From Haloferax sulfurifontis ATCC BAA-897 (GTDB lineage: Archaea; Halobacteriota; Halobacteria; Halobacteriales; Haloferacaceae), in assembly GCF_000337835.1 (NCBI RefSeq), contig NZ_AOLM01000027.1, forward strand, positions 62,001 to 126,000: a DNA stretch of 64,000 nucleotides, in the 5' to 3' direction. Positions 1 to 64,000 of this stretch are shown here, in pieces. Below the pieces are notes generated by a model. It was not told the DNA's origin and did not search any database. It worked only from the letters and a program-made list of their open reading frames with translations. The number at the start of each line of letters is the position of its first letter. Position 1 is the stretch's first letter. The position numbers and the translations under genes are program-made.

Positions 1-1117
1 TGCCGCCGTACGAACTGGGACTAAAGTCTGTCAGCTTTGATAGAGTGCTTAGAACATATGGAACAAGGCGGGCGTTGATGAATAAAATAATATATGGTAT
101 TGCCAATAATGCAGTAACGAAATAAATGGGCACTTGTCTTAGACTACTCAGAACACCCTTATCCTTTTGATCACCGGAATTTATGATTATCACCAACCAA
201 ACTAAAACTATCAAGAACCATATTTGTCCGATTTTATGCCAATATGTGACTGGAAGAAGTAGTACCGCAAATAGGACCAACATATTCCAGGACGTATTGT
301 CAACATCTCCGACCCAGGCGGCGAACAGGCCAAGTGGTGTGAGAGTAATGAACAACAGTGATGTCCGAGGGATTGAGTATGACCCAATATAAAGCGCCCA
401 AAAAGAAAAACAAATCAGTACACCTGGGACCGCTCTATTATTTTTACTAACCATCCGAACGTTCTTAGACAAATATGTCATCAGCCATGGTGTAACGGAT
501 AGGAGACCCCCACAAAGTACAAATATTCCTTCTCTGGCATCAATCCCCAAGAACGTTGAAGTAACAGCAACCGCGGAGAAAAATGCAGGGAATTGACCGT
601 ATCCTTCTCCAGGAATCAGTCGATGGTATTCAGTAACGATCTCAGCACTTTGGACCATCAGAGCAGTATCTCCACTTCCAATATATAATGCGCTGGTTAG
701 TGTGGTAGAAAAATGGAAGGTTAATAACCCTGCTGACGAGAGTATCAATGGGAAGACGGTGTCATCATAATCCAGTGCATAAAGTGCATTGGCAGTAAAT
801 GAAACCGCAAGAAGCACGAAATGATATCTGGGACGGACAGGTTGAAATGCTGAAGGAACTGCCGCTGCAAGAGCAAAAATCGATGTGGCTATTAGTAATT
901 TTCGTGAAACTAACTTTGAATCACGGATAGATGAACTAGACGAATTATTAGTTGAGAAGTGATACCAAATAGGCATGAAAACAAATACAGGCGCCATATA
1001 CAAGCCCAAGATAGCATACTGGGTCTGATCGATGAATACTAATATCGGATAGATAAGTACGCCACAGACGGAGAAGACGTATATTAATATTCTAACGCGA
1101 GATATCTTGTTTAGCAT
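1..1117 (-). CDS. Partial polytopic membrane protein, surface-glycan cluster
   Basis: An uninterrupted reading frame starts at the ATG at 1117-1115 and runs off the left edge, giving about 372 residues without a stop. The translation (MLNKISRVRILIYVFSV...) is dominated by hydrophobic segments, roughly ten in the visible part, separated by short polar loops; a Ser/Asn-rich loop (STNNSSSSS) lies near residue 56. I see no catalytic motif. Topology and position beside sulfatases, glycosyltransferases and a flippase suggest an O-antigen polymerase/ligase-like or other glycan-handling membrane protein, but this is inference from context. It lies about 60 bases downstream of the sulfatase on the same strand, so it may be co-transcribed with it. 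The DNA is AT-rich, like the other genes in this island. The C-terminus is missing. Confidence 0.75.
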   Translation of the reverse strand, partial: MLNKISRVRILIYVFSVCGVLIYPILVFIDQTQYAILGLYMAPVFVFMPIWYHFSTNNSSSSSIRDSKLVSRKLLIATSIFALAAAVPSAFQPVRPRYHFVLLAVSFTANALYALDYDDTVFPLILSSAGLLTFHFSTTLTSALYIGSGDTALMVQSAEIVTEYHRLIPGEGYGQFPAFFSAVAVTSTFLGIDAREGIFVLCGGLLSVTPWLMTYLSKNVRMVSKNNRAVPGVLICFSFWALYIGSYSIPRTSLLFITLTPLGLFAAWVGDVDNTSWNMLVLFAVLLLPVTYWHKIGQIWFLIVLVWLVIIINSGDQKDKGVLSSLRQVPIYFVTALLAIPYIILFINARLVPYVLSTLSKLTDFSPSSYGG

Positions 1118-1178
1118 ATTCACTAAGTTCTCGTGGCTATCTTGATAGCTGAATTTTTTGACAATCCTATCATTTTAT

Positions 1179-2546
1179 TTACATATAACCCAAGTGTTCT
1201 AGGTGGTCTCTTAGTTCTTCATCATCCAAATCAACACCAGCAGCGGACGTTTTTTCACTAGTCACGCTATCGAATAAGGATGACAGCTCCTTAGCAGTAT
1301 CTTTGTTGGTATCTAAGCACATTCTACCATTCTTAATACTCTCGCTTTGGTCCGTTGGCAGCAGTAGCTCCCCGTGGTTCCTCCCTGTAAGCCCCTTTAA
1401 TTGTGTGGCACGGTGTATTGCCCATTTGTAATCCTTCGAGCGGACCATACCCACAGTAACAGGGTCACCTGCCATTGAAAATGTATATTCTTCTGAGTGT
1501 GGGTCGGTCATGTCAATTGGATCTCCTCTCATCATATTCGGTACCTTCCCACCAATCAAGTCAATTGCAGTTGGAGCTATGTTAAGAGCCGTTTGTTGCT
1601 TAGTGATCGTAGTGGTTTCGAGACTTGGATGATGGAAAATACAGGGTACATGAATAACTTCATTCCACATCTCATGAGGATGGCCGAACAACCCTTGTTC
1701 ACCAAACATTTCTCCATGATCTCCAACGATAATTGTCAACGTGTCCTCTGGAAGTTCAGTATGAAATTCCTTGATTTTAGAATCCAAGTGTGTGCAGGAA
1801 AGATCGTAGAGATCTTTAACTGCACCTATTGGGTCTCCAATACCCATCTTTTCACCACGTTGGGTAATCCCTTCTTTTGTTGATCCGTCGATTTCCAGGG
1901 TTAATCTCTGTGCGTCATGTGGAGAAATGTCGTCCGGAAGGTCAGTCTTTGGTGGCACATATGGGTGATGAACGTCCATGTAATGATGGTGTAAAAAGAA
2001 TGGGTTATCGTTGTCTACTGCGTTATTTATTTTTTCAGTAGTAGTATTGTGAACCTGTTCTATAGATTCATACCTCTGATGATATATGGTTGAGTGCCTT
2101 AGCTTTCTGAATTTATAATATGTGTTTTTCAGTATTTCAAAAGCCATTCCGTCCTCGCTTAGGTACTCTCGAGCTACCTGTGCTAGGTTGTCTGTCTGGC
2201 TTAAGTCCGTAGAATCATATTGGTCGAACCCCCTATGATAACTGTAGTGTTTGGAAGTTAGTGGATTTGTCGAGTACCCAATTGTTGAATACCGACTGGG
2301 GAGAGATTCTGCGAATGTAGTAAATTCTGACTCAGGGACCCCAATGCCGCTCACATCCGAAAAATACCTACTTAAATGTAGCGAAAAACAAGCTTCTGAG
2401 GTAGAAGGACCAGCAGCATACATATTGGAGAATCCAACCCCCTCCTGAGAAAGTTGGTAAAGATATGGCGTCGTTTCTTGATTAACCCGGTCTTTGCGTA
2501 ATGAGTCAACTATTAAAAATGCGATGTTAGTACTACTGTCAATCAT
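1179..2546 (-). CDS. Sulfatase-fold (alkaline phosphatase superfamily) enzyme
   Basis: A 455-residue protein of the sulfatase / phosphoglycerol transferase fold. The N-terminal strand IAFLIVDSLRKDRV carries the first metal-binding Asp (D14). The second metal site is VGDHGEMFGEQG (DHGE about 276-279), followed by GHPHEMW (288-294), and HHHYMDVHHP (186-195) lies in the active-site region. The usual C/S-x-P-x-R formylglycine motif is absent; AGPSTSEACF near residue 45 occupies that place, so the nucleophile is uncertain and formylglycine chemistry should not be assumed. There is no signal peptide, so it is probably cytoplasmic, acting on glycan precursors. It is one of two such genes in this glycan island; the other is at 6200-7600. 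Substrate unknown. Confidence 0.82.
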   Translation of the reverse strand: MIDSSTNIAFLIVDSLRKDRVNQETTPYLYQLSQEGVGFSNMYAAGPSTSEACFSLHLSRYFSDVSGIGVPESEFTTFAESLPSRYSTIGYSTNPLTSKHYSYHRGFDQYDSTDLSQTDNLAQVAREYLSEDGMAFEILKNTYYKFRKLRHSTIYHQRYESIEQVHNTTTEKINNAVDNDNPFFLHHHYMDVHHPYVPPKTDLPDDISPHDAQRLTLEIDGSTKEGITQRGEKMGIGDPIGAVKDLYDLSCTHLDSKIKEFHTELPEDTLTIIVGDHGEMFGEQGLFGHPHEMWNEVIHVPCIFHHPSLETTTITKQQTALNIAPTAIDLIGGKVPNMMRGDPIDMTDPHSEEYTFSMAGDPVTVGMVRSKDYKWAIHRATQLKGLTGRNHGELLLPTDQSESIKNGRMCLDTNKDTAKELSSLFDSVTSEKTSAAGVDLDDEELRDHLEHLGYM

Positions 2547-2644
2547 ACGTCTGGGTTTGCTTATAGTCTAATAAATGCTTGGCCTATTGGTTAGTTTTAG
2601 TGATCATACAGACCAGACCCAATAATTGATTCATAGTGGATTAT

Positions 2645-3880
2645 TTAGCTGTCAGAAAGCATCTGATAATAATTATCTACCGAATGTCTTTTAGTAAAGT
2701 TTTCTTCAAAGCCCACCCGAGCATTTCTCCCTTGCTCATTATGGAATTCAGGATCTCTCCGCCAACTATTGATTGCCTGTTCTATAGAATCCAAGTCTCC
2801 TTGTTTAACATGAAATCCTGCATTAAACATGTCTGTGAGAATTGATTCATCGTCGTGTGGTTGAGCAATAGTGAGAACAGGTTCGCCAACTGCCATTGAG
2901 GTATACAGTTTACTGGACACACACACACCTTCAAATCCTTTTCTAACAGTGACAATTGACACGTCCCCGGCAGTCAGGCTGTATGGAATATCATCCCATG
3001 GTTGATATGGTAGAAATTGAATTGTGTCCTGCCCTAAGTCTAAATCCCGAGCAAGTTCTATAATGTTTTGTTTATCATCTCCCTCTCCAATGATCAGGAA
3101 TTTCACTTTTTTATCCTTAAATCTGGTTGCTACTCGAACAACAGTTTCTAAGTCATGGAATTCACCAATATTCCCTGAGTAAATTACTGTGAACGGATCC
3201 ACAAGTCCATGTTCTCTGCTAAACCAATTATCTTCTTTTTCTATAGGCTTAATAAAATCTTCATCAGCCCAGTTATGGATCAATGATATTTTTTCTGCAT
3301 TAAGGCTGTGGTGTGATTTTGCCATAATTCGCTCGGTCATTATCGGTCCATTCGAGACAATATTTTTTGCCCCTCTATATGACCAAACTGTCAACCATGT
3401 CCAGATGCGATCAATTATTCCTCTTCTCGACACATATCCCAGTTCTACTGCTTGGTCAGGATATAGATCATATGCGATGTACGTATATTCCCAGCCTTTA
3501 ATTTTGCAGGTTGCTGTGAGGATTATAGGTAATAGTGGTGTAATCGATACAAAAATCAATTCACGTTCTTTATCAGGTGTCTCTAAAAGTAAAACAACCG
3601 TCATCCAGATAATGAAGACAGTCCAGTTTAATAGCCTCCGCAATAGTGATTTTTGGCGCACTTGTGGAGCGCGAATTCTGCGTACTGATACACCATTGTA
3701 GTCTTCAGAATAGGGCTGTTTCTGGTTTTCACCGCTATGGTAATTCGGTTGGCTAGTATAAACTGACATGTCTAGCCCCCGTTCTTGGAGGCCAGTTGCG
3801 AGGTCAGTCATTAGTTGCCCAGTTGATGCTGTGTCTGGGTGAAAATATTCAGTCACCAATAAGTATTCTTTATTGGTCAT
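2645..3880 (-). CDS. Family-4 glycosyltransferase, WcaI/WbuB-like
   Basis: A 411-residue GT-B glycosyltransferase. The N-terminus LLVTEYFHPDTASTGQLMTD is the acceptor-domain start typical of the WcaI/WbuB branch of GT4. A hydrophobic stretch (WTVFIIWMTVVLLLETP, about 87-103) could hold it at the membrane, as in that branch. The C-terminal donor domain contains VIYSGNIGEFHDLETVV (about 233-249) and SSKLYTSMAVGEPVLTIAQP, the loop that usually contacts the nucleotide sugar. It would add a sugar to a lipid-linked glycan. It reads in the same direction as the sulfatase about 100 bases downstream. The DNA is AT-rich. Donor and acceptor cannot be predicted. Confidence 0.87.
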   Translation of the reverse strand: MTNKEYLLVTEYFHPDTASTGQLMTDLATGLQERGLDMSVYTSQPNYHSGENQKQPYSEDYNGVSVRRIRAPQVRQKSLLRRLLNWTVFIIWMTVVLLLETPDKERELIFVSITPLLPIILTATCKIKGWEYTYIAYDLYPDQAVELGYVSRRGIIDRIWTWLTVWSYRGAKNIVSNGPIMTERIMAKSHHSLNAEKISLIHNWADEDFIKPIEKEDNWFSREHGLVDPFTVIYSGNIGEFHDLETVVRVATRFKDKKVKFLIIGEGDDKQNIIELARDLDLGQDTIQFLPYQPWDDIPYSLTAGDVSIVTVRKGFEGVCVSSKLYTSMAVGEPVLTIAQPHDDESILTDMFNAGFHVKQGDLDSIEQAINSWRRDPEFHNEQGRNARVGFEENFTKRHSVDNYYQMLSDS

Positions 3881-4389
3881 GTATTTTAGATTTATTTTTA
3901 GACATTGTCGGTTCTAGCAATCGTCCAACTGAACCGCGGAAGGATACTATTATATCTTCACTATTGAACGCTAGGTTTTCTAGAGACGACTGGCGTAACT
4001 CATCTTTCCAATATTTCATTAGATTTCGTATGGAGTCTCTACTATTGCAACTTTATATTTTCCATAGTTACTGATATAGATAGCAGAGGAATTGCTTATA
4101 TCTCATGTCTGATTTACGGCTTTGGTTTCTTAGAACCAATTCCTCACAAAGCATCTTCGGCTAGCGGTTTCTGAAGCCTGAGTTCTGTGTCGGACCAGTT
4201 GCACTAAGGGTCTCGGCGAGAGAATCGTGGACGAATCAACGGAGAGCTGTTGCTGTCGGCAGTGTCAGCCGCTAACGCGACAGCGTCACTACTCACACAG
4301 CTGGTGACCCCGGTGGGAGTCGCCGGCTCCGGTCATCTGGTGGTGAACTCGCGGGGACGACGCCAGCGTGTAGCGTTTGCTCTCCATAC

Positions 4390-4526
4390 GCGCGTAGAAC
4401 GATGTGGTGGTGAAGCGTACATCGTCTTCTCGAGAGCTTTGAGGAGTAATAACCGACGGCTCGCCGGGCCAAGTACATCGCTTATTCAACGAACTGGTGC
4501 AACTGGGACTCCGGAAGAGCCTGCAT
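4390..4526 (-). pseudogene. Remnant of an IS5-type transposase N-terminus
   Basis: The minus strand reads MQALPESQLHQFVE, a stop codon, then AMYLARRAVGYYSSKLSRRR and CTLHHHIVLRA. I recognise this as the start of haloarchaeal IS5-family transposases (LARR-V--YSSKFSKKRYTLHQHVVLL) from memory. The internal stop and the loss of similarity after about 45 residues show a decayed fragment. It is markedly GC-richer than the glycan genes on both sides, consistent with an inserted element. The surrounding 3881-4666 interval contains no other reading frame that I would call a gene. Confidence 0.5.
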
Positions 4527-4666
4527 TCAGCCAAACTATCAGTTGATCCCGTAACTCTCTGAGGATTTCACAGAGCCAAATCCGCCGCAAATCACTAACT
4601 GAACAGGTCTGCGAGCTTCACCCCAAATTAACTCAACAGTCTGCTCGCTCCTCGAAGTGGTCTAAT

Positions 4667-4750
4667 TATAGTAGCGTTTGCAACTGGTTACACATCCAAT
4701 CGCACGACAGCGTGCGATTGAGTGTGCATTGACTCGCAAACGCTACTATA
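4667..4750. repeat. 84-bp MITE-like nested inverted repeat
   Basis: The ends are perfect 15-bp inverted repeats, TATAGTAGCGTTTGC and GCAAACGCTACTATA. Nested inside is a second perfect palindrome, CAATCGCAC / GTGCGATTG with a 6-base loop (4697-4720). The whole unit could fold into a long hairpin. It lies just past the stop of the flippase gene. It may be a non-autonomous transposable element or a terminator-like hairpin; no obvious target-site duplication is visible. Confidence 0.65.
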
Positions 4751-4769
4751 GAGTGCTAATTGATTCCAC

Positions 4770-6203
4770 TCATCTAATACTCGATAACAATTTCTGATCT
4801 TTTTCATTCATAGAAAGTACTGAAAGTATCAAAAACAAGATACCACTAACCAATCCAGAGAGGAGCATTGAGATTACTGTTGGTGGACCTATTCTGCGTC
4901 CAACATATAGAATGACGACTCCTCCAATTATTGCGGGCAGAATTCGAAGTAGGTCTCTTCCATATGGCCAGAGACCCTGATAATATCTAACCTCGATTAC
5001 TCTTAAAACATTGACTAGTGCTATCGAAAACCCAGTACTTATCGCAGCACCTATAATCCCGAACCGTGGTATCAATGCGAAATTCAATATCAAATTTAGA
5101 ACCGCAGTAATTATTGAATTGATCATTTGTATACGCTCATTGCCAGTCATAATAAGAAGGTACCCGACTGGGCCCGCTAATCCTGCCACAAGCTGAGATA
5201 GGACTAACAAGATAAATGGTGTGAGCGCTGAATTGAATTCTGTACCGAATATAGAAAGAATTTCATCTGCAAACAGAATCAAAAATGCACCACCAAGTAG
5301 GGTGACAGAACCTACCCATTTTGTAATTACTGAATAGATGTTATTCAGCTCAGATAATCTATTTTCGCTATATAATTCTGAGGCAACAGCGGGAAAAACA
5401 GAATTCACAGACACTAGTGCAAATGCAAGTAGAAACGCCGTCTGAAATGCGACCTGGTACACACCAATTTTCGCACTGGAAACGAACATACCGAGGACAA
5501 GTATATCAATCCAAGATGTTACCATGGACATGGACCCCTCAATGCTTGCTTGTAGTGAAAATTTCAACAGTCCAATAACATCCAGATCCAAATCGGTTGA
5601 TATATTTAAATTTAAACTCTCGAGTCGGACTATCCCAATTAGCACAGGTACTATTAGTGACAGTACATAAACTATTGTGGTTATAAAAATCTCACCCCCC
5701 AAAGCTAGAACAATGCTGACTACTATTACAGGGATACCCGAAATTCCTATCTCTCGTATTAATACAGCATTCTCGATATCTTTGAAGCCTCTAAATATTC
5801 CCTCCAGTACATAAGAAAGACCGAGCAAGGGTGTTGCCAGAACGAGGTATTTCGTCGTGCTACTGGACAATACAGAACCCAAGGGCCCGGATAACAGGAC
5901 AAACAAAATCACCGACAATATTCCTCCAAAAATTACTGGTAATGCGATACAAAATGAGATAAGATCCTGAAGTGAATCTGGGTCGTGTCTATATATGGGG
6001 ACATACTTCTGCGCCGCCACATCAAGTCCAACTCTGCTCACCATTCCTGAAATTCTCAATATTACTAACGCTACAGTAAATGAGCCCAATGAACTGGCAC
6101 CTAAGAAATATGCCAGTAGAGCTGTTAACCCGTACTCGCATAGTCGCCCTATTATCTTACCAACAAAAGAAATTGAAGCCAGACCAGTAAGTGTGTCTTT
6201 CAT
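4770..6203 (-). CDS. Wzx-type polysaccharide/lipid-linked glycan flippase
   Basis: A 477-residue, strongly hydrophobic protein with about 12-14 membrane segments. The start (KDTLTGLASISFVGKIIGRL) and the internal phrase AAQKYVPIYRHDPDSLQDLI are typical of the RfbX/Wzx branch of the MOP flippases. Proteins of this family turn lipid-linked oligosaccharides from the cytoplasmic to the outer face; haloarchaeal members serve S-layer or pilin N-glycosylation. Its ATG overlaps the stop of the upstream sulfatase (ATGA at 6200-6203), so the two are translationally coupled. The sugar carried is unknown. AT-rich, as is common for horizontally exchanged glycan loci. Confidence 0.87.
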   Translation of the reverse strand: MKDTLTGLASISFVGKIIGRLCEYGLTALLAYFLGASSLGSFTVALVILRISGMVSRVGLDVAAQKYVPIYRHDPDSLQDLISFCIALPVIFGGILSVILFVLLSGPLGSVLSSSTTKYLVLATPLLGLSYVLEGIFRGFKDIENAVLIREIGISGIPVIVVSIVLALGGEIFITTIVYVLSLIVPVLIGIVRLESLNLNISTDLDLDVIGLLKFSLQASIEGSMSMVTSWIDILVLGMFVSSAKIGVYQVAFQTAFLLAFALVSVNSVFPAVASELYSENRLSELNNIYSVITKWVGSVTLLGGAFLILFADEILSIFGTEFNSALTPFILLVLSQLVAGLAGPVGYLLIMTGNERIQMINSIITAVLNLILNFALIPRFGIIGAAISTGFSIALVNVLRVIEVRYYQGLWPYGRDLLRILPAIIGGVVILYVGRRIGPPTVISMLLSGLVSGILFLILSVLSMNEKDQKLLSSIR

Positions 6204-7600
6204 AGATAACCTAGGTCAGACAAGCGATCCTTAGTACCCCCACTTACTTGAATATTTGTCGTTTTTGATTCTGCATATTTTTTCGCAATTGAAATTCCTT
6301 GTGTGAAAAGGTCTGATCTTGGTATCTGCTCAGCATTTTCTATGGAACTTTGGACACATGGGTGGTCCGGACTGATTCGGAATTGATAATTTCCCCCACA
6401 AGAATCCCAAATATATTTGTCATTACCACAGTATATCGCTCGCTGAGCGCGGTTCCAATATTCGAGATTCTCTTCAGGGGTAGGACCAGCACTCATTCCT
6501 AGTATTTCTGCCGGGGCATGAGGACTCTGAATATCTGGCAACGGATCTCTCACAGACAACGCTCGTACGACATCTGGTAGTCGGAGGTGAGACACGCGTT
6601 TGTCAATTTCACGATTATCCAAACTATTTCCAATAATTTTAAATGGAACATGTAGTAATCCCTCTGAGAGACTACTTTTATGTCCAATTAACCCATCCTC
6701 ATGTTGGTACCCAAGATTTTCCCCATGATCGGCTGTGATGATAAAAATGACATCACGTTCACATCTCTTGTTGAGCTCTCTGATAGTATCTATAATAATA
6801 CGGTCCAGATAATCTATATTAGCTCCATAGATATCACGCATCTTTTGCAGATACTGGTCATGTTGGTCGATCTCATTGACGACTTCCCAGAATGGAAGTT
6901 CGTCTGAGCTCCACCTTTTCGAAACAGAGTGGAGGCTATTATCAAGTCCCCGAAAAATACTAAATGGTTCGTGGGCTTCCATAAAGTTTACAAAAGCAAA
7001 TAGTGGGCCTTCGTTGTCAGTAAACTCTTGTATGAGATTTCGGCGAATAATCGAAGCACCATCATCCATGAGGTCTGGTATACCCGTGCCCATAGACGTC
7101 CGCTTCAATTGTGAAAAGAAACCATTAGCCAAACTCTTAAATGTTTCACCGTTATTAATTGCCTCTTTCAGGAACTGAAAATAAATTTGAGGGCTTTCAT
7201 ACTCTGTAGTGTGGAAGAACTCAGTTGCATTCAGGCCGTCAACAAAGTATTGATATCTAGGAATGTCAATGAAATAATCAAAATGTGTATCAAACCCAAA
7301 AGCGGGACCAGCAAACAGATTTGCCGACAGCCCGGTAGTTCTGTATTTAGAAGGTAGATTTTGCAATAGGACAGGGTCGAACGACTCCATATTCCTGTTA
7401 TTGTAGTGGAGGCCATGCTGATGTGGTAGTTTCCCCGAGAACATGCTTGCATGGCTGGGGACACTCCACGAGGAGGCTGCACGACATTGAGAATATGTGA
7501 TGCCGTTTGCTTCTTTCAAATTCTTCGCATATTTATCAAAGAAGTCTTTCCGAACAGAGTCAAGACACATAAGAACGATATGGGGGTGGTTCGTTCGCAT
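6200..7600 (-). CDS. Sulfatase-fold (alkaline phosphatase superfamily) enzyme
   Basis: About 466 residues from the ATG at 7600. An in-frame ATG at 7624 exists, but a TATA-like TTTATATG near 7636 would start transcription around 7610, favouring the later one. Motifs: HIVLMCLDSVRKDFFD (first metal Asp), SSWSVPSHASMFSGKLPHQHG (nucleophile region; Ser sits where formylglycine sulfatases have Cys/Ser, but the following Arg is His) and IFIITADHGENLGYQHEDG with GHK. The His in place of Arg and the W-S-V-P-S context are closer to haloarchaeal sulfatase-like and phosphoglycerol-transferase proteins than to classical sulfatases. Its stop overlaps the flippase start, so it probably modifies the same glycan. 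Substrate unknown. Confidence 0.82.
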   Translation of the reverse strand: MRTNHPHIVLMCLDSVRKDFFDKYAKNLKEANGITYSQCRAASSWSVPSHASMFSGKLPHQHGLHYNNRNMESFDPVLLQNLPSKYRTTGLSANLFAGPAFGFDTHFDYFIDIPRYQYFVDGLNATEFFHTTEYESPQIYFQFLKEAINNGETFKSLANGFFSQLKRTSMGTGIPDLMDDGASIIRRNLIQEFTDNEGPLFAFVNFMEAHEPFSIFRGLDNSLHSVSKRWSSDELPFWEVVNEIDQHDQYLQKMRDIYGANIDYLDRIIIDTIRELNKRCERDVIFIITADHGENLGYQHEDGLIGHKSSLSEGLLHVPFKIIGNSLDNREIDKRVSHLRLPDVVRALSVRDPLPDIQSPHAPAEILGMSAGPTPEENLEYWNRAQRAIYCGNDKYIWDSCGGNYQFRISPDHPCVQSSIENAEQIPRSDLFTQGISIAKKYAESKTTNIQVSGGTKDRLSDLGYL

Positions 7601-7696
7601 AGGAGTGCATGAGAAACACGTCACTCACCATATAAAAGTATATAGTTGAAATCAACATAAGATTATTTATGAACTGAGTCAGAAAGCAAATTAACA
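7601..7696. promoter_or_regulatory. Divergent promoter region between sulfatase and glycosyltransferase
   Basis: A short AT-rich gap between divergent genes. On the minus strand ACTTTTATATGG (about 7632-7643) lies about 25 bases before the expected start of the sulfatase message. On the plus strand TTATTTATG (about 7663-7671) lies about 26 bases before the ATG of the glycosyltransferase. Both spacings fit archaeal TATA boxes serving nearly leaderless transcripts. Confidence 0.55.
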
Positions 7697-8845
7697 ATGC
7701 ATGTGTTATTGATCCTTTCACAAAACTCGGGCGGCCTCCCGCACTATACTGCAGAATTGGCTAACGCCCTCGCAAAAGAGACTCGCGTGACGGTTATGAA
7801 GCCGCCGGAAACTACTGCTGAAGACATATTCTCCGACCAAGTCAGTATTATCAATTGTTTTAAAACAACAAAGTTATCATATGCTGAGTTTACCAAAGGA
7901 AATTTTGCACCAATTAAAAACATGTCTGGAGTTCTATCATACTGGCGTTTAAAAAGGGTTGAAGACGTAGATCCAGATATCGTACACATCACGTCTAATC
8001 TCTTTCCACAGGTACAGTTGTTTTATTGGGTTCATAACATAGATGATAAATACCCCACTGCAATAACCTACCATGATGTCGACAAACTGGATGACTTGAA
8101 GCAGGGAACCCACAAAGCAGAGATCGCGACAGAGCTATTCAACCGTTTTGCACCCAAACCACAATTTGAAAAGAAGATAGTCCATTCCGAAGAAAATAAA
8201 GAAGTCTTAATGGAGAAAGGAGATTCACAATCTACTATCCAAGTGATACCTCATGGTAGCTTTGAATCGTTCAATGAATACGATCACTCGAACGTGTCAG
8301 AAGAAAAAAATACAGTTCTCTTCTTTGGGAACATTGTTCCTGCGAAAGGATTAGATGTTGCAGTCAAAGCTGTTGAGTCATTAACCGAAGAGATTACTGA
8401 TATCAAATTAATTATTGCAGGAGATGGGAGAATTTCGAACGATACGATGAAAATAATTGAGGAGCACCCTGAGAACTACGAGGTGAACAATGAGTTCATT
8501 CCTAATAAAAAAGTTGGGGAATATTATACGCGGTCCCAAGTCGCGCTTATACCTCACCGCAAGCAGGGAGGGCATAGTGGTACACTAACAATAGCCTATT
8601 CGTTTAATGTACCAGTAGTTGCTTCTAATGTAGGTGATTTCCCAGAGCTTGTTGATGAACGTGGATGTGGAATTACGGTTCCTGCGAACGACCCTATTGC
8701 AATGGCAGATGCGATCAGGAATGTTCTGAGAGATGATGAGATGCGCGAAGGGATGGCAAAAAAAACCAACAACGTGACGGACGATCTATCGTGGGCAAAT
8801 GTGGCAAAAAAGCATATTCAGGTATACGAGTCGATCTGTAATTAA
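7697..8845 (+). CDS. Family-4 glycosyltransferase
   Basis: A 382-residue GT-B enzyme. The N-terminal domain starts HVLLILSQNSGGLPHYTAEL. The donor half contains VLFFGNIVPAKGLDVAVKAV, the nucleotide-sugar strand KLIIAGDG, and the loop GHSGTLTIAYSFNVPVVASN followed by VGDFPELV, a typical GT4 donor-binding region; the E-x7-E signature is not exact. It would transfer a sugar onto the growing surface glycan. It reads divergently from the sulfatase-flippase pair, and the ATG follows a TATA-like box at leaderless spacing. AT-rich. Specificity cannot be told. Confidence 0.87.
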   Translation: MHVLLILSQNSGGLPHYTAELANALAKETRVTVMKPPETTAEDIFSDQVSIINCFKTTKLSYAEFTKGNFAPIKNMSGVLSYWRLKRVEDVDPDIVHITSNLFPQVQLFYWVHNIDDKYPTAITYHDVDKLDDLKQGTHKAEIATELFNRFAPKPQFEKKIVHSEENKEVLMEKGDSQSTIQVIPHGSFESFNEYDHSNVSEEKNTVLFFGNIVPAKGLDVAVKAVESLTEEITDIKLIIAGDGRISNDTMKIIEEHPENYEVNNEFIPNKKVGEYYTRSQVALIPHRKQGGHSGTLTIAYSFNVPVVASNVGDFPELVDERGCGITVPANDPIAMADAIRNVLRDDEMREGMAKKTNNVTDDLSWANVAKKHIQVYESICN

Positions 8846-8922
8846 TTATACGTCGAATTTGTACCACGGATTGGGACAAATCCGAAGAGATTAAACAGTT
8901 ACACAATTATCATTAGTAGACA

Positions 8923-9942
8923 ATGAGTGAATGGTCAGGCGAGCGTGTCCTCGTTACTGGCGGCGCATCGTTTATTGGAAGCCATCTCGTCGAAGATTTA
9001 GTTGAACACGGTGCAGACGTTCGTGTTGCAGACGACCTCTCCAGTGGTGAACCGGTCAATCTTGAAGCCGTCCAGGACGATATCGAACTGGTCGAAGGCA
9101 ACCTCAAACACTATGGGTTCGCTGACAAAGTGACAAAGAATATCGATACAGTATTCCACCTCGCTGCGGACCACGGCGGTCGGGGTTACATTTCGAACTA
9201 TCCAGCGAACTGTGCCAGTAATATGGCACTTGACAATATCGTCTATGAAGCCGCGGCTAAGAATGGTGTCGAGCGGATCACGTTCGCGTCCAGTGCATGT
9301 ACCTATCCGACCGACATCCAGCAAGAGCGCCAACGCCTTAGTGAAGATATGGTTAGCTTCGAGGAGCGCGGCGGTGCGTACGCCGACGAGGTATATGGTT
9401 GGGCCAAACTGATGGGCGAGCGATCGCTTCAGGCCTACCACGAACAGTACGACATCGACGCGAGTTCAGTCCGAATCTTCACGGCATACGGCCCCCGTGA
9501 AAACGAGACACACGCGATTGTTGCGTTCATGGCCAAGGCTTACGCCGAACAGGATCCGTTCCCCATCTGGGGTGACGGCGAACAGACACGAAACTTCACG
9601 TACGTTAAGGACATCACCAAGGCACTCCGTCTTGCTTCGGAGAATATTACGGACGGTACTGCGGTCAACGCCGGTATCAGCCGCTACGTGACGATGAATG
9701 AGGCGGTCGAAATCATCTTCGACTATCTCGGCTGGGAACCTGACGAGATCGACTATCTTACTGATAAGCCCCAGGGCGTCCGTCACCGCGCCGCCGACAC
9801 CTCACGGGCTGAGGAACTTCTCGGGTGGGAACCAGAGTATACTGTCGAAGAAGGAATAAAAAACACGCTTGACTGGTACGTCGAAGCCCGCGACAAGGAG
9901 TACGTGAAAGAAAACCTCGAGATGTTACTCCACGAACGCTAA
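8923..9942 (+). CDS. NAD-dependent sugar epimerase/dehydratase (extended SDR)
   Basis: A 339-residue extended short-chain dehydrogenase. The Rossmann glycine motif is VLVTGGASFIGSHL (9-22), and the catalytic pair Tyr-x3-Lys is Y158-GWA-K162 preceded by FASSACTYPT (121-130). FTYVKDITKAL and the C-terminal LGWEPEYTVEEGI are typical of nucleotide-sugar 4-epimerases and GDP-mannose-3,5-epimerase-like enzymes. It would supply an activated sugar for the neighbouring glycosyltransferases. A Ser replaces the usual Gly in GGA-x-F. The gene is GC-rich, unlike the AT-rich gene about 77 bases upstream, so the two have different histories. Substrate not determined. Confidence 0.88.
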   Translation: MSEWSGERVLVTGGASFIGSHLVEDLVEHGADVRVADDLSSGEPVNLEAVQDDIELVEGNLKHYGFADKVTKNIDTVFHLAADHGGRGYISNYPANCASNMALDNIVYEAAAKNGVERITFASSACTYPTDIQQERQRLSEDMVSFEERGGAYADEVYGWAKLMGERSLQAYHEQYDIDASSVRIFTAYGPRENETHAIVAFMAKAYAEQDPFPIWGDGEQTRNFTYVKDITKALRLASENITDGTAVNAGISRYVTMNEAVEIIFDYLGWEPDEIDYLTDKPQGVRHRAADTSRAEELLGWEPEYTVEEGIKNTLDWYVEARDKEYVKENLEMLLHER

Positions 9943-10347
9943 CCCAGGATACCTCCACTTTTAACGGGGTGACAATGAACGCTAGTCGTGGGAGATTTCT
10001 TTAATGACGTTTTGGTAAAGCGTATCCGCGCTTCTCAACTCCGCCAGTCGTTGATACCACATCGTTTGATGAATTGACTGAGCTTCATGCGCTGGATCTC
10101 CCTGCAGTTCCTTGTCAGTCGAAGCGAAAAGAACGGGGGGTCCATCTCCATCACGTGTCCGTCGGCCCTGCTGGTCGCTATGTGGGCCGTTTGTACTCGC
10201 AGAGATTAAGTACACGGTCATTGCGTACGACCTCTATCTGGACGAATCGATGTAACTAGGCTGGTAGAATAGCGGGTACAAAACGCCCGTGACGCCTTCG
10301 AGAACACTTTAGGGCTCTGATGAATCGCCATACAGCGGTTGATTTGG
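9943..10347. other. Gap without a supported gene
   Basis: Several short frames are open on both strands, the longest being 79 codons on the minus strand (MTVYLISASTNGPHSDQQGR...), but none has a recognisable motif or a convincing start signal. GGGCTCTGATGAATCGC near 10313 may be the outer end of the adjacent transposase remnant. Confidence 0.35.
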
Positions 10348-11060
10348 CTATGTTGCGGCACGCTTGATGTTATGAACGACACACTTCAAGACGAGTTCAC
10401 GAAGTTCTCGGTACCACGTTCGAGCACGCACGGCGTCGCCGTGCGTACGCTTGATTGACGAGAAGACGGTCTCACACATCGATCTTTGGCGGTATCGAGG
10501 CCTATCGATCCGCGCGTTATGCGCGTGGTCGATGGGCCGGAAGACCCGATGTTTAATCAGCGGTCTCACGCCTTTTTCCCGTAGTTTTTCGCGTAACCGC
10601 ATCCAGTCGTAACCTTTGTCGGCGGCGAGGCTGTGCAGGTCGCCTGCGTTGTGGCAGGCGACCTGCCAGCCGAGTTGTGTGTCGTGGGTTTTCTCGGTCG
10701 TACAATGAACGTCGAGAACAGCTTGCGTTTGAGTATCGACGAGAGCCGTGGCTTTGAGTGTCTGAACGCGGTAGTTCGTGCGGCGGCAGTAATGCTTGCT
10801 AGCGTTTTCGCGGTCGAGAAAGGTGGCATCAATGGCGGCGTGACCCGAAAGTCGTGCAGCTCCGACGAGAGTCGGAGCAGCACTCGCCAGACCTTCATCT
10901 GAAACCTATCAAATGCCTTAACGAGCGTTGAGTGATCTGGGAGATCGCCCTCAGAGAGGGCGATCTCCCCACAAATATGCGGCATTTCGCTCAGCAGATC
11001 GAGGGCGTTGCGGTACGACTCATCGTACGGTCCCACTCGTCCGGACCCACTCACTCGGTT
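10348..11060 (-). pseudogene. Frameshifted, 5'-truncated IS5-family transposase
   Basis: The minus strand first reads ESYRNALDLLSEMPHI...DLPDHSTLVKAFDRF and KVWRVLLRLSSELHD, then after a one-base frameshift near 10850 continues SGHAAIDATFLDRENASKHY..., LAADKGYDWMRLREKLREKG and RQRSMCETVFSSIKRTHG. Together these cover most of a DDE transposase of the haloarchaeal IS5 group: AIDATF holds the first catalytic Asp, AADKGYD the second, and the Glu of SMCETV the third. About 60 N-terminal residues are missing; the break falls in the start region of the membrane-protein gene at 11134, so insertion or deletion has joined the two. Non-functional. Confidence 0.8.
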
Positions 11061-11133
11061 CATGGCCGCCTGCCAGGGTGCTGGTATTGCCTCCATCGCG
11101 TGTCCAACAGTCGGGAGCGCGTCAATCCTCGCC

Positions 11134-11469
11134 GTGAGTGCCGTCACCCACTGGACGCCGGGTGAGCTACTGCGGTGGGGTGGCCAAACCCTATTGTTGC
11201 TGTTCGTGTGTGCAATCGCCGTCGGCTTCGTCGCAGGGTCGTACTGGCCGGTGGTCGATGGCCTCCCACAGAAACGCGAACACGAACTGTACTGGGTTCG
11301 AAAGCGATTCACGATGTGTCTCTTTGGCGGCCTCGGGTGTTACGGCGTATGCTCGCTTATGTTCGTCGTGACGGTTACAGATCTCCTACAGAATATGGTC
11401 TGCCTTGGCGCGGCGATTTTCGTGTGTACCTATTTGTACGCGTACTCCACGGACCGTGGGGTGAGGTGA
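11134..11469 (+). CDS. Small membrane protein, possibly 5'-truncated
   Basis: From a GTG at 11134 this gives about 111 residues, with one strong segment (QTLLLLFVCAIAVGFVAGSYW), then a basic loop (KREHELYWVRKRF) and two more hydrophobic segments (CLFGGLGCYGVCSLMFVVTV and VCLGAAIFVCTYLYAYS). The three-segment layout looks like a real membrane protein, but I do not recognise the family. The frame stays open upstream into the transposase remnant, so the true start may have been lost by that event. No promoter stands out. Confidence 0.45.
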   Translation: MSAVTHWTPGELLRWGGQTLLLLFVCAIAVGFVAGSYWPVVDGLPQKREHELYWVRKRFTMCLFGGLGCYGVCSLMFVVTVTDLLQNMVCLGAAIFVCTYLYAYSTDRGVR

Positions 11470-11588
11470 GCAGCTGAAGCCACGGGCCAAGACACCACAG
11501 CGAATCGAACGATCGGGACGCCCAGCTTCTGACCGTCTGAATCGCTCAAGTAAATTCGAAACCCCCGGCCGAAACACGAACGCTTCCG

Positions 11589-12506
11589 TCAGTCGAGATA
11601 CGGCTGACAAACCCGCTCGACACCCTCTTCGAACGAAACCTCGGGCTCCCAGCCGGTCGCCTCGTGCATCTTCGAGTAGTCGGCTTTCGTGTCGTGGACG
11701 TACACCTCGAACGGATTCTCGACGTAGACGGGCTCGACGTCCGTCCCCAGTACCTCATTAATCATCTCGACCATCTCGTTGAACGAGTAGCTCTCGGCAG
11801 TCCCGAGGTTGTAGATGCCCTGCAACCGCTCGTCGGCGGCGAGTTCGATGCCGCGGACGATATCGTCGACGTGGGTGAAGTCACGCGTTTGGGACCCATC
11901 GCCGAACAGTTCGGGCGACTCGCCGTTCGCGATCTTGTCGGCGAACTGCGCGACTGTATTCGCGAACTCGCCTTTGTGTTCTTCCGCGCCGCCGAAGCCC
12001 TGATACACAGAGAAGAAACGCATCCCAGCCAGTTGCATATCGTAGTGGTGGTGGAAGTACTCCGCGTAGCGCTCCCGCGCCAGTTTCGACGCCTCGTACC
12101 CCGTCCGGGATTCGACGGGCATGTCTTCCGGCGAGGGCTCAGTCCGCGACCCGTAAATCGACGACGTCGTCGCGTACACGACGGTATCACAGCCGTCCTT
12201 GCGGGCCTGTTCGACCGTGTTGACGAAGCCTTCGATGTTGACTCGCGCGCCCTTCGTCGGGTTCTCTTCGTGCATCTTGTACGACGACAGCGCCGCGAGG
12301 TGGAACACCACGTCGACGCCCTCGGTCGGGAGGTCGTCGTCGAGTACACTCATATCGTGGAACTCGACCGCGTCGTCGAGGTTGTCGGGCGTCCCGAGAT
12401 AGAGGTCGTCGAGTGCGATTACGTCGTTATCTTCCGCAAGATGATTCGCGAGATTCGAGCCGATGAATCCGGCACCGCCAGTAACGAGGACTCGTTTGCC
12501 GTCCAT
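11589..12506 (-). CDS. NAD-dependent sugar epimerase (UDP-glucose 4-epimerase-like)
   Basis: A 305-residue extended SDR. The Rossmann motif is VLVTGGAGFIGSNL (6-19), and the catalytic residues are in YATTSSIYGS (111-120) and Y137-EAS-K141. The DFTHVDDIVRGIELA and GWEPEVSFEEGVERV segments match GalE/WbpP-like epimerases. It would make a sugar nucleotide for surface glycans. It is GC-rich with haloarchaeal codon use and lies at the right edge of the glycan island, convergent with the small membrane protein. A decayed copy of its last codons is found at 50287-50333. Confidence 0.9.
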   Translation of the reverse strand: MDGKRVLVTGGAGFIGSNLANHLAEDNDVIALDDLYLGTPDNLDDAVEFHDMSVLDDDLPTEGVDVVFHLAALSSYKMHEENPTKGARVNIEGFVNTVEQARKDGCDTVVYATTSSIYGSRTEPSPEDMPVESRTGYEASKLARERYAEYFHHHYDMQLAGMRFFSVYQGFGGAEEHKGEFANTVAQFADKIANGESPELFGDGSQTRDFTHVDDIVRGIELAADERLQGIYNLGTAESYSFNEMVEMINEVLGTDVEPVYVENPFEVYVHDTKADYSKMHEATGWEPEVSFEEGVERVCQPYLD

Positions 12507-13273
12507 GTGTCGAAGCTCTCACCGAGTGACAAGAACCTATCGTCAACGTGGAGTGAAGTTGGGGCGGGTTCTCTTGTACTCTTCAGAAAGGAACTCGGCT
12601 GGTTACCCACCTCTCAGACCGAGTGATAGAATGGTGTATGAAGCGTTGTAACGCCCATCATCAGCAGAGACCAAACACGGATGTATCCACAATCGCTGTC
12701 GTACCAGCATACCACCATCCAGAAGCTTCGCCGTTCACAGCGAGAAGGTGTCATGTCGGTCTCAAAAGATAAATCAGAGAACACCGAGAACTCACGAGTG
12801 GGTATCACAGCCGTACAACTGCCACATTAACCACTCCCGATTAGTATCTCCTGTGGAACTTCGAGAGAAAGTATTGTAGAGTATGTGTTTTCTTCTTCGT
12901 TAAAGATATAAAAGAGAGCCGTCTGAAAAAGTAACAACTAGTTCGATAGTATTTCCACAGGTGGATGACTGCAATATCTGGACTAGAGGTTGTAGTAACA
13001 CAGAACAGTACCATATAGTGTTTTAAACCCCCTGATTCGGGCGATGAGAAATACACTAGCCAATGTGTCGCGCATTAGTCTTTGTAGGTAATCTCTATTA
13101 GCCCAAAATGGCTATACTGGCAGGAAAAGCAGTATAAGCGGTTCTTGATGTCTCACTACCAATCAGTGACACACTCGTTTCGAGAGATACCCAGAAATCA
13201 CATCCAAGCAGAATATCCAAGAAAGCAGTAGCTATATGATAGAATATATTTTTGAAATAGTGTTTTAGTATTA
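12507..13273. other. Long non-coding gap, AT-rich in its right half
   Basis: I see no gene in this 770-base stretch. GGTATCACAGCCGTACAACT (from about 12799) is repeated with few changes near 50640, upstream of the epimerase remnant there. From about 12840 on the sequence is AT-rich and may hold promoters or an element boundary. Confidence 0.4.
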
Positions 13274-13474
13274 TTACAACACTCTACAGTAACAGTCGTG
13301 AATCTGAATCCGCTCTGGAAGAACCACCGTGCCACACGCAGGACACGCCACGAGCGTCGTCGGCAACTCCTGGCAGGACTCCAACGCAGCGTGCAGATGT
13401 GCCTGTACGTCGGGTTCGGTCGTTCGCGTCAGTGCTTGAGCGAGGTGCATTCGCAACTCTTCGTGGGCACTCAT
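13274..13474 (-). CDS. Small zinc-ribbon protein
   Basis: A 66-residue protein with an amphipathic helical N-terminal half (HEELRMHLAQALTRTTEPDV) and a C-terminal metal-binding motif CPACGTVVLPERIQIHDCYC: a Cys-x2-Cys pair and a Cys-x-Cys pair about 15 residues apart, which is what a zinc ribbon needs. Haloarchaea encode many one-domain zinc-finger microproteins; this looks like one, of unknown role. Its ATG overlaps the stop of the upstream gene (ATGA), so it is translated as part of a two-gene unit. Confidence 0.65.
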   Translation of the reverse strand: MSAHEELRMHLAQALTRTTEPDVQAHLHAALESCQELPTTLVACPACGTVVLPERIQIHDCYCRVL

Positions 13475-13779
13475 ACGCGAGGGGTCTCCTTCCGCTCAGA
13501 ATCCACTCGAAGCCCGAGGGGTGCAAGCTGGCCCATCGAGGCCCACCCACGTTTCTGGGAGACGAACGCCTTCCACTCAGTGAGGGGCCGGCCATCAAGC
13601 GTCTGGTAGTGATCGAGAGTTCGACCGTCAAAAACGACGACGGCGTCGGCCCGGCGGTAGTAGTGATGTGTACAGCCCTCAGTGTCGATACCAAGGGTAA
13701 ACGAGCGTGCGAGGGCGTTGATAAGGTGGTCGGCTAGCGATACGGTACGCTCTTGTGTCGCGGTGTGCGTAGTTGACAT
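13471..13779 (-). CDS. Conserved-looking hypothetical protein
   Basis: About 102 residues from the ATG at 13779 (STTHTATQERTVSLADHLIN...). An in-frame start 48 bases upstream would add a less plausible leader. The sequence has no membrane segment; its core (DAVVVFDGRTLDHYQTLDGR, then PLTEWKAFVSQKRGW) looks like a compact domain with many aromatic residues. I do not recognise the family. It is directly coupled to the zinc-ribbon gene downstream by a 4-base overlap, so the two products probably act together. The context of small regulators and toxin-antitoxin genes suggests an accessory element. Confidence 0.6.
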   Translation of the reverse strand: MSTTHTATQERTVSLADHLINALARSFTLGIDTEGCTHHYYRRADAVVVFDGRTLDHYQTLDGRPLTEWKAFVSQKRGWASMGQLAPLGLRVDSERKETPRV

Positions 13780-13968
13780 TGGCTTTCTTGCTCCAATCGA
13801 GAAGCCACCGGTCACGTGTTCTAGCACGTGGCCTTTCTACGAAAGGCGAATACAGTACTTCTCAGTTCTAACTACGTTCTTCGATCACTTAATACTATGC
13901 ATAATGCCCGGTCAAATTGCATATTAGTAATGCCATTCTTTATAGCATATAGTGGTCTAGTAGCAACT

Positions 13969-14205
13969 ATGAGCGCCTCAGATCTCACTGGGACGGATAA
14001 AGCAATTCTCGACGTGCTCAAGCGAGGACGCGATGGGGATAGTCCGTGGGGAATTGCGACCAAAGGCTATCTCGTCGACGAGACTGGGTACTCACGAAAT
14101 AGTGTGTATAATCGCCTCGAAGTGCTCGAAGCTCGTGGCTATGTGAAACTCATTCATGAGCCTACGCGACTCTTCGAATTCGTGAGTGATCCGCGAGAAG
14201 AGTGA
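13969..14205 (+). CDS. Small winged-helix transcriptional regulator
   Basis: 78 residues from the ATG MSASDLTGTDKAILDVLKRG. The helix-turn-helix is formed by GYLVDETGYSRNSVYNRLEV and the wing by RGYVKLIHEPTRLFEFV. It resembles haloarchaeal single-domain wHTH regulators found on plasmids and proviruses. TTCTTTATAGCATATAG (about 13936-13952) is a good TATA box for a short leader. It is convergent with the PhiH1-type repressor gene, 14 bases apart. DNA target unknown. Confidence 0.72.
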   Translation: MSASDLTGTDKAILDVLKRGRDGDSPWGIATKGYLVDETGYSRNSVYNRLEVLEARGYVKLIHEPTRLFEFVSDPREE

Positions 14206-14219
14206 GAAGAGATCAGTTA

Positions 14220-14468
14220 CTACAGCTCGGATGCGTCGACATCCCCAGATAGATAGCCACGTCCGATTTCGCTAATCTCGTATTTCCCTCTTTCAACCCT
14301 GTCTACAAGCCCCTTCTCTGCGAACTCCGACAACCGATTATTCACGTGGGTTCGAGTGAATCCAGCATTAAACGCGATGATGCTGGGTGAGAGTACAAGA
14401 CTTGAGTCGCCCAGTATCTCAAGAATCTGGTCGTCAGTCGGCTTCATCCATTCCCCCCGTTTGCGCAT
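14220..14468 (-). CDS. PhiH1-repressor-like winged-helix protein
   Basis: An 82-residue protein starting MRKRGEWMKPTDDQILEILG, the characteristic opening of haloarchaeal PhiH1-type repressors (W-M...D--ILE-L). Its recognition helix is NAGFTRTHVNNRLSEFAEKG and the wing VDRVERGKYEISEIGRGYL. Family members regulate viral and plasmid genes. It reads divergently from the coiled-coil gene at 14739; the gap between them holds a perfect palindrome at 14539-14558, a natural operator candidate. I kept the first Met because the family's N-terminus includes the RKRGEWM residues. Confidence 0.8.
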   Translation of the reverse strand: MRKRGEWMKPTDDQILEILGDSSLVLSPSIIAFNAGFTRTHVNNRLSEFAEKGLVDRVERGKYEISEIGRGYLSGDVDASEL

Positions 14469-14538
14469 ACGGAATCAATCAACACGATAGTGTTAACCGA
14501 ACCGATGTATAACACAATATACACTAATAGACATTATT

Positions 14539-14558
14539 TGTTTACTTATTAGTAAACA
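14539..14558. promoter_or_regulatory. Perfect palindrome, operator candidate
   Basis: TGTTTACT-TATT-AGTAAACA: 8-bp perfect arms with a 4-base spacer, in an AT-rich gap between the divergent repressor and coiled-coil genes. It lies about 70 bases upstream of the repressor start. Binding by the adjacent wHTH protein is inferred from position only. Confidence 0.55.
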
Positions 14559-14738
14559 GATTGAAGTGGATAGATTTCGTGGAGTGATCTAACGACTCAT
14601 CGGATTTCCAAGTCCTCTCAGAAAGGACCCGTGTTAGAGCACGGATCCGGTGCGGTCTAATCCCAACCGCATGTCTCCGAACACACTACCCACGCAAAAA
14701 GGTCTCGTCGCACAGCCACCCCGTACGGAGGGCCACGA

Positions 14739-15383
14739 ATGACCTCCATCGAGGACCTCGCCGCCCGGATCGACGAACTCGAAGATCGCGTCGACGAACT
14801 CGAAACCGACACCCAACAACTCGAAGAGACGGTCGACGCCCAAGCACAGACAATCGCGTCCCAACGCGAGGAACTCTCCCAATACAACACTCACACTCAA
14901 GATCTCGAAGCCAAACTCGACGCGGCATCGGACCACCGTAAGCATCTCCAACAGCGCCTCTACGCCGTCGGATCATCGGACACCCCCACCGACGAATCCA
15001 CCACCCCAACCTCCCCACTCCAACAACTCATCCAGCTCCCCTCGAAGGCGCTGTCGAAACTCACCGCCAACCAAGAACGCGCTCGCTTCATCGCAAAGGA
15101 CATCAGAGAGTACGCCACGAACGTCCCCGCAGGCTTCGCACTCGATTCGAGTACCATCAGAACCGTCCTCCACGCAAAGGAAGGCCGAACACCCCATACC
15201 CAAACCGTCACTCGCGTGATGGACTTTCTGGATGACCTCGGCAAAGAAGGCGTGAAAATCGTAAAACGCCGCGGGACGAAACGCGTCATCTTCTCTGAAC
15301 ATGCCGTCTCAGAACTCGCAGAGACGTCACCTGCGTCCGCGGGTGGGAGTGGGATCACAGATGTTGTGATGGGGTGGCGCTAG
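14739..15383 (+). CDS. Coiled-coil plus winged-helix plasmid-type DNA-binding protein
   Basis: 214 residues. The first 75 are a heptad-patterned coiled coil (RIDELEDRVDELETDTQQLE...). After a Thr/Pro-rich linker, the C-terminal half (AKDIREYATNVPAGFALDSS, then TIRTVLHAKEGRTPHTQTVT and RVMDFLDDLGKEG) has the helix spacing of a winged-helix DNA-binding domain. Proteins of this design are common on haloarchaeal plasmids, where the function is mostly unassigned; a role in segregation or regulation is possible. GC content is high. It follows the palindrome-containing gap next to a PhiH1-type repressor, which may control it. Confidence 0.75.
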   Translation: MTSIEDLAARIDELEDRVDELETDTQQLEETVDAQAQTIASQREELSQYNTHTQDLEAKLDAASDHRKHLQQRLYAVGSSDTPTDESTTPTSPLQQLIQLPSKALSKLTANQERARFIAKDIREYATNVPAGFALDSSTIRTVLHAKEGRTPHTQTVTRVMDFLDDLGKEGVKIVKRRGTKRVIFSEHAVSELAETSPASAGGSGITDVVMGWR

Positions 15384-15790
15384 CGACCGTGTGATCAACG
15401 GTCGATAATCGGACGCACGCCACAGGTCGTCGACACCCACCGCGGGTACAGACGCTCGTTCTAGCAGCGGCACTGGAGAAAGCTCCTCTGTGAACAACGG
15501 TAGTGTGGGTGAGTAAAACGAGTTTGTGGTGGAGAGTCCATCGAGACAAATCACAACAGGTGTGATTAGCTGAATTGAGGCGCTAAGCCTCCTTCCTCAA
15601 CGAGCGGCCGAAGGGAGCGAGTAGGGTAGGGTAGTTCACTAGGCTCTGTTGAATGCCGTAGAACCCGACAGAACCTGTGTGACGCAGACAGAGGGTGAGT
15701 TCAGCAGACAGATGTCAGTCTTGATGTGACTGGTGGAACGAGTTCTCAGACAGAGAAAGCGATTTACACGCACATCTGCAATTACCGATA
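15384..15790. other. Gap with a lone IS6-type end
   Basis: No gene is visible. GGCTCTGTTGAATGCC (from about 15643) resembles the outer end of the IS6-type MITE at 37954 (GGCTCTGTTGAAATCC), but no matching opposite end is found nearby, so it is a solo or decayed end. GGGTAGGGTAGTTCACTAG just before it is also nearly repeated at about 50220. Confidence 0.4.
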
Positions 15791-15943
15791 ATGGGTAGCT
15801 ACGCAATACCACCGAATTGGACTGATGAGTCGTCGGACGACGACCAACCTCGGCCACGACTCGGAGATCTGCTTTCGGGCCGACTTGCGGACGTAGACGT
15901 TGACTCGGTCGAAGCAGTACGTGATGAACGAAAGCGAGAATGA
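15791..15943 (+). CDS. VapB-like antitoxin (small)
   Basis: A 50-residue acidic protein, MGSYAIPPNWTDESSDDDQP...RDERKRE. Its C-terminal half is helical and charged, as in haloarchaeal antitoxins that accompany PIN toxins. Its stop overlaps the ATG of the PIN-domain frame (ATGA at 15940-15943), the classical toxin-antitoxin layout. The DNA-binding domain is not clear at this length, so the identification depends mainly on the partner. Since the toxin is broken, it is now an orphan. Confidence 0.6.
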   Translation: MGSYAIPPNWTDESSDDDQPRPRLGDLLSGRLADVDVDSVEAVRDERKRE

Positions 15944-16146
15944 AGGTCTTCGTCGATACAAACGTCTTCATCGCTAGTTTGACTGATGAACCTGGTCGCG
16001 GTGAGATTGCGACACAGTTACTCAACGAAGACCACGAGTTCTGAACCTCTATTCTAAATCTCATGGAGATTCGGTCAGTGATGACGAAGAAAAAGCGCGT
16101 TGAGCAAGACCGAGTCGAGGCGGTGTTATGGAAGTTACAAGGCTAA
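15940..16146 (+). pseudogene. Broken VapC (PIN-domain) toxin gene
   Basis: The frame begins MKVFVDTNVFIASLTDEPGR, the PIN-domain signature with the first metal-binding Asp (VDTN), and continues LLNEDHEF, an in-frame TGA (16042-16044), TSILNLMEIRSVMTKKKRVE, including the conserved Glu of MEIRS. It then stops at a TAA at the left end of the IS1341-type element. PIN toxins are usually about 130 residues, so about half is missing as well as the internal stop. VapC toxins cleave RNA; this one cannot be functional. Confidence 0.8.
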
Positions 16147-17597
16147 AACCCCGCCCTTCAGGGCGGGGATACAGCCGACAATTCCTCCACTAATCACGCT
16201 CGATGGTCCTGTTGAATATTCCACGTTCAGTCGTCACTTTTAATACCTAAATTTCCATAACTGGTTATGAACTCAGTCCGATGCTGGAGACAACCCGCAC
16301 TTATCGAGCGAAAATCGTCAACCACCAACAGGTGAGCGACGACCTCGACCAGTGCGGGTTCTCCGCGTCGAAACTGTGGAATGTCGCCCGATACTACACG
16401 CAAGGCCGATGGGATGAAGACGGGGAAATCCCCGACGACGGCGAACTCAAATCCGAACTCAAGGAACACGAACGATACAGTGACCTACATTCTCAGTCAA
16501 GTCAGCGAGTTCTTGAAGAACTTGCTGAGTCGTTCACAAGTTGGTACAAAGCACGCCAACGAGGAGACGAGGACGCCAACCCACCCGGCTATCGCAAACA
16601 CGGCGACGAACACCCGCGCTCCACCGTGACGTGGAAGCAAAAGGGCATCAGGCACGACGCCAAGCACAATCAACTCCGTCTGAGCAAGGGGTTCAACCTG
16701 AAGACTCACCGTTCGGACTTCATCCTCTGCGAGTACGAAACACGCCCCGACGTGACCGTGGAGAACATCCAGCAAGTGCGGGCCGTGTGGAACGGCGACC
16801 ACTGGGAACTCCACCTCGTCTGCAAAGTCGAAATCCCCGTAGAGGACGCACCCGGCGACAACACCGCTGGAATCGACCTCGGCATCAAGAACTACCTCGC
16901 TATCGCCTATGACGATGGTGATGCGGAGTTGTATCCGGGGAACGTCCTGAAGCAAGACAAGCACTACTTCACCCTCGACGAGTACGACACGGAAGGCGAA
17001 AACGGCCCGTCACGACGTGCCCTCCGTGCCCGACAGAAGTTGTCTCGGCGGAAAGACCACTTCCTGCACGCCCTCGCCAAACACATCGTTGAACGGTGCA
17101 TCGACCATGAGGTAGGCCACATCGCCATCGGTGACTTGAGCGAGATTCGAGAAGACGAAAATGGTGAGTCTCGGAACTGGGGCAAGCGTGGAAACAAGAA
17201 ACTCCACGGATGGGAGTTCGACCGCTTCACGACCTTGCTCGAATACAAGGCAGAGGAACACGGCATCCTCGTTGACCGAACGAGCGAACGAGACACGTCG
17301 AAGACGTGTTCGTGCTGTGGTCGGAAGCGTGATGCGAATCGCGTGGAGCGTGGCCTGTACGTCTGCGAGTCGTGCGGGACGACGATGAACGCAGACGTGA
17401 ACGGTGCAGTGAATATTCGCAGAAAGATAACTCAGAATCCCCCAACTAGGGATATGAGTAACGGTCGTTTGGCACGGCCAGTAGCCTACCTGTTCAACCA
17501 AACCTCCGGGTCGTTCCACCCGAGGGAACAGGTAGGTTGCGAACCCTAATATCCCAACGCTCGGGAATCCTCGCCCTTCAGGGCGGGGAGGATGTCA
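16147..17597 (+). mobile_element. IS1341-type (IS200/IS605 family) element with tnpB only
   Basis: The left end carries the hairpin CCCCGCCC-TTCA-GGGCGGGG (16149-16168). The right end carries CCTCGCCC-TTCA-GGGCGGGG (17569-17588) followed by AGGATGTCA. Between them is only a tnpB gene; the Y1 transposase tnpA is absent, so the element needs a transposase from elsewhere to move. Exact ends are inferred from hairpin position. It has inserted in, or been joined to, the vapC remnant. In related haloarchaeal elements the 3' part of tnpB and the right end give rise to non-coding RNAs. Confidence 0.75.
16281..17549 (+). CDS. tnpB: TnpB RNA-guided nuclease, IS1341 type
   Basis: A 422-residue TnpB with an intact frame. 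The N-terminal part (TTRTYRAKIVNHQQVSDDLD...) is the wedge/REC-like region. RuvC motif I is NTAGIDLGIKNYLAIAYDD (Asp about 199), motif II IAIGDLSEIREDENG (about 279-293), and motif III NADVNGAVNIRR (Asp about 373). The zinc ribbon is CSCCGRKRD...CESCG. In motif II, Gly occupies the position of the usual catalytic Glu (I-E-D-L becomes I-G-D-L); a Glu three residues later (SEIRE) might replace it. TnpB proteins use an RNA from the element's right end to cut DNA. Whether this one cuts is uncertain. Confidence 0.9.
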   Translation: MLETTRTYRAKIVNHQQVSDDLDQCGFSASKLWNVARYYTQGRWDEDGEIPDDGELKSELKEHERYSDLHSQSSQRVLEELAESFTSWYKARQRGDEDANPPGYRKHGDEHPRSTVTWKQKGIRHDAKHNQLRLSKGFNLKTHRSDFILCEYETRPDVTVENIQQVRAVWNGDHWELHLVCKVEIPVEDAPGDNTAGIDLGIKNYLAIAYDDGDAELYPGNVLKQDKHYFTLDEYDTEGENGPSRRALRARQKLSRRKDHFLHALAKHIVERCIDHEVGHIAIGDLSEIREDENGESRNWGKRGNKKLHGWEFDRFTTLLEYKAEEHGILVDRTSERDTSKTCSCCGRKRDANRVERGLYVCESCGTTMNADVNGAVNIRRKITQNPPTRDMSNGRLARPVAYLFNQTSGSFHPREQVGCEP

Positions 17598-17640
17598 ACC
17601 CGTAGCTGATAGATCCCACATAAACACAGACGACCCCGCG

Positions 17641-17692
17641 GTGACCACGGTAACGTCGAACGGACAGATTACGATTCCAAGCCGTCTCCGGC
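17641..17692 (+). pseudogene. AbrB-type antitoxin N-terminal fragment
   Basis: The frame from a GTG reads TTVTSNGQITIPSRLR, the swapped-hairpin DNA-binding start of AbrB/MazE-type antitoxins (VT-KGQ-TIP--LR). After about 17 residues the similarity ends and the sequence turns into a transporter fragment in another frame, so this is a truncated piece, not a gene. Confidence 0.55.
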
Positions 17693-18088
17693 TTCCCGTT
17701 GTTCGGCTCGTTGCCATTTGGTGGCGTGCTTTCGGCCGTGTTTTTGTTCCTCGTTGTCAACTTCTTCATCACTTCTGCAGACTCCTCGACACTCGTCCTC
17801 GGGATGCTCACGACAGGTGGGAAGCAGCACCCCTCGACTGTCAACCGCGTCATCTAGGGTGCCCTCATGGGAGGGCTCGCGTCGCTCCTCATCGTCGGTG
17901 GCGGTATCGACGCGCTCCGCTCGTCGGCAATCATCACCAGATTCCCATTTGCACTTATTTCTGTCATCGCTGGCACGCTCCGGGAATTCCATCAGATTGA
18001 GCCACTCCTCTCCGGCACGAGCGACTCGACGGGTGCCGAGCCAGCGAGTTCGCCGAACCGGGCAGGGTTGAGCATCGACGACGACTAA
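17693..18088 (+). pseudogene. BCCT (betaine/choline) transporter C-terminal fragment
   Basis: The frame FPLFGSLPFGGVLSAVFLFL, VVNFFITSADSSTLVLGMLT, GGKQHPSTVNRVI, stop, GALMGGLASLLIVGGGIDAL then RSSAIITRFPFAL is the end of a BCCT-family osmolyte transporter: the SADS motif and the last two membrane helices are recognisable. A TAG replaces the Trp expected in RV-W-G. The N-terminal three quarters are absent. These transporters import glycine betaine for osmoprotection; this remnant is dead. It is joined directly to an AbrB fragment at its 5' side and abuts an insertion-element end at 18096, which points to rearrangement by IS activity. Confidence 0.75.
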
Positions 18089-18095
18089 CTGGCAT

Positions 18096-18141
18096 TTCCC
18101 ATGCGTGGGAAGCCCCGGCGTTTACGCCGGGGAGGATGTCA
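18096..18141 (+). repeat. Solo IS1341-type right end
   Basis: Two consecutive hairpins, TTCCCA-TGCG-TGGGAA and CCCCGGCG-TTTA-CGCCGGGG, are followed by AGGATGTCA. The same terminal string closes the tnpB elements at 17597 and 44283. There is no tnpB between this end and the preceding one, so it is a relic. Confidence 0.6.
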
Positions 18142-18375
18142 TAACCGTGTTCTAATTTTTTATCCCACACCCACACACCGGTTTGCACGTGTTTTGCTGA
18201 GACAGACACATCTCGTCTGTCGAAACTGATGGCTCACACGTGAGCAACAATTCCGACGCACCCACATACTCCAGAACGACGACTCAATTTTGACTGAAGA
18301 GACATACTCGGCTCACTATCCAAACCACATTAATACAAATATGATTAAGGTACCACAGACTCTGTCTTACTCAAA

Positions 18376-19530
18376 ATGGGGACGCGAAACCTTCCACCAG
18401 ACGCACCCGGTCGCTATCTCGAGTCCCATCCAAACCCCTACTACATTCCGGACAAGTTACCGCTGTCGTCGAAAATCGAGATGGACGACGAGCTTGCATC
18501 GTCCATTGGAGATGCGATGTTCCAACTCGGACGTATCGATGGTATCAGCCCCACCGTCGACTTCTCCCCGGTTCTGTACACCTCACTGCTCCGACTCGAG
18601 GCAGTCGAAACAGCCGAAATCGAGGGCGCAGATGTCGATGTCGACGAGGTGTACGCGTATCACACGCGCAGTCGGTCCCAAGAGACAGTCGACGTCAGTC
18701 GCGACCTCCAAGAGGTACTCAACGCCGAACGAGCACTCAACAAGGGATTCGACGCGATGAGAGATGGTGAATCGATTACACTCAGTCTGCTGCAGTCGCT
18801 CCACGAGACGCTCCTCGAAGGCGTTCGGAACGAAGGAGACGTCGTCGGTAACTGGCGGGAAAGCGACGTCCACATCCCGTCACCACGTGGCAGCCAGCCA
18901 CCGTTTGTTCCACCGCCGCACGGCAACGTGCCTGAGCTGATGGACTCGCTCGAAGCCTACATCCAGATGGGAGGCCAGCACCACCCCCTTATCGACCTCG
19001 CTATCGCACACTACCAGTTCGAGACGATTCACCCCTATTCTGATGGGAACGGAAGACTCGGACGGATCCTCATCGTCCTCCAACTGCACAACGCGGGGTA
19101 TCTCTCGGACCCCTATCTCTACCCGAGTGCCTACTTCAATCGGAACAAACAGGCGTACGTCGAGAAGATGCGCGCAGTTAGCGAGGAGGGAAACTGGCGT
19201 GACTGGATTCTGTTCTTCCTCGACGGAATCGAAGCCCAGGCGAGAGACTCCTACGAGCGGACGTTCGAACTCATCGAACTTCGACGGGACTACGAGACGC
19301 GTTATCCGCACTCGAAAACGAGCCACAAACTCGCCCGGAGTCTGTTCGACCTCCCGTACTTCACCGCGAACGAGGTCGAATCACGCTTTGACGTCAGCCG
19401 ACAGACGGCGTACAATGCAATCGAGGAGCTGGAAGCAGACGGTCTCATCGTTGAAGCAACCGGAAAACAGCGCAACCAGGAGTACAAAGCAGTCGATGTC
19501 TTCGATATCCTCGAACGCTCGACGGTGTGA
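18376..19530 (+). CDS. Fic-family AMPylator-like protein
   Basis: 384 residues. The Fic core motif HPYSDGNGRLGR (219-230) has the catalytic His and the phosphate-binding DGNGR. Upstream, ETAEIEG (78-84) matches the inhibitory helix motif [S/T]-x3-E-[G/N] with Glu83, placing it in the class with the inhibitory helix N-terminal to the Fic domain. The C-terminal 60 residues form a winged helix (LPYFTANEVESRFDVSRQTA), common in stand-alone Fic proteins. Fic enzymes usually transfer AMP to a protein hydroxyl; targets of archaeal members are not known. It lies 56 bases from, and convergent with, the replication initiator gene. Confidence 0.9.
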   Translation: MGTRNLPPDAPGRYLESHPNPYYIPDKLPLSSKIEMDDELASSIGDAMFQLGRIDGISPTVDFSPVLYTSLLRLEAVETAEIEGADVDVDEVYAYHTRSRSQETVDVSRDLQEVLNAERALNKGFDAMRDGESITLSLLQSLHETLLEGVRNEGDVVGNWRESDVHIPSPRGSQPPFVPPPHGNVPELMDSLEAYIQMGGQHHPLIDLAIAHYQFETIHPYSDGNGRLGRILIVLQLHNAGYLSDPYLYPSAYFNRNKQAYVEKMRAVSEEGNWRDWILFFLDGIEAQARDSYERTFELIELRRDYETRYPHSKTSHKLARSLFDLPYFTANEVESRFDVSRQTAYNAIEELEADGLIVEATGKQRNQEYKAVDVFDILERSTV

Positions 19531-19586
19531 GGGCCTCCACACGACTGCAGTCATGGGCGTTCTCCTCGAATCGCCGTTCCCCCCAC

Positions 19587-20945
19587 TCACCGAGACGAGT
19601 TCGCGAGAAACCGCTTGGCTGCCGACCGGAGTTTCGAGGAGTCAAGTCCGGCAAATGGAGTGTCTTCCTCTAAGGTATCGAGGACTGCGTCAACAGGCTC
19701 GGAGAACGCAAATTGCAGATAGACGCCACGTTTGAACCCACCACTCGTGCGATTGCTTTCGAGGACGCCATACGTGCCTGCTTTGTTGAGGTGGCTGTTG
19801 ACGGTCTCTTGGGTGTAGATATCTCGCGACGAGCGGTTACAGAGCACCTGGTAAATGCTGTAGACTGCTGGACTCGGTGCAACGCCGCCGTTGACGTCCG
19901 CGACAATCGCTGCGGCGTACAGAGACAGCTTCTTTTGGACGGTCATCCCATCGACGATCTCGAGGACGCGATTCTTCAACACAGAGTCGTTAGCACGGTG
20001 GACGTGCTCGGCGGTGACGACCGAATCGCCGTTTTGATTCGCAAGCTCACCTGCGTCTCGAAGCAGGTCGATTGAACAACGTGCGTCACCCTCGTTTTTC
20101 GCACCATAGGCAGCAACGAGTTCGATCACGCCCTCGTCGAGTGCGTTTTCTTTGAAGGCGTCACGTCGCCGGTTGAGGATTTCGATGAGTTCGTCTGCGT
20201 CGTAATCAGAGAAATGGATCCCGTTCGGGTTGTACGAACTGTCCGTTCGGCTGTCGACGTTTTCGCGGAACTTCGGATGATTCGTGATGACGACCGTCGA
20301 GATAAGCGTCTCAACGTGCTGTTCGGCCATGACACGACTCAGGCTATACAGGAGTCGAGAGTACGCCGGTTCCGGCTCAGTAGAACGTCCGGTGAGTGCG
20401 TCGATTTCATCGAGAATGAACACGAGTGAATCGAAGTGTTCGTCGACGATTTCGTAGAGGCGCACGTATTTCGCATCCGTCGAAACACCCTTACGCGGTA
20501 TTTCCCACGCAACACCCGCTTTCGTTGCGGTCTGGTGGCCAAGTTTCCAGACCGCGCGGTCAAGGGTGTGTGACTCCATCGTTTTGAAATTCACCGAGAC
20601 GAAGTCGAAGTCGATACTGTTCTGTTTTGCTCTGTCTTTGACCTTCTCCGCGACAGCCTTCACTGTCAGGCTCTTTCCGGTCCCACTTGGCCCATACAGA
20701 AGTAGGTCCGGTGGGCGCTCACCATCGAGGGTGTCGCGGAACGCACGGGCCTCGGCCGCTAACTGTTCGTCACGGCCGTAGATGCGGTCGTGGTCGACGA
20801 TAGTATTCGGGTCGACCAACTGCTTGTTCCGAAAGACCGTCGTGCTCTCGCCGTCAAGAATATCGTCGACAATCGACGTCTCGGAGTCTTGACCTTGGTC
20901 CCCATCACCCCCGCCCCCGGTCGTATCGTCGTCGTCCGTTTTCAT
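19587..20945 (-). CDS. orc: Orc1/Cdc6 replication initiator
   Basis: A 452-residue AAA+ initiator. Walker A is GPSGTGKS (85-92), Walker B is LVFILDEIDAL (174-184), and sensor-1 ISTVVITNHPKF follows. The N-terminus is acidic and Gly-rich (TTGGGGDGDQGQDSET). The C-terminal winged helix is degenerate but recognisable (IYTQETVNSHLNKAGTYGVL). The protein binds origin-recognition boxes and opens the duplex for MCM loading. The start codon is under 40 bases from the first origin-box repeat, so it most likely serves the origin at 20982-23078. Divergent from chromosomal-type Orc1; this form is typical of plasmids and integrated elements. Confidence 0.92.
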   Translation of the reverse strand: MKTDDDDTTGGGGDGDQGQDSETSIVDDILDGESTTVFRNKQLVDPNTIVDHDRIYGRDEQLAAEARAFRDTLDGERPPDLLLYGPSGTGKSLTVKAVAEKVKDRAKQNSIDFDFVSVNFKTMESHTLDRAVWKLGHQTATKAGVAWEIPRKGVSTDAKYVRLYEIVDEHFDSLVFILDEIDALTGRSTEPEPAYSRLLYSLSRVMAEQHVETLISTVVITNHPKFRENVDSRTDSSYNPNGIHFSDYDADELIEILNRRRDAFKENALDEGVIELVAAYGAKNEGDARCSIDLLRDAGELANQNGDSVVTAEHVHRANDSVLKNRVLEIVDGMTVQKKLSLYAAAIVADVNGGVAPSPAVYSIYQVLCNRSSRDIYTQETVNSHLNKAGTYGVLESNRTSGGFKRGVYLQFAFSEPVDAVLDTLEEDTPFAGLDSSKLRSAAKRFLANSSR

Positions 20946-21264
20946 TCGTTACTAGATATCTAGACTAGGGCGTAATAACCCTTTTCGAAATGAATGGGGT
21001 GTGTTCGAAATGAAGACACCGGTGTCGAAATGAATTCTGAGAAAGCTGAGTACTGGTTGGTTAGAACGCCACCCCCACACCGTGTTCGAGATGAAATGTA
21101 CAGAGGGTCTGCGCTGACACAGCTGAGATTGGCATGGTGAGGACTCAAGCAGCGATTACTGAGCGACAGCACACCATAATCGAAATGAAATTGAGAGACG
21201 ATGGGTGAATCAGTTGAAACAGACGTCAAACGCCCCTATTCCGGGACTTGAGTGGATAATTCAT

Positions 21265-21685
21265 TTCGAACACGGTGTGTGAGGGTGCCAACAATCGGTC
21301 TCGGATTGGGGAGATTTCATTTCGATTACGGTGTGGGTTCACCCCACCGTGACACCTTCTCATGGATGACTATCGACCCCGCGACGTGCTGAAGAACACT
21401 TGCAACTTGGTGTGTGGGGTCATATAACAAATCAGAACACTCGGAACACATTGGAGGGTGGTCGTTTCTCCCCCGTCAGGCTCTGCAGTCACAGTCGTTC
21501 TTGCATGGCCAGCGATACGGTCCTCGTTGGCCCGCGTTGTGTGATGCCGTTTTGGGACTGCGGACGTCACAACGCCGCCGCTCGCCTGTTTGTCACTCGG
21601 TACGAGGGTGTGGGTTCCCACATTTGAATACGGTATCCCCGTGACCACAACCGAGACGCCGAGTCCACGACCGACTGTTCACTCG
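21265..21685 (+). repeat. Origin direct repeat, copy A (about 420 bp)
   Basis: This copy starts in an origin box (TTCGAACACGGTGTGTGAGG) and ends over the stop codon of the wHTH gene at 21679. It matches 22492-22914 almost throughout. The best conserved block, from ACTCGGAACACATTGGAGGG to GTGATGCCGTTTTGGGACTG, has only a handful of differences, while the first and last thirds are more diverged and have small indels. Short frames are open in both strands of both copies but shift at the indels, so I do not call them genes. Confidence 0.85.
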
Positions 21686-22020
21686 CGACCGACGCTATTG
21701 AGCGCGCTGTTCAGTTCAAAGAGTTCTCGGACAACGGTGCTGTCTGTGACCCGGTACCGTCGCGGGGACGTGTCCGGAACTTCTTCGATGAGTTCAACCT
21801 CAATCAAGAGGTCCGTGTAATTGCCGACAGTCTGGCGTGTGACGCCGGCGTGGTCTGCGAACTCTGTTTTGTTGAACTCACGATTTGGCGGAAGATCAAG
21901 CAACGCGTCTACGAGAATCGGGATGGCATCGTGTTGCGTGAGATAGAGCCATCCACTCGGGTGCTCTTTCCGGAGTTCCTTTTTGTCTCCTCGGTCAGCC
22001 GCGTGCTCTATACTGCTCAT
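21679..22020 (-). CDS. Winged-helix regulator of the origin cassette
   Basis: About 113 residues from the ATG at 22020 (SSIEHAADRGDKKELRKEHP). The DNA-binding core is EFNKTEFADHAGVTRQTVGN, helix-turn-helix, with wing residues VELIEEVPDTSPRRYRVTD and a hydrophobic C-terminal helix. It resembles haloarchaeal wHTH proteins carried by plasmids. It is divergent from the 104-residue gene; the gap has a perfect palindrome at 22063-22080 and TATA-like GTGTATAAACG near 22041, so autoregulation or control of the pair is likely. Its stop codon lies inside origin repeat copy A. A role in copy number or replication control is inference from location. Confidence 0.75.
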   Translation of the reverse strand: MSSIEHAADRGDKKELRKEHPSGWLYLTQHDAIPILVDALLDLPPNREFNKTEFADHAGVTRQTVGNYTDLLIEVELIEEVPDTSPRRYRVTDSTVVRELFELNSALNSVGRE

Positions 22021-22062
22021 ACAGAGATTCACCCATCCTGCGTGTATAAACGTTTCCGCTAG

Positions 22063-22080
22063 TGTTAACGGTCATTAACA
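22063..22080. promoter_or_regulatory. Palindromic operator candidate between divergent origin genes
   Basis: TGTTAA-CGGTCA-TTAACA, perfect 6-bp arms, between the divergent starts at 22020 and 22114. TCATTTATATG immediately follows and is a TATA candidate for the rightward gene, so a bound protein could block both promoters. Confidence 0.5.
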
Positions 22081-22113
22081 TCATTTATATGCGGTCGACT
22101 TGATTCTTCGATC

Positions 22114-22428
22114 ATGGAGAAGCCGTCGGTGAAATGCGCCCTCTTAGCAACAATGATCGCGAAACACAAGTGGGGGGCACCGATTACCGAAGAAGACCTC
22201 CTCAGCCTCTCGGCTATCGGCAATGACTACCCAGTCGCACGTGAGGTCTACGCCGATCTTCGGAGCGAGCCCTATATCACTCACCGTGGAAATCGTGGTA
22301 TCGAACTCGACAAAAGTAATTTCGACAAGCTTGCTGATGTCCTTTACCATGAATGTCGCTGGGAAGCGTGGGAGATTGAGAGTCGTCTGAAACACTACGA
22401 AGGGATCAAAGATCACGACTGGGGGTGA
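22114..22428 (+). CDS. Hypothetical protein of the origin cassette
   Basis: A 104-residue protein, MEKPSVKCALLATMIAKHKW...GIKDHDWG. It is predicted to be mostly helical, with a pattern (EEDLLSLSAIGNDYPVAREV, then RSEPYITHRGNRGIELDKSN) like a small winged helix, plus a Trp-rich acidic tail. I do not recognise the family. It is expressed divergently from the wHTH gene, with a TATA-like box about 30 bases before the ATG, and both genes lie between the two copies of the origin repeat. A part in plasmid replication or maintenance is inferred from location only. Confidence 0.65.
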   Translation: MEKPSVKCALLATMIAKHKWGAPITEEDLLSLSAIGNDYPVAREVYADLRSEPYITHRGNRGIELDKSNFDKLADVLYHECRWEAWEIESRLKHYEGIKDHDWG

Positions 22429-22491
22429 GCCGACCGTAGAAGATGGAACGGGAGAGCGTCGAATTCGTAGTGGTAACCTGAGCTGCCTCCG

Positions 22492-22914
22492 TTCGAACAC
22501 GGTGTGTGAGGGTGCCAACAATCGGTCTCGGATTGTGGAGATTTCATTTCGATAACGGTGTGGGTCCCCCTCGCTGTGGCACCTTCGTAGTGGAACGCCT
22601 TCGACTTCCCACGACGTGACGAAAACACTTGCAAATTGGTGTTTGGGGCCATATAACAAACCAGAACACTCGGAACACATTGGAGGGTGGTCGTTTCTCC
22701 CTCGTCAGGGACTGCAGTCACAGTCGTTCTTGCATGGCCAGCGATACGGTCCTCGTTGGCCCGAGTTGTGTGATGCCGTTTTGGGACTGGGGCGTCACAA
22801 CGCGCCATTCGCCAGTCTGTCACTCGGTGCGAGGGGTGTGGGCCTCCCACGGTTGCATACGGTATCCCCGTGACCACAACCGAGACGCCGAGTCCGCGAC
22901 CGACTGTTGACTCG
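22492..22914 (+). repeat. Origin direct repeat, copy B (about 420 bp)
   Basis: Second copy of the 21265-21685 segment in the same orientation, again opening with an origin box and containing a second (ATTTCATTTCGATAACGGTG). It starts about 60 bases after the stop of the 104-residue gene, and two further origin boxes lie beyond its right end. Direct orientation means recombination between the copies would delete the two-gene cassette. Confidence 0.85.
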
Positions 22915-23132
22915 AGTATTCGTTGTATCGGTGGACTGTGAAAGCCGAACGGCTGACTGGAAAGCCCAACACCATCGTCGAAATGAAATCCGACTGGAAG
23001 CGTAACCTACCCAATATCGATGCAGACGACCGTCAGACCGGGTTTCACGGAGTGAATTCAATTCGAACACGGTGTGCGAAGAACCCTCCCGTCGTGGGGT
23101 TCTGCCTTCGTGGTTGACTCGTAGAGTTAGAG

Positions 23133-23167
23133 TTTGAACTATTATAGCTCAAACTATTATAGTTTGA
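23133..23167. promoter_or_regulatory. Two overlapping palindromes before the ATPase gene
   Basis: TTTGAACTAT-T-ATAGCTCAAA (one mismatch) and TCAAACTAT-T-ATAGTTTGA (perfect) share a few bases and end 47 bases before the ATPase start. The CTATTATAG cores are also plausible TATA elements. This arrangement fits a self-regulated promoter. Confidence 0.5.
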
Positions 23168-23214
23168 TTCCTAACTTCGGAGCACATATGTAGCTCCCAC
23201 CACGACATGGAGGT

Positions 23215-24618
23215 ATGGACCAGTTCGTCAATCGTATCGAGGAACTCGATCGGTTACAGGCCCTCTACGAGAGTGGTACTGCAGAACTCGCGATCATTTA
23301 TGGCCGCCGCCAGATCGGCAAGAGCGAACTCGTCCGCCAATCGATTGCCGACCGCGACGATGCTGTGTACTATCAGGCAGTCCAAGGAACAGCGACGACA
23401 CAGCTCAGGCGATTCGTCGAGGCAGCAGCGTCGACCTATCCAGATATCACGGCCGTCAAAGAGGAATGGGAACCGCTCGTAACGTACCTCACCGACAGAG
23501 ACGCAGTCATCATCATCGACGAATTCCCGTACCTCATCGAATCGAACGAGGGACTTCCCTCGGTCATTCAACACCTGTGGGATACAGCTGTCGGTGAGAG
23601 TCAGGCAACACTCGTACTCACAGGCTCTGCAATCGGCATGATTCACACCCACGTCCTCGATGGGGGTGCGCCGCTCTACGGCCGGGTATCCCAGACACCG
23701 AATGGTCGCCTCGAACTCACGCAGCTGCCGTTTCGATCCATCCAAGAGTTCGTGCCGACGTACGATCCCGAACAACGGGTGTTCGTCTATGGCGTCTTCG
23801 GTGGCACACCCCGATATCTCAGCCCACTTGATCCATCACAGAGCCTCGGAGAGAACGTCACGCGGCTACTGTGCGACCCGGATGGCCCACTCCACGACGA
23901 GCCCGAGACCGTCCTCCAGATGGAGCTCAACGAGGTGAACACGTATTTTTCGGTTCTCGAGTCGATGGCCAGCGGGAACCGCAGTCGAAACGAGATTGCG
24001 CAGGGAGCCGGCATCGAGAGCACCAATACGTCGTACTACTTCGACCGGCTAGAAACCCTCCAGATCATCGAGAAACAGCATCCGGCACTCGCCGATCCGG
24101 CGCGCAGCAAGCGGACTCGGTACAAGATTCGAGACCCCGTATTTCGGTTTTATTTCCGGTATCTCTACGGCCGCGGGGGACAGTACGAACTCTACGGCGA
24201 GAACGCCTACGCGGATCTCATCGAACCGGGATTGCCCGACTTCGTCAGTGAAACGTTCGAATCGCTCTGTCACCAGGCAGTACCGGCGCTCTATGCAGAC
24301 TACCAGCTCACACGGGTGCCAAGCCAGTGGTGGTACAAGGGCCAAGAGATAGATGTCGTCGCACCAACTGACGAATCAACGCTGATCGCTGGCGAAGCGA
24401 AATTCACCAACGCTCCCCTCGGTTATGACGTGCTCGGGGATCTCGAAGACGACGTGGAGCACATCGATTGGACACCCACGGGGGGTGGTAAGCCGACGTA
24501 TGAATTCGCCTTGTTCAGCCGCTCTGGGTTCAAACGCTCCGTCGAGGAAGCCGCAGCCGAGCGTGATGATCTCCGCCTCTTCGATCTCTCTGATATCGTT
24601 GCTGTTCTCGAGAGTTGA
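23215..24618 (+). CDS. Archaeal ATPase with PD-(D/E)xK-like C-terminus (copy 1 of 3)
   Basis: A 467-residue protein of the archaeal ATPase / DUF234 type. The N-terminal AAA domain has Walker A IIYGRRQIGKSELV (K36) and Walker B AVIIIDEFPYLIES (about 98-111). A middle winged helix follows (RSRNEIAQGAGIESTNTSYY). The C-terminal domain has QEIDVV...LIAGEAKFT (about 377-397), matching the D...E-x-K core of PD-(D/E)xK nucleases. The biological role of this family is not established; it is frequent on archaeal mobile elements and a defence or maintenance role is possible. Paralogues are at 39252 and 40867. Preceded by paired palindromes; it lies directly right of the origin. Confidence 0.85.
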   Translation: MDQFVNRIEELDRLQALYESGTAELAIIYGRRQIGKSELVRQSIADRDDAVYYQAVQGTATTQLRRFVEAAASTYPDITAVKEEWEPLVTYLTDRDAVIIIDEFPYLIESNEGLPSVIQHLWDTAVGESQATLVLTGSAIGMIHTHVLDGGAPLYGRVSQTPNGRLELTQLPFRSIQEFVPTYDPEQRVFVYGVFGGTPRYLSPLDPSQSLGENVTRLLCDPDGPLHDEPETVLQMELNEVNTYFSVLESMASGNRSRNEIAQGAGIESTNTSYYFDRLETLQIIEKQHPALADPARSKRTRYKIRDPVFRFYFRYLYGRGGQYELYGENAYADLIEPGLPDFVSETFESLCHQAVPALYADYQLTRVPSQWWYKGQEIDVVAPTDESTLIAGEAKFTNAPLGYDVLGDLEDDVEHIDWTPTGGGKPTYEFALFSRSGFKRSVEEAAAERDDLRLFDLSDIVAVLES

Positions 24619-25030
24619 ACAGTCATGCCTGCCCCTGGGAACGGGATTGAGGAGGGGTGGTACGTGGTAGTGGTCGCGTGTGTTGTGTGTTCGCCTTTCG
24701 TTCTCGAAAGAAGACACACCTCACACCGAGTGAGCAATGCAGAGACAGTACTGGCAGGGGACCGACCACACTGAGTAGCAGTGAACGCACGTTCGGCCAC
24801 GCACGACACAAACAGCAGGTTCGTTCGCGGTGCGATCTTGAGTTGAAATCTGCAGTAAACTCCTCGAAGACAAGACAGTCATGAGATAATGAACTACCAT
24901 TGAAATCTAGATATTTCACAGATATTAGCACCGACCCCACATATTTCACAATCAAAAGAACTTAATTATCGCCTGAATGTTGAAGATATAGGAATTGTGG
25001 CCAGCGAGACGCAATTCACAAGCAACCCAT
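24619..25030. other. Gap before the conjugation operon
   Basis: About 410 bases with no recognisable gene. The right third (about 24890-24985) is AT-rich with ATATTTCACA repeated three times, and probably includes the promoter of the conjugation operon. A TTG upstream of the first gene of the operon is in frame but the ATG at 25031 is the better start. Confidence 0.4.
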
Positions 25031-25453
25031 ATGTCGAACGAAAAAGACAACGCACCCAATACAGTAGTCACTTCAGCTCACGATTCAACTCGATTCGTTT
25101 CGTCCGGCCGTATCGCCGTGATGATTGCCCTCGGTGGACTCGTTGTTCTCACACAGCCAGTTGCAGCCCAAGATGGGGTCATCTGCAGTGCAAGCAAACT
25201 GCCGCAGATGCTGGAGGGCTTTTTCCAATTAACCACAGGTCTCGGGCTGATCGGTCTCGTCGTTGTCTGGCAAGGTGATTCCCTCTTCCAGATGTTCACG
25301 ACGAACCACGAGCAGAAAGCCAAGCTGAAAGAGCATATGCGGGCGACGTTGAAATCCGCAATCACCCTCCTCGTACTCGGTCCCTTATACACCGTTGCAG
25401 GGTCGTTGATGGGACTCCCACTTGCGCAGTGTGTTGATCTCGCGCCCTGGTGA
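25031..25453 (+). CDS. VirB2/pilin-like small membrane protein
   Basis: 140 residues from the ATG MSNEKDNAPNTVVTSAHDST. Three hydrophobic segments: a signal-like one (IAVMIALGGLVVLTQPVAA, with a potential A-x-A cleavage site before QDGV), then GFFQLTTGLGLIGLVVVW and SAITLLVLGPLYTVAGSLMG. Small size, a cleavable N-terminal segment, two membrane helices and two cysteines (ICSAS, AQCVD) fit a conjugative pilin subunit of the VirB2/TrbC type, although sequence similarity is not decisive. First gene of the conjugation operon; its TGA overlaps the GTG of the next gene (GTGA), suggesting coupled translation. Confidence 0.65.
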   Translation: MSNEKDNAPNTVVTSAHDSTRFVSSGRIAVMIALGGLVVLTQPVAAQDGVICSASKLPQMLEGFFQLTTGLGLIGLVVVWQGDSLFQMFTTNHEQKAKLKEHMRATLKSAITLLVLGPLYTVAGSLMGLPLAQCVDLAPW

Positions 25454-27225
25454 GCACGGGCCTCACATTGCCTTCCCGCATGCGCACGAAAGCGTGGGCT
25501 GTCGTCATCGTGTGGCTCGTCGTCACGAGTGGTCTCGGTCTCACCGGCCTCGTCACAGCAACGCCACACCCGAAGACAGAATCCAATGGCTTGACCGAAA
25601 ACGAGACGGCAACACTGTGGTCTCGTGACGCAGATGCGTACGTGAACGAAACGGTGTATCGCCACCGCTACGGCGAAAGCCGAAGCCCCATCCAGCAACT
25701 CGCGAATGGGACAGACATCACGTTCACACGCCCACCGGCAACCGCAGCGACGTGGACGCGCAATGACTTCGGTGACCTACGCGCAGGCAGTACACAGACG
25801 TCGGTGTATCCGGACCATGCGTCTCTCGAGGGGGGACGCTTCATCGACGATGCACATGCGACGTTCTTCGCCGTCCATCCATCGACACGAGGCCACCTCG
25901 AGGTAGGGGAGACACCGCTGTACGTCGCACCCAACGGAAGCGTTCGCGGATTTGTGGATTACCGTGTTCGGATTCCGGATGGCTACCACTCCAATCGGTC
26001 GTCTGTAACGTGGTCTCTCGTCGACGACGAAATCTCGGAAGTCCGCCTGAAGTCGGATAGTGACGTTATCGTCCGCACAAGAGGGACTCATACACCAGTC
26101 CTTGCGTATCACCTCGACGAGACATGGAGTACAACGCTCACGCTCGAAGCCGATATCGACGTCCGACTGGAGAAGACGACGACAGTCTCTGTTGGGAACC
26201 GAACCCAGACAGAGGTCGCCTATCGGACTGAGACGATCACCGTCGCTGATTCACTCGATGTCGAGGTATACAATCTTCATGCATACGCCTACGACGCCGA
26301 CTATCCAGACGGTGACACCGGCATTGCAATCTTCCAGTCGAGGCCGTGGCAGGGCTACACACTCACCGAGGATGGCGACGCACGCGTTCGCGGTGTCTGG
26401 CGGTTCTACACGGCTCGTGACAACCGATGGGATCGGCTCACGCAGGCGACGGCTACAGACGAGACTGAGATCCATTCCGAAGCACACCCGGTATATGTTC
26501 ATGCCTACCCATCACGCATCGGACCACGAGCTGACCCCATTCGTGATGGGCCGACGATACTCGACTCGTGGGGCAGAGAACGAACGTCGCCACACTCGAC
26601 ACTCGCAGACACGGTGGCTGTCGAAGTCGTCGACCGGGCGTATACGCCCACCTACGGACTTGCAGTCCGCACAGCTGAGCTTGACCGCGATGCACTCCGT
26701 GTAAGCGGTATCGTCCGCGGCAGCAACGCAACGCCCATCACGTCAACGGTAAGCAGTGGTCCGGATCGCGAACTTCGCGAGAGTCGACTCACCGCCGACG
26801 TCGTCACGCAGACGAACGATCAGGCGACCATCCACATTGAACTTCGAGACAACGAGACTGGCGCACCGATCGACCTCACGGCTGACGAACGCCAAGTCTC
26901 GCTCAACGGTGAGTCTGGTGGGGGCTACATCACCATTGCTGACCAGCGTGTTCGGACGAATGAGTCCGGTCTCGCAGTCGTGACCATCGACCAACCAGGA
27001 GTCTATACCGTACGCTATCATCCGGGGTCGTGGCTTGTCGCAAACCCAGCCTATGTTTCAGAGACGGCGACGGTACGGTGGCATCCACTCGGAACGCTCA
27101 ATGGGTGGGTCGGGTTACTCATTGAGGTCGGCTGGCAGTTCATCCCCTTCGTTGTGACGTTCTATGCCGGCAAGCAGGTTCTCCGATTTTTCGGGCCACG
27201 CGATGATTCTGAACGATATCCATGA
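25450..27225 (+). CDS. Large exported surface protein of the conjugation operon
   Basis: 591 residues from the coupled GTG, or 581 from the ATG at 25480. The latter gives a clean signal peptide (RTKAWAVVIVWLVVTSGLGL). About 500 acidic, Tyr- and Thr-rich residues follow, with beta-sandwich-like stretches (TIHIELRDNETGAPIDLT...YTVRYHPGSWLVANP resembles an Ig-like/Big domain). One C-terminal membrane helix (LLIEVGWQFIPFVVTFYAGK) leaves a short basic tail. Topology: the bulk outside, anchored at the C-terminus. The family is unknown to me. Between a pilin-like protein and a lipoprotein in an overlapping operon, it is probably the cell-surface part of the mating apparatus, perhaps for contact with the recipient. 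Overlaps the next gene by ATGA. Confidence 0.7.
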   Translation: MSTGLTLPSRMRTKAWAVVIVWLVVTSGLGLTGLVTATPHPKTESNGLTENETATLWSRDADAYVNETVYRHRYGESRSPIQQLANGTDITFTRPPATAATWTRNDFGDLRAGSTQTSVYPDHASLEGGRFIDDAHATFFAVHPSTRGHLEVGETPLYVAPNGSVRGFVDYRVRIPDGYHSNRSSVTWSLVDDEISEVRLKSDSDVIVRTRGTHTPVLAYHLDETWSTTLTLEADIDVRLEKTTTVSVGNRTQTEVAYRTETITVADSLDVEVYNLHAYAYDADYPDGDTGIAIFQSRPWQGYTLTEDGDARVRGVWRFYTARDNRWDRLTQATATDETEIHSEAHPVYVHAYPSRIGPRADPIRDGPTILDSWGRERTSPHSTLADTVAVEVVDRAYTPTYGLAVRTAELDRDALRVSGIVRGSNATPITSTVSSGPDRELRESRLTADVVTQTNDQATIHIELRDNETGAPIDLTADERQVSLNGESGGGYITIADQRVRTNESGLAVVTIDQPGVYTVRYHPGSWLVANPAYVSETATVRWHPLGTLNGWVGLLIEVGWQFIPFVVTFYAGKQVLRFFGPRDDSERYP

Positions 27226-28061
27226 CACACGATCAATCACAGTTCGATCGACGTACCGTTCTCCGAACAACAGCAGGAATCTCGCTCGCTGGCATTGCTG
27301 GCTGTCTCAACGGTAGTGGCTCCAGTGACGAGATGACCAGCACGAATAGCGATTCAGACGACCAAGGAATCTTGCGTCAGGTCGCTGTGGAGGCAACCAC
27401 GCTTGTCATCAAACTCGGCTCTGGGAGTGCTGTCGAACAGCTCAACCTCATCCAGCCGAATGGTGAGCTATTCGGGACGCGCGAGGTCGCAACCGGCGTT
27501 CAGCGGGTCTCATTCGAGATTGGGACTGCGTACGATCCCGGTGACTATCGAGTGCTCGCCGTTCACGGCGACGAGACCGTCGCCGAGACGAGTTTGGAGA
27601 TCCGACCGCAACTCGAAATCGTTGACGTCGGTCTCTTCAGGAACAACCCAGACAAGCCGTGGGATGAGATCTACGGAGAGAGTGAGACTGATACAAAAAA
27701 GAACGGAGAAGCGTTCGTTACTGTAGCGAATTCTGGAAGCGGACCAGAAGCTGTCGTCGAACTTCGGTTTGAGGGCGATGTACCAAATCCTTCAGAGAAT
27801 CCTCGTGGGAGTGGCATTCATGACCGCGATGCCGTAGTCATTCCACCTAGTGACAAACTCGATCTGTTCAGTAGTTCATTCCCATTCGGGGCAGAGATTG
27901 GAGAGCAAGCCATGGGGTGTTCTGTCACCAACAACCATGGTCAGTTCAGAATCACACTTGAGGTTCGTACCACGTCGAAAGATATTGAGAGCAAGTTCAA
28001 CGTACAGTATTCGGGCTCTGACGTAATGCATGATTGCCGAATCGAAATGGCGGAGGAGTAA
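27222..28061 (+). CDS. Tat-exported lipoprotein of the conjugation operon
   Basis: 279 residues. The N-terminus QFDRRTVLRTTAGISLAGIA followed by GCLNGSGSS is a twin-arginine signal with a lipobox (GIAGC), so it is exported folded and lipid-anchored at Cys. A low-complexity Ser/Asp linker (SSDEMTSTNSDSDDQG) precedes two beta-rich domains (LEIRPQLEIVDVGLFRNNPD...). No catalytic motif is seen. The ATG overlaps the upstream stop, and the next gene begins 4 bases after its stop, so it is an integral part of the operon. A structural role at the cell surface, like other T4SS lipoproteins, is inferred. Confidence 0.75.
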   Translation: MTHDQSQFDRRTVLRTTAGISLAGIAGCLNGSGSSDEMTSTNSDSDDQGILRQVAVEATTLVIKLGSGSAVEQLNLIQPNGELFGTREVATGVQRVSFEIGTAYDPGDYRVLAVHGDETVAETSLEIRPQLEIVDVGLFRNNPDKPWDEIYGESETDTKKNGEAFVTVANSGSGPEAVVELRFEGDVPNPSENPRGSGIHDRDAVVIPPSDKLDLFSSSFPFGAEIGEQAMGCSVTNNHGQFRITLEVRTTSKDIESKFNVQYSGSDVMHDCRIEMAEE

Positions 28062-28064
28062 TCG

Positions 28065-29129
28065 ATGGTGGATCTCATTGACGTCGTTCTGGAGGGTTTC
28101 AAAGACGTCATCGGCTGGGTTACTGATGTTTTCAGCGAAGGCCTCTCAAGCGGCTATCAAGACCTTAGTGAGGCTATGTTTGGAACACCCACTCCTCAAA
28201 CTAATGGTGTATTCATGTTTGGTACTCCCTCAAATGCACCATGGACGTCGATTAGAGACGCTCTAATTGGTGGTGACGTAATGCTCCTCGCCTTGTTGCT
28301 CCTTGTGGTTAGTGTCCAGGGTCGACATGCAATTCGAATGTTCAATTTCGGAAGTGCATATGAGGCCAGCAAGACCAAGAAAACCGCTTTGACTGGTGTT
28401 TTCATGATAATCCTGTGGTACTGGGTCAGTGTGTTAGCACTGTATCTGACTGATGGATTCACAATTGCCCTGCTCCCAGGGTTGACCACACTTCGCGGTG
28501 TTATGATTGGGTTCCTGAGCGCAACGGTGATGAACCCAGTACTCGCTTTCCTCCTCGCCGCAATTGGCGGCATCTCAATGTGGGCGCTTCAAGCCCTCTT
28601 TTTCATCCGCGAGATCTTGCTGTACGTCTACGTCTATGGGATGCCCATCGCCATCGCACTCGGATATGGAAACATCCCCATCCTCTCTGACATCGCGACT
28701 GGCTTCGCAAAACGATTCGTTCCGTTAGTCGTCCTCCCACTCCCTGCAGCGGTCGTGTTCAAAGGCTATGACCTCCTATTCGCCAGTGGGACATTCAATC
28801 CTGCAACTGCCTTTCTCCAGTATCTCGTTGCCGTCTCACTGCCCGTCATCGCACTCTATCTGACGTGGAAGACCTTCGCCTACGCCACCCCACTTACTGC
28901 GAAAGCCATTGGAACCGCAAGCAGAGGCGCAGTCATCGCCGGAAGCGTCGCCACAGGCGCGGCCATCGGCGGGTCGAGCGTCGCAACGACCGCCGCCCGT
29001 TGGGGGCCAAAAGCCGCTGCTGGGCAGGTACTCGCACAGAAAGCTGCCACCCGAGCTGAAAGTACCACCACACCCACCACTGCTGCGTATCGCCGGACCG
29101 AAAACGACCCACACAACACCAATCGCTAA
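28065..29129 (+). CDS. VirB6/TrbL-like polytopic membrane protein
   Basis: 354 residues with about 6-8 membrane segments (VMLLALLLLVVSVQGRHAIR, GVFMIILWYWVSVLALYLTD, VLAFLLAAIGGISMWALQAL, EILLYVYVYGMPIAIALGYG, VPLVVLPLPAAVVFKGYDLL and QYLVAVSLPVIALYLTWKTF) and an Ala/Thr-rich cytoplasmic tail. The size, topology and place right before the VirB4-like genes correspond to VirB6/TrbL, the inner-membrane channel of type IV secretion systems; this is a structural analogy, not a sequence-level proof. Somewhat lower GC than its neighbours. Confidence 0.7.
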   Translation: MVDLIDVVLEGFKDVIGWVTDVFSEGLSSGYQDLSEAMFGTPTPQTNGVFMFGTPSNAPWTSIRDALIGGDVMLLALLLLVVSVQGRHAIRMFNFGSAYEASKTKKTALTGVFMIILWYWVSVLALYLTDGFTIALLPGLTTLRGVMIGFLSATVMNPVLAFLLAAIGGISMWALQALFFIREILLYVYVYGMPIAIALGYGNIPILSDIATGFAKRFVPLVVLPLPAAVVFKGYDLLFASGTFNPATAFLQYLVAVSLPVIALYLTWKTFAYATPLTAKAIGTASRGAVIAGSVATGAAIGGSSVATTAARWGPKAAAGQVLAQKAATRAESTTTPTTAAYRRTENDPHNTNR

Positions 29130-29135
29130 TTCATC

Positions 29136-30260
29136 ATGTCGACAGACTCAGACGCTGCAGAACGCCGTCTCATGGACGAATTCGGAGAAGAAAGCCGCAT
29201 CCCAGGGCTCAATATCGAAGAAGGGGACGTTGGCGTCCTCATTGTGTTCCCACTGCTCGGATTGTTCATTGCCGGACTCACTGGAATCGACTCACTTGCA
29301 GTCCCACTCATCGCAGGGGGCATCGGACTCGGTGCCGCCGTCGTCTATGTCACCCCGGACCACCTCACTGCGTGGGCATGGGCCACAGATGTGTCTCGAT
29401 TCGCAATGCGACCGCGGCAGACGTTTAGTGCGCCCATCGAAACAGATACAGACACCACCGCAGAGTCCGTCCGCAATGCGGGTGGCCTTGCGAACTACAC
29501 ACCGTTCAAACCGGATGAACGAACACAGGAGCTCACCAACATCGAGCGGGCGTGGCCCGGTGTGGGTGCAATCCAGCGTTCTGACGGGGTAATGGAGGCA
29601 TTCATCGAAGTGAACCCAGGGAACATGGACTTCGCCATGTCCGATGACTGGGCGAGCCTCCAAGCAGCAGGCACTGCGTTTGCAAACACGGAACTCGATT
29701 CGAAGCTGACGTTCCACGCGACGACGCGGTCGTTCCCAGTCGAACAACTCACAGAAAACATCGAACGGCGTCTGTCGGATGAAGACGTCACCCAAAACCC
29801 TGTCTTCCGTGAACTCCTCGAAGAGTACCGCGAGAGACGCCCACGGGCGATGCGAAACCGCGGGACACAACAGATTCGCTTTTTCATCGGCGTCGAGGTC
29901 TCGCCACTGGAAGTCTATGACCGCTTCCACGATGAGCGAACGCCTGCAGAGAAGTTGACTGAACTCCCTGGGATTGGCTTCCTATTCACGCCATTCGTCA
30001 CGCGCCGAGAAGACCTCTCGAAACCCGAAGAGCGTGCCCGGATGTTTGAGCGATTAACAACCCGAATCACGAACATCGATTCTGGATTCATCCAACAGGC
30101 GTCGGGGTGGTCGGCTCGTCGCGTGAGTACAGCCGAGTTGTTCATACTGACAATGGAGTTTTGGAACGGCCATGAACACGACTACGACAATCCACAACGA
30201 GTGATCCGTGACCACCCGATTATCGGACGGTCTCGTCGAGAGGATTCATTTGATGCGTAA
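29136..30260 (+). CDS. PrgI-like membrane anchor fused to VirB4 N-terminal domain
   Basis: 374 residues. Two membrane segments (VGVLIVFPLLGLFIAGLTGI and LIAGGIGLGAAVVYVTPDHL) are followed by a soluble domain with YTPFKPDERTQELTNIERAW, MEAFIEVNPGNMDFAMSDDW and LTFHATTRSFPVEQLTENIE, which looks like the N-terminal (CagE/TrbE) part of VirB4-type proteins. The ATPase domain is not included; it is encoded by the next gene. In many archaeal and Gram-positive systems a PrgI-like protein precedes VirB4; here the anchor carries part of VirB4. It overlaps the next gene by 8 bases. Confidence 0.7.
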   Translation: MSTDSDAAERRLMDEFGEESRIPGLNIEEGDVGVLIVFPLLGLFIAGLTGIDSLAVPLIAGGIGLGAAVVYVTPDHLTAWAWATDVSRFAMRPRQTFSAPIETDTDTTAESVRNAGGLANYTPFKPDERTQELTNIERAWPGVGAIQRSDGVMEAFIEVNPGNMDFAMSDDWASLQAAGTAFANTELDSKLTFHATTRSFPVEQLTENIERRLSDEDVTQNPVFRELLEEYRERRPRAMRNRGTQQIRFFIGVEVSPLEVYDRFHDERTPAEKLTELPGIGFLFTPFVTRREDLSKPEERARMFERLTTRITNIDSGFIQQASGWSARRVSTAELFILTMEFWNGHEHDYDNPQRVIRDHPIIGRSRREDSFDA

Positions 30261-32352
30261 CCTCACCCTCCAAACAGTGAGCGACCTCGGACACCAGCTT
30301 TTCGAGTGGTTACAACAACCAACGTCACCCGAAGGTGCTGCCGTGTACGCTATCGGAGCGCTCGGTATTGCGCTCGGGGCCATCAGTGTGTGGAGATACC
30401 GATCTCCCGACGACGTATCCGAAGTCGAGTTCTCGGACGTTCTCGACGAAGACACGATTCACACAGGACACACGGAGGGGCAACTCCTCGATGATATCGC
30501 AGAGTCACACAAAACCACGATTGCACCCACAGCCATCGAATGGGAGACGCGAACTGCTCGTGTGGGCGAACAGTGGACCTCGACACTCATGATTACGGAC
30601 TACCCTGATTACCCAAATGATGGCTACCTCAGTGATCTGTTCCAGCTAACAGACGTTGAGTTCGATCTCACAGCCCACATTCGGCCAAAAAACCAGCTGC
30701 GTGCCCGAAGCGAACTCCAAGAGATTGCTGATGATCTCCAAGTTGATGCCGACCTCGAACAGAGCGTTCGAAGTGGGTATCTCCAACAGCGAGCACACCA
30801 AGCTGCGGCGACGTACAATGCGGTCGAGAGTGGGACTCGTGTCTTCGACCAGTCGGTGTTCGTCACTGTGCGTGCCGACACACGCGAGAAACTCCATGAT
30901 GCCGTCCAACGCGTCAAAAGCGCCCTTCGAGATGAGCCGGCCAGTCTCACACCGAAGACTGCGATTTGCAAACAAGACCTCGCACTCCAATCTGCCGCAC
31001 CGATTGGAAAGAACATCGTTGGTCGCAACTCAATCGCGCTTGGTGGGGCCGTTGGCGCGCTCCTTGCGTCACCACACAACGCGACCATCCTCGAAGAAGG
31101 CGGCGTCGAATTCGGGATTCACAAAGATACCCACAGCCCGGTGGTGATCGACCCATTCGCTCGCGATAACGGCTATGCGATGTTCACCGTCGGCGATACC
31201 GGCTCTGGGAAGTCGTTTGGCTCGAAACAGAACTTCATCCGGTCGATCGAACAAAGCACAGACCGGATTGGCATCATCCTCGAACCACTCAACAATTGGG
31301 CTGGCGTCGCCGAAGCCTTGGATGCCAAGCGCATCACTGTTGGTGGGACACTCGGATTGAATCCCTTAGAGATTCGCCAGACTCCCGAGCACGTCCAGCG
31401 GGCGATGGGTGAGGATGCGAGTCCGTTCAACGAGAAACTCGATGACGCAATGAGCTTTCTCACGAACTACTTCGCACTACGTGGAATCTCGCTTGGCGAC
31501 CGCCGAACCACACTCGAACTCGGACTCCAACAGGCGTACGAACGACAGGGGATCACCGACGAGATCGACACGCACGGCAATCAGAGTCCGACCATCCGCG
31601 ATATGATGGACATCTTTGAGGAGATGGTTGCATCACCCAGCGAGTTTGTCGTTCGGGCGGACGCCGAGGCGCACAAACTCCGAGCAGATGCGACATGGCT
31701 TCTCGGACAACTTCGCCTGTTCGAAGACGGTGGCCGATATGCAAACTTAGGCCGACAATCTGAGTTCAACATCCGCGACGAGAAGGTCATCTACCTCGAC
31801 CTCGCGCAGCAAGAAGGCAGCGTCAGCAGTAGTACGGCACTGACGATGCAACTGCTCATCTCTTTGGTGTACGAACGAGCCAAAGAAACAGACAAGGAAG
31901 TCGTGTTCGTCATCGACGAAGCACGGTACATCATGCAGGACGCCGCAAGTCTGGCGTTCTTAGAGACGGTGTTCCGTCATCACCGCCATCACGACCTCTC
32001 GATTCGACTGGTCACACAGACTGTCGACGAGTTCTTCCAACATACTGAGTCCGAAGCGATCCTCGATCAGTGTGCAGTCAAGCAATTCCATCATCTCGAT
32101 GGCATGGACGAAACGTGGGCCAAAGAGTTCGGGCTGAACTACGCCCAGATGCGGTTCGTCCAAGATGCGATTCCGGGGAATGAGGATGCGGGGTACTCCG
32201 AAGCGCTCGTTGGCGTCGACGGTGAGTGGCGTGGCATCAGAGTTGAGGCGATGCCCAAAGAAAAGCAAGTCATCGACTTCGACCCAACGGAGTCGTCTGC
32301 TGGGTCGTTACCCGGTGGTGAGAGCACTCGTCGAGCGCACAGGCGTTCATAG
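30253..32352 (+). CDS. VirB4-like conjugation ATPase
   Basis: 699 residues from the ATG at 30253, with one N-terminal membrane segment (VYAIGALGIALGAISVW). Walker A is TVGDTGSGKSFGSKQ (about 311-325), Walker B VVFVIDEARYIM, and a motif RLVTQTVDEFF fits the sensor of HerA/VirB4/TraC ATPases. DPFARDNGYAMF before Walker A is typical. VirB4 proteins energise assembly of the mating pore and DNA transfer. Overlap with the upstream gene shows that they are co-translated. Last recognisable gene of the operon; the 190 bases after it contain no clear gene. Confidence 0.88.
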   Translation: MRNLTLQTVSDLGHQLFEWLQQPTSPEGAAVYAIGALGIALGAISVWRYRSPDDVSEVEFSDVLDEDTIHTGHTEGQLLDDIAESHKTTIAPTAIEWETRTARVGEQWTSTLMITDYPDYPNDGYLSDLFQLTDVEFDLTAHIRPKNQLRARSELQEIADDLQVDADLEQSVRSGYLQQRAHQAAATYNAVESGTRVFDQSVFVTVRADTREKLHDAVQRVKSALRDEPASLTPKTAICKQDLALQSAAPIGKNIVGRNSIALGGAVGALLASPHNATILEEGGVEFGIHKDTHSPVVIDPFARDNGYAMFTVGDTGSGKSFGSKQNFIRSIEQSTDRIGIILEPLNNWAGVAEALDAKRITVGGTLGLNPLEIRQTPEHVQRAMGEDASPFNEKLDDAMSFLTNYFALRGISLGDRRTTLELGLQQAYERQGITDEIDTHGNQSPTIRDMMDIFEEMVASPSEFVVRADAEAHKLRADATWLLGQLRLFEDGGRYANLGRQSEFNIRDEKVIYLDLAQQEGSVSSSTALTMQLLISLVYERAKETDKEVVFVIDEARYIMQDAASLAFLETVFRHHRHHDLSIRLVTQTVDEFFQHTESEAILDQCAVKQFHHLDGMDETWAKEFGLNYAQMRFVQDAIPGNEDAGYSEALVGVDGEWRGIRVEAMPKEKQVIDFDPTESSAGSLPGGESTRRAHRRS

Positions 32353-32539
32353 TTGGCACGGACGGCATGATACCCCACCGAGAGAAAACATCGTCTCCGC
32401 CGATCCGACTGCGAGAACGTCGGGCCAGTCAACCTCTGAACCAGATTTATTCAAATTGAAAGGGAACGGGTGGTGCTATCTGGGGACTGCCGGGATGTCA
32501 GTAATCTCCGATAGCTGGTCGCCGTAGATACTACGTCCC

Positions 32540-33724
32540 TTATCGGGATTTGTCCACCACAAGCCTGTTAATTATCTTGTGTAATTCTAATCCATACTGT
32601 TCCCATGTCGGCACAATAGATGGGTCAATTGAAGTTGGATCTATTTTCAATAATTTGGGTATCATTTCCACCCATTCATCTATATTTGGTTGAACAACCT
32701 CTACGCCTGGTTTCCCTGTTAAAACCTCGTTAACAAATGCGTCAGATGAAACTCCAACCGGGGTACGCATTGCATACGCCTCCAACGGCGTGATGCCATA
32801 AGACATCCAGCCCGGACAAGCAAAAACATCCGCAGATTTATAATATGATGGTAATTCAGTCTCTGGAACAAACCCGGCGAATATAACCGAGTCCCGAATT
32901 CCCAATTTTTCAGAGAGATTCTCAAGATGTTCACGACGTTCGCCAGTCCCCGCAACAACTAATCCCACGTCATATCCGTCCTGTCGAAGAGAACCAACGG
33001 CCTTGATTAATAAAGAAACTCTTTTGCGTTTATCAAGTCGACTAACACTTAGTATTGTATAGTCATGATTCGTGAGACTAAGATGTTCAGTCTCCTCGTA
33101 TTGTGAAATCCAAGCCTTGGATACACCAGGGCGCGCTATTAATGAATCAACTGTGTAAAGGGTTTCTAACTCTCTTTGAACTTGATGGGAGCCAGTGATA
33201 ACTGTCGAACTGGACTGAAGTGCGCGCTTTTCCAGCCATTCATTTACGTATGAATGTAATGTATTCTGAGATGAGGGAGAGAGTTCATCATAGAATTCCC
33301 CATGACCTGGCACGGAAGAGATTAGTTCTTGATAGCTCCGTGAATTTGCATGAGGAAGACGATTTGGTTCATCAACAAACCATAGAACTGTACCGTGAAC
33401 GTGGGGGATATAGGGGGTGTCATCGCCAAAAGGCCTTGTCGCTAAGTAAACTCGTTTGGTAAATGAATGTGTGAGAATGATGTCAATATCTTCTTCATTA
33501 AGGATTTTTCTAACTGTGAGTGTATCGTCTATCAATCCCCCACTTGTGACAACTATATTAACGCTATGAGGCACGCCATAATCGTCTAAAATTGCTTGGT
33601 CATAATCGGCGACAAGGAGAGTAACTCCCCAACCTTCAGAAGATAGATACTGAATTTGTTCACAGACTACTCGTTCAGCACCACCGTGTGTCGAGAGGGA
33701 AGGAATAGCGATACACGCTCTCAT
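32540..33724 (-). CDS. Family-4 glycosyltransferase (cargo gene)
   Basis: A 394-residue GT-B protein. It starts ACIAIPSLSTHGGAERVVCE, with the GGAE acceptor-domain motif. The donor half has ILSVSRLDKRKRVSLLIKAV, VVAGTGERREHL and FACPGWMSYGITPLEAYAMR followed by TPVGVSSDAF, a good match to the GT4 E-x7-E region. It would modify surface glycans. AT-rich like the glycan island at the left, and unlike the GC-richer conjugation genes next to it. It is oriented against the operon and separated from other glycan genes, so it is most likely horizontally acquired cargo. Confidence 0.87.
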   Translation of the reverse strand: MRACIAIPSLSTHGGAERVVCEQIQYLSSEGWGVTLLVADYDQAILDDYGVPHSVNIVVTSGGLIDDTLTVRKILNEEDIDIILTHSFTKRVYLATRPFGDDTPYIPHVHGTVLWFVDEPNRLPHANSRSYQELISSVPGHGEFYDELSPSSQNTLHSYVNEWLEKRALQSSSTVITGSHQVQRELETLYTVDSLIARPGVSKAWISQYEETEHLSLTNHDYTILSVSRLDKRKRVSLLIKAVGSLRQDGYDVGLVVAGTGERREHLENLSEKLGIRDSVIFAGFVPETELPSYYKSADVFACPGWMSYGITPLEAYAMRTPVGVSSDAFVNEVLTGKPGVEVVQPNIDEWVEMIPKLLKIDPTSIDPSIVPTWEQYGLELHKIINRLVVDKSR

Positions 33725-33772
33725 ATACTTAAAGAGATGGTAGTTCGTTAGATAACTTTGGATGTCCTGTGT

Positions 33773-33961
33773 TCAAACATCACCGAGTACGTGGGGCGAT
33801 ATTGACGACGGACACTTACCCGCACCCCAACGAACGGAGAGCGCTTCGCAGTCGTTGATATCCCGCCCGTGCGGACACTCACCGAAAGACTGACATGAAC
33901 GCATCCACTTGTAGATGGTATCTCGAACGGTGTTCTTGCTCGGGCATCTGTTCTCGGTCAT
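33773..33961 (-). CDS. Hypothetical Cys-rich small protein
   Basis: 62 residues: MTENRCPSKNTVRDTIYKWM, then SCQSFGECPHGRDINDCEAL and a short tail. Five cysteines and a histidine (C-x7-CPHGRDxxDC) could bind zinc. Its ATG overlaps the stop of the frame upstream by ATGA. The amino-acid sense of the two reads well when joined (DSLL-TENRCPSK), so one frameshifted gene is an alternative to a coupled pair. Family not recognised. Confidence 0.35.
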   Translation of the reverse strand: MTENRCPSKNTVRDTIYKWMRSCQSFGECPHGRDINDCEALSVRWGAGKCPSSISPHVLGDV

Positions 33962-34341
33962 AACAGAGAGTCACGTCCGTACTTGTCGGTAACGTCGTGC
34001 CAATTTACCTCGGTATAGTCTTCAATCACGGTGCATACGCCGGGATTTAGTGCCGCCAGTCGCTTACCCTGTCGCTTGTTCTCGAGTGTCGTGTCGGTGG
34101 GATCGACATCCGAACAGTCACAACGACGGCGAGCATTTCTATCCGTCGCCAGATGTCGCGACGCTTGGAGAGAATATGCGTTTGGAAGTGATTTGAGTAC
34201 GGCAGCCGACGCGATGTCAGAAGAGCTTACAACTCGATCGAGAATCGACTTCCCCGAGATGCTGACGCTCTCCAACTGATTCAAACAAGAGGCTGAGGAT
34301 ATGTCATCCGTCTCTTGGGACTGGGAAACGTGAGAAATCAC
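33958..34341 (-). CDS. Hypothetical protein upstream of the Cys-rich frame
   Basis: Up to 127 residues, ending NPGVCTVIEDYTEVNWHDVT-DKYGRDSLL. No signal peptide, membrane segment or known motif is visible; the N-terminal half is Ser-rich and of doubtful coding quality, so the true start may be well downstream. It couples by a 4-base overlap to the Cys-rich frame. Could be the first part of one frameshifted gene. Confidence 0.3.
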   Translation of the reverse strand: MISHVSQSQETDDISSASCLNQLESVSISGKSILDRVVSSSDIASAAVLKSLPNAYSLQASRHLATDRNARRRCDCSDVDPTDTTLENKRQGKRLAALNPGVCTVIEDYTEVNWHDVTDKYGRDSLL

Positions 34342-34358
34342 GGAAAGGTGACCACGAC

Positions 34359-34760
34359 ATGACGAAGCTCAAAGTAACAGTTTGTGAGGGGAACGACCTC
34401 GACGAAACCACGAAAAAGCGGCTCAAGGCGGCACAGGCAGGCGAAGAATTCGAAGACGCGCAGCCAGTGCTGAACTTCGACTCGTTCGCAGAGCTCAGTC
34501 GACTGCTCAGCCCGAAGAACCTCGAACTGTTAGAGGCGATCGCTGCGGCCGAACCGGACAGCATCCGCGAAGCCGCAGAGTTGGTTGACCGTGATTACAA
34601 GCAGGTCCACCGAAACCTGACTGAACTGACCGATCTCGGTGTCATCGACTTTGAAGGCGGTGGCCCTGGACTCCCGAAGAAACCCGTACTCGCCTACGAC
34701 GGTCTCGAAATCGACCTTTCGTTCAACAACTCGAACAACCTCGGTGCTACCCCGCGCTGA
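34359..34760 (+). CDS. HTH antitoxin-like regulator
   Basis: 133 residues. The C-terminal part SREAAELVD-type helix-turn-helix reads DSIREAAELVDRDYKQVHRN followed by LTELTDLGVIDFEGGG, a MarR/ArsR-like wing; the N-terminal part holds FDSFAELSRLLSPKNLELLE. Haloarchaeal proteins of this type usually follow a small toxin gene, but none is visible directly upstream, so it may be an orphan antitoxin. The last residues (NNLGATPR) and stop are overlapped by the hairpin CGCGC-TGAG-GCGCG (34753-34766), a likely insertion-element end, so the natural C-terminus may have been altered. Confidence 0.7.
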   Translation: MTKLKVTVCEGNDLDETTKKRLKAAQAGEEFEDAQPVLNFDSFAELSRLLSPKNLELLEAIAAAEPDSIREAAELVDRDYKQVHRNLTELTDLGVIDFEGGGPGLPKKPVLAYDGLEIDLSFNNSNNLGATPR

Positions 34761-34804
34761 GGCGCGAGGATTCCTACCGCGGGATTGGGTTCTTTAATAG
34801 ATTG

Positions 34805-35104
34805 TCAGAAACCGTATCGCTTGTGGGCATCGTCGATTGGTAATATTTCGAGGATGCGAACCTCTCTTTCCGCTTCCAAGACGGTGTAAATCGCTGTGTA
34901 GGTCCGCGAGACGTGCATTCGGAACCTATCGCGTCGTCCGTCGACGGGCAACTTCTCTTTATCCCCGCGTCCGCGTCCCGGATATGGGTTCTCACTCAGG
35001 TACCCCAGCTTCTCCTTGCAAATCCGTGTCGTCTTCTCATCGGCGACACTCAAGAACTCGCGTGGTTGATCAGCAAGAAGAACAGCGTAGTCGTCCTCAG
35101 ACAT
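34805..35104 (-). CDS. RelE/ParE-type toxin
   Basis: 99 residues from the ATG at 35104 (MSEDDYAVLLADQPREFL). The pattern DEKTTRICKEKLGYLSENPY, then RDRFRMHVSRTYTAIYTVLE, then VRILEILPIDDAHKRYGF is the RelE/ParE fold: helices, then strands carrying the basic residues, and the typical ending I--I-HR--Y. RelE toxins cut ribosome-bound mRNA; ParE types poison gyrase; which applies cannot be told. It overlaps the upstream antitoxin gene by 8 bases, the standard module layout. Confidence 0.85.
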   Translation of the reverse strand: MSEDDYAVLLADQPREFLSVADEKTTRICKEKLGYLSENPYPGRGRGDKEKLPVDGRRDRFRMHVSRTYTAIYTVLEAEREVRILEILPIDDAHKRYGF

Positions 35105-35291
35105 CCTCAAGCGAGGTTAGATCATCACTATCTGCGTCCTCCAACTTTTGGAAACGCTTTTCGAGGTCCTCACGACGACGACTTTGGGCAAGTTCCTTGA
35201 GGAGATCGTCGTAGGTCTGTCCCGGCTTTTTCAGTTCGTGAAGTTCCTCCCGAGTCTCTTCGGTCACCGGGATTCGTTTGTCAGCGGACAT
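35097..35291 (-). CDS. RelB/VapB-type antitoxin
   Basis: 64 residues, RIPVTEETREELHELKKPGQ-TYDDLLKELAQSRR. The N-terminal strand-helix-helix fits a ribbon-helix-helix DNA-binding domain (archaeal VapB/UPF0330-like), and the acidic C-terminal helix would bind the toxin. It precedes and overlaps the RelE-like gene. By analogy with known modules, the pair would autoregulate and stabilise the element that carries it. Confidence 0.8.
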   Translation of the reverse strand: MSADKRIPVTEETREELHELKKPGQTYDDLLKELAQSRRREDLEKRFQKLEDADSDDLTSLEDV

Positions 35292-35394
35292 GCGTTGTAA
35301 GGACGTATCGTCCTGATAGTATTAACCGTTTTGTCACCCCGCGGCTCGATGAGCCGAGACCGGATCCCCCGCGTCGCACCTTCTTGCTTGATGA

Positions 35395-35559
35395 GTCAGT
35401 CCCCAAGCGCACCGAGATACTGTATTCCTCAGCGGTACACACCAGTCGATTCACGAACGCTCGGAACACCCAGAAATTGTGCGTTTTCGCGTTCGTCTCG
35501 ACCGACCAGTGTGTTTCCAACACGTCTGTCAACGCCCAGACATACACCGATCCAAACAC
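35395..35559 (-). pseudogene. tnpB fragment (IS1341-type)
   Basis: The minus strand reads [35 protein letters not shown] and CTAEEYSISV, nearly the same as residues around the RuvC-II region of the TnpB at 42901 ([34 protein letters not shown]). Similarity breaks off just after, and the 5' half and zinc ribbon are absent. An isolated fragment 35 bases from the tRNA gene. Confidence 0.75.
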
Positions 35560-35593
35560 AAGTCTTACCCCTAGCAATCAGGTATGATGTCGC

Positions 35594-35668
35594 AGCGGGA
35601 TGGGATAGCCAGGAGATTCCGCCGGGCTCATAACCCGGAGATCGGTAGTTCAAATCTACCTCCCGCTA
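35594..35668 (+). tRNA. Initiator tRNA-Met (anticodon CAU)
   Basis: A complete cloverleaf: acceptor stem AGCGGGA / TCCCGCT with discriminator A; anticodon stem CCGGG / CCCGG around CTCATAA (anticodon CAT at 35629-35631); T arm GGTAG-TTCAAAT-CTACC. The A1:U72 pair and the run of three G:C pairs in the anticodon stem mark an initiator rather than elongator tRNA-Met. No intron and no encoded CCA. It initiates protein synthesis. Surrounded by tnpB debris and accessory genes, it is a plausible integration target. Confidence 0.92.
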
Positions 35669-35861
35669 TTGCTCTTGAAAGCTCCACTCCGAAATTGTGG
35701 AGTACGTCTCTCGAATGGAATGCTGAAAAGGCGAACTCCAGTTTCGGCGTCGGAAGGTGGTGACTGACGGTTCAATTATCGGCCAACTCACCGAAACTCT
35801 CGGCGACAACCGACCCGACTGCAGACCGTAACGTCTTCCAATCGATGTTGCCGTGCTCAAG

Positions 35862-36598
35862 TCAGGTGTACTCCTCTCGAACAATCATCTCGAATACACG
35901 TTCGTGAATTTCGGTAGTCGTGGCTGTCTTTCCGTGCGTTTCGATGGCTTTGATAGCCCGGTTGACTCGTGGCTTGGTTACAAGGCTGTGAGAGACTCCT
36001 GTTGGCTCACCGTTGAGTGGCTCGTGACCGGCGCTTTCGTTGACTCGGGTTTCTTGGATGAGTGCGCGTCCACCACCTCGGTTCTCGATTACGACACCCG
36101 CTGCGGGTCCGTCGTACCATGCAGACTCGGGAATCTCGAAGCAATCAGGATGGAAGTCTCGGACGCTCACCTCCTTCTGGAAGGTGTTCACTGGCGCAGA
36201 CGCTCGAACACTCGTTCGGCTTTGTCGATGGGGTGGAGTTGTTCTTTGGCTTCGTTCCAGACAGCACAGCCAAGAAATGATGGAATTCGATCCCAGTCAT
36301 AGTCGATACCGACGTTACACGGAGCCACACCGAAAAAGACGTACGCTGACGGGTCGTCGACAGCGTCGTAGAACGCGTCACGGTCGAACTGCTCTCGGAC
36401 GTGCCGAACAGCATGTTCATACGGCGGTGGCACGTCGTCGAAGACTCGTTGTCGGTCTCCGAAGACCAGAAGCCCCGACGGTTTCATCTGAAACCGCAAT
36501 CGAAGTCCAGCGACGTACTCACGGATCCACAGGTGCCCGCTCGACAGCAACCCTTCGGGGGCATCTGCGAGTTGAGGCGTCGATGGATACGGTTGCAT
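35862..36598 (-). pseudogene. RNA-ligase-like protein, frameshifted and missing the ligase lysine
   Basis: From the ATG at 36598 the frame reads MQPYPSTPQLADAPEGLLSS, GHLWIREYVAGLRLRFQMKP, FGDRQRVFDD, YVFFGVAPCNVGIDYDWDRI, PSFLGCAVWN...VFERLRQ, stop; the next frame continues at a 4-base overlap with NTFQKEVSVRDFHPDCFEIP and ESAWYDGPAAGVVIENRGGG. Haloarchaeal RNA-ligase-type proteins have both parts in one chain (from memory, H-W--EK-DG-HLRFQ). Here the nucleophile motif K-x-D-G is Y-V-A-G, so adenylation should be lost, and the frame is broken near 36190. A decayed gene. Confidence 0.65.
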
Positions 36599-36619
36599 GA
36601 ATAGATACGGCCACCTTCC

Positions 36620-37021
36620 ACCGCGAGACAGATAGTCTTGGCCGTGTCCTGATTCATCTCGTCGATATTCTGGACACGTGGCTGAGTGGTATCTACAGTG
36701 AAATTGGAGACGCTGAAGGGAGTCTAACGGGGATGTTCTACGACGAATCAGTAAACACGGGTCACCCGTCATCTACGCTGGCACCGCGGGGCGTCCCATC
36801 TACTTCGACGAAGGGAATAATCTTGCCCGTGTTGACGGGGGGACGAGACTGGCAGCTCGAGGTGGGGATCTGGATTTACTCAGTATTGGTGTGATAAAGG
36901 ACCCGCGAAATTCAACGACAGCCGATAGTATGACTGCGGACCCTGAAAGCGCGTCAGAGGACGGATATATTGAAATCGAGGTTAATGGGTCAACGAGGCA
37001 AATCCCGTTCTACAACTCATA
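36620..37021 (+). pseudogene. Unrecognised gene remnant, probably frameshifted
   Basis: One frame reads RETDSLGRVLIHLVDILDTW and LSGIYSEIGDAEGSLTGMFY, then fades. From about 36765 a neighbouring frame takes over: GSPVIYAGTAGRPIYFDEGN, LARVDGGTRLAARGGDLDLL, SIGVIKDPRNSTTADSMTAD, ending EVNGSTRQIPFYNS and a stop. Both look protein-like and acidic. I do not recognise the family; a structural or secreted protein is possible. No start codon can be assigned. Confidence 0.35.
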
Positions 37022-37075
37022 ACCAAAAATAATGAACTGGGGGATTTATCTCAATTGCAGGTCCCAGATGTTTCA

Positions 37076-37858
37076 ATGCAACGTATTATCGACCCCCTCG
37101 TGTCCTTGGCCCTATCGCTTAACTATCGGCGTAAACAGGGCAACGAGCTCCCGTTCGATTTTCTCGTGCTTGGACTTCTCTATCGCCTCATCGCGTGTCT
37201 CCCTGCTACGGTACGCACATCAATAGGTGAGCAATCAGTCTCGTATCGCTTCCCAACCAGATCCGCTGCTGAGGCAGGACTGCACATCCTTGCGACCGAA
37301 AAGCCACTGATTCGGGACGTGGTTCAGTTCACCGGAGAGGATGATGTGTTTTACGACATCGGAGCAAACGTCGGCGTCTTCGCTGCGGCAGTACAGGGGA
37401 AGACATACGCCTTCGAGCCTGTTCCCGCCAATATTATAGCGTTGACTCAGAACCTCCGATCGGGACATGGGCAGCTTATCGGCACTGCCCTTTCCGATAC
37501 GACCAATCTATTGTGGATGAATATGGCGGATATTCGCAACGGTTCACCGACAGCAGCCCCTGGCGAAGTCAACGAAGGAGTCGCGCTTGCAGGAATGGCA
37601 CTAGACGATTTGGATCTTCCTGCGCCGTCCGTGGCGAAGATCGATGTTGAGGGGGCGGAATTGTCCGTCCTTCAAGGCGGTAAGGAGACGTTTTCCGGCG
37701 ATGCCTGCCAGCGGCTCTATATCGAGGTTCACGAAGGTAAGGGGATAAAATATGACGATATTGAAGCTCTCCTCACCGATTATGGCTTTACGGCCTTTGA
37801 GATACTGGACGAACGCGGCGAGGAGTTGTTTGTCCGGGCCGAGAAACAATCACAATGA
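37076..37858 (+). CDS. FkbM-family methyltransferase
   Basis: About 260 residues from the ATG MQRIIDPLVSLALSLNYRRK. The SAM-binding core is VFYDIGANVGVFAAAVQGKT, with YAFEPVPANIIAL next (acidic end of strand 2), and the FkbM signature PSVAKIDVEGAELSVLQGG. These enzymes O-methylate sugars or small molecules and are common in surface-glycan loci, including haloarchaeal ones. A single gene here, bracketed by remnants and the IS6-type MITE, so it is probably cargo of the element. An upstream in-frame TTG is less likely as start. Confidence 0.87.
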   Translation: MQRIIDPLVSLALSLNYRRKQGNELPFDFLVLGLLYRLIACLPATVRTSIGEQSVSYRFPTRSAAEAGLHILATEKPLIRDVVQFTGEDDVFYDIGANVGVFAAAVQGKTYAFEPVPANIIALTQNLRSGHGQLIGTALSDTTNLLWMNMADIRNGSPTAAPGEVNEGVALAGMALDDLDLPAPSVAKIDVEGAELSVLQGGKETFSGDACQRLYIEVHEGKGIKYDDIEALLTDYGFTAFEILDERGEELFVRAEKQSQ

Positions 37859-37953
37859 TGGCATCAGAGCTTAGGCGATAGTGGAATAACCGTGGGAGCC
37901 TCCACTGGCACGCGCACGCGTTAACAATCAGCTGATTCAGTTCCAACTATTCC

Positions 37954-38078
37954 GGCTCTGTTGAAATCCTTCAGTGTTGACATTGGAGAGAGTGCTCCTT
38001 CTGGCTAGTTTCCGTGGATCACAGTGAAAACTAGTCTCTCAACAAATCGCAAGACGGCAAGAGGGTTTCAACAGAGCC
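37954..38078. mobile_element. 125-bp MITE of IS6-type with 8-bp target duplication
   Basis: Terminal inverted repeats GGCTCTGTTGAAATCC and GGGTTTCAACAGAGCC (one mismatch plus boundary). The direct repeat ACTATTCC is present immediately outside both ends (37946-37953 and 38079-38086). IS6-family elements have such GGC-CTGTTG ends and make 8-bp duplications; no transposase gene is inside, so it was mobilised in trans. The perfect duplication suggests recent insertion. Confidence 0.85.
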
Positions 38079-38123
38079 ACTATTCCGTAAATAAGCCACG
38101 AATCAAAATCATCCTCCGAACTT

Positions 38124-39106
38124 GTGGGTGACCCACATTCGCAATCAAGTCCGCGAGTCCTGCAAGAACTCGCTGAAGCGTTCAACGGCTGGTACGGCAA
38201 GCGACGCAACGGAGACACGAGAGCCAACCCACCGAGGTACCGCAAACAAAGAGACGACCAGCCCATGAAGCACGGTCACGTTCAAAGCCGCAGGACTCAA
38301 ACTGGACACCAAGTGAGAGAGAGTCCGACTCTCAAAGGCTCAAATCTCAAAGAACACCGGTCGGACTTCATCCTCTGCGAGTACCAGACTCGCCCTGACG
38401 TTGACCTCTCCACCGTGGAGAACGTTCAACAGGTTCGGGCGGTCTGGACTGGTGACGAGTGGGAATACACTTCGTGTGCAAAGTCGAACTCGAGGTTTCT
38501 GACGCACCCAGTGAGAAAAACGTGGGTGTTGACCTCGGTATCAACAGCTTCACCGCTCTCGTCTACGAAGACGATCACAGCGAACTGACCCGTTGAACTG
38601 CTTGAAGCAGGATGACTACTACTTCAGCAATGAAATTGCTCGCTGTGACGACTCCGGCTCTGAACAGGCTACACGGTTGAGCCAGAAGAAGTCGGCTCGT
38701 CGCACCCATTACTTCCACACCCTCTCGAAACACATCGTCCAGCGGTGCGTGGACGAAGGAGTTAGAATCATCGTGGTGGGCGACCTCTCAGGCATCCGTG
38801 AGGAGAGGAGAACAGCAAGTCGAAGAACTGGGGCAAACACGGCAACCTTGACCTTTGCTCATGGGCGTCGACTGTTTCACCTCGATGCTTGAGTACAAAG
38901 CAGAGATGAAGGGCATCACGGTTGAACAGGTGTCTGAGCGTGAGACGTCGAAGTCGTGTTCGTGCTGTGCTCGCAAACGGAAATCGAACCGCGTTGAGCG
39001 CGGGTTATACGTCTGCGATGAGTGCGGTACGGGGGCGAACGCAGATGTGAACGGTGCTGAGAACATTCGGCAGAAAGTACTCCGAGTTTACCGGGTTTGT
39101 CGGTGA
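38124..39106 (+). pseudogene. tnpB: Degenerate tnpB (IS1341-type)
   Basis: Three frames together resemble the TnpB at 16281: HSQSSPRVLQELAEAFNGWY...LKEHRSDFILCEYQTRPD and NVQQVRAVWTGDEWEYT; then SARRTHYFHTLSKHIVQRCV, RIIVVGDLSGIREE; then MLEYKAEMKGITVEQVSERE, CSCCARKRKSNRVERGLYVC and DECGTGANADVNGAENIRQK. At least two frameshifts and a missing N-terminus make it inactive. The RuvC-I region is disrupted. A right-end hairpin GCGCT-GT-AGCGC (39231-39242) with GGATATCA follows and touches the stop of the ATPase gene at 39252. The IS6-type MITE lies just upstream. Confidence 0.8.
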
Positions 39107-39251
39107 ATAGGAGTAACGGCTGGTTGGCACAGCTATCGACGTTGTTGTTTGACAAGGGAACTGGTGCGTTCGCACCTCAAAAACAGGTAACGTCGTAATC
39201 CACAATATTCCAACGCAGTCGGGAATCCTTGCGCTGTAGCGCGGGGGGATA

Positions 39252-40643
39252 TCAATGGCTCTCCACGATATCGTTGGGCGTGAACAGAGACACATCCGAG
39301 CGCTCGTCAGCAACCGCTCGCAGGCCGTCAGAGAATCCTGAACGAGCGAAGCAACAGTAGTGGTAACTCAGAGTACCACCCTCAGGTGGTGTCCAGTCGA
39401 CCTGCGCAGCGCTCCGCTCTAGGTCCGCAAGGTCGCCTTCGTTCATTTCTCGCTGCGTGTACTTGCATTCCCCAGCGACGAGTGTGCCGTCACTCGCAAG
39501 GCCGACAACGTCCAGTTCGTGATGCTTGTGCCACCAATAGCCAATCCCGTGGTAGGTCTTGGGAACTAACGACGGGAGCGCATTCTGACAGACGAGTTCG
39601 AACATCGAGCCCATGTAACCGGAGAACGAAGGTGCGATCAACTCCTCGAAAGCATTGTCACCGAGCTGGGCGAGTTTCCCTTCTTGACCGTACACATAAC
39701 GGAACCAGAACCGAAACAGCGGTTCATTCAGTCGATACCGGCTCTTTCGGGTCACGTTGGGATTTGCTGTCACCGGGATATTCCGCGTGACCAACCGAAG
39801 TCGACGGAGCTTCGCGAGATACGATCCGAGTGCGTTCGAATCGATACCGACGAAGTTAGCAATCTCATTCGCCTCGCGCTTTCCTGTCGCAATCGCGCGG
39901 AGGACTGTGTAGTAGGTCTGTGGCTCTCGAATCCCAAACTCTGTCCGGAGGAGGAACTCTGGCTCGTTGTGGAGAATACCGTGTTCGGAGAGGACGTGTG
40001 TCTGGATGTTCTCCGCGAGCGATGCCGTTGGGGTGAGCGCCTGAAGATAGTACGGCGTCCCACCGAAGACGCTCCACGTCTCAATCGTTGTCTCTGGGTC
40101 GTCCGTGGGGTACAGCTGTCGTGCGTCGGCCAACGCAAGTGGTGGGAGGTCGATAGCTCCGGTCCGGCGTCCGTACAGCGGGCTCCCGCCTCCGAGTACT
40201 TTCTCTTCCATCACGCTGATCGACGACCCGACGAGTACCAACGACGCCGCCGTCTGTTCGAGATGGAGGTCCCAGACCCGCTGTATCTTCGAGGGAACTG
40301 CCTCGTCGGATTCGATCAAGTACGGAAACTCGTCGATAACAACGACTGCGTCCTGCCGCCCAAGCGTCTTGAGAATCGTCTCCCAGTCACGCTTGATATC
40401 GTCAACGACCGGGCACGTCTCGCGAGCGGTCTCGACGAAGCTTGCGAGCTGTACGTCCGGAGTCTCCTCGGTTGCCTGCCAGTACACCGCATCGTCTCGG
40501 TCACGAATTGCTTCACGGACGAGCGCACTCTTTCCAAGCCGCCGGCGGCCATAGATAACGAGCAACTCCGCCGTATCACGATCGAACCGGGATCGAAGAA
40601 ACGAGAGTTTGTCGTCGCGGTTGACGAAGGAGGGCCGAGACAT
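39252..40643 (-). CDS. Archaeal ATPase with PD-(D/E)xK-like C-terminus (copy 2 of 3)
   Basis: 463 residues, clearly paralogous to copies 1 and 3. Walker A VIYGRRRLGKSALVREAI (K38), Walker B VVVIDEFPYLIESDE, a winged helix (KREANEIANFVGIDSNALGS), and the C-terminal nuclease-like core HELDVV...LVAGECKYTQ. The Trp/Tyr-rich GYWWHKHHELDV just before the Asp is shared with copy 1 (SQWWYKGQEIDV). The start follows a 15-bp tandem repeat at 40688-40721. The stop codon TGA is formed by the last bases of an insertion-element end (GGATATCA on the plus strand). Function in this family is not known; association with mobile elements is usual. Confidence 0.85.
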   Translation of the reverse strand: MSRPSFVNRDDKLSFLRSRFDRDTAELLVIYGRRRLGKSALVREAIRDRDDAVYWQATEETPDVQLASFVETARETCPVVDDIKRDWETILKTLGRQDAVVVIDEFPYLIESDEAVPSKIQRVWDLHLEQTAASLVLVGSSISVMEEKVLGGGSPLYGRRTGAIDLPPLALADARQLYPTDDPETTIETWSVFGGTPYYLQALTPTASLAENIQTHVLSEHGILHNEPEFLLRTEFGIREPQTYYTVLRAIATGKREANEIANFVGIDSNALGSYLAKLRRLRLVTRNIPVTANPNVTRKSRYRLNEPLFRFWFRYVYGQEGKLAQLGDNAFEELIAPSFSGYMGSMFELVCQNALPSLVPKTYHGIGYWWHKHHELDVVGLASDGTLVAGECKYTQREMNEGDLADLERSAAQVDWTPPEGGTLSYHYCCFARSGFSDGLRAVADERSDVSLFTPNDIVESH

Positions 40644-40687
40644 AGTCCGTGTTTGGCTTGGGAGGTGATAGTCGTTCTGATTATCTT

Positions 40688-40721
40688 AATCGTGATTTTA
40701 CTAATCGTGATTTTACTAATT
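40688..40721. repeat. 15-bp tandem repeat upstream of ATPase copy 2
   Basis: TAATCGTGATTTTAC occurs twice in tandem, followed by TAAT (2.3 copies), 45 bases from the ATPase start. On the transcribed strand it reads GTAAAATCACGATTA. One helical turn and a half per repeat; a regulator-binding array or promoter element is plausible. Confidence 0.5.
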
Positions 40722-40747
40722 CAGAGGTGACTCGTTGAAGAGGTCCT

Positions 40748-40869
40748 TGACATCCCAACTCAGCGGCGCGGTGCCGTGAGATACCCGCGTTGACGAGACG
40801 CTCTGCGTCTCGTTCGCACACCAGAACGCTCTGCGTCCTGGGGACGCCTTCAGGCGCGGGAGGATGTCA
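40748..40869. repeat. 122-bp palindromic mini-element with IS1341-type end
   Basis: The interval is bounded by TGACATCC (40748-40755) and GGATGTCA (40862-40869), 8-bp inverted repeats identical to the terminal string of the tnpB elements. Inside are imperfect hairpins, GAGACGCTCTGCGTCTC, then AGAACGCTCTGCGTCCTG, then CGCC-TTCA-GGCG. There is no coding capacity. It may be two opposed right ends or a decayed element. Its last three bases are the stop codon of ATPase copy 3. Confidence 0.55.
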
Positions 40870-42240
40870 GTCGAACAGCGCCAACACATCAGACGGGGTG
40901 AATAGATGGACATCATCGCGCTGTGCTGTATCTTCCACAAGATCGTCCGTGAAGCCAGACCGCGAAAAGAGTCCGTACTCAATATCTCGATCAGAACCTT
41001 GCCAACGCACGTCCGGTTCAGTCCCTTCGAGGTCGTCTAGGAGTGACTGACCAACAGAACTAGTAGTCCACTTGCATTCCCCAAGGAAGAGCGTCTTGGT
41101 GTGAGGGTTCAACCCAACTACGTCAATTTCTTGCTCGTTGTACCACCAGCGGCCGACTCGGGAACTGGAAACGGGGAATGACGGCGTTCGGGCAGCTTGT
41201 CGACAGACTTCTTCAAATGCGAAGCTTGTGTGCGTTGGTAATGTCTCAGCAATCGATTCTCGAACGGGGTCGGTTCGGCCTTGTTCGAGGGTTCCTCGGT
41301 TCGGCGAGACGTAGCGGAACCAAAACCGGACGAATTGGTCAGTCAGCGTGTAGACACCGCGTCCGTCAGGATCTGTGACTGGTGTTTCGCGCTCGACGAG
41401 CGCTAACTGAGTCAGGTTTTGGAGATACCGTGAGATACCGCTTGCCTTCTTCTCGATACGATTCGCGATATCGGTCACACGAGTTGCACCGTTGGCAATC
41501 GCTTCAAGAATTGCCATGTAGGTGGTCGGTTCTCGGAGTTCCTGTCGGAGCAGAAATTCAGGCTCTTCGTAGAGGAACTCACCCTTCGAGAGGATGTGCT
41601 GTTCGATGTTCGAAAAGAGGTCTTGAGTTCCGTCAAATTGCTCGAGATAGGCTGGAACCCCACCGAGTACACTGTAGGTCTGGATTGTTGTGTCAGCATC
41701 ATACTGAGGGAAGAATTTCGATACGTCACCGATAGTGAGTGGTTCAAGTCGCCACTGTCCAGTTCGGCGCCCATAGAGGGGACTCTCGTAACTCAACACA
41801 CCTTCTTCCATCATCGAGATCGACGAGCCTAGGAGAACGATTGAGATGTCTGTGTCAGCGAGTACCTCGTCAACGATGGTCTGGAACACCGATGGGATGG
41901 TTTCGTCTTCCGCTACGAGATAGGAGAATTCGTCTAATGCGACGACAAACGGGCCGTCAACTCGACCCTTAAGATACCGAAATGCGTCTAGAAATGTGTC
42001 CACATCGGGTGGAACATCGTCAAAGTGGTCCGCACACTGACGTGCAAATTGCGTTGCGTTGTGTTCCGGACCTCGTTGGTCACAAAGGTAGTAGTGGGTA
42101 TCCTGGGCTAGCGAATCGAGTGCGGTCGTGACGAGCGTCGTTTTTCCTACTCGACGGCGGCCATATATGACGAGAAACTGCCGGTCATTTCGCCTGAGGT
42201 GTGAGGTCAGCCATTCCAATTCCTGCTCTCGATTGATCAT
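40867..42240 (-). CDS. Archaeal ATPase with PD-(D/E)xK-like C-terminus (copy 3 of 3)
   Basis: 457 residues. Walker A LVIYGRRRVGKTTLVTTALD (K33), Walker B VALDEFSYLVAEDE, winged helix (ATRVTDIANRIEKKASGISR), nuclease-like core RWWYNEQEIDVVG...LFLGECKWTT. It keeps all the motifs of the other two copies but is clearly diverged, so they are not recent duplicates. The promoter region has the inverted repeat TTATGCA / TGCATAA (42240-42271). As in copy 2, the stop codon coincides with an insertion-element end. The adjacent, same-strand location of copies 2 and 3 suggests they form a functional pair or arrived together. Confidence 0.85.
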   Translation of the reverse strand: MINREQELEWLTSHLRRNDRQFLVIYGRRRVGKTTLVTTALDSLAQDTHYYLCDQRGPEHNATQFARQCADHFDDVPPDVDTFLDAFRYLKGRVDGPFVVALDEFSYLVAEDETIPSVFQTIVDEVLADTDISIVLLGSSISMMEEGVLSYESPLYGRRTGQWRLEPLTIGDVSKFFPQYDADTTIQTYSVLGGVPAYLEQFDGTQDLFSNIEQHILSKGEFLYEEPEFLLRQELREPTTYMAILEAIANGATRVTDIANRIEKKASGISRYLQNLTQLALVERETPVTDPDGRGVYTLTDQFVRFWFRYVSPNRGTLEQGRTDPVRESIAETLPTHTSFAFEEVCRQAARTPSFPVSSSRVGRWWYNEQEIDVVGLNPHTKTLFLGECKWTTSSVGQSLLDDLEGTEPDVRWQGSDRDIEYGLFSRSGFTDDLVEDTAQRDDVHLFTPSDVLALFD

Positions 42241-42271
42241 TATGCAGTAGATTATATTATCTTGTGCATAA
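42240..42271. promoter_or_regulatory. Inverted repeat at the ATPase copy 3 promoter
   Basis: TTATGCA and TGCATAA, perfect 7-bp arms separated by 18 AT-rich bases (GTAGATTATATTATCTTG) that contain TATA-like sequence. It directly abuts the start codon, so a bound protein would block transcription. Confidence 0.45.
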
Positions 42272-42712
42272 GATTTGTGGTGGAGTTTGAATACCGTGAT
42301 TTCATCCCGGACTGGGCGGTATCCGAAAAGCGCTCGCGGGGCGCAGAAGGCGAGCGAGGCGTGTCGTTCGTACTACACCAGACTACCGGTAGACGCCGTC
42401 AGCTCCACAACAGACGACGGGCGGGATTGAAAGGGCCGGACGGCATGCCCTGACGACGCAAGCACCGCAGGAACGAGGCGCGCAGCGAGTCGTGGCCGTC
42501 GAGCGTCCGGGGGCTTTCGTGGATCATTCAACTGACGGTGCCATCGATATCTGGGTCCAAAGACAGCACTCATAACGTGGCACGACACCCGCATTCCGAT
42601 CAAAAAACGACGAGAACTAAGTTGGGAGCCTTGTCTACCTGAATCAAGGAGAGAGTCCCGCCGTTCACGGCGGGCGTGAATCCGACAACAAGGACACAAC
42701 CGCCGACAATGC

Positions 42713-42847
42713 TCAGTCCGGGGTATCCAAGTTCTCCGCCGCGTGGAGCAACATCCCCTTCCACGTCAGCCCGTTGTGCCGCTTAATCGCCCGTAACCGC
42801 TCGTACTGTTCGTCATCCTCTATCTCGATTTGGACCGTCGTTGCCAT
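42713..42847 (-). CDS. Small accessory protein of the IS1341-type element
   Basis: 44 residues: ATTVQIEIEDDEQYERLRAI then KRHNGLTWKGMLLHAAENLD. A beta strand followed by two helices fits a ribbon-helix-helix or related small DNA-binding fold. Genes of this kind are common just upstream of and divergent from haloarchaeal IS200/IS605-type tnpB genes, where they may regulate the element. Only 53 bases separate the two start codons, so the promoters overlap. Too short for most automatic gene callers. Confidence 0.7.
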   Translation of the reverse strand: MATTVQIEIEDDEQYERLRAIKRHNGLTWKGMLLHAAENLDTPD

Positions 42848-42900
42848 GTCACCATTGATTAACCATTGGTTTATCAATGTGGTGCACGAACCAGTAGTTG

Positions 42901-44232
42901 ATGAAGCGGACCAACACCTTCGAGGTGGTTCCTCTGTCCGACGCGGACGAGGTGTTGCTTCGACGCCTATTGGACGCTTCTGCCGCTCTCTGGAACGAGA
43001 TCAACTACGAGCGCCGCGAACACTACGCCGACTCCGACGCGGACGTATGGGACATCAGCGAGTATCGCGGGCGCTACGGCGGCACGCTCGGGGCTTCGAC
43101 CGTTCAGCAAATCGAACGGAAGAACCGCGAAGCGTGGCGGTCGTTCTTCGCGCTCCAAAAGAAGGGCGAAGCAAACGGCAAGCCCGGATACTGGGGCAAC
43201 GCCGAGGACGGCCGCGAACTCCGAACGTACATTCGGAACACGTCGTACTCTGTCGAGTGGGGCGAATACTCCCGGCTCGAAATCCTCGTCGGCCAAGACC
43301 TGAAAGAGGAGTACGGTCTTGGATACCGCGAGAGGCTTCGGCTCGAAGTCCGGGGCGAACCAAACTGGAAAGAGTACGACAAGCAAGGCCGGTTGGAGTT
43401 GTTCTGGGACGAGACTGCACAGACGTTCAGGGCCTTTCAGCCAGTCACCGTAGACAATTCTCGGCTGGCACACCCACTGGCGGACGAAACCGCCGCTCTG
43501 GATATTGGTTCGAACAACCTCGTCGCCTGCACGACCACGACCGGCACGCAACTGCTGTACGAGGGGTGCGACCTGTTCGAGCGGTTCCGCGAGACGACGC
43601 GAGAAATCGCTCGTCTCCAATCGCTCTTGGACGACGGCAGGTACAGCAGTCACCGGATACGCTCGTTGTACCGCCGTCGGACGCGCCGACGCGACCACGC
43701 CCAAGACGCACTCGCACGTGACCTCATAGAACGGTTGCACGACGAAGGCGTCTCCACGGTGTACGTTGGGGCACTCACAGACGTACTCGACACGCATTGG
43801 TCGGTCGAAGCGAACGCGAAGACGCACAACTTTTGGGCGTTCCGGCAGTTCATCGACCGACTCGCCGGTACCGCCGAGGAGTATGGTATCTTGGTGGAGG
43901 TTCGTTCGGAAGCATGGACCTCTCAAGAGTGTCCGAACTGCGGTTCAACAGATCGGACAACACGCCACCGCGACACGCTGACGTGCCCGTGCGGTTTCGA
44001 GGGCCACGCAGACCTCACAGCGTCCGAAACGTTCCTGAGACGTCATCAGAACTCAGAACGTTCTGATTGGCGAACGAGACACGCTGTGTCTCGTCAACGG
44101 CAGACCGACGTAGCACGGCCGATGGCACGGCCCGTGCGCCTCAAGTGGAACGACCACGACTGGTCAGAGTCACCACGCTCTTGTTCCAACGAGGAGCGCA
44201 CGAACCCGCAAGTTGCCTCCGTGGGTCGGTAA
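42901..44232 (+). CDS. tnpB: TnpB RNA-guided nuclease, second subtype
   Basis: 443 residues from the ATG at 42901. It belongs to a different subgroup from the TnpB at 16281. RuvC-I is [20 protein letters not shown]; the motif-II region is [30 protein letters not shown]; the zinc ribbon is [12 protein letters not shown]...CPCGFEG, followed by Ruv[17 protein letters not shown]. The position of the usual motif-II Glu (V-E-D-L) is Gly, as in the other TnpB genes here; Asp in VLDTHW may be a substitute. The C-terminal 60 residues beyond motif III are poorly structured and overlap the region from which guide-type RNAs are expected. Confidence 0.88.
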
Positions 44233-44446
44233 GCGATACCCCCAGCGAGAGGAAACCCGGCGTTCGCGCCGGGGAGGATGTCATGCGCTGTCCTCGAACC
44301 ATCGGACGTCAAGGCGAACGTCACGAATCGACTCTGTGCTCTGTGTCAGTTAGAAGTCAATCCCGACCCCAATTATCAAACAATAATGTAATGCCATCTA
44401 GTTTTATTTCTGAAACCACAGGTATAGAAGATATTATGTCCACTGT

Positions 44447-47400
44447 GTGGGATTGAAACTCGTTATTTCGTCTACAACCGACCGAGCCTTCATCCGCCTC
44501 TCGCCAACTGCGAATACGTTCACCCCTTCGACGGTTACAGCACAGTTTACCCGACTGTACTACCTGTTAGAAACGAATCACAAGCCAGCCACTCTCGAAT
44601 GGTTACTCGTCACTGATGGATCGAACGCAGACACGATCGAGTACGTCCTGAGCGTCGACACCGCACTCGCCCCAGCGATCGAAGCGTGGTGTCGAGAACT
44701 CGTTCCGAACTCGTTCGATATTTCGACTACAACGACAGACCCACTACGTTGTCTCTCGCCCGCTGACGCTGACGCCGATCCAGACGATGGGGACCTCAAA
44801 TCGTATTCACCACCACGATACCGAGCAGTCGAGTTCGTAGGCGTCACAGACCGACGCGAAGACTGGCAAACTACACTCACCGCATACGACGAGTTCACCG
44901 ACGAACACAGTCAGCTACCACTCGCAACGGTGGTGAGTGCGCTCGCCAGCTCATCGGTTCCGATGGCGGTCCAGATACTCATCACACCGTATCCAGACTG
45001 GCGACACCACGCCCTCGACAGAAAACAACGACTCAAACGCGGCCGAGATACGGTCTTCCAGCGATTCGTCGAAGACTGGCTTGTCTCGACAGACCCCGAG
45101 ACCAACGTCTCTGACCCAGAGGTTCGCTCACGCGTGGCTGCACTCGAAGAAAAAGACGCACAACACAGCTTTACAGTCACTGCTCGGGCAGTCGCGGTGA
45201 CGACCGACCAACGTGCACAATTACCCGACTTCACCCCAGTCACCACGGCATTTTCGCATCTCAATGGTGACCACTACCGAATTGAAGGTCGGACACACCA
45301 CGGCGAAGACGCGAACTCAATCTACGACTCACTACGCAATCGCGTCACGATCGACCCAGAACACTCGAAGTTTACTGCGAGACTTCCGTGGACCGAAAAT
45401 GCCAGTCGTGGACTCGTCATGGATGGGCGAGAACTCCCGTTGGTGTGTCTCGTAGATGCAGCCACCCTCCCGACAACAGCCCACCGTGCCCTTGCGCCCA
45501 CACCGACTGACGAACATGGTCTGCCACGCCCGCCACGTGATCGACTCGAGCGATATCGAACAGCGGGATTCACCCTCGGCCATGCACAGACGGCCGACGG
45601 TGATGCCGAAGCCGTCTCCATCTCACTGCCGCCAGCACTCCAACCCCTCCATGTTGGTATGTTCGGCCGGACCGGATCTGGCAAATCATCGAGTCTGGTT
45701 GCGGCGCTTCTCGAGAATCACGCAGCAACAGATGGCGCCGATATCCTCATCGACCCCAAAGGCGACGGAATGGCCGACGACTATCTCCGAGCACACTATG
45801 CGAAATACGGCTCACTCGATGATGTCTACTACTTCGATTGCACAGAGACGCTCCCCGCGCTGTCGTTTTTCGATATTCGCGACCAACTCGATGCAGGTAT
45901 CGACCGGACGACTGCTGTCGAAGACGTCGTCGACCACTACATCGATATCCTGATCGGCATCATGGGTCGCGGCCGATTCGAACAGGCGGTTCGGTCACCC
46001 GACATCATTCGCTATGTTCTCAAAGCGATGTTCGATCCGATTCATGGGTCGAATGCCTTTAGCCATCGTGAGTTCCAGACAGCAGTCGCCAGATTGCACG
46101 AAACGCGCGACCCACCACCGGTGGTGGATGAAGATCTCCAGGCCATGCTCGCCGGTGTCGCCGCCAACTCGAAGCGCTCGTTCGACGAGCTCATGCAAGG
46201 GGTTGCAAACCGTGTCGAGAAAATCCCACTCGATGCTCGGCTTGCACAGGTCTTCAATCATATCCCAGCCGACGAGAGCGACGATCCGAGCTTCGATCTT
46301 CGGAGACTCATCGACGAAGATGCAGTCATCATTATCGAGACGGGCGGGCTCAGGCCGGCCTCACAACGGGTCATCACGCTCGTCATTCTCTCGGCATTGT
46401 GGACTGCCCTTCGCCGGCGGACCCAACAAGGTGACGACGAGACAGACCACCCACTCGTGAATCTGTATCTCGAAGAAGCCGCGCAGTTATCGACGTCATC
46501 GCTCTTGTCAGCTCTCCTTGCCCAGTCTCGTTCATTCGGCCTCTCGGTTACCCTGGCGATGCAGTTTCCGGCACAACTCAGAGAAGCCAATCCAGAGGCC
46601 TATCGCGAAGTTCTCAATAACGTCTCGACGATTATTACAGGGAACGTCGCAGTCGACCCACAGTTCAGTCGGCGATTTGCAACAGCCGAGCGTCCCGCAA
46701 CGGAGGTGCAAACCCGACTCCGTGCGCTTCGTCGTGGACAGTGGCTCGCAACGCTCCCTGCGGGATTTGGAGACCCAGAACCACAGCCGTTCGTCCTCCA
46801 GAGCCCACCGCTCCCTGCTGGCCATCCAGAAAGCGAGGCCCCGTTTTCACCCGCTCGTGAGACAGCATACACAACAGCACTCGAGTTGTGTACTGCTCGA
46901 TCTTCCCACGCGTCTGGGATCGATGTCTCGGGAATTGGCAGTCGAACCACCCACACAGAGCGAACACACACGTCACTGGGCCACCGCGAAGCAGCACCAC
47001 TTGATGAGTCCGCAGCGTCACCACACCATACGACGACTACGTCCGCACAAACACCCCCATCGCCCGCCGCAGACGCTCCAACGGAACCATACCCAGATCG
47101 GAACGCACCAACGCCCGATGCCCGTATCAACTCTGCGCTGCCCTATACGTCGCGTCTCCCACCGATGGTTGTGTATGACCCTGAAGTTCACGTCGTCGTC
47201 TGTGAGGAGTGTTCAACTCGATACGACCCAACACTCACAGGCATCAAAAACGCCGTCGAGTGTTGTCACAGCCTCGACGACGTTGACCGTGATGACATCC
47301 CAATCTCACAGCTCCCACTCAAACTTTCGGCAGTCGAACGCGGCAGTAGTGCCTTTACCGACGCACAACTGCGGTTCCTCCAAGCGGTCTACTCTGCACA

Positions 47401-48067
47401 TCAGCGTCGATTCGACCCCGAGTTCGAGTACGACCTCTTGTATGACAGCATGGTTCGTCTGCAAGAATACACCGGCATCAGATATCAGGAAGTCCAAGAA
47501 CTCATCGATGGCGGGTCTCTTTCGGTCGATTGCACATATCCACACAAGCTCTACACAGTTACACCAAAAGGTCGGCGTGCGATTGCAGTTCGCCATCGCG
47601 AAGGTATTGCCCACGGCCACGGTCGAGGTGACCTGAGTGAGTCGAGTCTCCACGTCGTCATGGTCGAACTTGGCCGGCGGTATCTCGAAGCACAGTTCGT
47701 TGACGACAATGACTCAGCAGCTGTCGAAGCTGTCGCATACTACGAACACGAAGGCTCGCGTCTCGATGCGGTCTGTCTCGATGAGGATGGCGACATCGCC
47801 GTCACACTCGAAGCTGAGCGAGCGAATCACGATATTTTGACTGCTGTTCCAGACGACTACGATAAGATGGCTGCGTGCGATCCCGAAGCAGCGGTGTGGG
47901 TGGTGAAGAATCGAAGTGATGCACATGAGGTCCTTCGTGCACTTAACGAGCCAAACGAGGGCCACCCACGCGTCGAAAAGACCTACAGTTCGAATTCGCC
48001 GCCATCGTCGTTCAAGATTCACCAACCCGGATTCACCGAGATGCGCACGCTACAGGAGTTGCAGTAG
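44447..48067 (+). CDS. Very large TraG/VirD4-like coupling ATPase
   Basis: 1206 residues from a GTG. The first 390 residues are a haloarchaeal-specific N-terminal region without membrane helices. Then comes a HerA/TraG-type ATPase: Walker A HVGMFGRTGSGKSSSLVAAL (about 403-422), DILIDPKGDGMADDY, Walker B LVNLYLEEAAQL and a VTLAMQFPAQLREANPEAY motif. A Ser/Thr/Pro-rich linker (about 810-890) leads to a C-terminal part with a Cys pair (VVCEECSTRYD), a winged helix, and EGSRLDAVCLDEDGDIAVTL-EAERANHD, which resembles a PD-(D/E)xK nuclease-like core. Coupling proteins bring DNA to the mating channel. The missing membrane anchor and the extra domain are unusual. Confidence 0.82.
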   Translation: MGLKLVISSTTDRAFIRLSPTANTFTPSTVTAQFTRLYYLLETNHKPATLEWLLVTDGSNADTIEYVLSVDTALAPAIEAWCRELVPNSFDISTTTTDPLRCLSPADADADPDDGDLKSYSPPRYRAVEFVGVTDRREDWQTTLTAYDEFTDEHSQLPLATVVSALASSSVPMAVQILITPYPDWRHHALDRKQRLKRGRDTVFQRFVEDWLVSTDPETNVSDPEVRSRVAALEEKDAQHSFTVTARAVAVTTDQRAQLPDFTPVTTAFSHLNGDHYRIEGRTHHGEDANSIYDSLRNRVTIDPEHSKFTARLPWTENASRGLVMDGRELPLVCLVDAATLPTTAHRALAPTPTDEHGLPRPPRDRLERYRTAGFTLGHAQTADGDAEAVSISLPPALQPLHVGMFGRTGSGKSSSLVAALLENHAATDGADILIDPKGDGMADDYLRAHYAKYGSLDDVYYFDCTETLPALSFFDIRDQLDAGIDRTTAVEDVVDHYIDILIGIMGRGRFEQAVRSPDIIRYVLKAMFDPIHGSNAFSHREFQTAVARLHETRDPPPVVDEDLQAMLAGVAANSKRSFDELMQGVANRVEKIPLDARLAQVFNHIPADESDDPSFDLRRLIDEDAVIIIETGGLRPASQRVITLVILSALWTALRRRTQQGDDETDHPLVNLYLEEAAQLSTSSLLSALLAQSRSFGLSVTLAMQFPAQLREANPEAYREVLNNVSTIITGNVAVDPQFSRRFATAERPATEVQTRLRALRRGQWLATLPAGFGDPEPQPFVLQSPPLPAGHPESEAPFSPARETAYTTALELCTARSSHASGIDVSGIGSRTTHTERTHTSLGHREAAPLDESAASPHHTTTTSAQTPPSPAADAPTEPYPDRNAPTPDARINSALPYTSRLPPMVVYDPEVHVVVCEECSTRYDPTLTGIKNAVECCHSLDDVDRDDIPISQLPLKLSAVERGSSAFTDAQLRFLQAVYSAHQRRFDPEFEYDLLYDSMVRLQEYTGIRYQEVQELIDGGSLSVDCTYPHKLYTVTPKGRRAIAVRHREGIAHGHGRGDLSESSLHVVMVELGRRYLEAQFVDDNDSAAVEAVAYYEHEGSRLDAVCLDEDGDIAVTLEAERANHDILTAVPDDYDKMAACDPEAAVWVVKNRSDAHEVLRALNEPNEGHPRVEKTYSSNSPPSSFKIHQPGFTEMRTLQELQ

Positions 48068-48104
48068 GGTCGATCTCACAAACGAGAACACCAACGAAAC
48101 AGAG

Positions 48105-49355
48105 CTATCGTCTGAGCCACCCAAACAGCGACCACCCACGACCACTCTCTTCTGTCTCGTCTCTCGTATCGACCGCCGCTTCCAGTTCACGTCGCCGTTC
48201 ACGCTCGGCTTCCAACTCCGCCTGTAATCGTTCGTTCTCTTCGAGAGTCACTTCGAGATGACTCCGCAGGTCTTTGAGCCGTTCAATGTGGTCGGCGTCG
48301 CGAGCTGCGGCTGTCTTTGCACCGTCGGTTGGCGTGGCCGATGGTGGGTCGTGTGGCGTCTGGTGGTCCGCACGTCCAGTTCCATCTTGGGTGGTGTCTG
48401 TGCGCGATGTTGAACGAGGTGCTGCAGTCGATCTCTGTGAAGGCTTATAGAAATCCGACGTACCTGAGACCGACCGCTCAATGGTCTTTTCTCCGTACGT
48501 CGACCCATCGGCGAAATGAACGTCATCCCATTTCTTGCGATACAATCCTGAGTCACAGAAGAGTCGGTCGATCTGTGCTGCGTCGCCACCTGTCCAAAAC
48601 GCCAGGATCGAACACAGTGCCATGTCTGCTTCTGAGTGGCTGTCGTACGCGCTGGTGTCTCCTTTCCACAGTCGACTGAATTTCGGGCCGTTTGCTGCGT
48701 TCGATGCCCGTTCGACCACATCTTCGTCGGTGAGGGCGTTTCCTGGCGTGTCGGCAGCACTCGATTTCTGAGTCGCGCTGTCTGTGTTCAGTGGTTGTGT
48801 GCCGCGCTGGGTGTGTTGTGTCTCGAAGTACGCACTGTGGATTGCGGTGAGTTCGTCCGTTCGGTCGGCAACTGTCGTGGGCGTCTCGTCAACGTGGTCG
48901 CCAGTCACCGTGAAGAATCGCGCGTCTTCGTAGAGTTCGAGGTTTCCGGTTCGATTGCCACCAGGGGGGAGCGATCTACGGACGATGATGTGATAGCCCG
49001 TTCCTGACGGACTGACCTCTGTATACGACGTGAGCTGGTTGATGATCTCTGTGGCCCATTCGTCTGTCTCGCCCGTTTCGCGACTGCGGCATTTGTCGAG
49101 GTCAACACCGACATACGAGTCGTCGTCGCTGAACACGAAGCCAACACCGTCTGCCGCGTCGTCTGTTGCATACGCGAGCGCTTTGTTGAACGTCGTCCAC
49201 GTCGCCGCATCGGTTGCAGAAGCGTAGCCGCCGTTCACCGATACTGGAACCTTCGTTTCAGCTCCACCACGTGTCTGTTTTCGCCATCCGACCCATTGCT
49301 CTCGTTTGAGGAGTTCGTCGGGAAGTGTGTCGCGTGCAGGAAGGGGCGGCGTCAT
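48105..49355 (-). CDS. Primase-polymerase-like plasmid protein
   Basis: 416 residues. The N-terminal 190 (KREQWVGWRKQTRGGAETKV, then GVGFVFSDDDSYVGVDLDKC and SYTEVSPSGTGYHIIVRRSL) match the AEP-type primase-polymerase domain found on plasmids and phages (NrS-1-like): D-x-D in GVDLDKC supplies the metal ligands, and SGTGYH is the conserved nucleotide-binding turn. A second conserved domain follows (GPKFSRLWKGDTSAYDSHSE, ADMALCSILAFWTGGDAAQI). The C-terminus is a coiled coil (LRSHLEVTLEENERLQAELE). It probably primes or extends DNA for the element. Convergent with the coupling-protein gene. Confidence 0.82.
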   Translation of the reverse strand: MTPPLPARDTLPDELLKREQWVGWRKQTRGGAETKVPVSVNGGYASATDAATWTTFNKALAYATDDAADGVGFVFSDDDSYVGVDLDKCRSRETGETDEWATEIINQLTSYTEVSPSGTGYHIIVRRSLPPGGNRTGNLELYEDARFFTVTGDHVDETPTTVADRTDELTAIHSAYFETQHTQRGTQPLNTDSATQKSSAADTPGNALTDEDVVERASNAANGPKFSRLWKGDTSAYDSHSEADMALCSILAFWTGGDAAQIDRLFCDSGLYRKKWDDVHFADGSTYGEKTIERSVSGTSDFYKPSQRSTAAPRSTSRTDTTQDGTGRADHQTPHDPPSATPTDGAKTAAARDADHIERLKDLRSHLEVTLEENERLQAELEAERERRRELEAAVDTRDETEESGRGWSLFGWLRR

Positions 49356-50286
49356 CGGTATGCAATGGTCTCGGGGACACGTAGATAGCTATTTCGTGCT
49401 GCTACACCGCTGGGTCGATTCGCCTGCGTTCCTACACCTGTGTAGAAATAGAAATTCGTCAAGACACCCACTACAGCCCCATATTACAGGGGTGTACATC
49501 CACGACGATTTTCCGTAAGGGATGTAGTCAGCTGTGACTTGATTGGGTGTAGACACGCAGTGGGAGGCTACTACCTCGATGTGAGAATCGTACGCATCGA
49601 TTCTTCGATTTCGGCGTCTGAGCCGCTCAAACATGAGCATCACAGTGAGAATCGGATCACCCCCCTTGTCGAAGGTCGCTTCTCATCCTCTGGTATTCGA
49701 GTATACGCGAGACGTCTATTCACCAGCACACCACACCGAACAGGTGGTGTATCACCGATTTTCTAATCCTCGATTGGCGTCGATTGACCGGAGTTGATGC
49801 CTGCTCATCGCTGGTCATCGTCGCGTCTCAAGCCGAGAGCCGAACGCACCGAACCCCCGTCTTTCGACTGCTTCGACCGGCTTTTCTTGTGTTCGTCTCG
49901 ACTCGAAGAGGAGGTTCTGACGCCGGTGAGCTAACTAGAGTACGTGACGAAGCCGAGAGGGGTCAGCAGTTGCCAATGTGAGGTCTATTGTTGCGGGACA
50001 GACGGTGGGGTGTACTCCAATCGAAGCAGAGGTGTAGTGAGTCACAAAGCCGCAGGTAGCACGGCCACACTCTCACGAGACCATGGCACTGAAAAGGGAT
50101 CTTGCTGCTGGTGACTACTGAACCGTCTTACGAGAAATCTTATTTCGGCACTGCCGTTTAATTATATTCAAGCGTGAGTTTCGTTCCTCGAGGATCAAAC
50201 AGCCCAACCATGAGCAAGTTGGGTGGGGTAGTTCACTTGCTCACTAGATGTACTTTCTCAGCCTCATCGAGTTGTTGACTCACAGA
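49356..50286. other. Gap with inverted repeats, no supported gene
   Basis: No convincing gene in 930 bases. Upstream of the primase gene lie CTACAC-CT-GTGTAG (49432-49445) and an imperfect hairpin around CTACAGCCCCATATTACAGG (from 49481), possible operators or replication signals. GAGCAAGT...ACTTGCTC near 50212-50242 is another hairpin, whose loop (GGGTGGGGTAGTTC) recurs near 15625. Confidence 0.4.
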
Positions 50287-50933
50287 CACGGCTGGCAGAC
50301 CCGCTCGACACCCTCTTCAAACGAAACTGACTCACCGCGCAACTTGCGCCATCCGTTCCGACCGGCAAAGCGACTCCGCGAGGAAGGAGACCGACCGCAA
50401 GTAGAGAGGACGTATGCTCGTCGCCGTGGGCTGGGTGCGGCCGGTCGACCGCCGACAACGCCGTCAACGCTGATTCCAGTCCCGAACGCGGGATAGTCCG
50501 TCACGAGGACGAGTGCAACGACGAACCCGCCGGTCCCAACTGCAACCGACGCCACATCGACGCCGAGTCGATACCGGTGTCCCGTCTTCGTCCGCGCGCA
50601 TACTGCCCCACTCGCCGAGCGTAGTGATAACTGACGAGGTATCACAGCCATTCAGTTGCCACACCAGGCCGGGCGCGGTCGAGCGGCGTCCACAACGATA
50701 ACTGACCGCTCGGTCACGAGGGCCGACGAAGTAGAGTCAGAAACCGGGGGTGACCCCGTCGTCGTTGCTTCGACGAAAGAAGCGTCACCGAGCAACGCTC
50801 CGACACCGAGGGACGTGGCGAACACGATCAGACCCGCACAGACGGCCGAGAGAGTTGCTGACCAGCGGTCGAGACGCCGGGCGCGGGTCGTCACCACCGG
50901 TATCGCGTAGCTCCGCCCTCGTGGCCACGCCAC
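50287..50933 (-). pseudogene. Decayed frames including an epimerase C-terminal relic
   Basis: The last 15 codons on the minus strand read SVSFEEGVERVCQPCL, the C-terminus of the epimerase at 11589 (EVSFEEGVERVCQPYLD); just before, RNGWRKLRGE may derive from its TGWEPE. Upstream, two hydrophobic frames, ATLSAVCAGLIVFATSLGVG and VDVASVAVGTGGFVVALVLV, are in the same phase, divided by a single TGA at 50652-50654. They may be one interrupted membrane-protein gene or chance. None looks functional. Confidence 0.45.
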
Positions 50934-51191
50934 TGGAGACGACCCACTGCGTCAACGCCCACAGAGTGCGACCACCCGACAGCGGCAATGTCGACGCCGA
51001 ACGGTCGGCGGACGTTCCGCATCGCGCGCGGCCGCGTCCCGGCGAAACGGCGGAGCCGAACCAGTCCGGTGCCTTCGAGAGGCCCGTTCGACACGGATTC
51101 GGAAAACCGAGCCGAGGCGTTCCCAGCGAGCGACAATCACGAAGTGAGTTGATACGGCCCGTGGGCGTACCACTACGTAGAGGTGAGAAAG

Positions 51192-51518
51192 ATGATCGAA
51201 ACGGCGACCGTCGTACTCCAGTGGGGTGGACACGGTCCGATGGGTCCCCACGGCGGCCACGGGGTCGCCGCGGGGGGCGCGACGGCCACCGGCGGCATGG
51301 GACTGTGGTGGCTCGCGGTCGGTCTCCTCCTCCTGGTCGTACTCGCAGGGGTGGGTCTCGCGTACGTCAGTCGCGCACGAGCGGGGAGTACCGAGACGAA
51401 TCCTCCGAAAAAAGCCGACAGCGCCATGCAGGACCTCCGAACGCAGTACGCGCGCGGCGAAATCGACGACGAGGAGTTTACGAACCGAGCGGCCACGTTG
51501 AATCTGGAGTGGGGATAG
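51192..51518 (+). CDS. SHOCT-domain membrane protein
   Basis: About 108 residues from the ATG (MIETATVVLQWGGHGPMGPH). A Gly/His-rich N-terminus is followed by one membrane helix (MGLWWLAVGLLLLVVLAGVGL) and the C-terminal SHOCT motif MQDLRTQYARGEIDDEEFTN. SHOCT is a short C-terminal oligomerisation-type domain of many haloarchaeal membrane proteins; function unknown. The His/Gly segment could bind metal. It marks the return to GC-rich sequence of chromosomal type. Confidence 0.75.
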   Translation: MIETATVVLQWGGHGPMGPHGGHGVAAGGATATGGMGLWWLAVGLLLLVVLAGVGLAYVSRARAGSTETNPPKKADSAMQDLRTQYARGEIDDEEFTNRAATLNLEWG

Positions 51519-51962
51519 ACGGGGGTTCACGCAGAGAACCCGTCGAACGTATCAAAATCAGATACTTTGTGAAGTCGAAAAACTGATATCAGAGATCCGA
51601 CATTCTGAGATTGTGTCTACTCTTCTATCTGTTTTCGCAGTGTCGATATGAGAAAAACAACTGGTTCAGATATCACATCCGTAGTCGCTTAAGAGGACAA
51701 TACCTTCTGCTCAGAAACAGAATCACTCACAGAAACAGAAAGTAATCCAGCACTTCAGAGTAGACTTTGTAGTCCCGTAACAGAACGGTTTCCACTACTA
51801 ATCCGAAGAAGTACAACTCTCTCATCAATTATTCATTTCCAATATGTTCGTAGTCGTATCTGTCTTGGGCGGTGTTTTCATCAGCACCCAGTTAGTTTCA
51901 GACACGACCGCGACGGCCGAGTCCGCTCGGCGGAGAGACCCACAAAACGGCGGACGACGCCG
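51519..51962. other. AT-rich intergenic region
   Basis: About 440 bases between the SHOCT gene and the TrmB gene, both ending or starting away from it, with AT-rich sequence and no gene that I can support. Confidence 0.4.
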
Positions 51963-53081
51963 TCACCGATCGAACGCGTCCGAGCGGTCGAGGAGCTCCG
52001 AGACCGACCGTCCGGCGGATTCGACGACGTCGAGCGTCACGCGTCTGGCCTCGTACGGTTCGACGATCGCGCCGGGGCCGCCGACGGTCAGCCGTTCGGT
52101 GCCGTCGTCGACGGTGAACGAGTTCTCGATGGGAATCGAGTTCGTCGTCGGTTTCACGAGCCCCTGTGTGATGTCGGTAATCGTCCCGGTGCGCGTTTCG
52201 AACGCCTCGTTCGAGTCCGCCGGTCTGAGTTCGAGCTCCGCGACGAGCGTGTAGCCGCGTTTCTGATACCGGGTCGCCGCGAAGATGGCGTGTCGGAAGC
52301 GGTCGTACGTCGCCGGAAGCTCGTCGGGTTCGTGGAGGTAAATCTCCTCGGCGAGCGGCCAGTAGTTGCCGAGGAACGACCCCACGAGCGCGGGCGACAG
52401 GCGGTCTTCGGTGAAGCTGATCGCCTGGTGGTTCGACCCCCGACCCATGACGAACTCCGGCGGGGAAAACAGCCCGTGAGTCCGGTCGACGCAGACGAGC
52501 ATCGGACCGCCGTCGGCCCAGTAGCGGACGACACTGCCGAGTCCCTGCAACGCCGACTCGGAGACGGCGTCGTCCCCGTGGCCGTTGGCGAGGACGAGCG
52601 TGAGCACCCCGCGGTCGACGGCGGCCGCCAGCTCGGACGCGAGGTCCGGAAGCAACGACGCCGGCACCGACACGTTGACCTCGTTTTCGGCCTGCTGTAC
52701 CAGCGATGCGATGCGCTTTTTGACGGTGGACTTGGATTTGATGACCTCGTAGCGACGGTCCTCGCCGGGGTCGGGGTTGTGAATGGCTTCGAGTTGCGTT
52801 TCGAGTGAGGACAACTGGTTCGAGAGCTGTCTGACGACGACCGCCGGGTCGACGGCGCGAATCGTCGTCGGCGTCTCGTGGTCGTTGACCTCGACGAGTC
52901 CGCGGTCCTCGAACTCCCCGAGGACGTTGTAGACGTAGCGCTTGGACACGCCGGCGCGCTGGGCGAGGTCGCTCGCTTTCGCCTCGCCCTGTTCCAAGAG
53001 CGCGACGTACGTGTCGACCTCCTTGTCGGAGAAGCCGAACGCCTTCAGCCGTTCGCGAACGCTTGGTTCATCGATGGTCAC
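51963..53081 (-). CDS. TrmB-family transcriptional regulator
   Basis: 372 residues. The N-terminal winged helix SDKEVDTYVALLEQGEAKAS, DLAQRAGVSKRYVYNVLGEF, and the C-terminal sugar-sensing half (SVPASLLPDLASELAAAVDR; VLTLVLANGH; ISFTEDRLSPALVGSFLGNY) have the standard TrmB layout and length. TrmB proteins bind sugars or related ligands and control transport and catabolic operons. It lies just downstream of the BMP-type ABC operon on the same strand, 117 bases from the last permease gene, and is the obvious candidate for regulating it. Ligand unknown. Confidence 0.9.
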   Translation of the reverse strand: MTIDEPSVRERLKAFGFSDKEVDTYVALLEQGEAKASDLAQRAGVSKRYVYNVLGEFEDRGLVEVNDHETPTTIRAVDPAVVVRQLSNQLSSLETQLEAIHNPDPGEDRRYEVIKSKSTVKKRIASLVQQAENEVNVSVPASLLPDLASELAAAVDRGVLTLVLANGHGDDAVSESALQGLGSVVRYWADGGPMLVCVDRTHGLFSPPEFVMGRGSNHQAISFTEDRLSPALVGSFLGNYWPLAEEIYLHEPDELPATYDRFRHAIFAATRYQKRGYTLVAELELRPADSNEAFETRTGTITDITQGLVKPTTNSIPIENSFTVDDGTERLTVGGPGAIVEPYEARRVTLDVVESAGRSVSELLDRSDAFDR

Positions 53082-53197
53082 TACCCCGCCTTTCGGGACG
53101 AGCGATAATTGAACTGTTCGTTGGTGACAGGACTACGAGCGACGCGGCCGGCGGCGATGGTTCGACGGGGGCGGTTCGAACGGCCCCGCGAGGGGGG

Positions 53198-54253
53198 CTA
53201 CTCTTCGGTGTCGTAGGACTCGCCGACCGCCGACGGCACGCGCGTGTAGCCGACGCCGACGAGGACGACGAGGACGGCGACGTAGGGGAACAGCCCGGTG
53301 ATGCTCCCCGGAAGCGAGATGCCGATGGTCTGCAGTTGAATCTGGAGCATGTCCATCGCCCCGAACAGGAGCGACGCGCCGTAGGTCCCGAGCGGGTTGT
53401 AGTTGCCGAAGAGGTACGCGACGATGGCGATCCAGCCGCGGCCGTCGACCATCGTCACGCCGGTGCCGGTGAACCCGCTCCCGATGCCGATAGACAGGAC
53501 CGCGCCGCCCAGGCCGGCCATGACGCCGGAGAAGATGACCGTCGCGTAGCGGACGCGGTTGACGTCGATGCCGGCGGTGTCGAGCGCCTCGGGGTTCTCG
53601 CCGGCCGCCTGGACCCAGTAGCCGTAGCGCGTCCGAAACAGGACGACCCAGGCCGCGACGGCGACAACGATGGTCAGCAAGACGAGCGGCGAGGCGTCGA
53701 AGAACAGCCGTCCGAGGACCGGAATCTCGGCGAGGACGGGCACGGAAACCGCGTCGATGTTCGGGAGCGAGGGGCTGGAGACGCCGCCCCACAGCACGGT
53801 GGCGGCGAACGGCCCGAAGCCGAGCCCGATGAACCAGACGGCGAGGCCGGCGACGATCTGGTTGGCCTCGTACCGAATCAACAGGACGGCGAACAGCGTC
53901 GCCAGCACGCCGGAGACGAGCGCGACCGCGACGAAGGCAACCCAGAGGTGTGCCTGCGTGATACCTTCGCCGCCCGCGAGGAGCCAGGCGACCGCGGCAC
54001 CGACGAGCGCGCCGAATATCATGAACCCCTCAAGCCCGATGTTGAACACGCCGCTTTTCTCCGCGTACAGGCCGCCGATGGCCGCGAGCGCGATGGGCGT
54101 CGCCGCCTGTAAGGCGCGTTCGAGCGCGCCGACCGTCACGAGGTCCGACCCCGGGAGGTCGGTGAAAAGCAGGAGCGCGATGACGGCGACGAGCCCCCCG
54201 AGGACGCCCAACAGCGCCCGGCGGTCGTCGACGAGCGCGCGAGCGGTGCTCAT
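53198..54253 (-). CDS. BMP-type ABC transporter permease 2 (NupQ/YufQ-like)
   Basis: 351 residues with about 9-10 membrane helices. RALQAATPIALAAIGGLYAE-KSGVFNIGLEGFMIFGA is the diagnostic segment of the BPD_transp_2 permeases that serve nucleoside and simple-sugar uptake, and GYWVQAAGENPEALDTAGID is the cytoplasmic coupling loop. The ATG overlaps the stop of permease 1 (ATGA at 54250-54253). It forms the membrane channel with permease 1. A nucleoside or simple-sugar substrate is expected from the family. Confidence 0.9.
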   Translation of the reverse strand: MSTARALVDDRRALLGVLGGLVAVIALLLFTDLPGSDLVTVGALERALQAATPIALAAIGGLYAEKSGVFNIGLEGFMIFGALVGAAVAWLLAGGEGITQAHLWVAFVAVALVSGVLATLFAVLLIRYEANQIVAGLAVWFIGLGFGPFAATVLWGGVSSPSLPNIDAVSVPVLAEIPVLGRLFFDASPLVLLTIVVAVAAWVVLFRTRYGYWVQAAGENPEALDTAGIDVNRVRYATVIFSGVMAGLGGAVLSIGIGSGFTGTGVTMVDGRGWIAIVAYLFGNYNPLGTYGASLLFGAMDMLQIQLQTIGISLPGSITGLFPYVAVLVVLVGVGYTRVPSAVGESYDTEE

Positions 54254-55380
54254 TCGCGGTCACCCCCGAGCGAGGTGTACCGTCCCGCCGCGCGGAACAG
54301 CTCCGGCGCGGCGACGAACAGGACGATGAGCCCGATGACGCCGTCGACGAGTTCGCTCGGCACGTCGAGCGTGAAGCCGATGTACTGGCCGCCGGCGTCG
54401 AGGCCGCCGAACAGCAGGCCGGCGGGAATCACGCCGAGCGGGTTGTTCGCCGCGAGGAGGCTCACGGCGATGGCATCGAAGCCGAACGTGGGGAACGTGC
54501 TGGGGTCGCTGTAGTAGCCGAGAATCATGATCGCGAAGAGCGCGCCGGCGAGACCGGCGATCATCCCGGAGATGGTCATCGTCCGGACGATCATCCGCTT
54601 GGGGTCGACGCCGGAGTACTTGGCGGCGGGCTCCTGGTAGCCGCTCGTGACGAGGTCGTAGCCGAAGCCGGTCCGGTCCATCACCAGATAGACGACGGCG
54701 ACCGTCAGGAGCGCCACCCCGAGGCCGAGGATGGAAAACGACGGGCTCTCGAAGACGAGCCCGGGAAGCCCGACGTAGTCGGGGAACTGTTCGGTGTTCG
54801 GCGCGGCGGCACCCTCCGGGCGGAGGTACGCGTCGAGCAGGAAGTAGACGACGCCCGAGGCGATGAAGTTCAGCATGATGGTCGTGATGACCTCGTTCGC
54901 GCCGGCGTACGCCTTCATCATCCCCGGGAGCGCCCCGTACGCGCCGCCGGCCGCCAGCGCCAACAGCGCGGCCAGCGCCATCAGCGGAATCGCGGAAATA
55001 GACGAGTTCGGGAGCAACGGCGCGGCGAACAGGATACCGAGGGTGGCCGCGAAGCCGCCGACGACGAACTGGCCCTGCACGCCGATGTTGAACACGCCCG
55101 CGCGGAACGCGACCGCGACCGCGACGCCCGTCAGAATCAGCATCGACGACTGCCGGAGCATGAACGCGAGGTTCGAGGCGTTCCCGACCGCGCCGTAGAC
55201 GAGCGACGAGACGAACTCGACGGCGTCGTACCCCGAGGCGGCGACGATGACCGCGCCGATGAGCAACGCGAGCGCGGTGGCGACGAGCGCGATGACGACG
55301 CGTTCGAGCACCGACGCGTCGAGCATGTGGTCGGCGATGCGGTCCGCGAGAGACCGGACGCCGGTCGCGGCGTCGCTCAC
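54250..55380 (-). CDS. BMP-type ABC transporter permease 1 (NupP/YufP-like)
   Basis: 376 residues, about 9-10 membrane helices, family BPD_transp_2. Markers: MLILTGVAVAVAFRAGVFNI-GVQGQFVVGG and the coupling loop GYDLVTSGYQEPAAKYSGVD. KAYAGANEVITTIMLNFIAS is typical of this partner. Overlaps both neighbours by 4 bases (55377-55380 and 54250-54253), so ATPase, permease 1 and permease 2 are translated together. Acts in the cytoplasmic membrane. Confidence 0.9.
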   Translation of the reverse strand: MSDAATGVRSLADRIADHMLDASVLERVVIALVATALALLIGAVIVAASGYDAVEFVSSLVYGAVGNASNLAFMLRQSSMLILTGVAVAVAFRAGVFNIGVQGQFVVGGFAATLGILFAAPLLPNSSISAIPLMALAALLALAAGGAYGALPGMMKAYAGANEVITTIMLNFIASGVVYFLLDAYLRPEGAAAPNTEQFPDYVGLPGLVFESPSFSILGLGVALLTVAVVYLVMDRTGFGYDLVTSGYQEPAAKYSGVDPKRMIVRTMTISGMIAGLAGALFAIMILGYYSDPSTFPTFGFDAIAVSLLAANNPLGVIPAGLLFGGLDAGGQYIGFTLDVPSELVDGVIGLIVLFVAAPELFRAAGRYTSLGGDRE

Positions 55381-56945
55381 GCGTCGCCCTCCACGCCGCT
55401 CGCCGCGCGTTCGGTGCCGTCCCGAGCCCGCCCGGCCATCAGTAAGCCGAGTTCCTCTTCGGTCACGTCGTCGGGGTCGACGGTGTCGACGACCGACCCC
55501 TCGTACATGACCGCCGTGCGGTCCGAGAGCTTCTGGACCTCGTCGAGTTTCGACGAGACGAGGAGGATGGCGACACCCTCCTCCCGCATGTCCTGGAACC
55601 GCTGGTGGATGAACTCTATCAAGCCGATGTCGACGCCGCGGGTCGGGTGGGCGGCGACGAGCACCGACGGGTCGCGTTCGAGCTCGCGGCCGACGATGAA
55701 CTTCTGTTGGTTCCCGCCCGAGAGCGATTTCGCGGTCGCCTCGGGGTTCCGCGGGCGCACGTCGTACTCGTCGATGATCTCGTCGGCGTGGTCGCCGATT
55801 CGCCCCCAGTCGAGAAACAGGCCGTCGGAGAAGGCGTCCATCGTCTGGTTGCTCAAAAGCGCGTTCCTGACGAGCGTGTAGTCCTGGACGAGGCCCTCTT
55901 CGAGCCGGTCGCCGGGGACGTACGAGATGCCGTCTTCGATGCGGCGGCGGCGAGACAGCTCGGTGATGTCGCGCCCCTGAAGCGAGACCGTGCCCCGCTC
56001 CGGGGTTCGCATCCCGGTGATGGCCTCGATGAGCTCCTGTTGGCCGTTGCCCTCGACGCCGGCGATGCCGAGAATCTCACCTTCCCGCACGGTGAGGCTC
56101 ACGTCGCGGACCTGTTCGAGCCCGCGCTCGTCGCGGACGGTCACGCCGTCGACGGTGAGCGCGACCTCGCCGGGCGTTCGGTCCGCCGAGTCGACGTCGA
56201 AAAGCACCTCGCGGCCGACCATCATGCGGGCGAGTTCGTTCTGCGAGGTCGCCGAGGCGTCGACCGTCCCGACGGCGCTCCCGTCCCGAAGGACGGTGAT
56301 GTCGTCGGCGGCGTGCATCGCCTCGTCCAGCTTGTGGGTGATGAAGATGAGCGACCGCCCGTCGGCGGTGAGCGCCTCCATCACGTCGAACAGCCCCTCG
56401 ACCTCTTGGGGCGTCAACACGGCCGTCGGCTCGTCGAGGATGAGCGTGTCGGCGCCCCGATAGAGGCTCTTGACGATTTCGACGTGCTGTTGGATGCCGA
56501 GCCCGAGCTCCTCGATTGGCGTGTCGAGATGCTCGTCGACGGAGAAGCCGTAGGTATCGCAGATTTCGGTGATGCGACGGCGGGCCGCCTGCTCGTCGAC
56601 GAGTCCCCGAGTCGAGGGCTCGTGACCGAGCACGACGTTCTGGAGGACGGTCATGTTGTCGACGAGCTGGAAGTGCTGGTGAATCATCCCGATGCCCGCC
56701 GCGATGGCGTCTCTGGGCGAGTCGAACGAGCGGGGCTCGCCGTCGACGGCGATAGTCCCCTCGTTCGGGTCGTACAGGCCGTACAGGACGTTCATCAGGG
56801 TCGTCTTGCCCGCGCCGTTCTCCCCGATGACGGCGTGAATCGACCCGCGGTCGAGCGCGAGGTCGACGCTGTCGTTGGCGACGACGTCGCCGAAGCGCTT
56901 CGTGATGTCCGTGAGCTGAACTGCTGGTGCGGTCGTGTCTGTCAT
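55377..56945 (-). CDS. BMP-type ABC transporter ATPase, double-domain (NupO/YufO-like)
   Basis: 522 residues with two ABC domains. The first has Walker A VIGENGAGKTTLMNVLYG (about 35-52), signature LGIQQHVEIVKSLYRGA and Walker B DTLILDEPTAVL. The second has a degenerate Walker A (GIAGVEGNGQQELIEAITG, Lys replaced), signature SLSGGNQQKFIVGRELERD and VLVAAHPTRGVD in place of Walker B, as is usual for RbsA/YufO proteins. It powers uptake of the substrate delivered by the binding protein. ATG at 56945; the binding-protein gene ends 58 bases upstream. Confidence 0.92.
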   Translation of the reverse strand: MTDTTAPAVQLTDITKRFGDVVANDSVDLALDRGSIHAVIGENGAGKTTLMNVLYGLYDPNEGTIAVDGEPRSFDSPRDAIAAGIGMIHQHFQLVDNMTVLQNVVLGHEPSTRGLVDEQAARRRITEICDTYGFSVDEHLDTPIEELGLGIQQHVEIVKSLYRGADTLILDEPTAVLTPQEVEGLFDVMEALTADGRSLIFITHKLDEAMHAADDITVLRDGSAVGTVDASATSQNELARMMVGREVLFDVDSADRTPGEVALTVDGVTVRDERGLEQVRDVSLTVREGEILGIAGVEGNGQQELIEAITGMRTPERGTVSLQGRDITELSRRRRIEDGISYVPGDRLEEGLVQDYTLVRNALLSNQTMDAFSDGLFLDWGRIGDHADEIIDEYDVRPRNPEATAKSLSGGNQQKFIVGRELERDPSVLVAAHPTRGVDIGLIEFIHQRFQDMREEGVAILLVSSKLDEVQKLSDRTAVMYEGSVVDTVDPDDVTEEELGLLMAGRARDGTERAASGVEGDA

Positions 56946-57002
56946 GGGTTGGAGTCTACGCTGTCAGTAAAAACCCTGCGAGGTGGTGCCATGGCGGCGT
57001 CG

Positions 57003-58217
57003 CTAGCAACCGCTGGCGCTACACGGCACGGTGACGTCGCCGTTGATGATGGCTTCTCTCGCCGCTTCGAGGTTCTCCGTGACCACGTCCGGAAGCTCGC
57101 CGCCGACCGCCTGCCCTAAGACGACGCGGACGGCCTCCTCTTCGAGACCGAGGATGTTCGCGCCCTGCACCGCCGACCAGTTGTCCTGAACGGTGGCCTC
57201 CGCGACCTCGTAGGTCCCCTCGTTGATGTACTTCACCGCAGAGCCCATGATGACGTCCTCGTACTCGGGGAGCGTGACGGACTGGTCCGCGTCGACGCCG
57301 ATGGCGAAGCGGTTCGCGTCCTGCGCCGCCTGGAACACGCCCTGTCCCGCCGCCGCCGCGGCGTGGTAGACGATGTCCGCGCCGGCGTCGTACTGCGAGG
57401 TTGCGATGTTGTTGGCGGTCTGCGTGTCGGTGTAGTTCCCGATGTAGCCGACGGTGACGTCGACGTTCTCGTCGACCCACTCGACGCCCGCCCGGTAGGA
57501 GCGCTCGAAGGCGTTGATGAGCGAGCCGTCGACGCCGCCGACGAACCCGACGGTGGACGTCTCGGGGTCGAGCGAGTTCCCCTCGTAGGAGAGTTCGCGG
57601 GTCGTCATCGTCCCCGCCAGCACGCCCGCCTGGAACGACATCTGGTGGTTCGCCCACGTGTAGCCAGCGACGTTCGGCTGGTCGATGGAGTCGTTTATCA
57701 GCATCCAGTTCTGGTCCGGATACGCCTCGGCGTTCGTCTGGAGCGCCTGCGTGTGGTTGTAGCTGACGAGCACGACGAGGTCGTAGTCGGGGTTCGTGCT
57801 CTCGGCGAGCCGAGACTGAACCGTCTGGTAGTTCGACTGGTTCGTCTCCTCGACCTGCTGAATCTCGATGTCGTACTCCTCGGCCGCCGTCTGAAGCCCC
57901 TGAAGCGCGAGGTCGTTGAACGCTTGGTCGCCGAAACCGGCCGGACTGGAGACGATAGCGACGTTCGTCGTCTCGCCGTCCGACCCGCCGCTTTCGGTCG
58001 TCTCGCCGCTGGTCTCCGAGTCGTCGCCGCCGCCGTCGTCCGCGGCGGCTGTCGTGGTCTCTTCGGAGTCGTCCCCCGAGAGACAGCCCGCGACCCCTGC
58101 TATCGCCGCGAGGCTGATTCCCGATTTGAGAACGTCGCGGCGCTCGACGCCGCGTCGCGTTTCCCGAGTCCCTGTCTCGTCTGCCGAATCGCCTGCACCA
58201 GTGTCCCTTGTTGTCAT
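57003..58217 (-). CDS. BMP-family substrate-binding lipoprotein
   Basis: 404 residues. ERRDVLKSGISLAAIAGVAG followed by CLSGDDS is a twin-arginine-type signal (an RR pair) with lipobox; a long acidic Thr/Gly/Ser linker follows. The domain starts TNVAIVSSPAGFGDQAFNDL, the BMP (PnrA/Med-like) signature with GFGDQAFND, and includes GFVGGVDGSLINAFERSYRA and IVYHAAAAAGQGVFQAAQD. It captures nucleosides or related compounds outside the membrane. First gene of the operon; its promoter region contains a palindrome at 58262-58278. Confidence 0.92.
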   Translation of the reverse strand: MTTRDTGAGDSADETGTRETRRGVERRDVLKSGISLAAIAGVAGCLSGDDSEETTTAAADDGGGDDSETSGETTESGGSDGETTNVAIVSSPAGFGDQAFNDLALQGLQTAAEEYDIEIQQVEETNQSNYQTVQSRLAESTNPDYDLVVLVSYNHTQALQTNAEAYPDQNWMLINDSIDQPNVAGYTWANHQMSFQAGVLAGTMTTRELSYEGNSLDPETSTVGFVGGVDGSLINAFERSYRAGVEWVDENVDVTVGYIGNYTDTQTANNIATSQYDAGADIVYHAAAAAGQGVFQAAQDANRFAIGVDADQSVTLPEYEDVIMGSAVKYINEGTYEVAEATVQDNWSAVQGANILGLEEEAVRVVLGQAVGGELPDVVTENLEAAREAIINGDVTVPCSASGC

Positions 58218-58245
58218 TGTGTTGCCTCAGACTCACTCAATCCTG

Positions 58246-58278
58246 AGTAACATAAATAATTATGCGCTATTTTCGCAT
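58246..58278 (-). promoter_or_regulatory. Promoter and palindrome of the BMP transporter operon
   Basis: On the minus strand AATTATTTATG (about 58248-58258) is a TATA box about 30-40 bases before the ATG. Immediately upstream lies ATGCG-CTATTTT-CGCAT (58262-58278), an inverted repeat over the BRE position, suited to repressor or activator binding. The neighbouring TrmB protein is the first candidate; the sequence is not proof. Confidence 0.5.
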
Positions 58279-58480
58279 GGTAAACGGGTGAGACGAAAGT
58301 GTGAGATATTCGTTTATCGCACGTCCGCCCGTAAACGGACGAGGGTCGTACAGACCCGGACGCGCACGGGACCGTTCGGCGTCCGCTCGACCTAGTTTCC
58401 GAACGCGACTGGGCGACAATTCACCGAATCGTCAATTTAGACCGGGGGATTAATGACAATCACACGCAAAAGATTCGGAG

Positions 58481-58942
58481 ATGACCTACGAGAACCTCGA
58501 TTCCGACCTCATCAACGCGCTCCTCGAAGACGGGCGGCGCAGTCTCCGGAGCCTCGCCGAAGAACTCGACGTGTCGGTGACGACCGTCTCGAACCACCTG
58601 CGAGACCTCGAAGACGAGGGAATCATCGAGGGCTACACGCCCCGGGTCGACTACGACGCGCTGGGCTACGACGTGACCGCGGTCATGCACCTCAAAGTAG
58701 AGGGGAGCGCCCTCTCGGAGGTCACCGAACTGCTCGCCGACGAGCCGCAGATGGTCTCGGTGTACGAAGTCACCGGTGACTACGACGTGCTCGCGGTCGG
58801 GAAGTTCAGGAACACCGACGACATGAACCGCCAGATCAAGGCGCTGTTGAGCGAGGCCCCGATTCGGGAGTCGAACACGAGCGTCGTCCTCAACGCGGTC
58901 TCCGAAAACGAGCAGTTCAGACTCGGCGACGAGGACGCCTGA
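58481..58942 (+). CDS. Lrp/AsnC-family regulator
   Basis: 153 residues. Helix-turn-helix [20 protein letters not shown] and [20 protein letters not shown], then a RAM ligand-binding domain ([36 protein letters not shown]). The length is standard. Lrp proteins sense amino acids or small effectors and act as local or global regulators. It is divergent from the BMP operon with 260 bases between, and convergent with, 6 bases from, the sensor-kinase gene. Its target is not shown by the sequence. Confidence 0.9.
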
Positions 58943-58948
58943 GGCGGC

Positions 58949-60871
58949 TCAGTCGACGCGGAACTCGAACCGCGCACCGCCTTCGGACCCCTCCGAGACC
59001 GTCACCTCCCAGCCGTGTGTGGCCGCGACCTGCGAGACGATGTTCAGGCCGAAGCCGGTCCCCTGCGGCGACGTGGTGTAGCCGGCTTCGAACACGGTGT
59101 CGCGGTCCTCCGGAGGGATTCCCACGCCGTCGTCTTCGACGAAGAACCCGCGGTCGGTCTCGCCGACAGTGACGGTCACACCGCCGTCGGCGGAACCGCG
59201 TTCGGCGGCGTCACCAGACGCGGTCCGGTTGCCCGTCGAGCCGTGCTCGACGGCGTCGTCGGACTCCGTCCGGCGGCCTGTAGAACCGTGTTCCACAGCG
59301 TTCCGAAACAGGTTTTCGAGGAGTTGCTGGAGTTGGTCGCGGTCAGCGTCGACGACGGTGTCGGTCTCGACGGCCAACGTCGCGCCGTCGGTCACCACGT
59401 TCTGCCAGCACGTCCGCGCGAGGTCGGACAGCGCGACCGGTTCGACCGTCATGGCGTCGTCGCCGTCTCGGGCGAGCACGAGCAGGTCGCTGATGAGGTC
59501 GTCCATGCGGTCCAGCGCGCGGTCGATATCGTCGATGTGATGGCTGTCGCAGTCGTCTCCGAGGAGTTCGAGCCGGCCCACCGCGACCTGCAGTGGGTTG
59601 CGGAGGTCGTGACTCACGACGCTCGTAAAGCGGTCGAGTCGCTCGTTCTGCTCGACGAGTTCGGCCTCGCGCGCCTTCTGCTCGCTGATGTCGCGAATCA
59701 TCGCGACGAACAGGTCCTCCCCGGCGAGGTTGAGCTGGATGAGGTGCACCTCGGTGGGGAACGTCGTGCCGTCGCGGCGTTCGAGCGCGCCTTCGAACCG
59801 CTGTGGCTCGTTCGTCGGGAGGTCCGCCCAGAACGACTCCGAGCGGTCCCGTTCGGAAGAGGGGTCGAGGTCCCAGACGGTCTTGCCGACGAGTTCCGAC
59901 TCGCTGTAACCCAGTTCCTCGCACATCCGCTGGTTCACGTCTTGGATGGTGCCGTCGTCTTCGTGGACGACGACGAGGTCCGGCGAGTGTTCGAACAGGG
60001 CTTCGAGTCGCGCGGTGTTCGAACGCAAGAGCTCCTCGTAGGTCTTCCGCGGCGTGATGTCGTCTTGGAAGCCGACGAAGAACTCGACCGCGCCGTCGTC
60101 GTCGAAGATGGGCGCGACGCGCACGCGGTTCCAGAACTCGGTGCCGTCCTTGCGGTAGTTCAGTAGCTCGGTCGTCACGGGCCTGCGCTCTTCGACCGCC
60201 GACCGGAGTTCGGCGACGGCCGCCTCGTCCGTCCGCTCGCCCTGCAGGAACCGACAGTTCCGCCCCATCACCTCCTCGATTCGGTAGCCCGTGAGGTCGG
60301 CGAACTGCTCGTTGGCGTAGACGATGGGGTTGTCCGCCGCGTGGGGGTCGGTGAGGACGATTCCGACGGGCGCTTCGTCCATCGCTCGTTCCCTGACCGA
60401 CAGGCGCGTCTCGAGCGTCTCGCTCCGCGGCGTCCGAGCGGTCCGGGTGCGCTCGACGGCGTTCTCGATACGGGTGGCCAGGAGTCGGTACTGGGTCGCG
60501 TCGTCGCCCTTCCGGAGGTACTCGGTCGCGCCCGCGGAGAACGCCTCGTCCGCGACCTCCTCGCGGCCCCGCTCGGTAAAGAGAATAAACGGCAGGTCGG
60601 GGAACTCGTCGCGGACCCGCGACAACACGTCGAAGCCGTCGAGGTCGGGCATGTCGTAGTCGCAGACGACGCAGTCGAACGCCGCGTCGCCGCTCCGAAT
60701 CCGGTCGAGCGCGGCCCGCGGGTCCGACTCGGTATGGACCGTAAGTCGCCCGCACTCGCGTTCCAGTTGCGCCGCGGCGCGCGCCGCGAAGTCGCGGTCG
60801 TCTTCGACGTAGAGAACGTCGATAGACGCCGACACCGAGAGCGAACGCGACGCGTCACGAGACGGGTCCAT
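58949..60871 (-). CDS. Receiver-LOV-PAS sensor histidine kinase
   Basis: 640 residues. Receiver domain (about 17-135) with VLYVEDDRDF and phospho-acceptor D71 in VVCDYDMPDLDGFD. The first PAS (about 160-275) has the LOV signature: MGRNCRFLQGERTD (Cys206), LLNYRKDGTEFWNRVRVAP and EFFVGFQDDIT (Gln269), the residues that hold flavin and form the light-induced cysteinyl adduct. A second PAS (280-400) follows, then HisKA with VVSHDLRNPLQVAVGRLELL and an HATPase domain (DDGVGIPPEDRDTVFEAGYT...GTGFGLNIVSQV). Two 7-residue-spaced copies of VEHGSTG appear in the ATP lid insertion. A cytosolic light- or redox-responsive kinase is likely; no output regulator is adjacent. Confidence 0.9.
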   Translation of the reverse strand: MDPSRDASRSLSVSASIDVLYVEDDRDFAARAAAQLERECGRLTVHTESDPRAALDRIRSGDAAFDCVVCDYDMPDLDGFDVLSRVRDEFPDLPFILFTERGREEVADEAFSAGATEYLRKGDDATQYRLLATRIENAVERTRTARTPRSETLETRLSVRERAMDEAPVGIVLTDPHAADNPIVYANEQFADLTGYRIEEVMGRNCRFLQGERTDEAAVAELRSAVEERRPVTTELLNYRKDGTEFWNRVRVAPIFDDDGAVEFFVGFQDDITPRKTYEELLRSNTARLEALFEHSPDLVVVHEDDGTIQDVNQRMCEELGYSESELVGKTVWDLDPSSERDRSESFWADLPTNEPQRFEGALERRDGTTFPTEVHLIQLNLAGEDLFVAMIRDISEQKAREAELVEQNERLDRFTSVVSHDLRNPLQVAVGRLELLGDDCDSHHIDDIDRALDRMDDLISDLLVLARDGDDAMTVEPVALSDLARTCWQNVVTDGATLAVETDTVVDADRDQLQQLLENLFRNAVEHGSTGRRTESDDAVEHGSTGNRTASGDAAERGSADGGVTVTVGETDRGFFVEDDGVGIPPEDRDTVFEAGYTTSPQGTGFGLNIVSQVAATHGWEVTVSEGSEGGARFEFRVD

Positions 60872-61164
60872 ACGCGGCGGAACATGACGCCACGAGACTA
60901 TAATGGTGATGCTAAACGAAGACGTGCCGCAGTCACGGCCGCGTCAGAATCCCGTCTGACGAGATTCCGTCAAGCGAGACGTGCGCGTCGGTACGACGAG
61001 AGCCGCGCGCCCGTCGGTACGGGACCGCGCACTACTGGTTCGCGCGCTTGCGAGTCCGGCGACGGGGGAACGCGGATTCGGGAGGCGAACGCGGGAACAA
61101 TAAAAACGCATCGAGTGGTTCGTAACCAGAGCCCTTATAATTTTGAATCCGCTTTCAAACGGTG

Positions 61165-61557
61165 ATGACAACTCCCGACGAATCCGAACCCAACACGCCA
61201 TCGCGGCTCGCCCGCGCCCTCTTCGCGAGCGGCCTCGCCGTCCTGGCGATTCGCAACCTGACCGACCTCGACGGCCGCATCGCCTACGCGGAGGCGAAGG
61301 GCGTCCCCGAGGCGGACCGCCTCGTCCCCGCCGCGAGCGGCCTGCTCCTCGGTGGGAGTATCGGCATCGGCCTCTGGAAGCTCCCCAAGCTCGCCTCCGC
61401 GAGCGTCGCGGCGTTCTTCGCCGGCGTCACGCCGACGATGCACGACTTCTGGGCCGTCGACGACGACGCCCGCGACGAGGAACTCACGTCGTTCCTCCAG
61501 AACCTGACGCTGTTCGGCGCGGCGCTCGCGTTCTTCAAGCGCGCCTCGGACGAGTAA
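61165..61557 (+). CDS. DoxX-family membrane protein
   Basis: 130 residues from the ATG at 61165 (MTTPDESEPNTPSRLARALF). Four hydrophobic segments (LFASGLAVLAIRNLTDL; LVPAASGLLLGGSIGIGLWK; ASVAAFFAGVTPTMHDFW; FLQNLTLFGAALAFF) and the PTMHDFW motif are typical of DoxX/DoxD-like proteins. Homologues take part in quinone- or thiol-linked redox in some organisms; the role here is unknown. CTTATAATTTT about 26 bases upstream is the TATA box of a nearly leaderless message. Confidence 0.85.
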   Translation: MTTPDESEPNTPSRLARALFASGLAVLAIRNLTDLDGRIAYAEAKGVPEADRLVPAASGLLLGGSIGIGLWKLPKLASASVAAFFAGVTPTMHDFWAVDDDARDEELTSFLQNLTLFGAALAFFKRASDE

Positions 61558-61589
61558 CGACGGACCGACACACAACCCCTGTTCTGCGG

Positions 61590-61820
61590 TCACACATCGA
61601 TTGCGTCATCGCCCCTCGCTTCAGCCTCGCGTCTGAGCGTGTAGAGATTGAGCAGTCCGACGATGACCCACCCGGCCGCGATGAGCGGTGAGTCGTCGAC
61701 GAGCCAGTACACCGCATAGAAGAACGCGGCGAGGACGAGGAACTGTTGGAGGCGGGCGCGTCGAGACACGAGTCCAGAGACGCTCGCCACGGTCGTAGTT
61801 CTTGTTCGCGTCGGGGACAC
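61590..61820 (-). CDS. Small two-helix membrane protein
   Basis: 76 residues: an N-terminal basic stretch (SPTRTRTTTVASVSGLVSRR) then two membrane helices, FLVLAAFFYAVYWLVDD and SPLIAAGWVIVGLLNLYTL, and a charged tail (RREAEARGDDAIDV). No known function. Gene end 33 bases from the convergent DoxX gene. Confidence 0.65.
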   Translation of the reverse strand: MSPTRTRTTTVASVSGLVSRRARLQQFLVLAAFFYAVYWLVDDSPLIAAGWVIVGLLNLYTLRREAEARGDDAIDV

Positions 61821-61862
61821 CCCACCGTTTCCAGTATATCGGCGGTGCCCCCGAGCATCACG

Positions 61863-63026
61863 TCAAGACGGGGGCGCGTCGTCGGCGTCGACCGGGCGAT
61901 GGAAGCCGACGAAGAACTCGACCGCGCCGTCGTCGTCCCGAATCGGGCGAACGTCGAGGCGGTTCCGGAAGGGCTCGCCGTCGGCGTCGTAAGTGCGAAT
62001 CTCCGTGGATATCAGCTCGCCGGCCTCGACGGCCGCCCGAATCTCGGCGACCGCCTCCGGGTCCGTCTCGGGACCGTAGAGGAACCGACAGTTGCGCCCC
62101 GTCACCGACTCGGCGTCGTAGCCCGTGAGCGTCTCGAACGCCTCGTTGAGATAGACGACGGGGTCGTCGGGTAGCGAGGGGTCGATGGCGGCGATGCCGA
62201 CGTCGACGGCGTCGAGCACCCGGTCTTTCAGTTCGACTTCCGCCCGGAGCGTGTCGATTTCGGTGAGTTCCCGAACGATACAGACGTGTCCCCCGTCGTC
62301 CATCTGCGTCAGCACGAGGCGTTCCGGAACCGGCTCGCCGCCCTTGGTGAGGCCGGTCGAAAAACCCCGCCACGACCCCTCGGCTTCGAGTTGCGGGAGG
62401 ATTTCGTCGTGGAACCGCCGGGCCTCGTCGTCCGGGTAGAGGATGGCCCAGTGTTCGCCGATGAGTTCGGTCCGGTCGCGGTCGTAGAGCGCGGCGTACG
62501 CCTCGTTGAGGTACTGGTAGACGCCGTCGCCGTCGATGATGCCGATTCCCTCCTCGGCCGATTCGATCGCGAGAAAGCCGCGTCGCATGTGCGTCTCGGC
62601 CCAGTACTTCTCGACGAGGTTCGAGACCTTGTTCGCCAAGACGGGATACTCCTCGGGACCGCCCTTCTGGAGGTACTCGTCGACGCCGGCGGAGATGGCG
62701 CGACTCGCGATCTCCTCGCTCCCCTTGCCGGTAAAGAGGACGAACGGGAGCTCGATGCCCCGCTCGCGCGCCGCCGTCAGGAGTTCGAGCCCGTCCATCC
62801 CCGGCATGTCGTAGTCGCTGACGATACAGTCGTACTCCCCGCCGACGAGTTCGTCGAGCGCCGACCCGGGGTCGGTGTGCGTCGCCGTCTCGACGTCGTC
62901 GAGTTCGCGTTCGAGAAAGGTCGCGGACAGCTCCACCATCGCCTCGTTATCGTCGACCAACAGGATTCGCATCGCACGTCGCTCCGCGCTGAACGGAGCG
63001 ATACCGTGGAGTGGAGACACGTCCAT
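61863..63026 (-). CDS. Receiver-PAS-PAS signalling protein without kinase domain
   Basis: About 387 residues from the ATG at 63026; on the minus strand TGTTTTTATGCC near 63050 is a TATA box at leaderless distance. Receiver MRILLVDDNEAMVELSATFL with phospho-acceptor in CIVSDYDMPGMDGLELL, then a PAS domain (AIESAEEGIGIIDGDGVYQY), then a LOV-like PAS with TGRNCRFLYGPETDPEAV: the Cys is present, but the Gln after NCRFL is Tyr, the final Q is His (FFVGFHRPVD) and the NYRKDG-x-FWN stretch is TYDADGEPFRN. Flavin photochemistry is therefore doubtful. It ends after the PAS, so signalling must go through partners. Confidence 0.85.
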   Translation of the reverse strand: MDVSPLHGIAPFSAERRAMRILLVDDNEAMVELSATFLERELDDVETATHTDPGSALDELVGGEYDCIVSDYDMPGMDGLELLTAARERGIELPFVLFTGKGSEEIASRAISAGVDEYLQKGGPEEYPVLANKVSNLVEKYWAETHMRRGFLAIESAEEGIGIIDGDGVYQYLNEAYAALYDRDRTELIGEHWAILYPDDEARRFHDEILPQLEAEGSWRGFSTGLTKGGEPVPERLVLTQMDDGGHVCIVRELTEIDTLRAEVELKDRVLDAVDVGIAAIDPSLPDDPVVYLNEAFETLTGYDAESVTGRNCRFLYGPETDPEAVAEIRAAVEAGELISTEIRTYDADGEPFRNRLDVRPIRDDDGAVEFFVGFHRPVDADDAPPS

Positions 63027-63223
63027 ACGTCTGTAGCGTCGCTTCAAGGCATAAAAACAGCTCGGGCGTCGGTCATCTGCGACGACCGAGCGACCCGGAC
63101 GAGCCCAAGCCACTCGACTCGCTGTCGGAAGGCGAGCGAGCGGACGCCTGTATAGAATATATATTACTAGAGGACACCGACAGCAATAAACTATATGCGA
63201 TGTGACACAGTTGACATCAACAT

Positions 63224-64000
63224 ATGGAAGTGGCCAGGAACGTCCGAGAGCTCGCGGCGGTTCTCGAACAGGTTACGGAGACGACCGGAGCGGTCTGCGA
63301 GCTCGAGTTGGCGAGCGGGAGGGACTCGGCCGTTGACGGTGCCGTGGCTTCGGTCACCGTCGAGTACGACCTCTCGTCGGAGTGCGCGGTCGACCCGGAC
63401 CGGCTCTCCGTCTCGTCGCCGTCGGCGTCGGTCACAGATGGCCGGCTTCGGCTCGGACTCGACGTGGCGCTCGCACCCCCGGCGAGCGGCGACGCCGACC
63501 CGCAATCGGCGTCGGCCGGCCGCACCGCCGAGCGCGACTCCGGATCGACCAAGCCGACCGAACCGACCGAGCCGACGGTCGCCCGAGCCGACGGTTCCGG
63601 GACGCACGACGCGGCGGGTGGCGCCCCCGTCGGGGCCGGCGTGTCGCCACCGACGATGGAGTCCGCAATCTCGACGGGGAGCGACGGAACACCGAAGGGT
63701 GACCGACCTGCATCCGCGTCGAGGGGCGACGCCACCGAAGCCGAGACCGAGACGAGCGCGGACGCCAGCACGACGACGGAGCCGGCGGTGGACGCGGACG
63801 CAAAAGCGGACACGGATGCGGAGCCGGAGCCGGAGCGCGACGCGGTCCCGGCGCATCACGACCCGGTTCGGCTTCGGGAGGTCTACGAGACCTGCGAGAC
63901 GTTCAAGGAGATGACCGCCGCTCTCGGGGTCGACGTGACCTCGCAGACGGTCCGCAACCAGATGATTCGACGCGGGATTCACGAGCCGGAGTCCTACGGA
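63224..64000 (+). CDS. Partial protein with disordered linker and C-terminal HTH
   Basis: An open frame runs from the ATG at 63224 to the right edge without a stop (about 259 residues). N-terminal domain MEVARNVRELAAVLEQVTET...SVTVEYDLSSECAVDPD, then about 120 residues rich in Ser, Thr, Pro, Asp and Gly (a disordered linker), then VRLREVYETCETFKEMTAAL and GVDVTSQTVRNQMIRRGIHE, a homeodomain-like or HTH unit. It looks like a haloarchaeal DNA-binding regulator with a long linker. The rest lies outside the window. CTATATGCGATG upstream and the AT-rich GAATATATATTACTAGAG (from about 63146) may form the promoter. Confidence 0.75.
   Translation, partial: MEVARNVRELAAVLEQVTETTGAVCELELASGRDSAVDGAVASVTVEYDLSSECAVDPDRLSVSSPSASVTDGRLRLGLDVALAPPASGDADPQSASAGRTAERDSGSTKPTEPTEPTVARADGSGTHDAAGGAPVGAGVSPPTMESAISTGSDGTPKGDRPASASRGDATEAETETSADASTTTEPAVDADAKADTDAEPEPERDAVPAHHDPVRLREVYETCETFKEMTAALGVDVTSQTVRNQMIRRGIHEPESYG

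Follow-up and report, generated by a model that had tools for sequence, protein, structure and literature searches.

Genes of the Probable Transfer Operon

The analyzed window, i.e., a stretch of 64,000 nucleotides, runs from base 62001 to base 126000 on contig C27 (309 kb) in the Haloferax sulfurifontis ATCC BAA-897 assembly (3.81 Mb, 29 contigs). Within it, six genes (g1 to g6), all on the + strand, overlap or nearly touch one another, and a gene for a coupling protein starts at position 44447. All of these were found where the initial annotation had placed them, with small corrections of the start sites.

The first gene, g1 (25031..25453, +), starts with the ATG at 25031 (its ORF opens at 24995) and encodes a 140-aa VirB2/CedA1-type pilin candidate with a signal helix, an AxAQ site and a two-helix mature part. 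This protein has an invariant pair of cysteines (C52/C134) and, in a low-confidence structure model, helices at residues 25-41, 57-89, and 93-126; no sequence or fold match to any solved pilin was found. It is followed by g2 (25480..27225, +; the start at 25480 is more likely than the one at 25450), encoding a 581-aa secreted or surface protein with a C-terminal TM helix and no Pfam family, by g3 (27222..28061, +), encoding a 279-aa Tat lipoprotein (RR motif, lipobox LAGIAGC), and by g4 (28065..29129, +), whose product is a VirB6/TrbL-like polytopic membrane protein (PF19590, E = 2.2e-130). The 374-aa product of g5 (29136..30260, +) combines a PrgI/VirB3-like two-TM anchor with the first N-terminal subdomain of VirB4, the PrgI part being recognized by its two-TM topology, its position and its alignment with fused archaeal proteins. 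Finally, g6 (30253..32352, +) encodes the second N-terminal subdomain and the ATPase of VirB4 (699 aa), which match PF03135 (1.5e-5), NCBIfam NF045975 and NF045971 (about 1e-38), and the solved VirB4 structure 4ag5 (9e-9). The start at 30253, giving an 8-nt overlap with g5 as in nearly all relatives, is more likely than that at 30208, from which the protein would count 714 aa. The domain assignments made earlier for the lipoprotein, VirB6, PrgI-VirB4N, VirB4, and the distant coupling protein were thus upheld, while the pilin is recognized by topology only.

The Low-GC Island

The operon lies in an island, stretching from about window position -2000 to 50500, in which the GC content is 0.42-0.59 as opposed to 0.65-0.70 outside. 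From 51067 onward, the right flank follows contig_1 of Haloferax denitrificans collinearly, at 94-96% identity; the segment order of the island is common to both genomes as well, with greater divergence (84-95%). The operon and the coupling-protein region also occur in Hfx. massiliensis, in a locus of 22 kb (L088). The left part of the island is occupied by surface-glycan genes, followed by a gene for an Orc1/Cdc6 replication initiator (19587..20945, -; TIGR02928, 5.9e-101), the operon, and the coupling protein/primase pair. Next to the Orc1/Cdc6 gene lie the inverted repeats TTCGAACACGGTGTG, as well as a block of 426 bp present twice (21265-21685 / 22492-22914), and inverted and direct repeats around TTCGAACACGGTGTGTGA (21076..23079, no strand) are likely ORB-like origin repeats. 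Together, the initiator gene and the repeats likely constitute the replication origin of the island. On its other side, the initiator gene neighbors one for a Fic-domain protein with a winged helix (18376-19530).

The 12 kb separating VirB4 from the coupling protein hold genes for a glycosyltransferase, a copy of the initiator tRNA-Met (tRNA-iMet), a methyltransferase, two DUF234 ATPases, and TnpB proteins. The island has three TnpB-type genes (16281-17549, 38128-39077, and 42901-44232), one of them a partial copy. The tRNA-iMet gene (35594-35668) has an exact second copy on contig C24 (G000:C24:1443-1783), alongside which two extra 21-24-nt pieces of the 3' end are found, as from repeated integration. 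The island copy was considered as an integration site, and no att repeat of its end was found in the 200 kb of C27 examined. Direct repeats of 44 nt (91%), which stem from the end of an epimerase gene, occur at 11596-11639 and 50284-50327, i.e., 38.7 kb apart, and bracket the transfer and replication genes.

The reported lack of an integrase in the window agrees with our searches, in which all 10 PF00589 matches of the genome fell outside contig C27. Four genes of the plasmid relatives, encoding ParA, an OB-fold protein, ArdC, and a small protein before g1, are also absent from the island. The last of these encodes 80-100 aa and, in 50 of 66 loci (e.g., L261:30184-30432), precedes g1 by no more than 60 bp; it is a candidate regulator. 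The missing integrase and plasmid genes, together with a coupling protein set off behind unrelated genes and TnpB copies, could be read as signs that, in this Haloferax genome, the locus is only what is left of an integrated plasmid in decay. Nevertheless, g1 to g6, the coupling protein, and the primase are all intact, with dN/dS of 0.09-0.23 in comparisons with Hfx. denitrificans and Hfx. massiliensis, and both of these species keep a similar arrangement, which makes such decay quite improbable. The island copy is under purifying selection and may still be mobile today. A second, complete split-type system (PriS type; see below) is present elsewhere in the same genome, on contig C29 (103 kb), which is plasmid-like, and this system could act in trans.

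Conservation and Distribution of the Operon

The co-occurrence of the six genes across haloarchaeal genomes, suggested earlier as a check, was examined in a scan using one genome per species, which gave 76 loci (VirB4 68-90% identical) spanning many haloarchaeal genera. Genes g1, g2, g3, g4, g5, and g6 were present in 66, 68, 66, 70, 72, and 73 of them, respectively, with their order kept. Since this order recurs in 66-73 of the 76 loci and dN/dS is low, the operon is more than a chance assembly of genes.

Absence of the operon from mobile contexts in other species had been named as an observation that would speak against a role in transfer; on the contrary, dozens of haloarchaeal plasmids carry it. 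In PLSDB, 79 plasmid records contain a VirB4 at ≥60% identity, and weaker matches reach Firmicutes. When 14 replicons were compared, no genes were more universal than those of the operon and the coupling protein; Orc1/Cdc6 ranked next. The plasmid relatives also encode an ArdC-like antirestriction protein and an OB-fold SSB-like protein; antirestriction and SSB-like proteins are typical leading-region functions. The system is a common T4SS of haloarchaeal plasmids, whose VirB4-like protein is already annotated in databases.

A VirB4 Protein Encoded by Two Genes

The initial annotation described VirB4 as split between two genes, and three lines of evidence bear this out: collinearity with fused proteins, bacterial VirB4-N profiles, and comparison with the R388 VirB4 structure. 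A g5 profile matched larger open frames in other haloarchaea, among them ten loci (L171-L180) in which one protein of 1,084-1,211 aa begins like g5 and continues like g6; against residues 1-350 of the fused, approximately 1,085-aa VirB4 the profile aligned over nearly its full length (E = 2.7e-43). In a close relative (L170), the g5 and g6 halves are fused in frame (71% and 78% identity). Against the bacterial CD1110-type VirB4, g6 aligned from column 208 onward and g5 alone aligned weakly to columns 31-199. The g5 protein also matched separate VirB4-N proteins (B. subtilis PRO31 and Pontibacillus, Thermoanaerobacterium, and Chlorohelix plasmids) at 1.7e-10, and all bacterial VirB4 N-terminal parts pooled at 5.5e-12. 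Four bacterial plasmid loci (L197, L202, L203, and L204) have a two-gene VirB4, i.e., a VirB4-N of 259-431 aa followed by an ATPase of 621-653 aa.

AlphaFold modeled g5 with low confidence only (mean pLDDT 50). In a Foldseek search of this model against the PDB, the top six hits were all chains of R388 TrwK/VirB4 complexes (best E 0.02), and its residues 127-345 were superposed on TrwK residues 14-202 with Z of 8.0-8.5 and rmsd of 4.2 over 159 aligned residues (VIA-align), a Z near 8 not being convincing on its own.

As the same gene order is kept in 66-73 of the 76 loci, the split VirB4 is the normal form of the family rather than damage, and its family-wide occurrence together with the bacterial parallels indicates that it is no peculiarity of this Haloferax genome. 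A frameshift or an assembly error was ruled out by the same split in most relatives and by the purifying selection. In a quick tree of VirB4, most fused haloarchaeal proteins formed one clade nested among the split ones, so it looks like the split is the wider archaeal state and the fusion derived, with long branches leaving this order unsure.

The Coupling Protein and Its Primase Partner

The 1,206-aa VirD4/TraD-like coupling protein (44447..48067, +) matches PF10412 (5.8e-9) and, over the cut-off, PF12696. On most plasmids, its gene overlaps or directly follows that of VirB4, as opposed to the distance of 12 kb seen in the window. It is 28-40% identical to the plasmid coupling proteins and 41-49% identical to those of 420-700-kb megaplasmids. 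Because the identity to the plasmid proteins is far below the 68-91% found for VirB4, the operon and the coupling-protein/primase module have separate histories. The C-terminus (about residues 1,025-1,206; window 47525-48067) forms a conserved domain with the pattern D...ExE...DYDK...W, without a match in Pfam, PHROG, or PDB; it is restricted to coupling proteins of the PriS type and of the window type, and absent from the NrS-1-type plasmid ones.

The adjacent gene (48105..49355, -), convergent and not co-directional with that of the coupling protein, encodes a 416-aa NrS-1-like archaeo-eukaryotic primase-polymerase (PF22763, 1.4e-28; phrog_1829, 5e-91; about 1e-34 to NrS-1 primase structures). 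The AEP catalytic motifs (VDLD at 85, SPSGTGYH at 117) and the HBD domain are present, and there is no C-terminal helicase, as no helicase family matched over the 416 aa. It should be stressed that in 61/61 informative split-type loci, which share descent and are not independent, a primase is next after the coupling protein; one further locus ends 440 bp past the latter. The primases are of two types, i.e., PriS-like with a large partner gene (33 loci) and NrS-1-like (28 loci), never both, and each retains the DxD and SxGxGxH motifs. The PriS-like proteins remained below the cut-off against PF01896 alone, and RefSeq calls the pBNX82-4 homologue a DNA primase. On well-supported branches of the VirB4 quick tree, at least five switches between the types were counted. 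In two distant T4SS loci, an NrS-1-like primase gene lies directly 3' of VirB4.

This linkage of a primase to the coupling protein is new here. The repeated replacement of the primase by an unrelated enzyme with the same predicted activity points to a functional need at that position, which may be complementary-strand synthesis of the transferred DNA, or else plasmid replication.

Search for a Relaxase

The initial annotation recognized no relaxase and proposed profile searches for MOB families. These searches, each with a positive control, gave no match to PF03432, PF08751, PF03389, or PF02486 in the whole assembly, and a haloarchaeal relaxase profile, searched at the highest sensitivity in six frames over 15 replicons including the window, found nothing at E ≤ 1. 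In PLSDB, 143/143 plasmids with this coupling protein are typed as non-mobilizable, a typing that rests on the relaxase models of MOB-suite. Several substitutes were considered and rejected. The C-terminal domain of the coupling protein, whose residues looked nuclease-like, was examined as a hidden nickase; it has no family match and is missing in the NrS-1-type plasmid proteins. A conserved HUH motif was sought in gene families common to at least three replicons, with no convincing case. The consecutive Mre11-Rad50-NurA-HerA-like genes of pBNX82-4 (L261:9992-17588) were considered as a strand-making engine and occur in only one other replicon, so they are not core.

A haloarchaeal HUH relaxase family does exist (L253, L254, L258-L260, and L209-L240), with invariant Tyr18, His102, and His109 and a third His in most members; 22 of the 23 members match PF03432, and a survey of 392 genomes from the order found the family in 36. 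PF03432 matched 2/17 relatives, and these matches are members of this family. In half of the relaxase loci inspected (16/32), the relaxase gene lies right downstream of a fused-type VirB4 (about 0.85 kb 3'), with two small genes between, one of which resembles a ribbon-helix-helix protein. The existence of archaeal relaxases of unknown type was already suspected, and pNG500 was counted as conjugative (PMC3158045); a relaxase was also noted in Haloarcula plasmids (PMC6333295). Archaeal conjugative plasmids were stated to have no known relaxase (PMC9905601, PMC12857230), a statement which this PF03432 family qualifies.

The lack of a relaxase match in the assembly invites two other readings of the locus. 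In the first, domesticated T4SS parts would serve chromosomal DNA exchange or import (e.g., in Haloferax mating), for which a relaxase is not needed. The Ced and Ted systems are built from VirB2-, VirB4-, and VirB6-like proteins and have no relaxase (PMC9905601), a TraD-like gene of Haloferax is upregulated under mating conditions (PMC7749143), and the chromosome-like setting is common with Hfx. denitrificans. Such a role is nonetheless unlikely, given that many relatives reside on plasmids which encode a coupling protein, a primase, and replication proteins of their own, and that the distribution is patchy (47/393 genomes of the phylum). In the second, the locus would encode either a MOB-less T4SS that delivers proteins or effectors or a pilus used in adhesion; bacterial MOB-less T4SSs often secrete proteins (PMC3158045), and the operon holds surface-protein and lipoprotein genes. 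That the coupling protein is invariably accompanied by a primase and DNA-handling genes, and that the operon is found on plasmids, renders this reading very improbable.

Proposed Mechanism and Significance

We consider it probable that the locus is a conjugation-type T4SS of haloarchaeal plasmids, residing here in a low-GC Haloferax island, whose primase converts the transferred strands. The membrane part would consist of the g1 pilin candidate, the VirB6-like g4, and the PrgI/VirB3-VirB4N protein g5. Together with g6, g5 would make up one functional VirB4 and tether its ATPase half to the membrane, and the VirD4-like coupling protein would deliver DNA to the channel. In bacteria, RP4 TraC and ColIb Sog prime or copy the transferred single strand, and by analogy the primase beside the coupling protein most likely has the same task. 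We infer DNA as the substrate, the direction of export, the role of the primase, and the g5-g6 complex from the gene content described above.

Recent papers raise the question of how archaea, with no relaxase known, produce the single strands for conjugation (PMC9905601, PMC12857230). As a speculative and unlikely answer, haloarchaeal plasmids might conjugate without any HUH relaxase, using the coupling protein and an interchangeable primase on strands supplied by host end-resection or by replication; if so, the primase pairing, and not the relaxosome, would be the hallmark of the transfer module.

The analysis defines a widespread haloarchaeal transfer module, with a naturally bipartite VirB4, which is tied to a primase repeatedly swapped for an unrelated one. 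The interest of the bipartite VirB4, the missing relaxase, and the constant primase partner lies in their being common to the whole family, and they may offer a clue to the passage of plasmids between cells of salt-loving archaea. The relaxase-bearing sister group provides a natural comparison, and the question is testable in the genetically tractable Haloferax.

Comparison with Known Systems

The system resembles the MPF_FATA-type T4SS of Gram-positive plasmids (PrgI, CD1110-family VirB4, and CD1115-family VirD4) in the adjacency of PrgI and VirB4, in the VirB6-like protein, and in the VirB4 profile match to this type, which spans 500 aa. It differs in the lack of a relaxase and in its divided VirB4, the N-terminal piece of which has its own gene and carries the PrgI part. 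The fused-VirB4 haloarchaeal T4SSs, which are more distant, share homologues of g2, g5, and g6 in identical order, but have a single VirB4 of approximately 1,085 aa and the PF03432 relaxase downstream; this is probably the type of Haloarcula pNG500 (cf. PMC3158045).

Similarly to the bacterial conjugative primases (RP4 TraC, ColIb Sog, and RSF1010 RepB'), the haloarchaeal primase is tied to a transfer module; in contrast to them, it is an archaeo-eukaryotic NrS-1-like or PriS-like enzyme, of predicted function, adjoining the coupling protein. The conjugative primases of bacterial plasmids include, besides RSF1010 RepB', relaxase-primase fusions (PMC5862659). With the Ced and Ted systems of Thermoproteota, the haloarchaeal system has in common the VirB4- and VirB6-like parts, a candidate VirB2-like pilin, and the absence of a relaxase (PMC9905601), and it is set apart from them by being mostly plasmid-borne and by its VirD4-like coupling protein with an adjacent primase.
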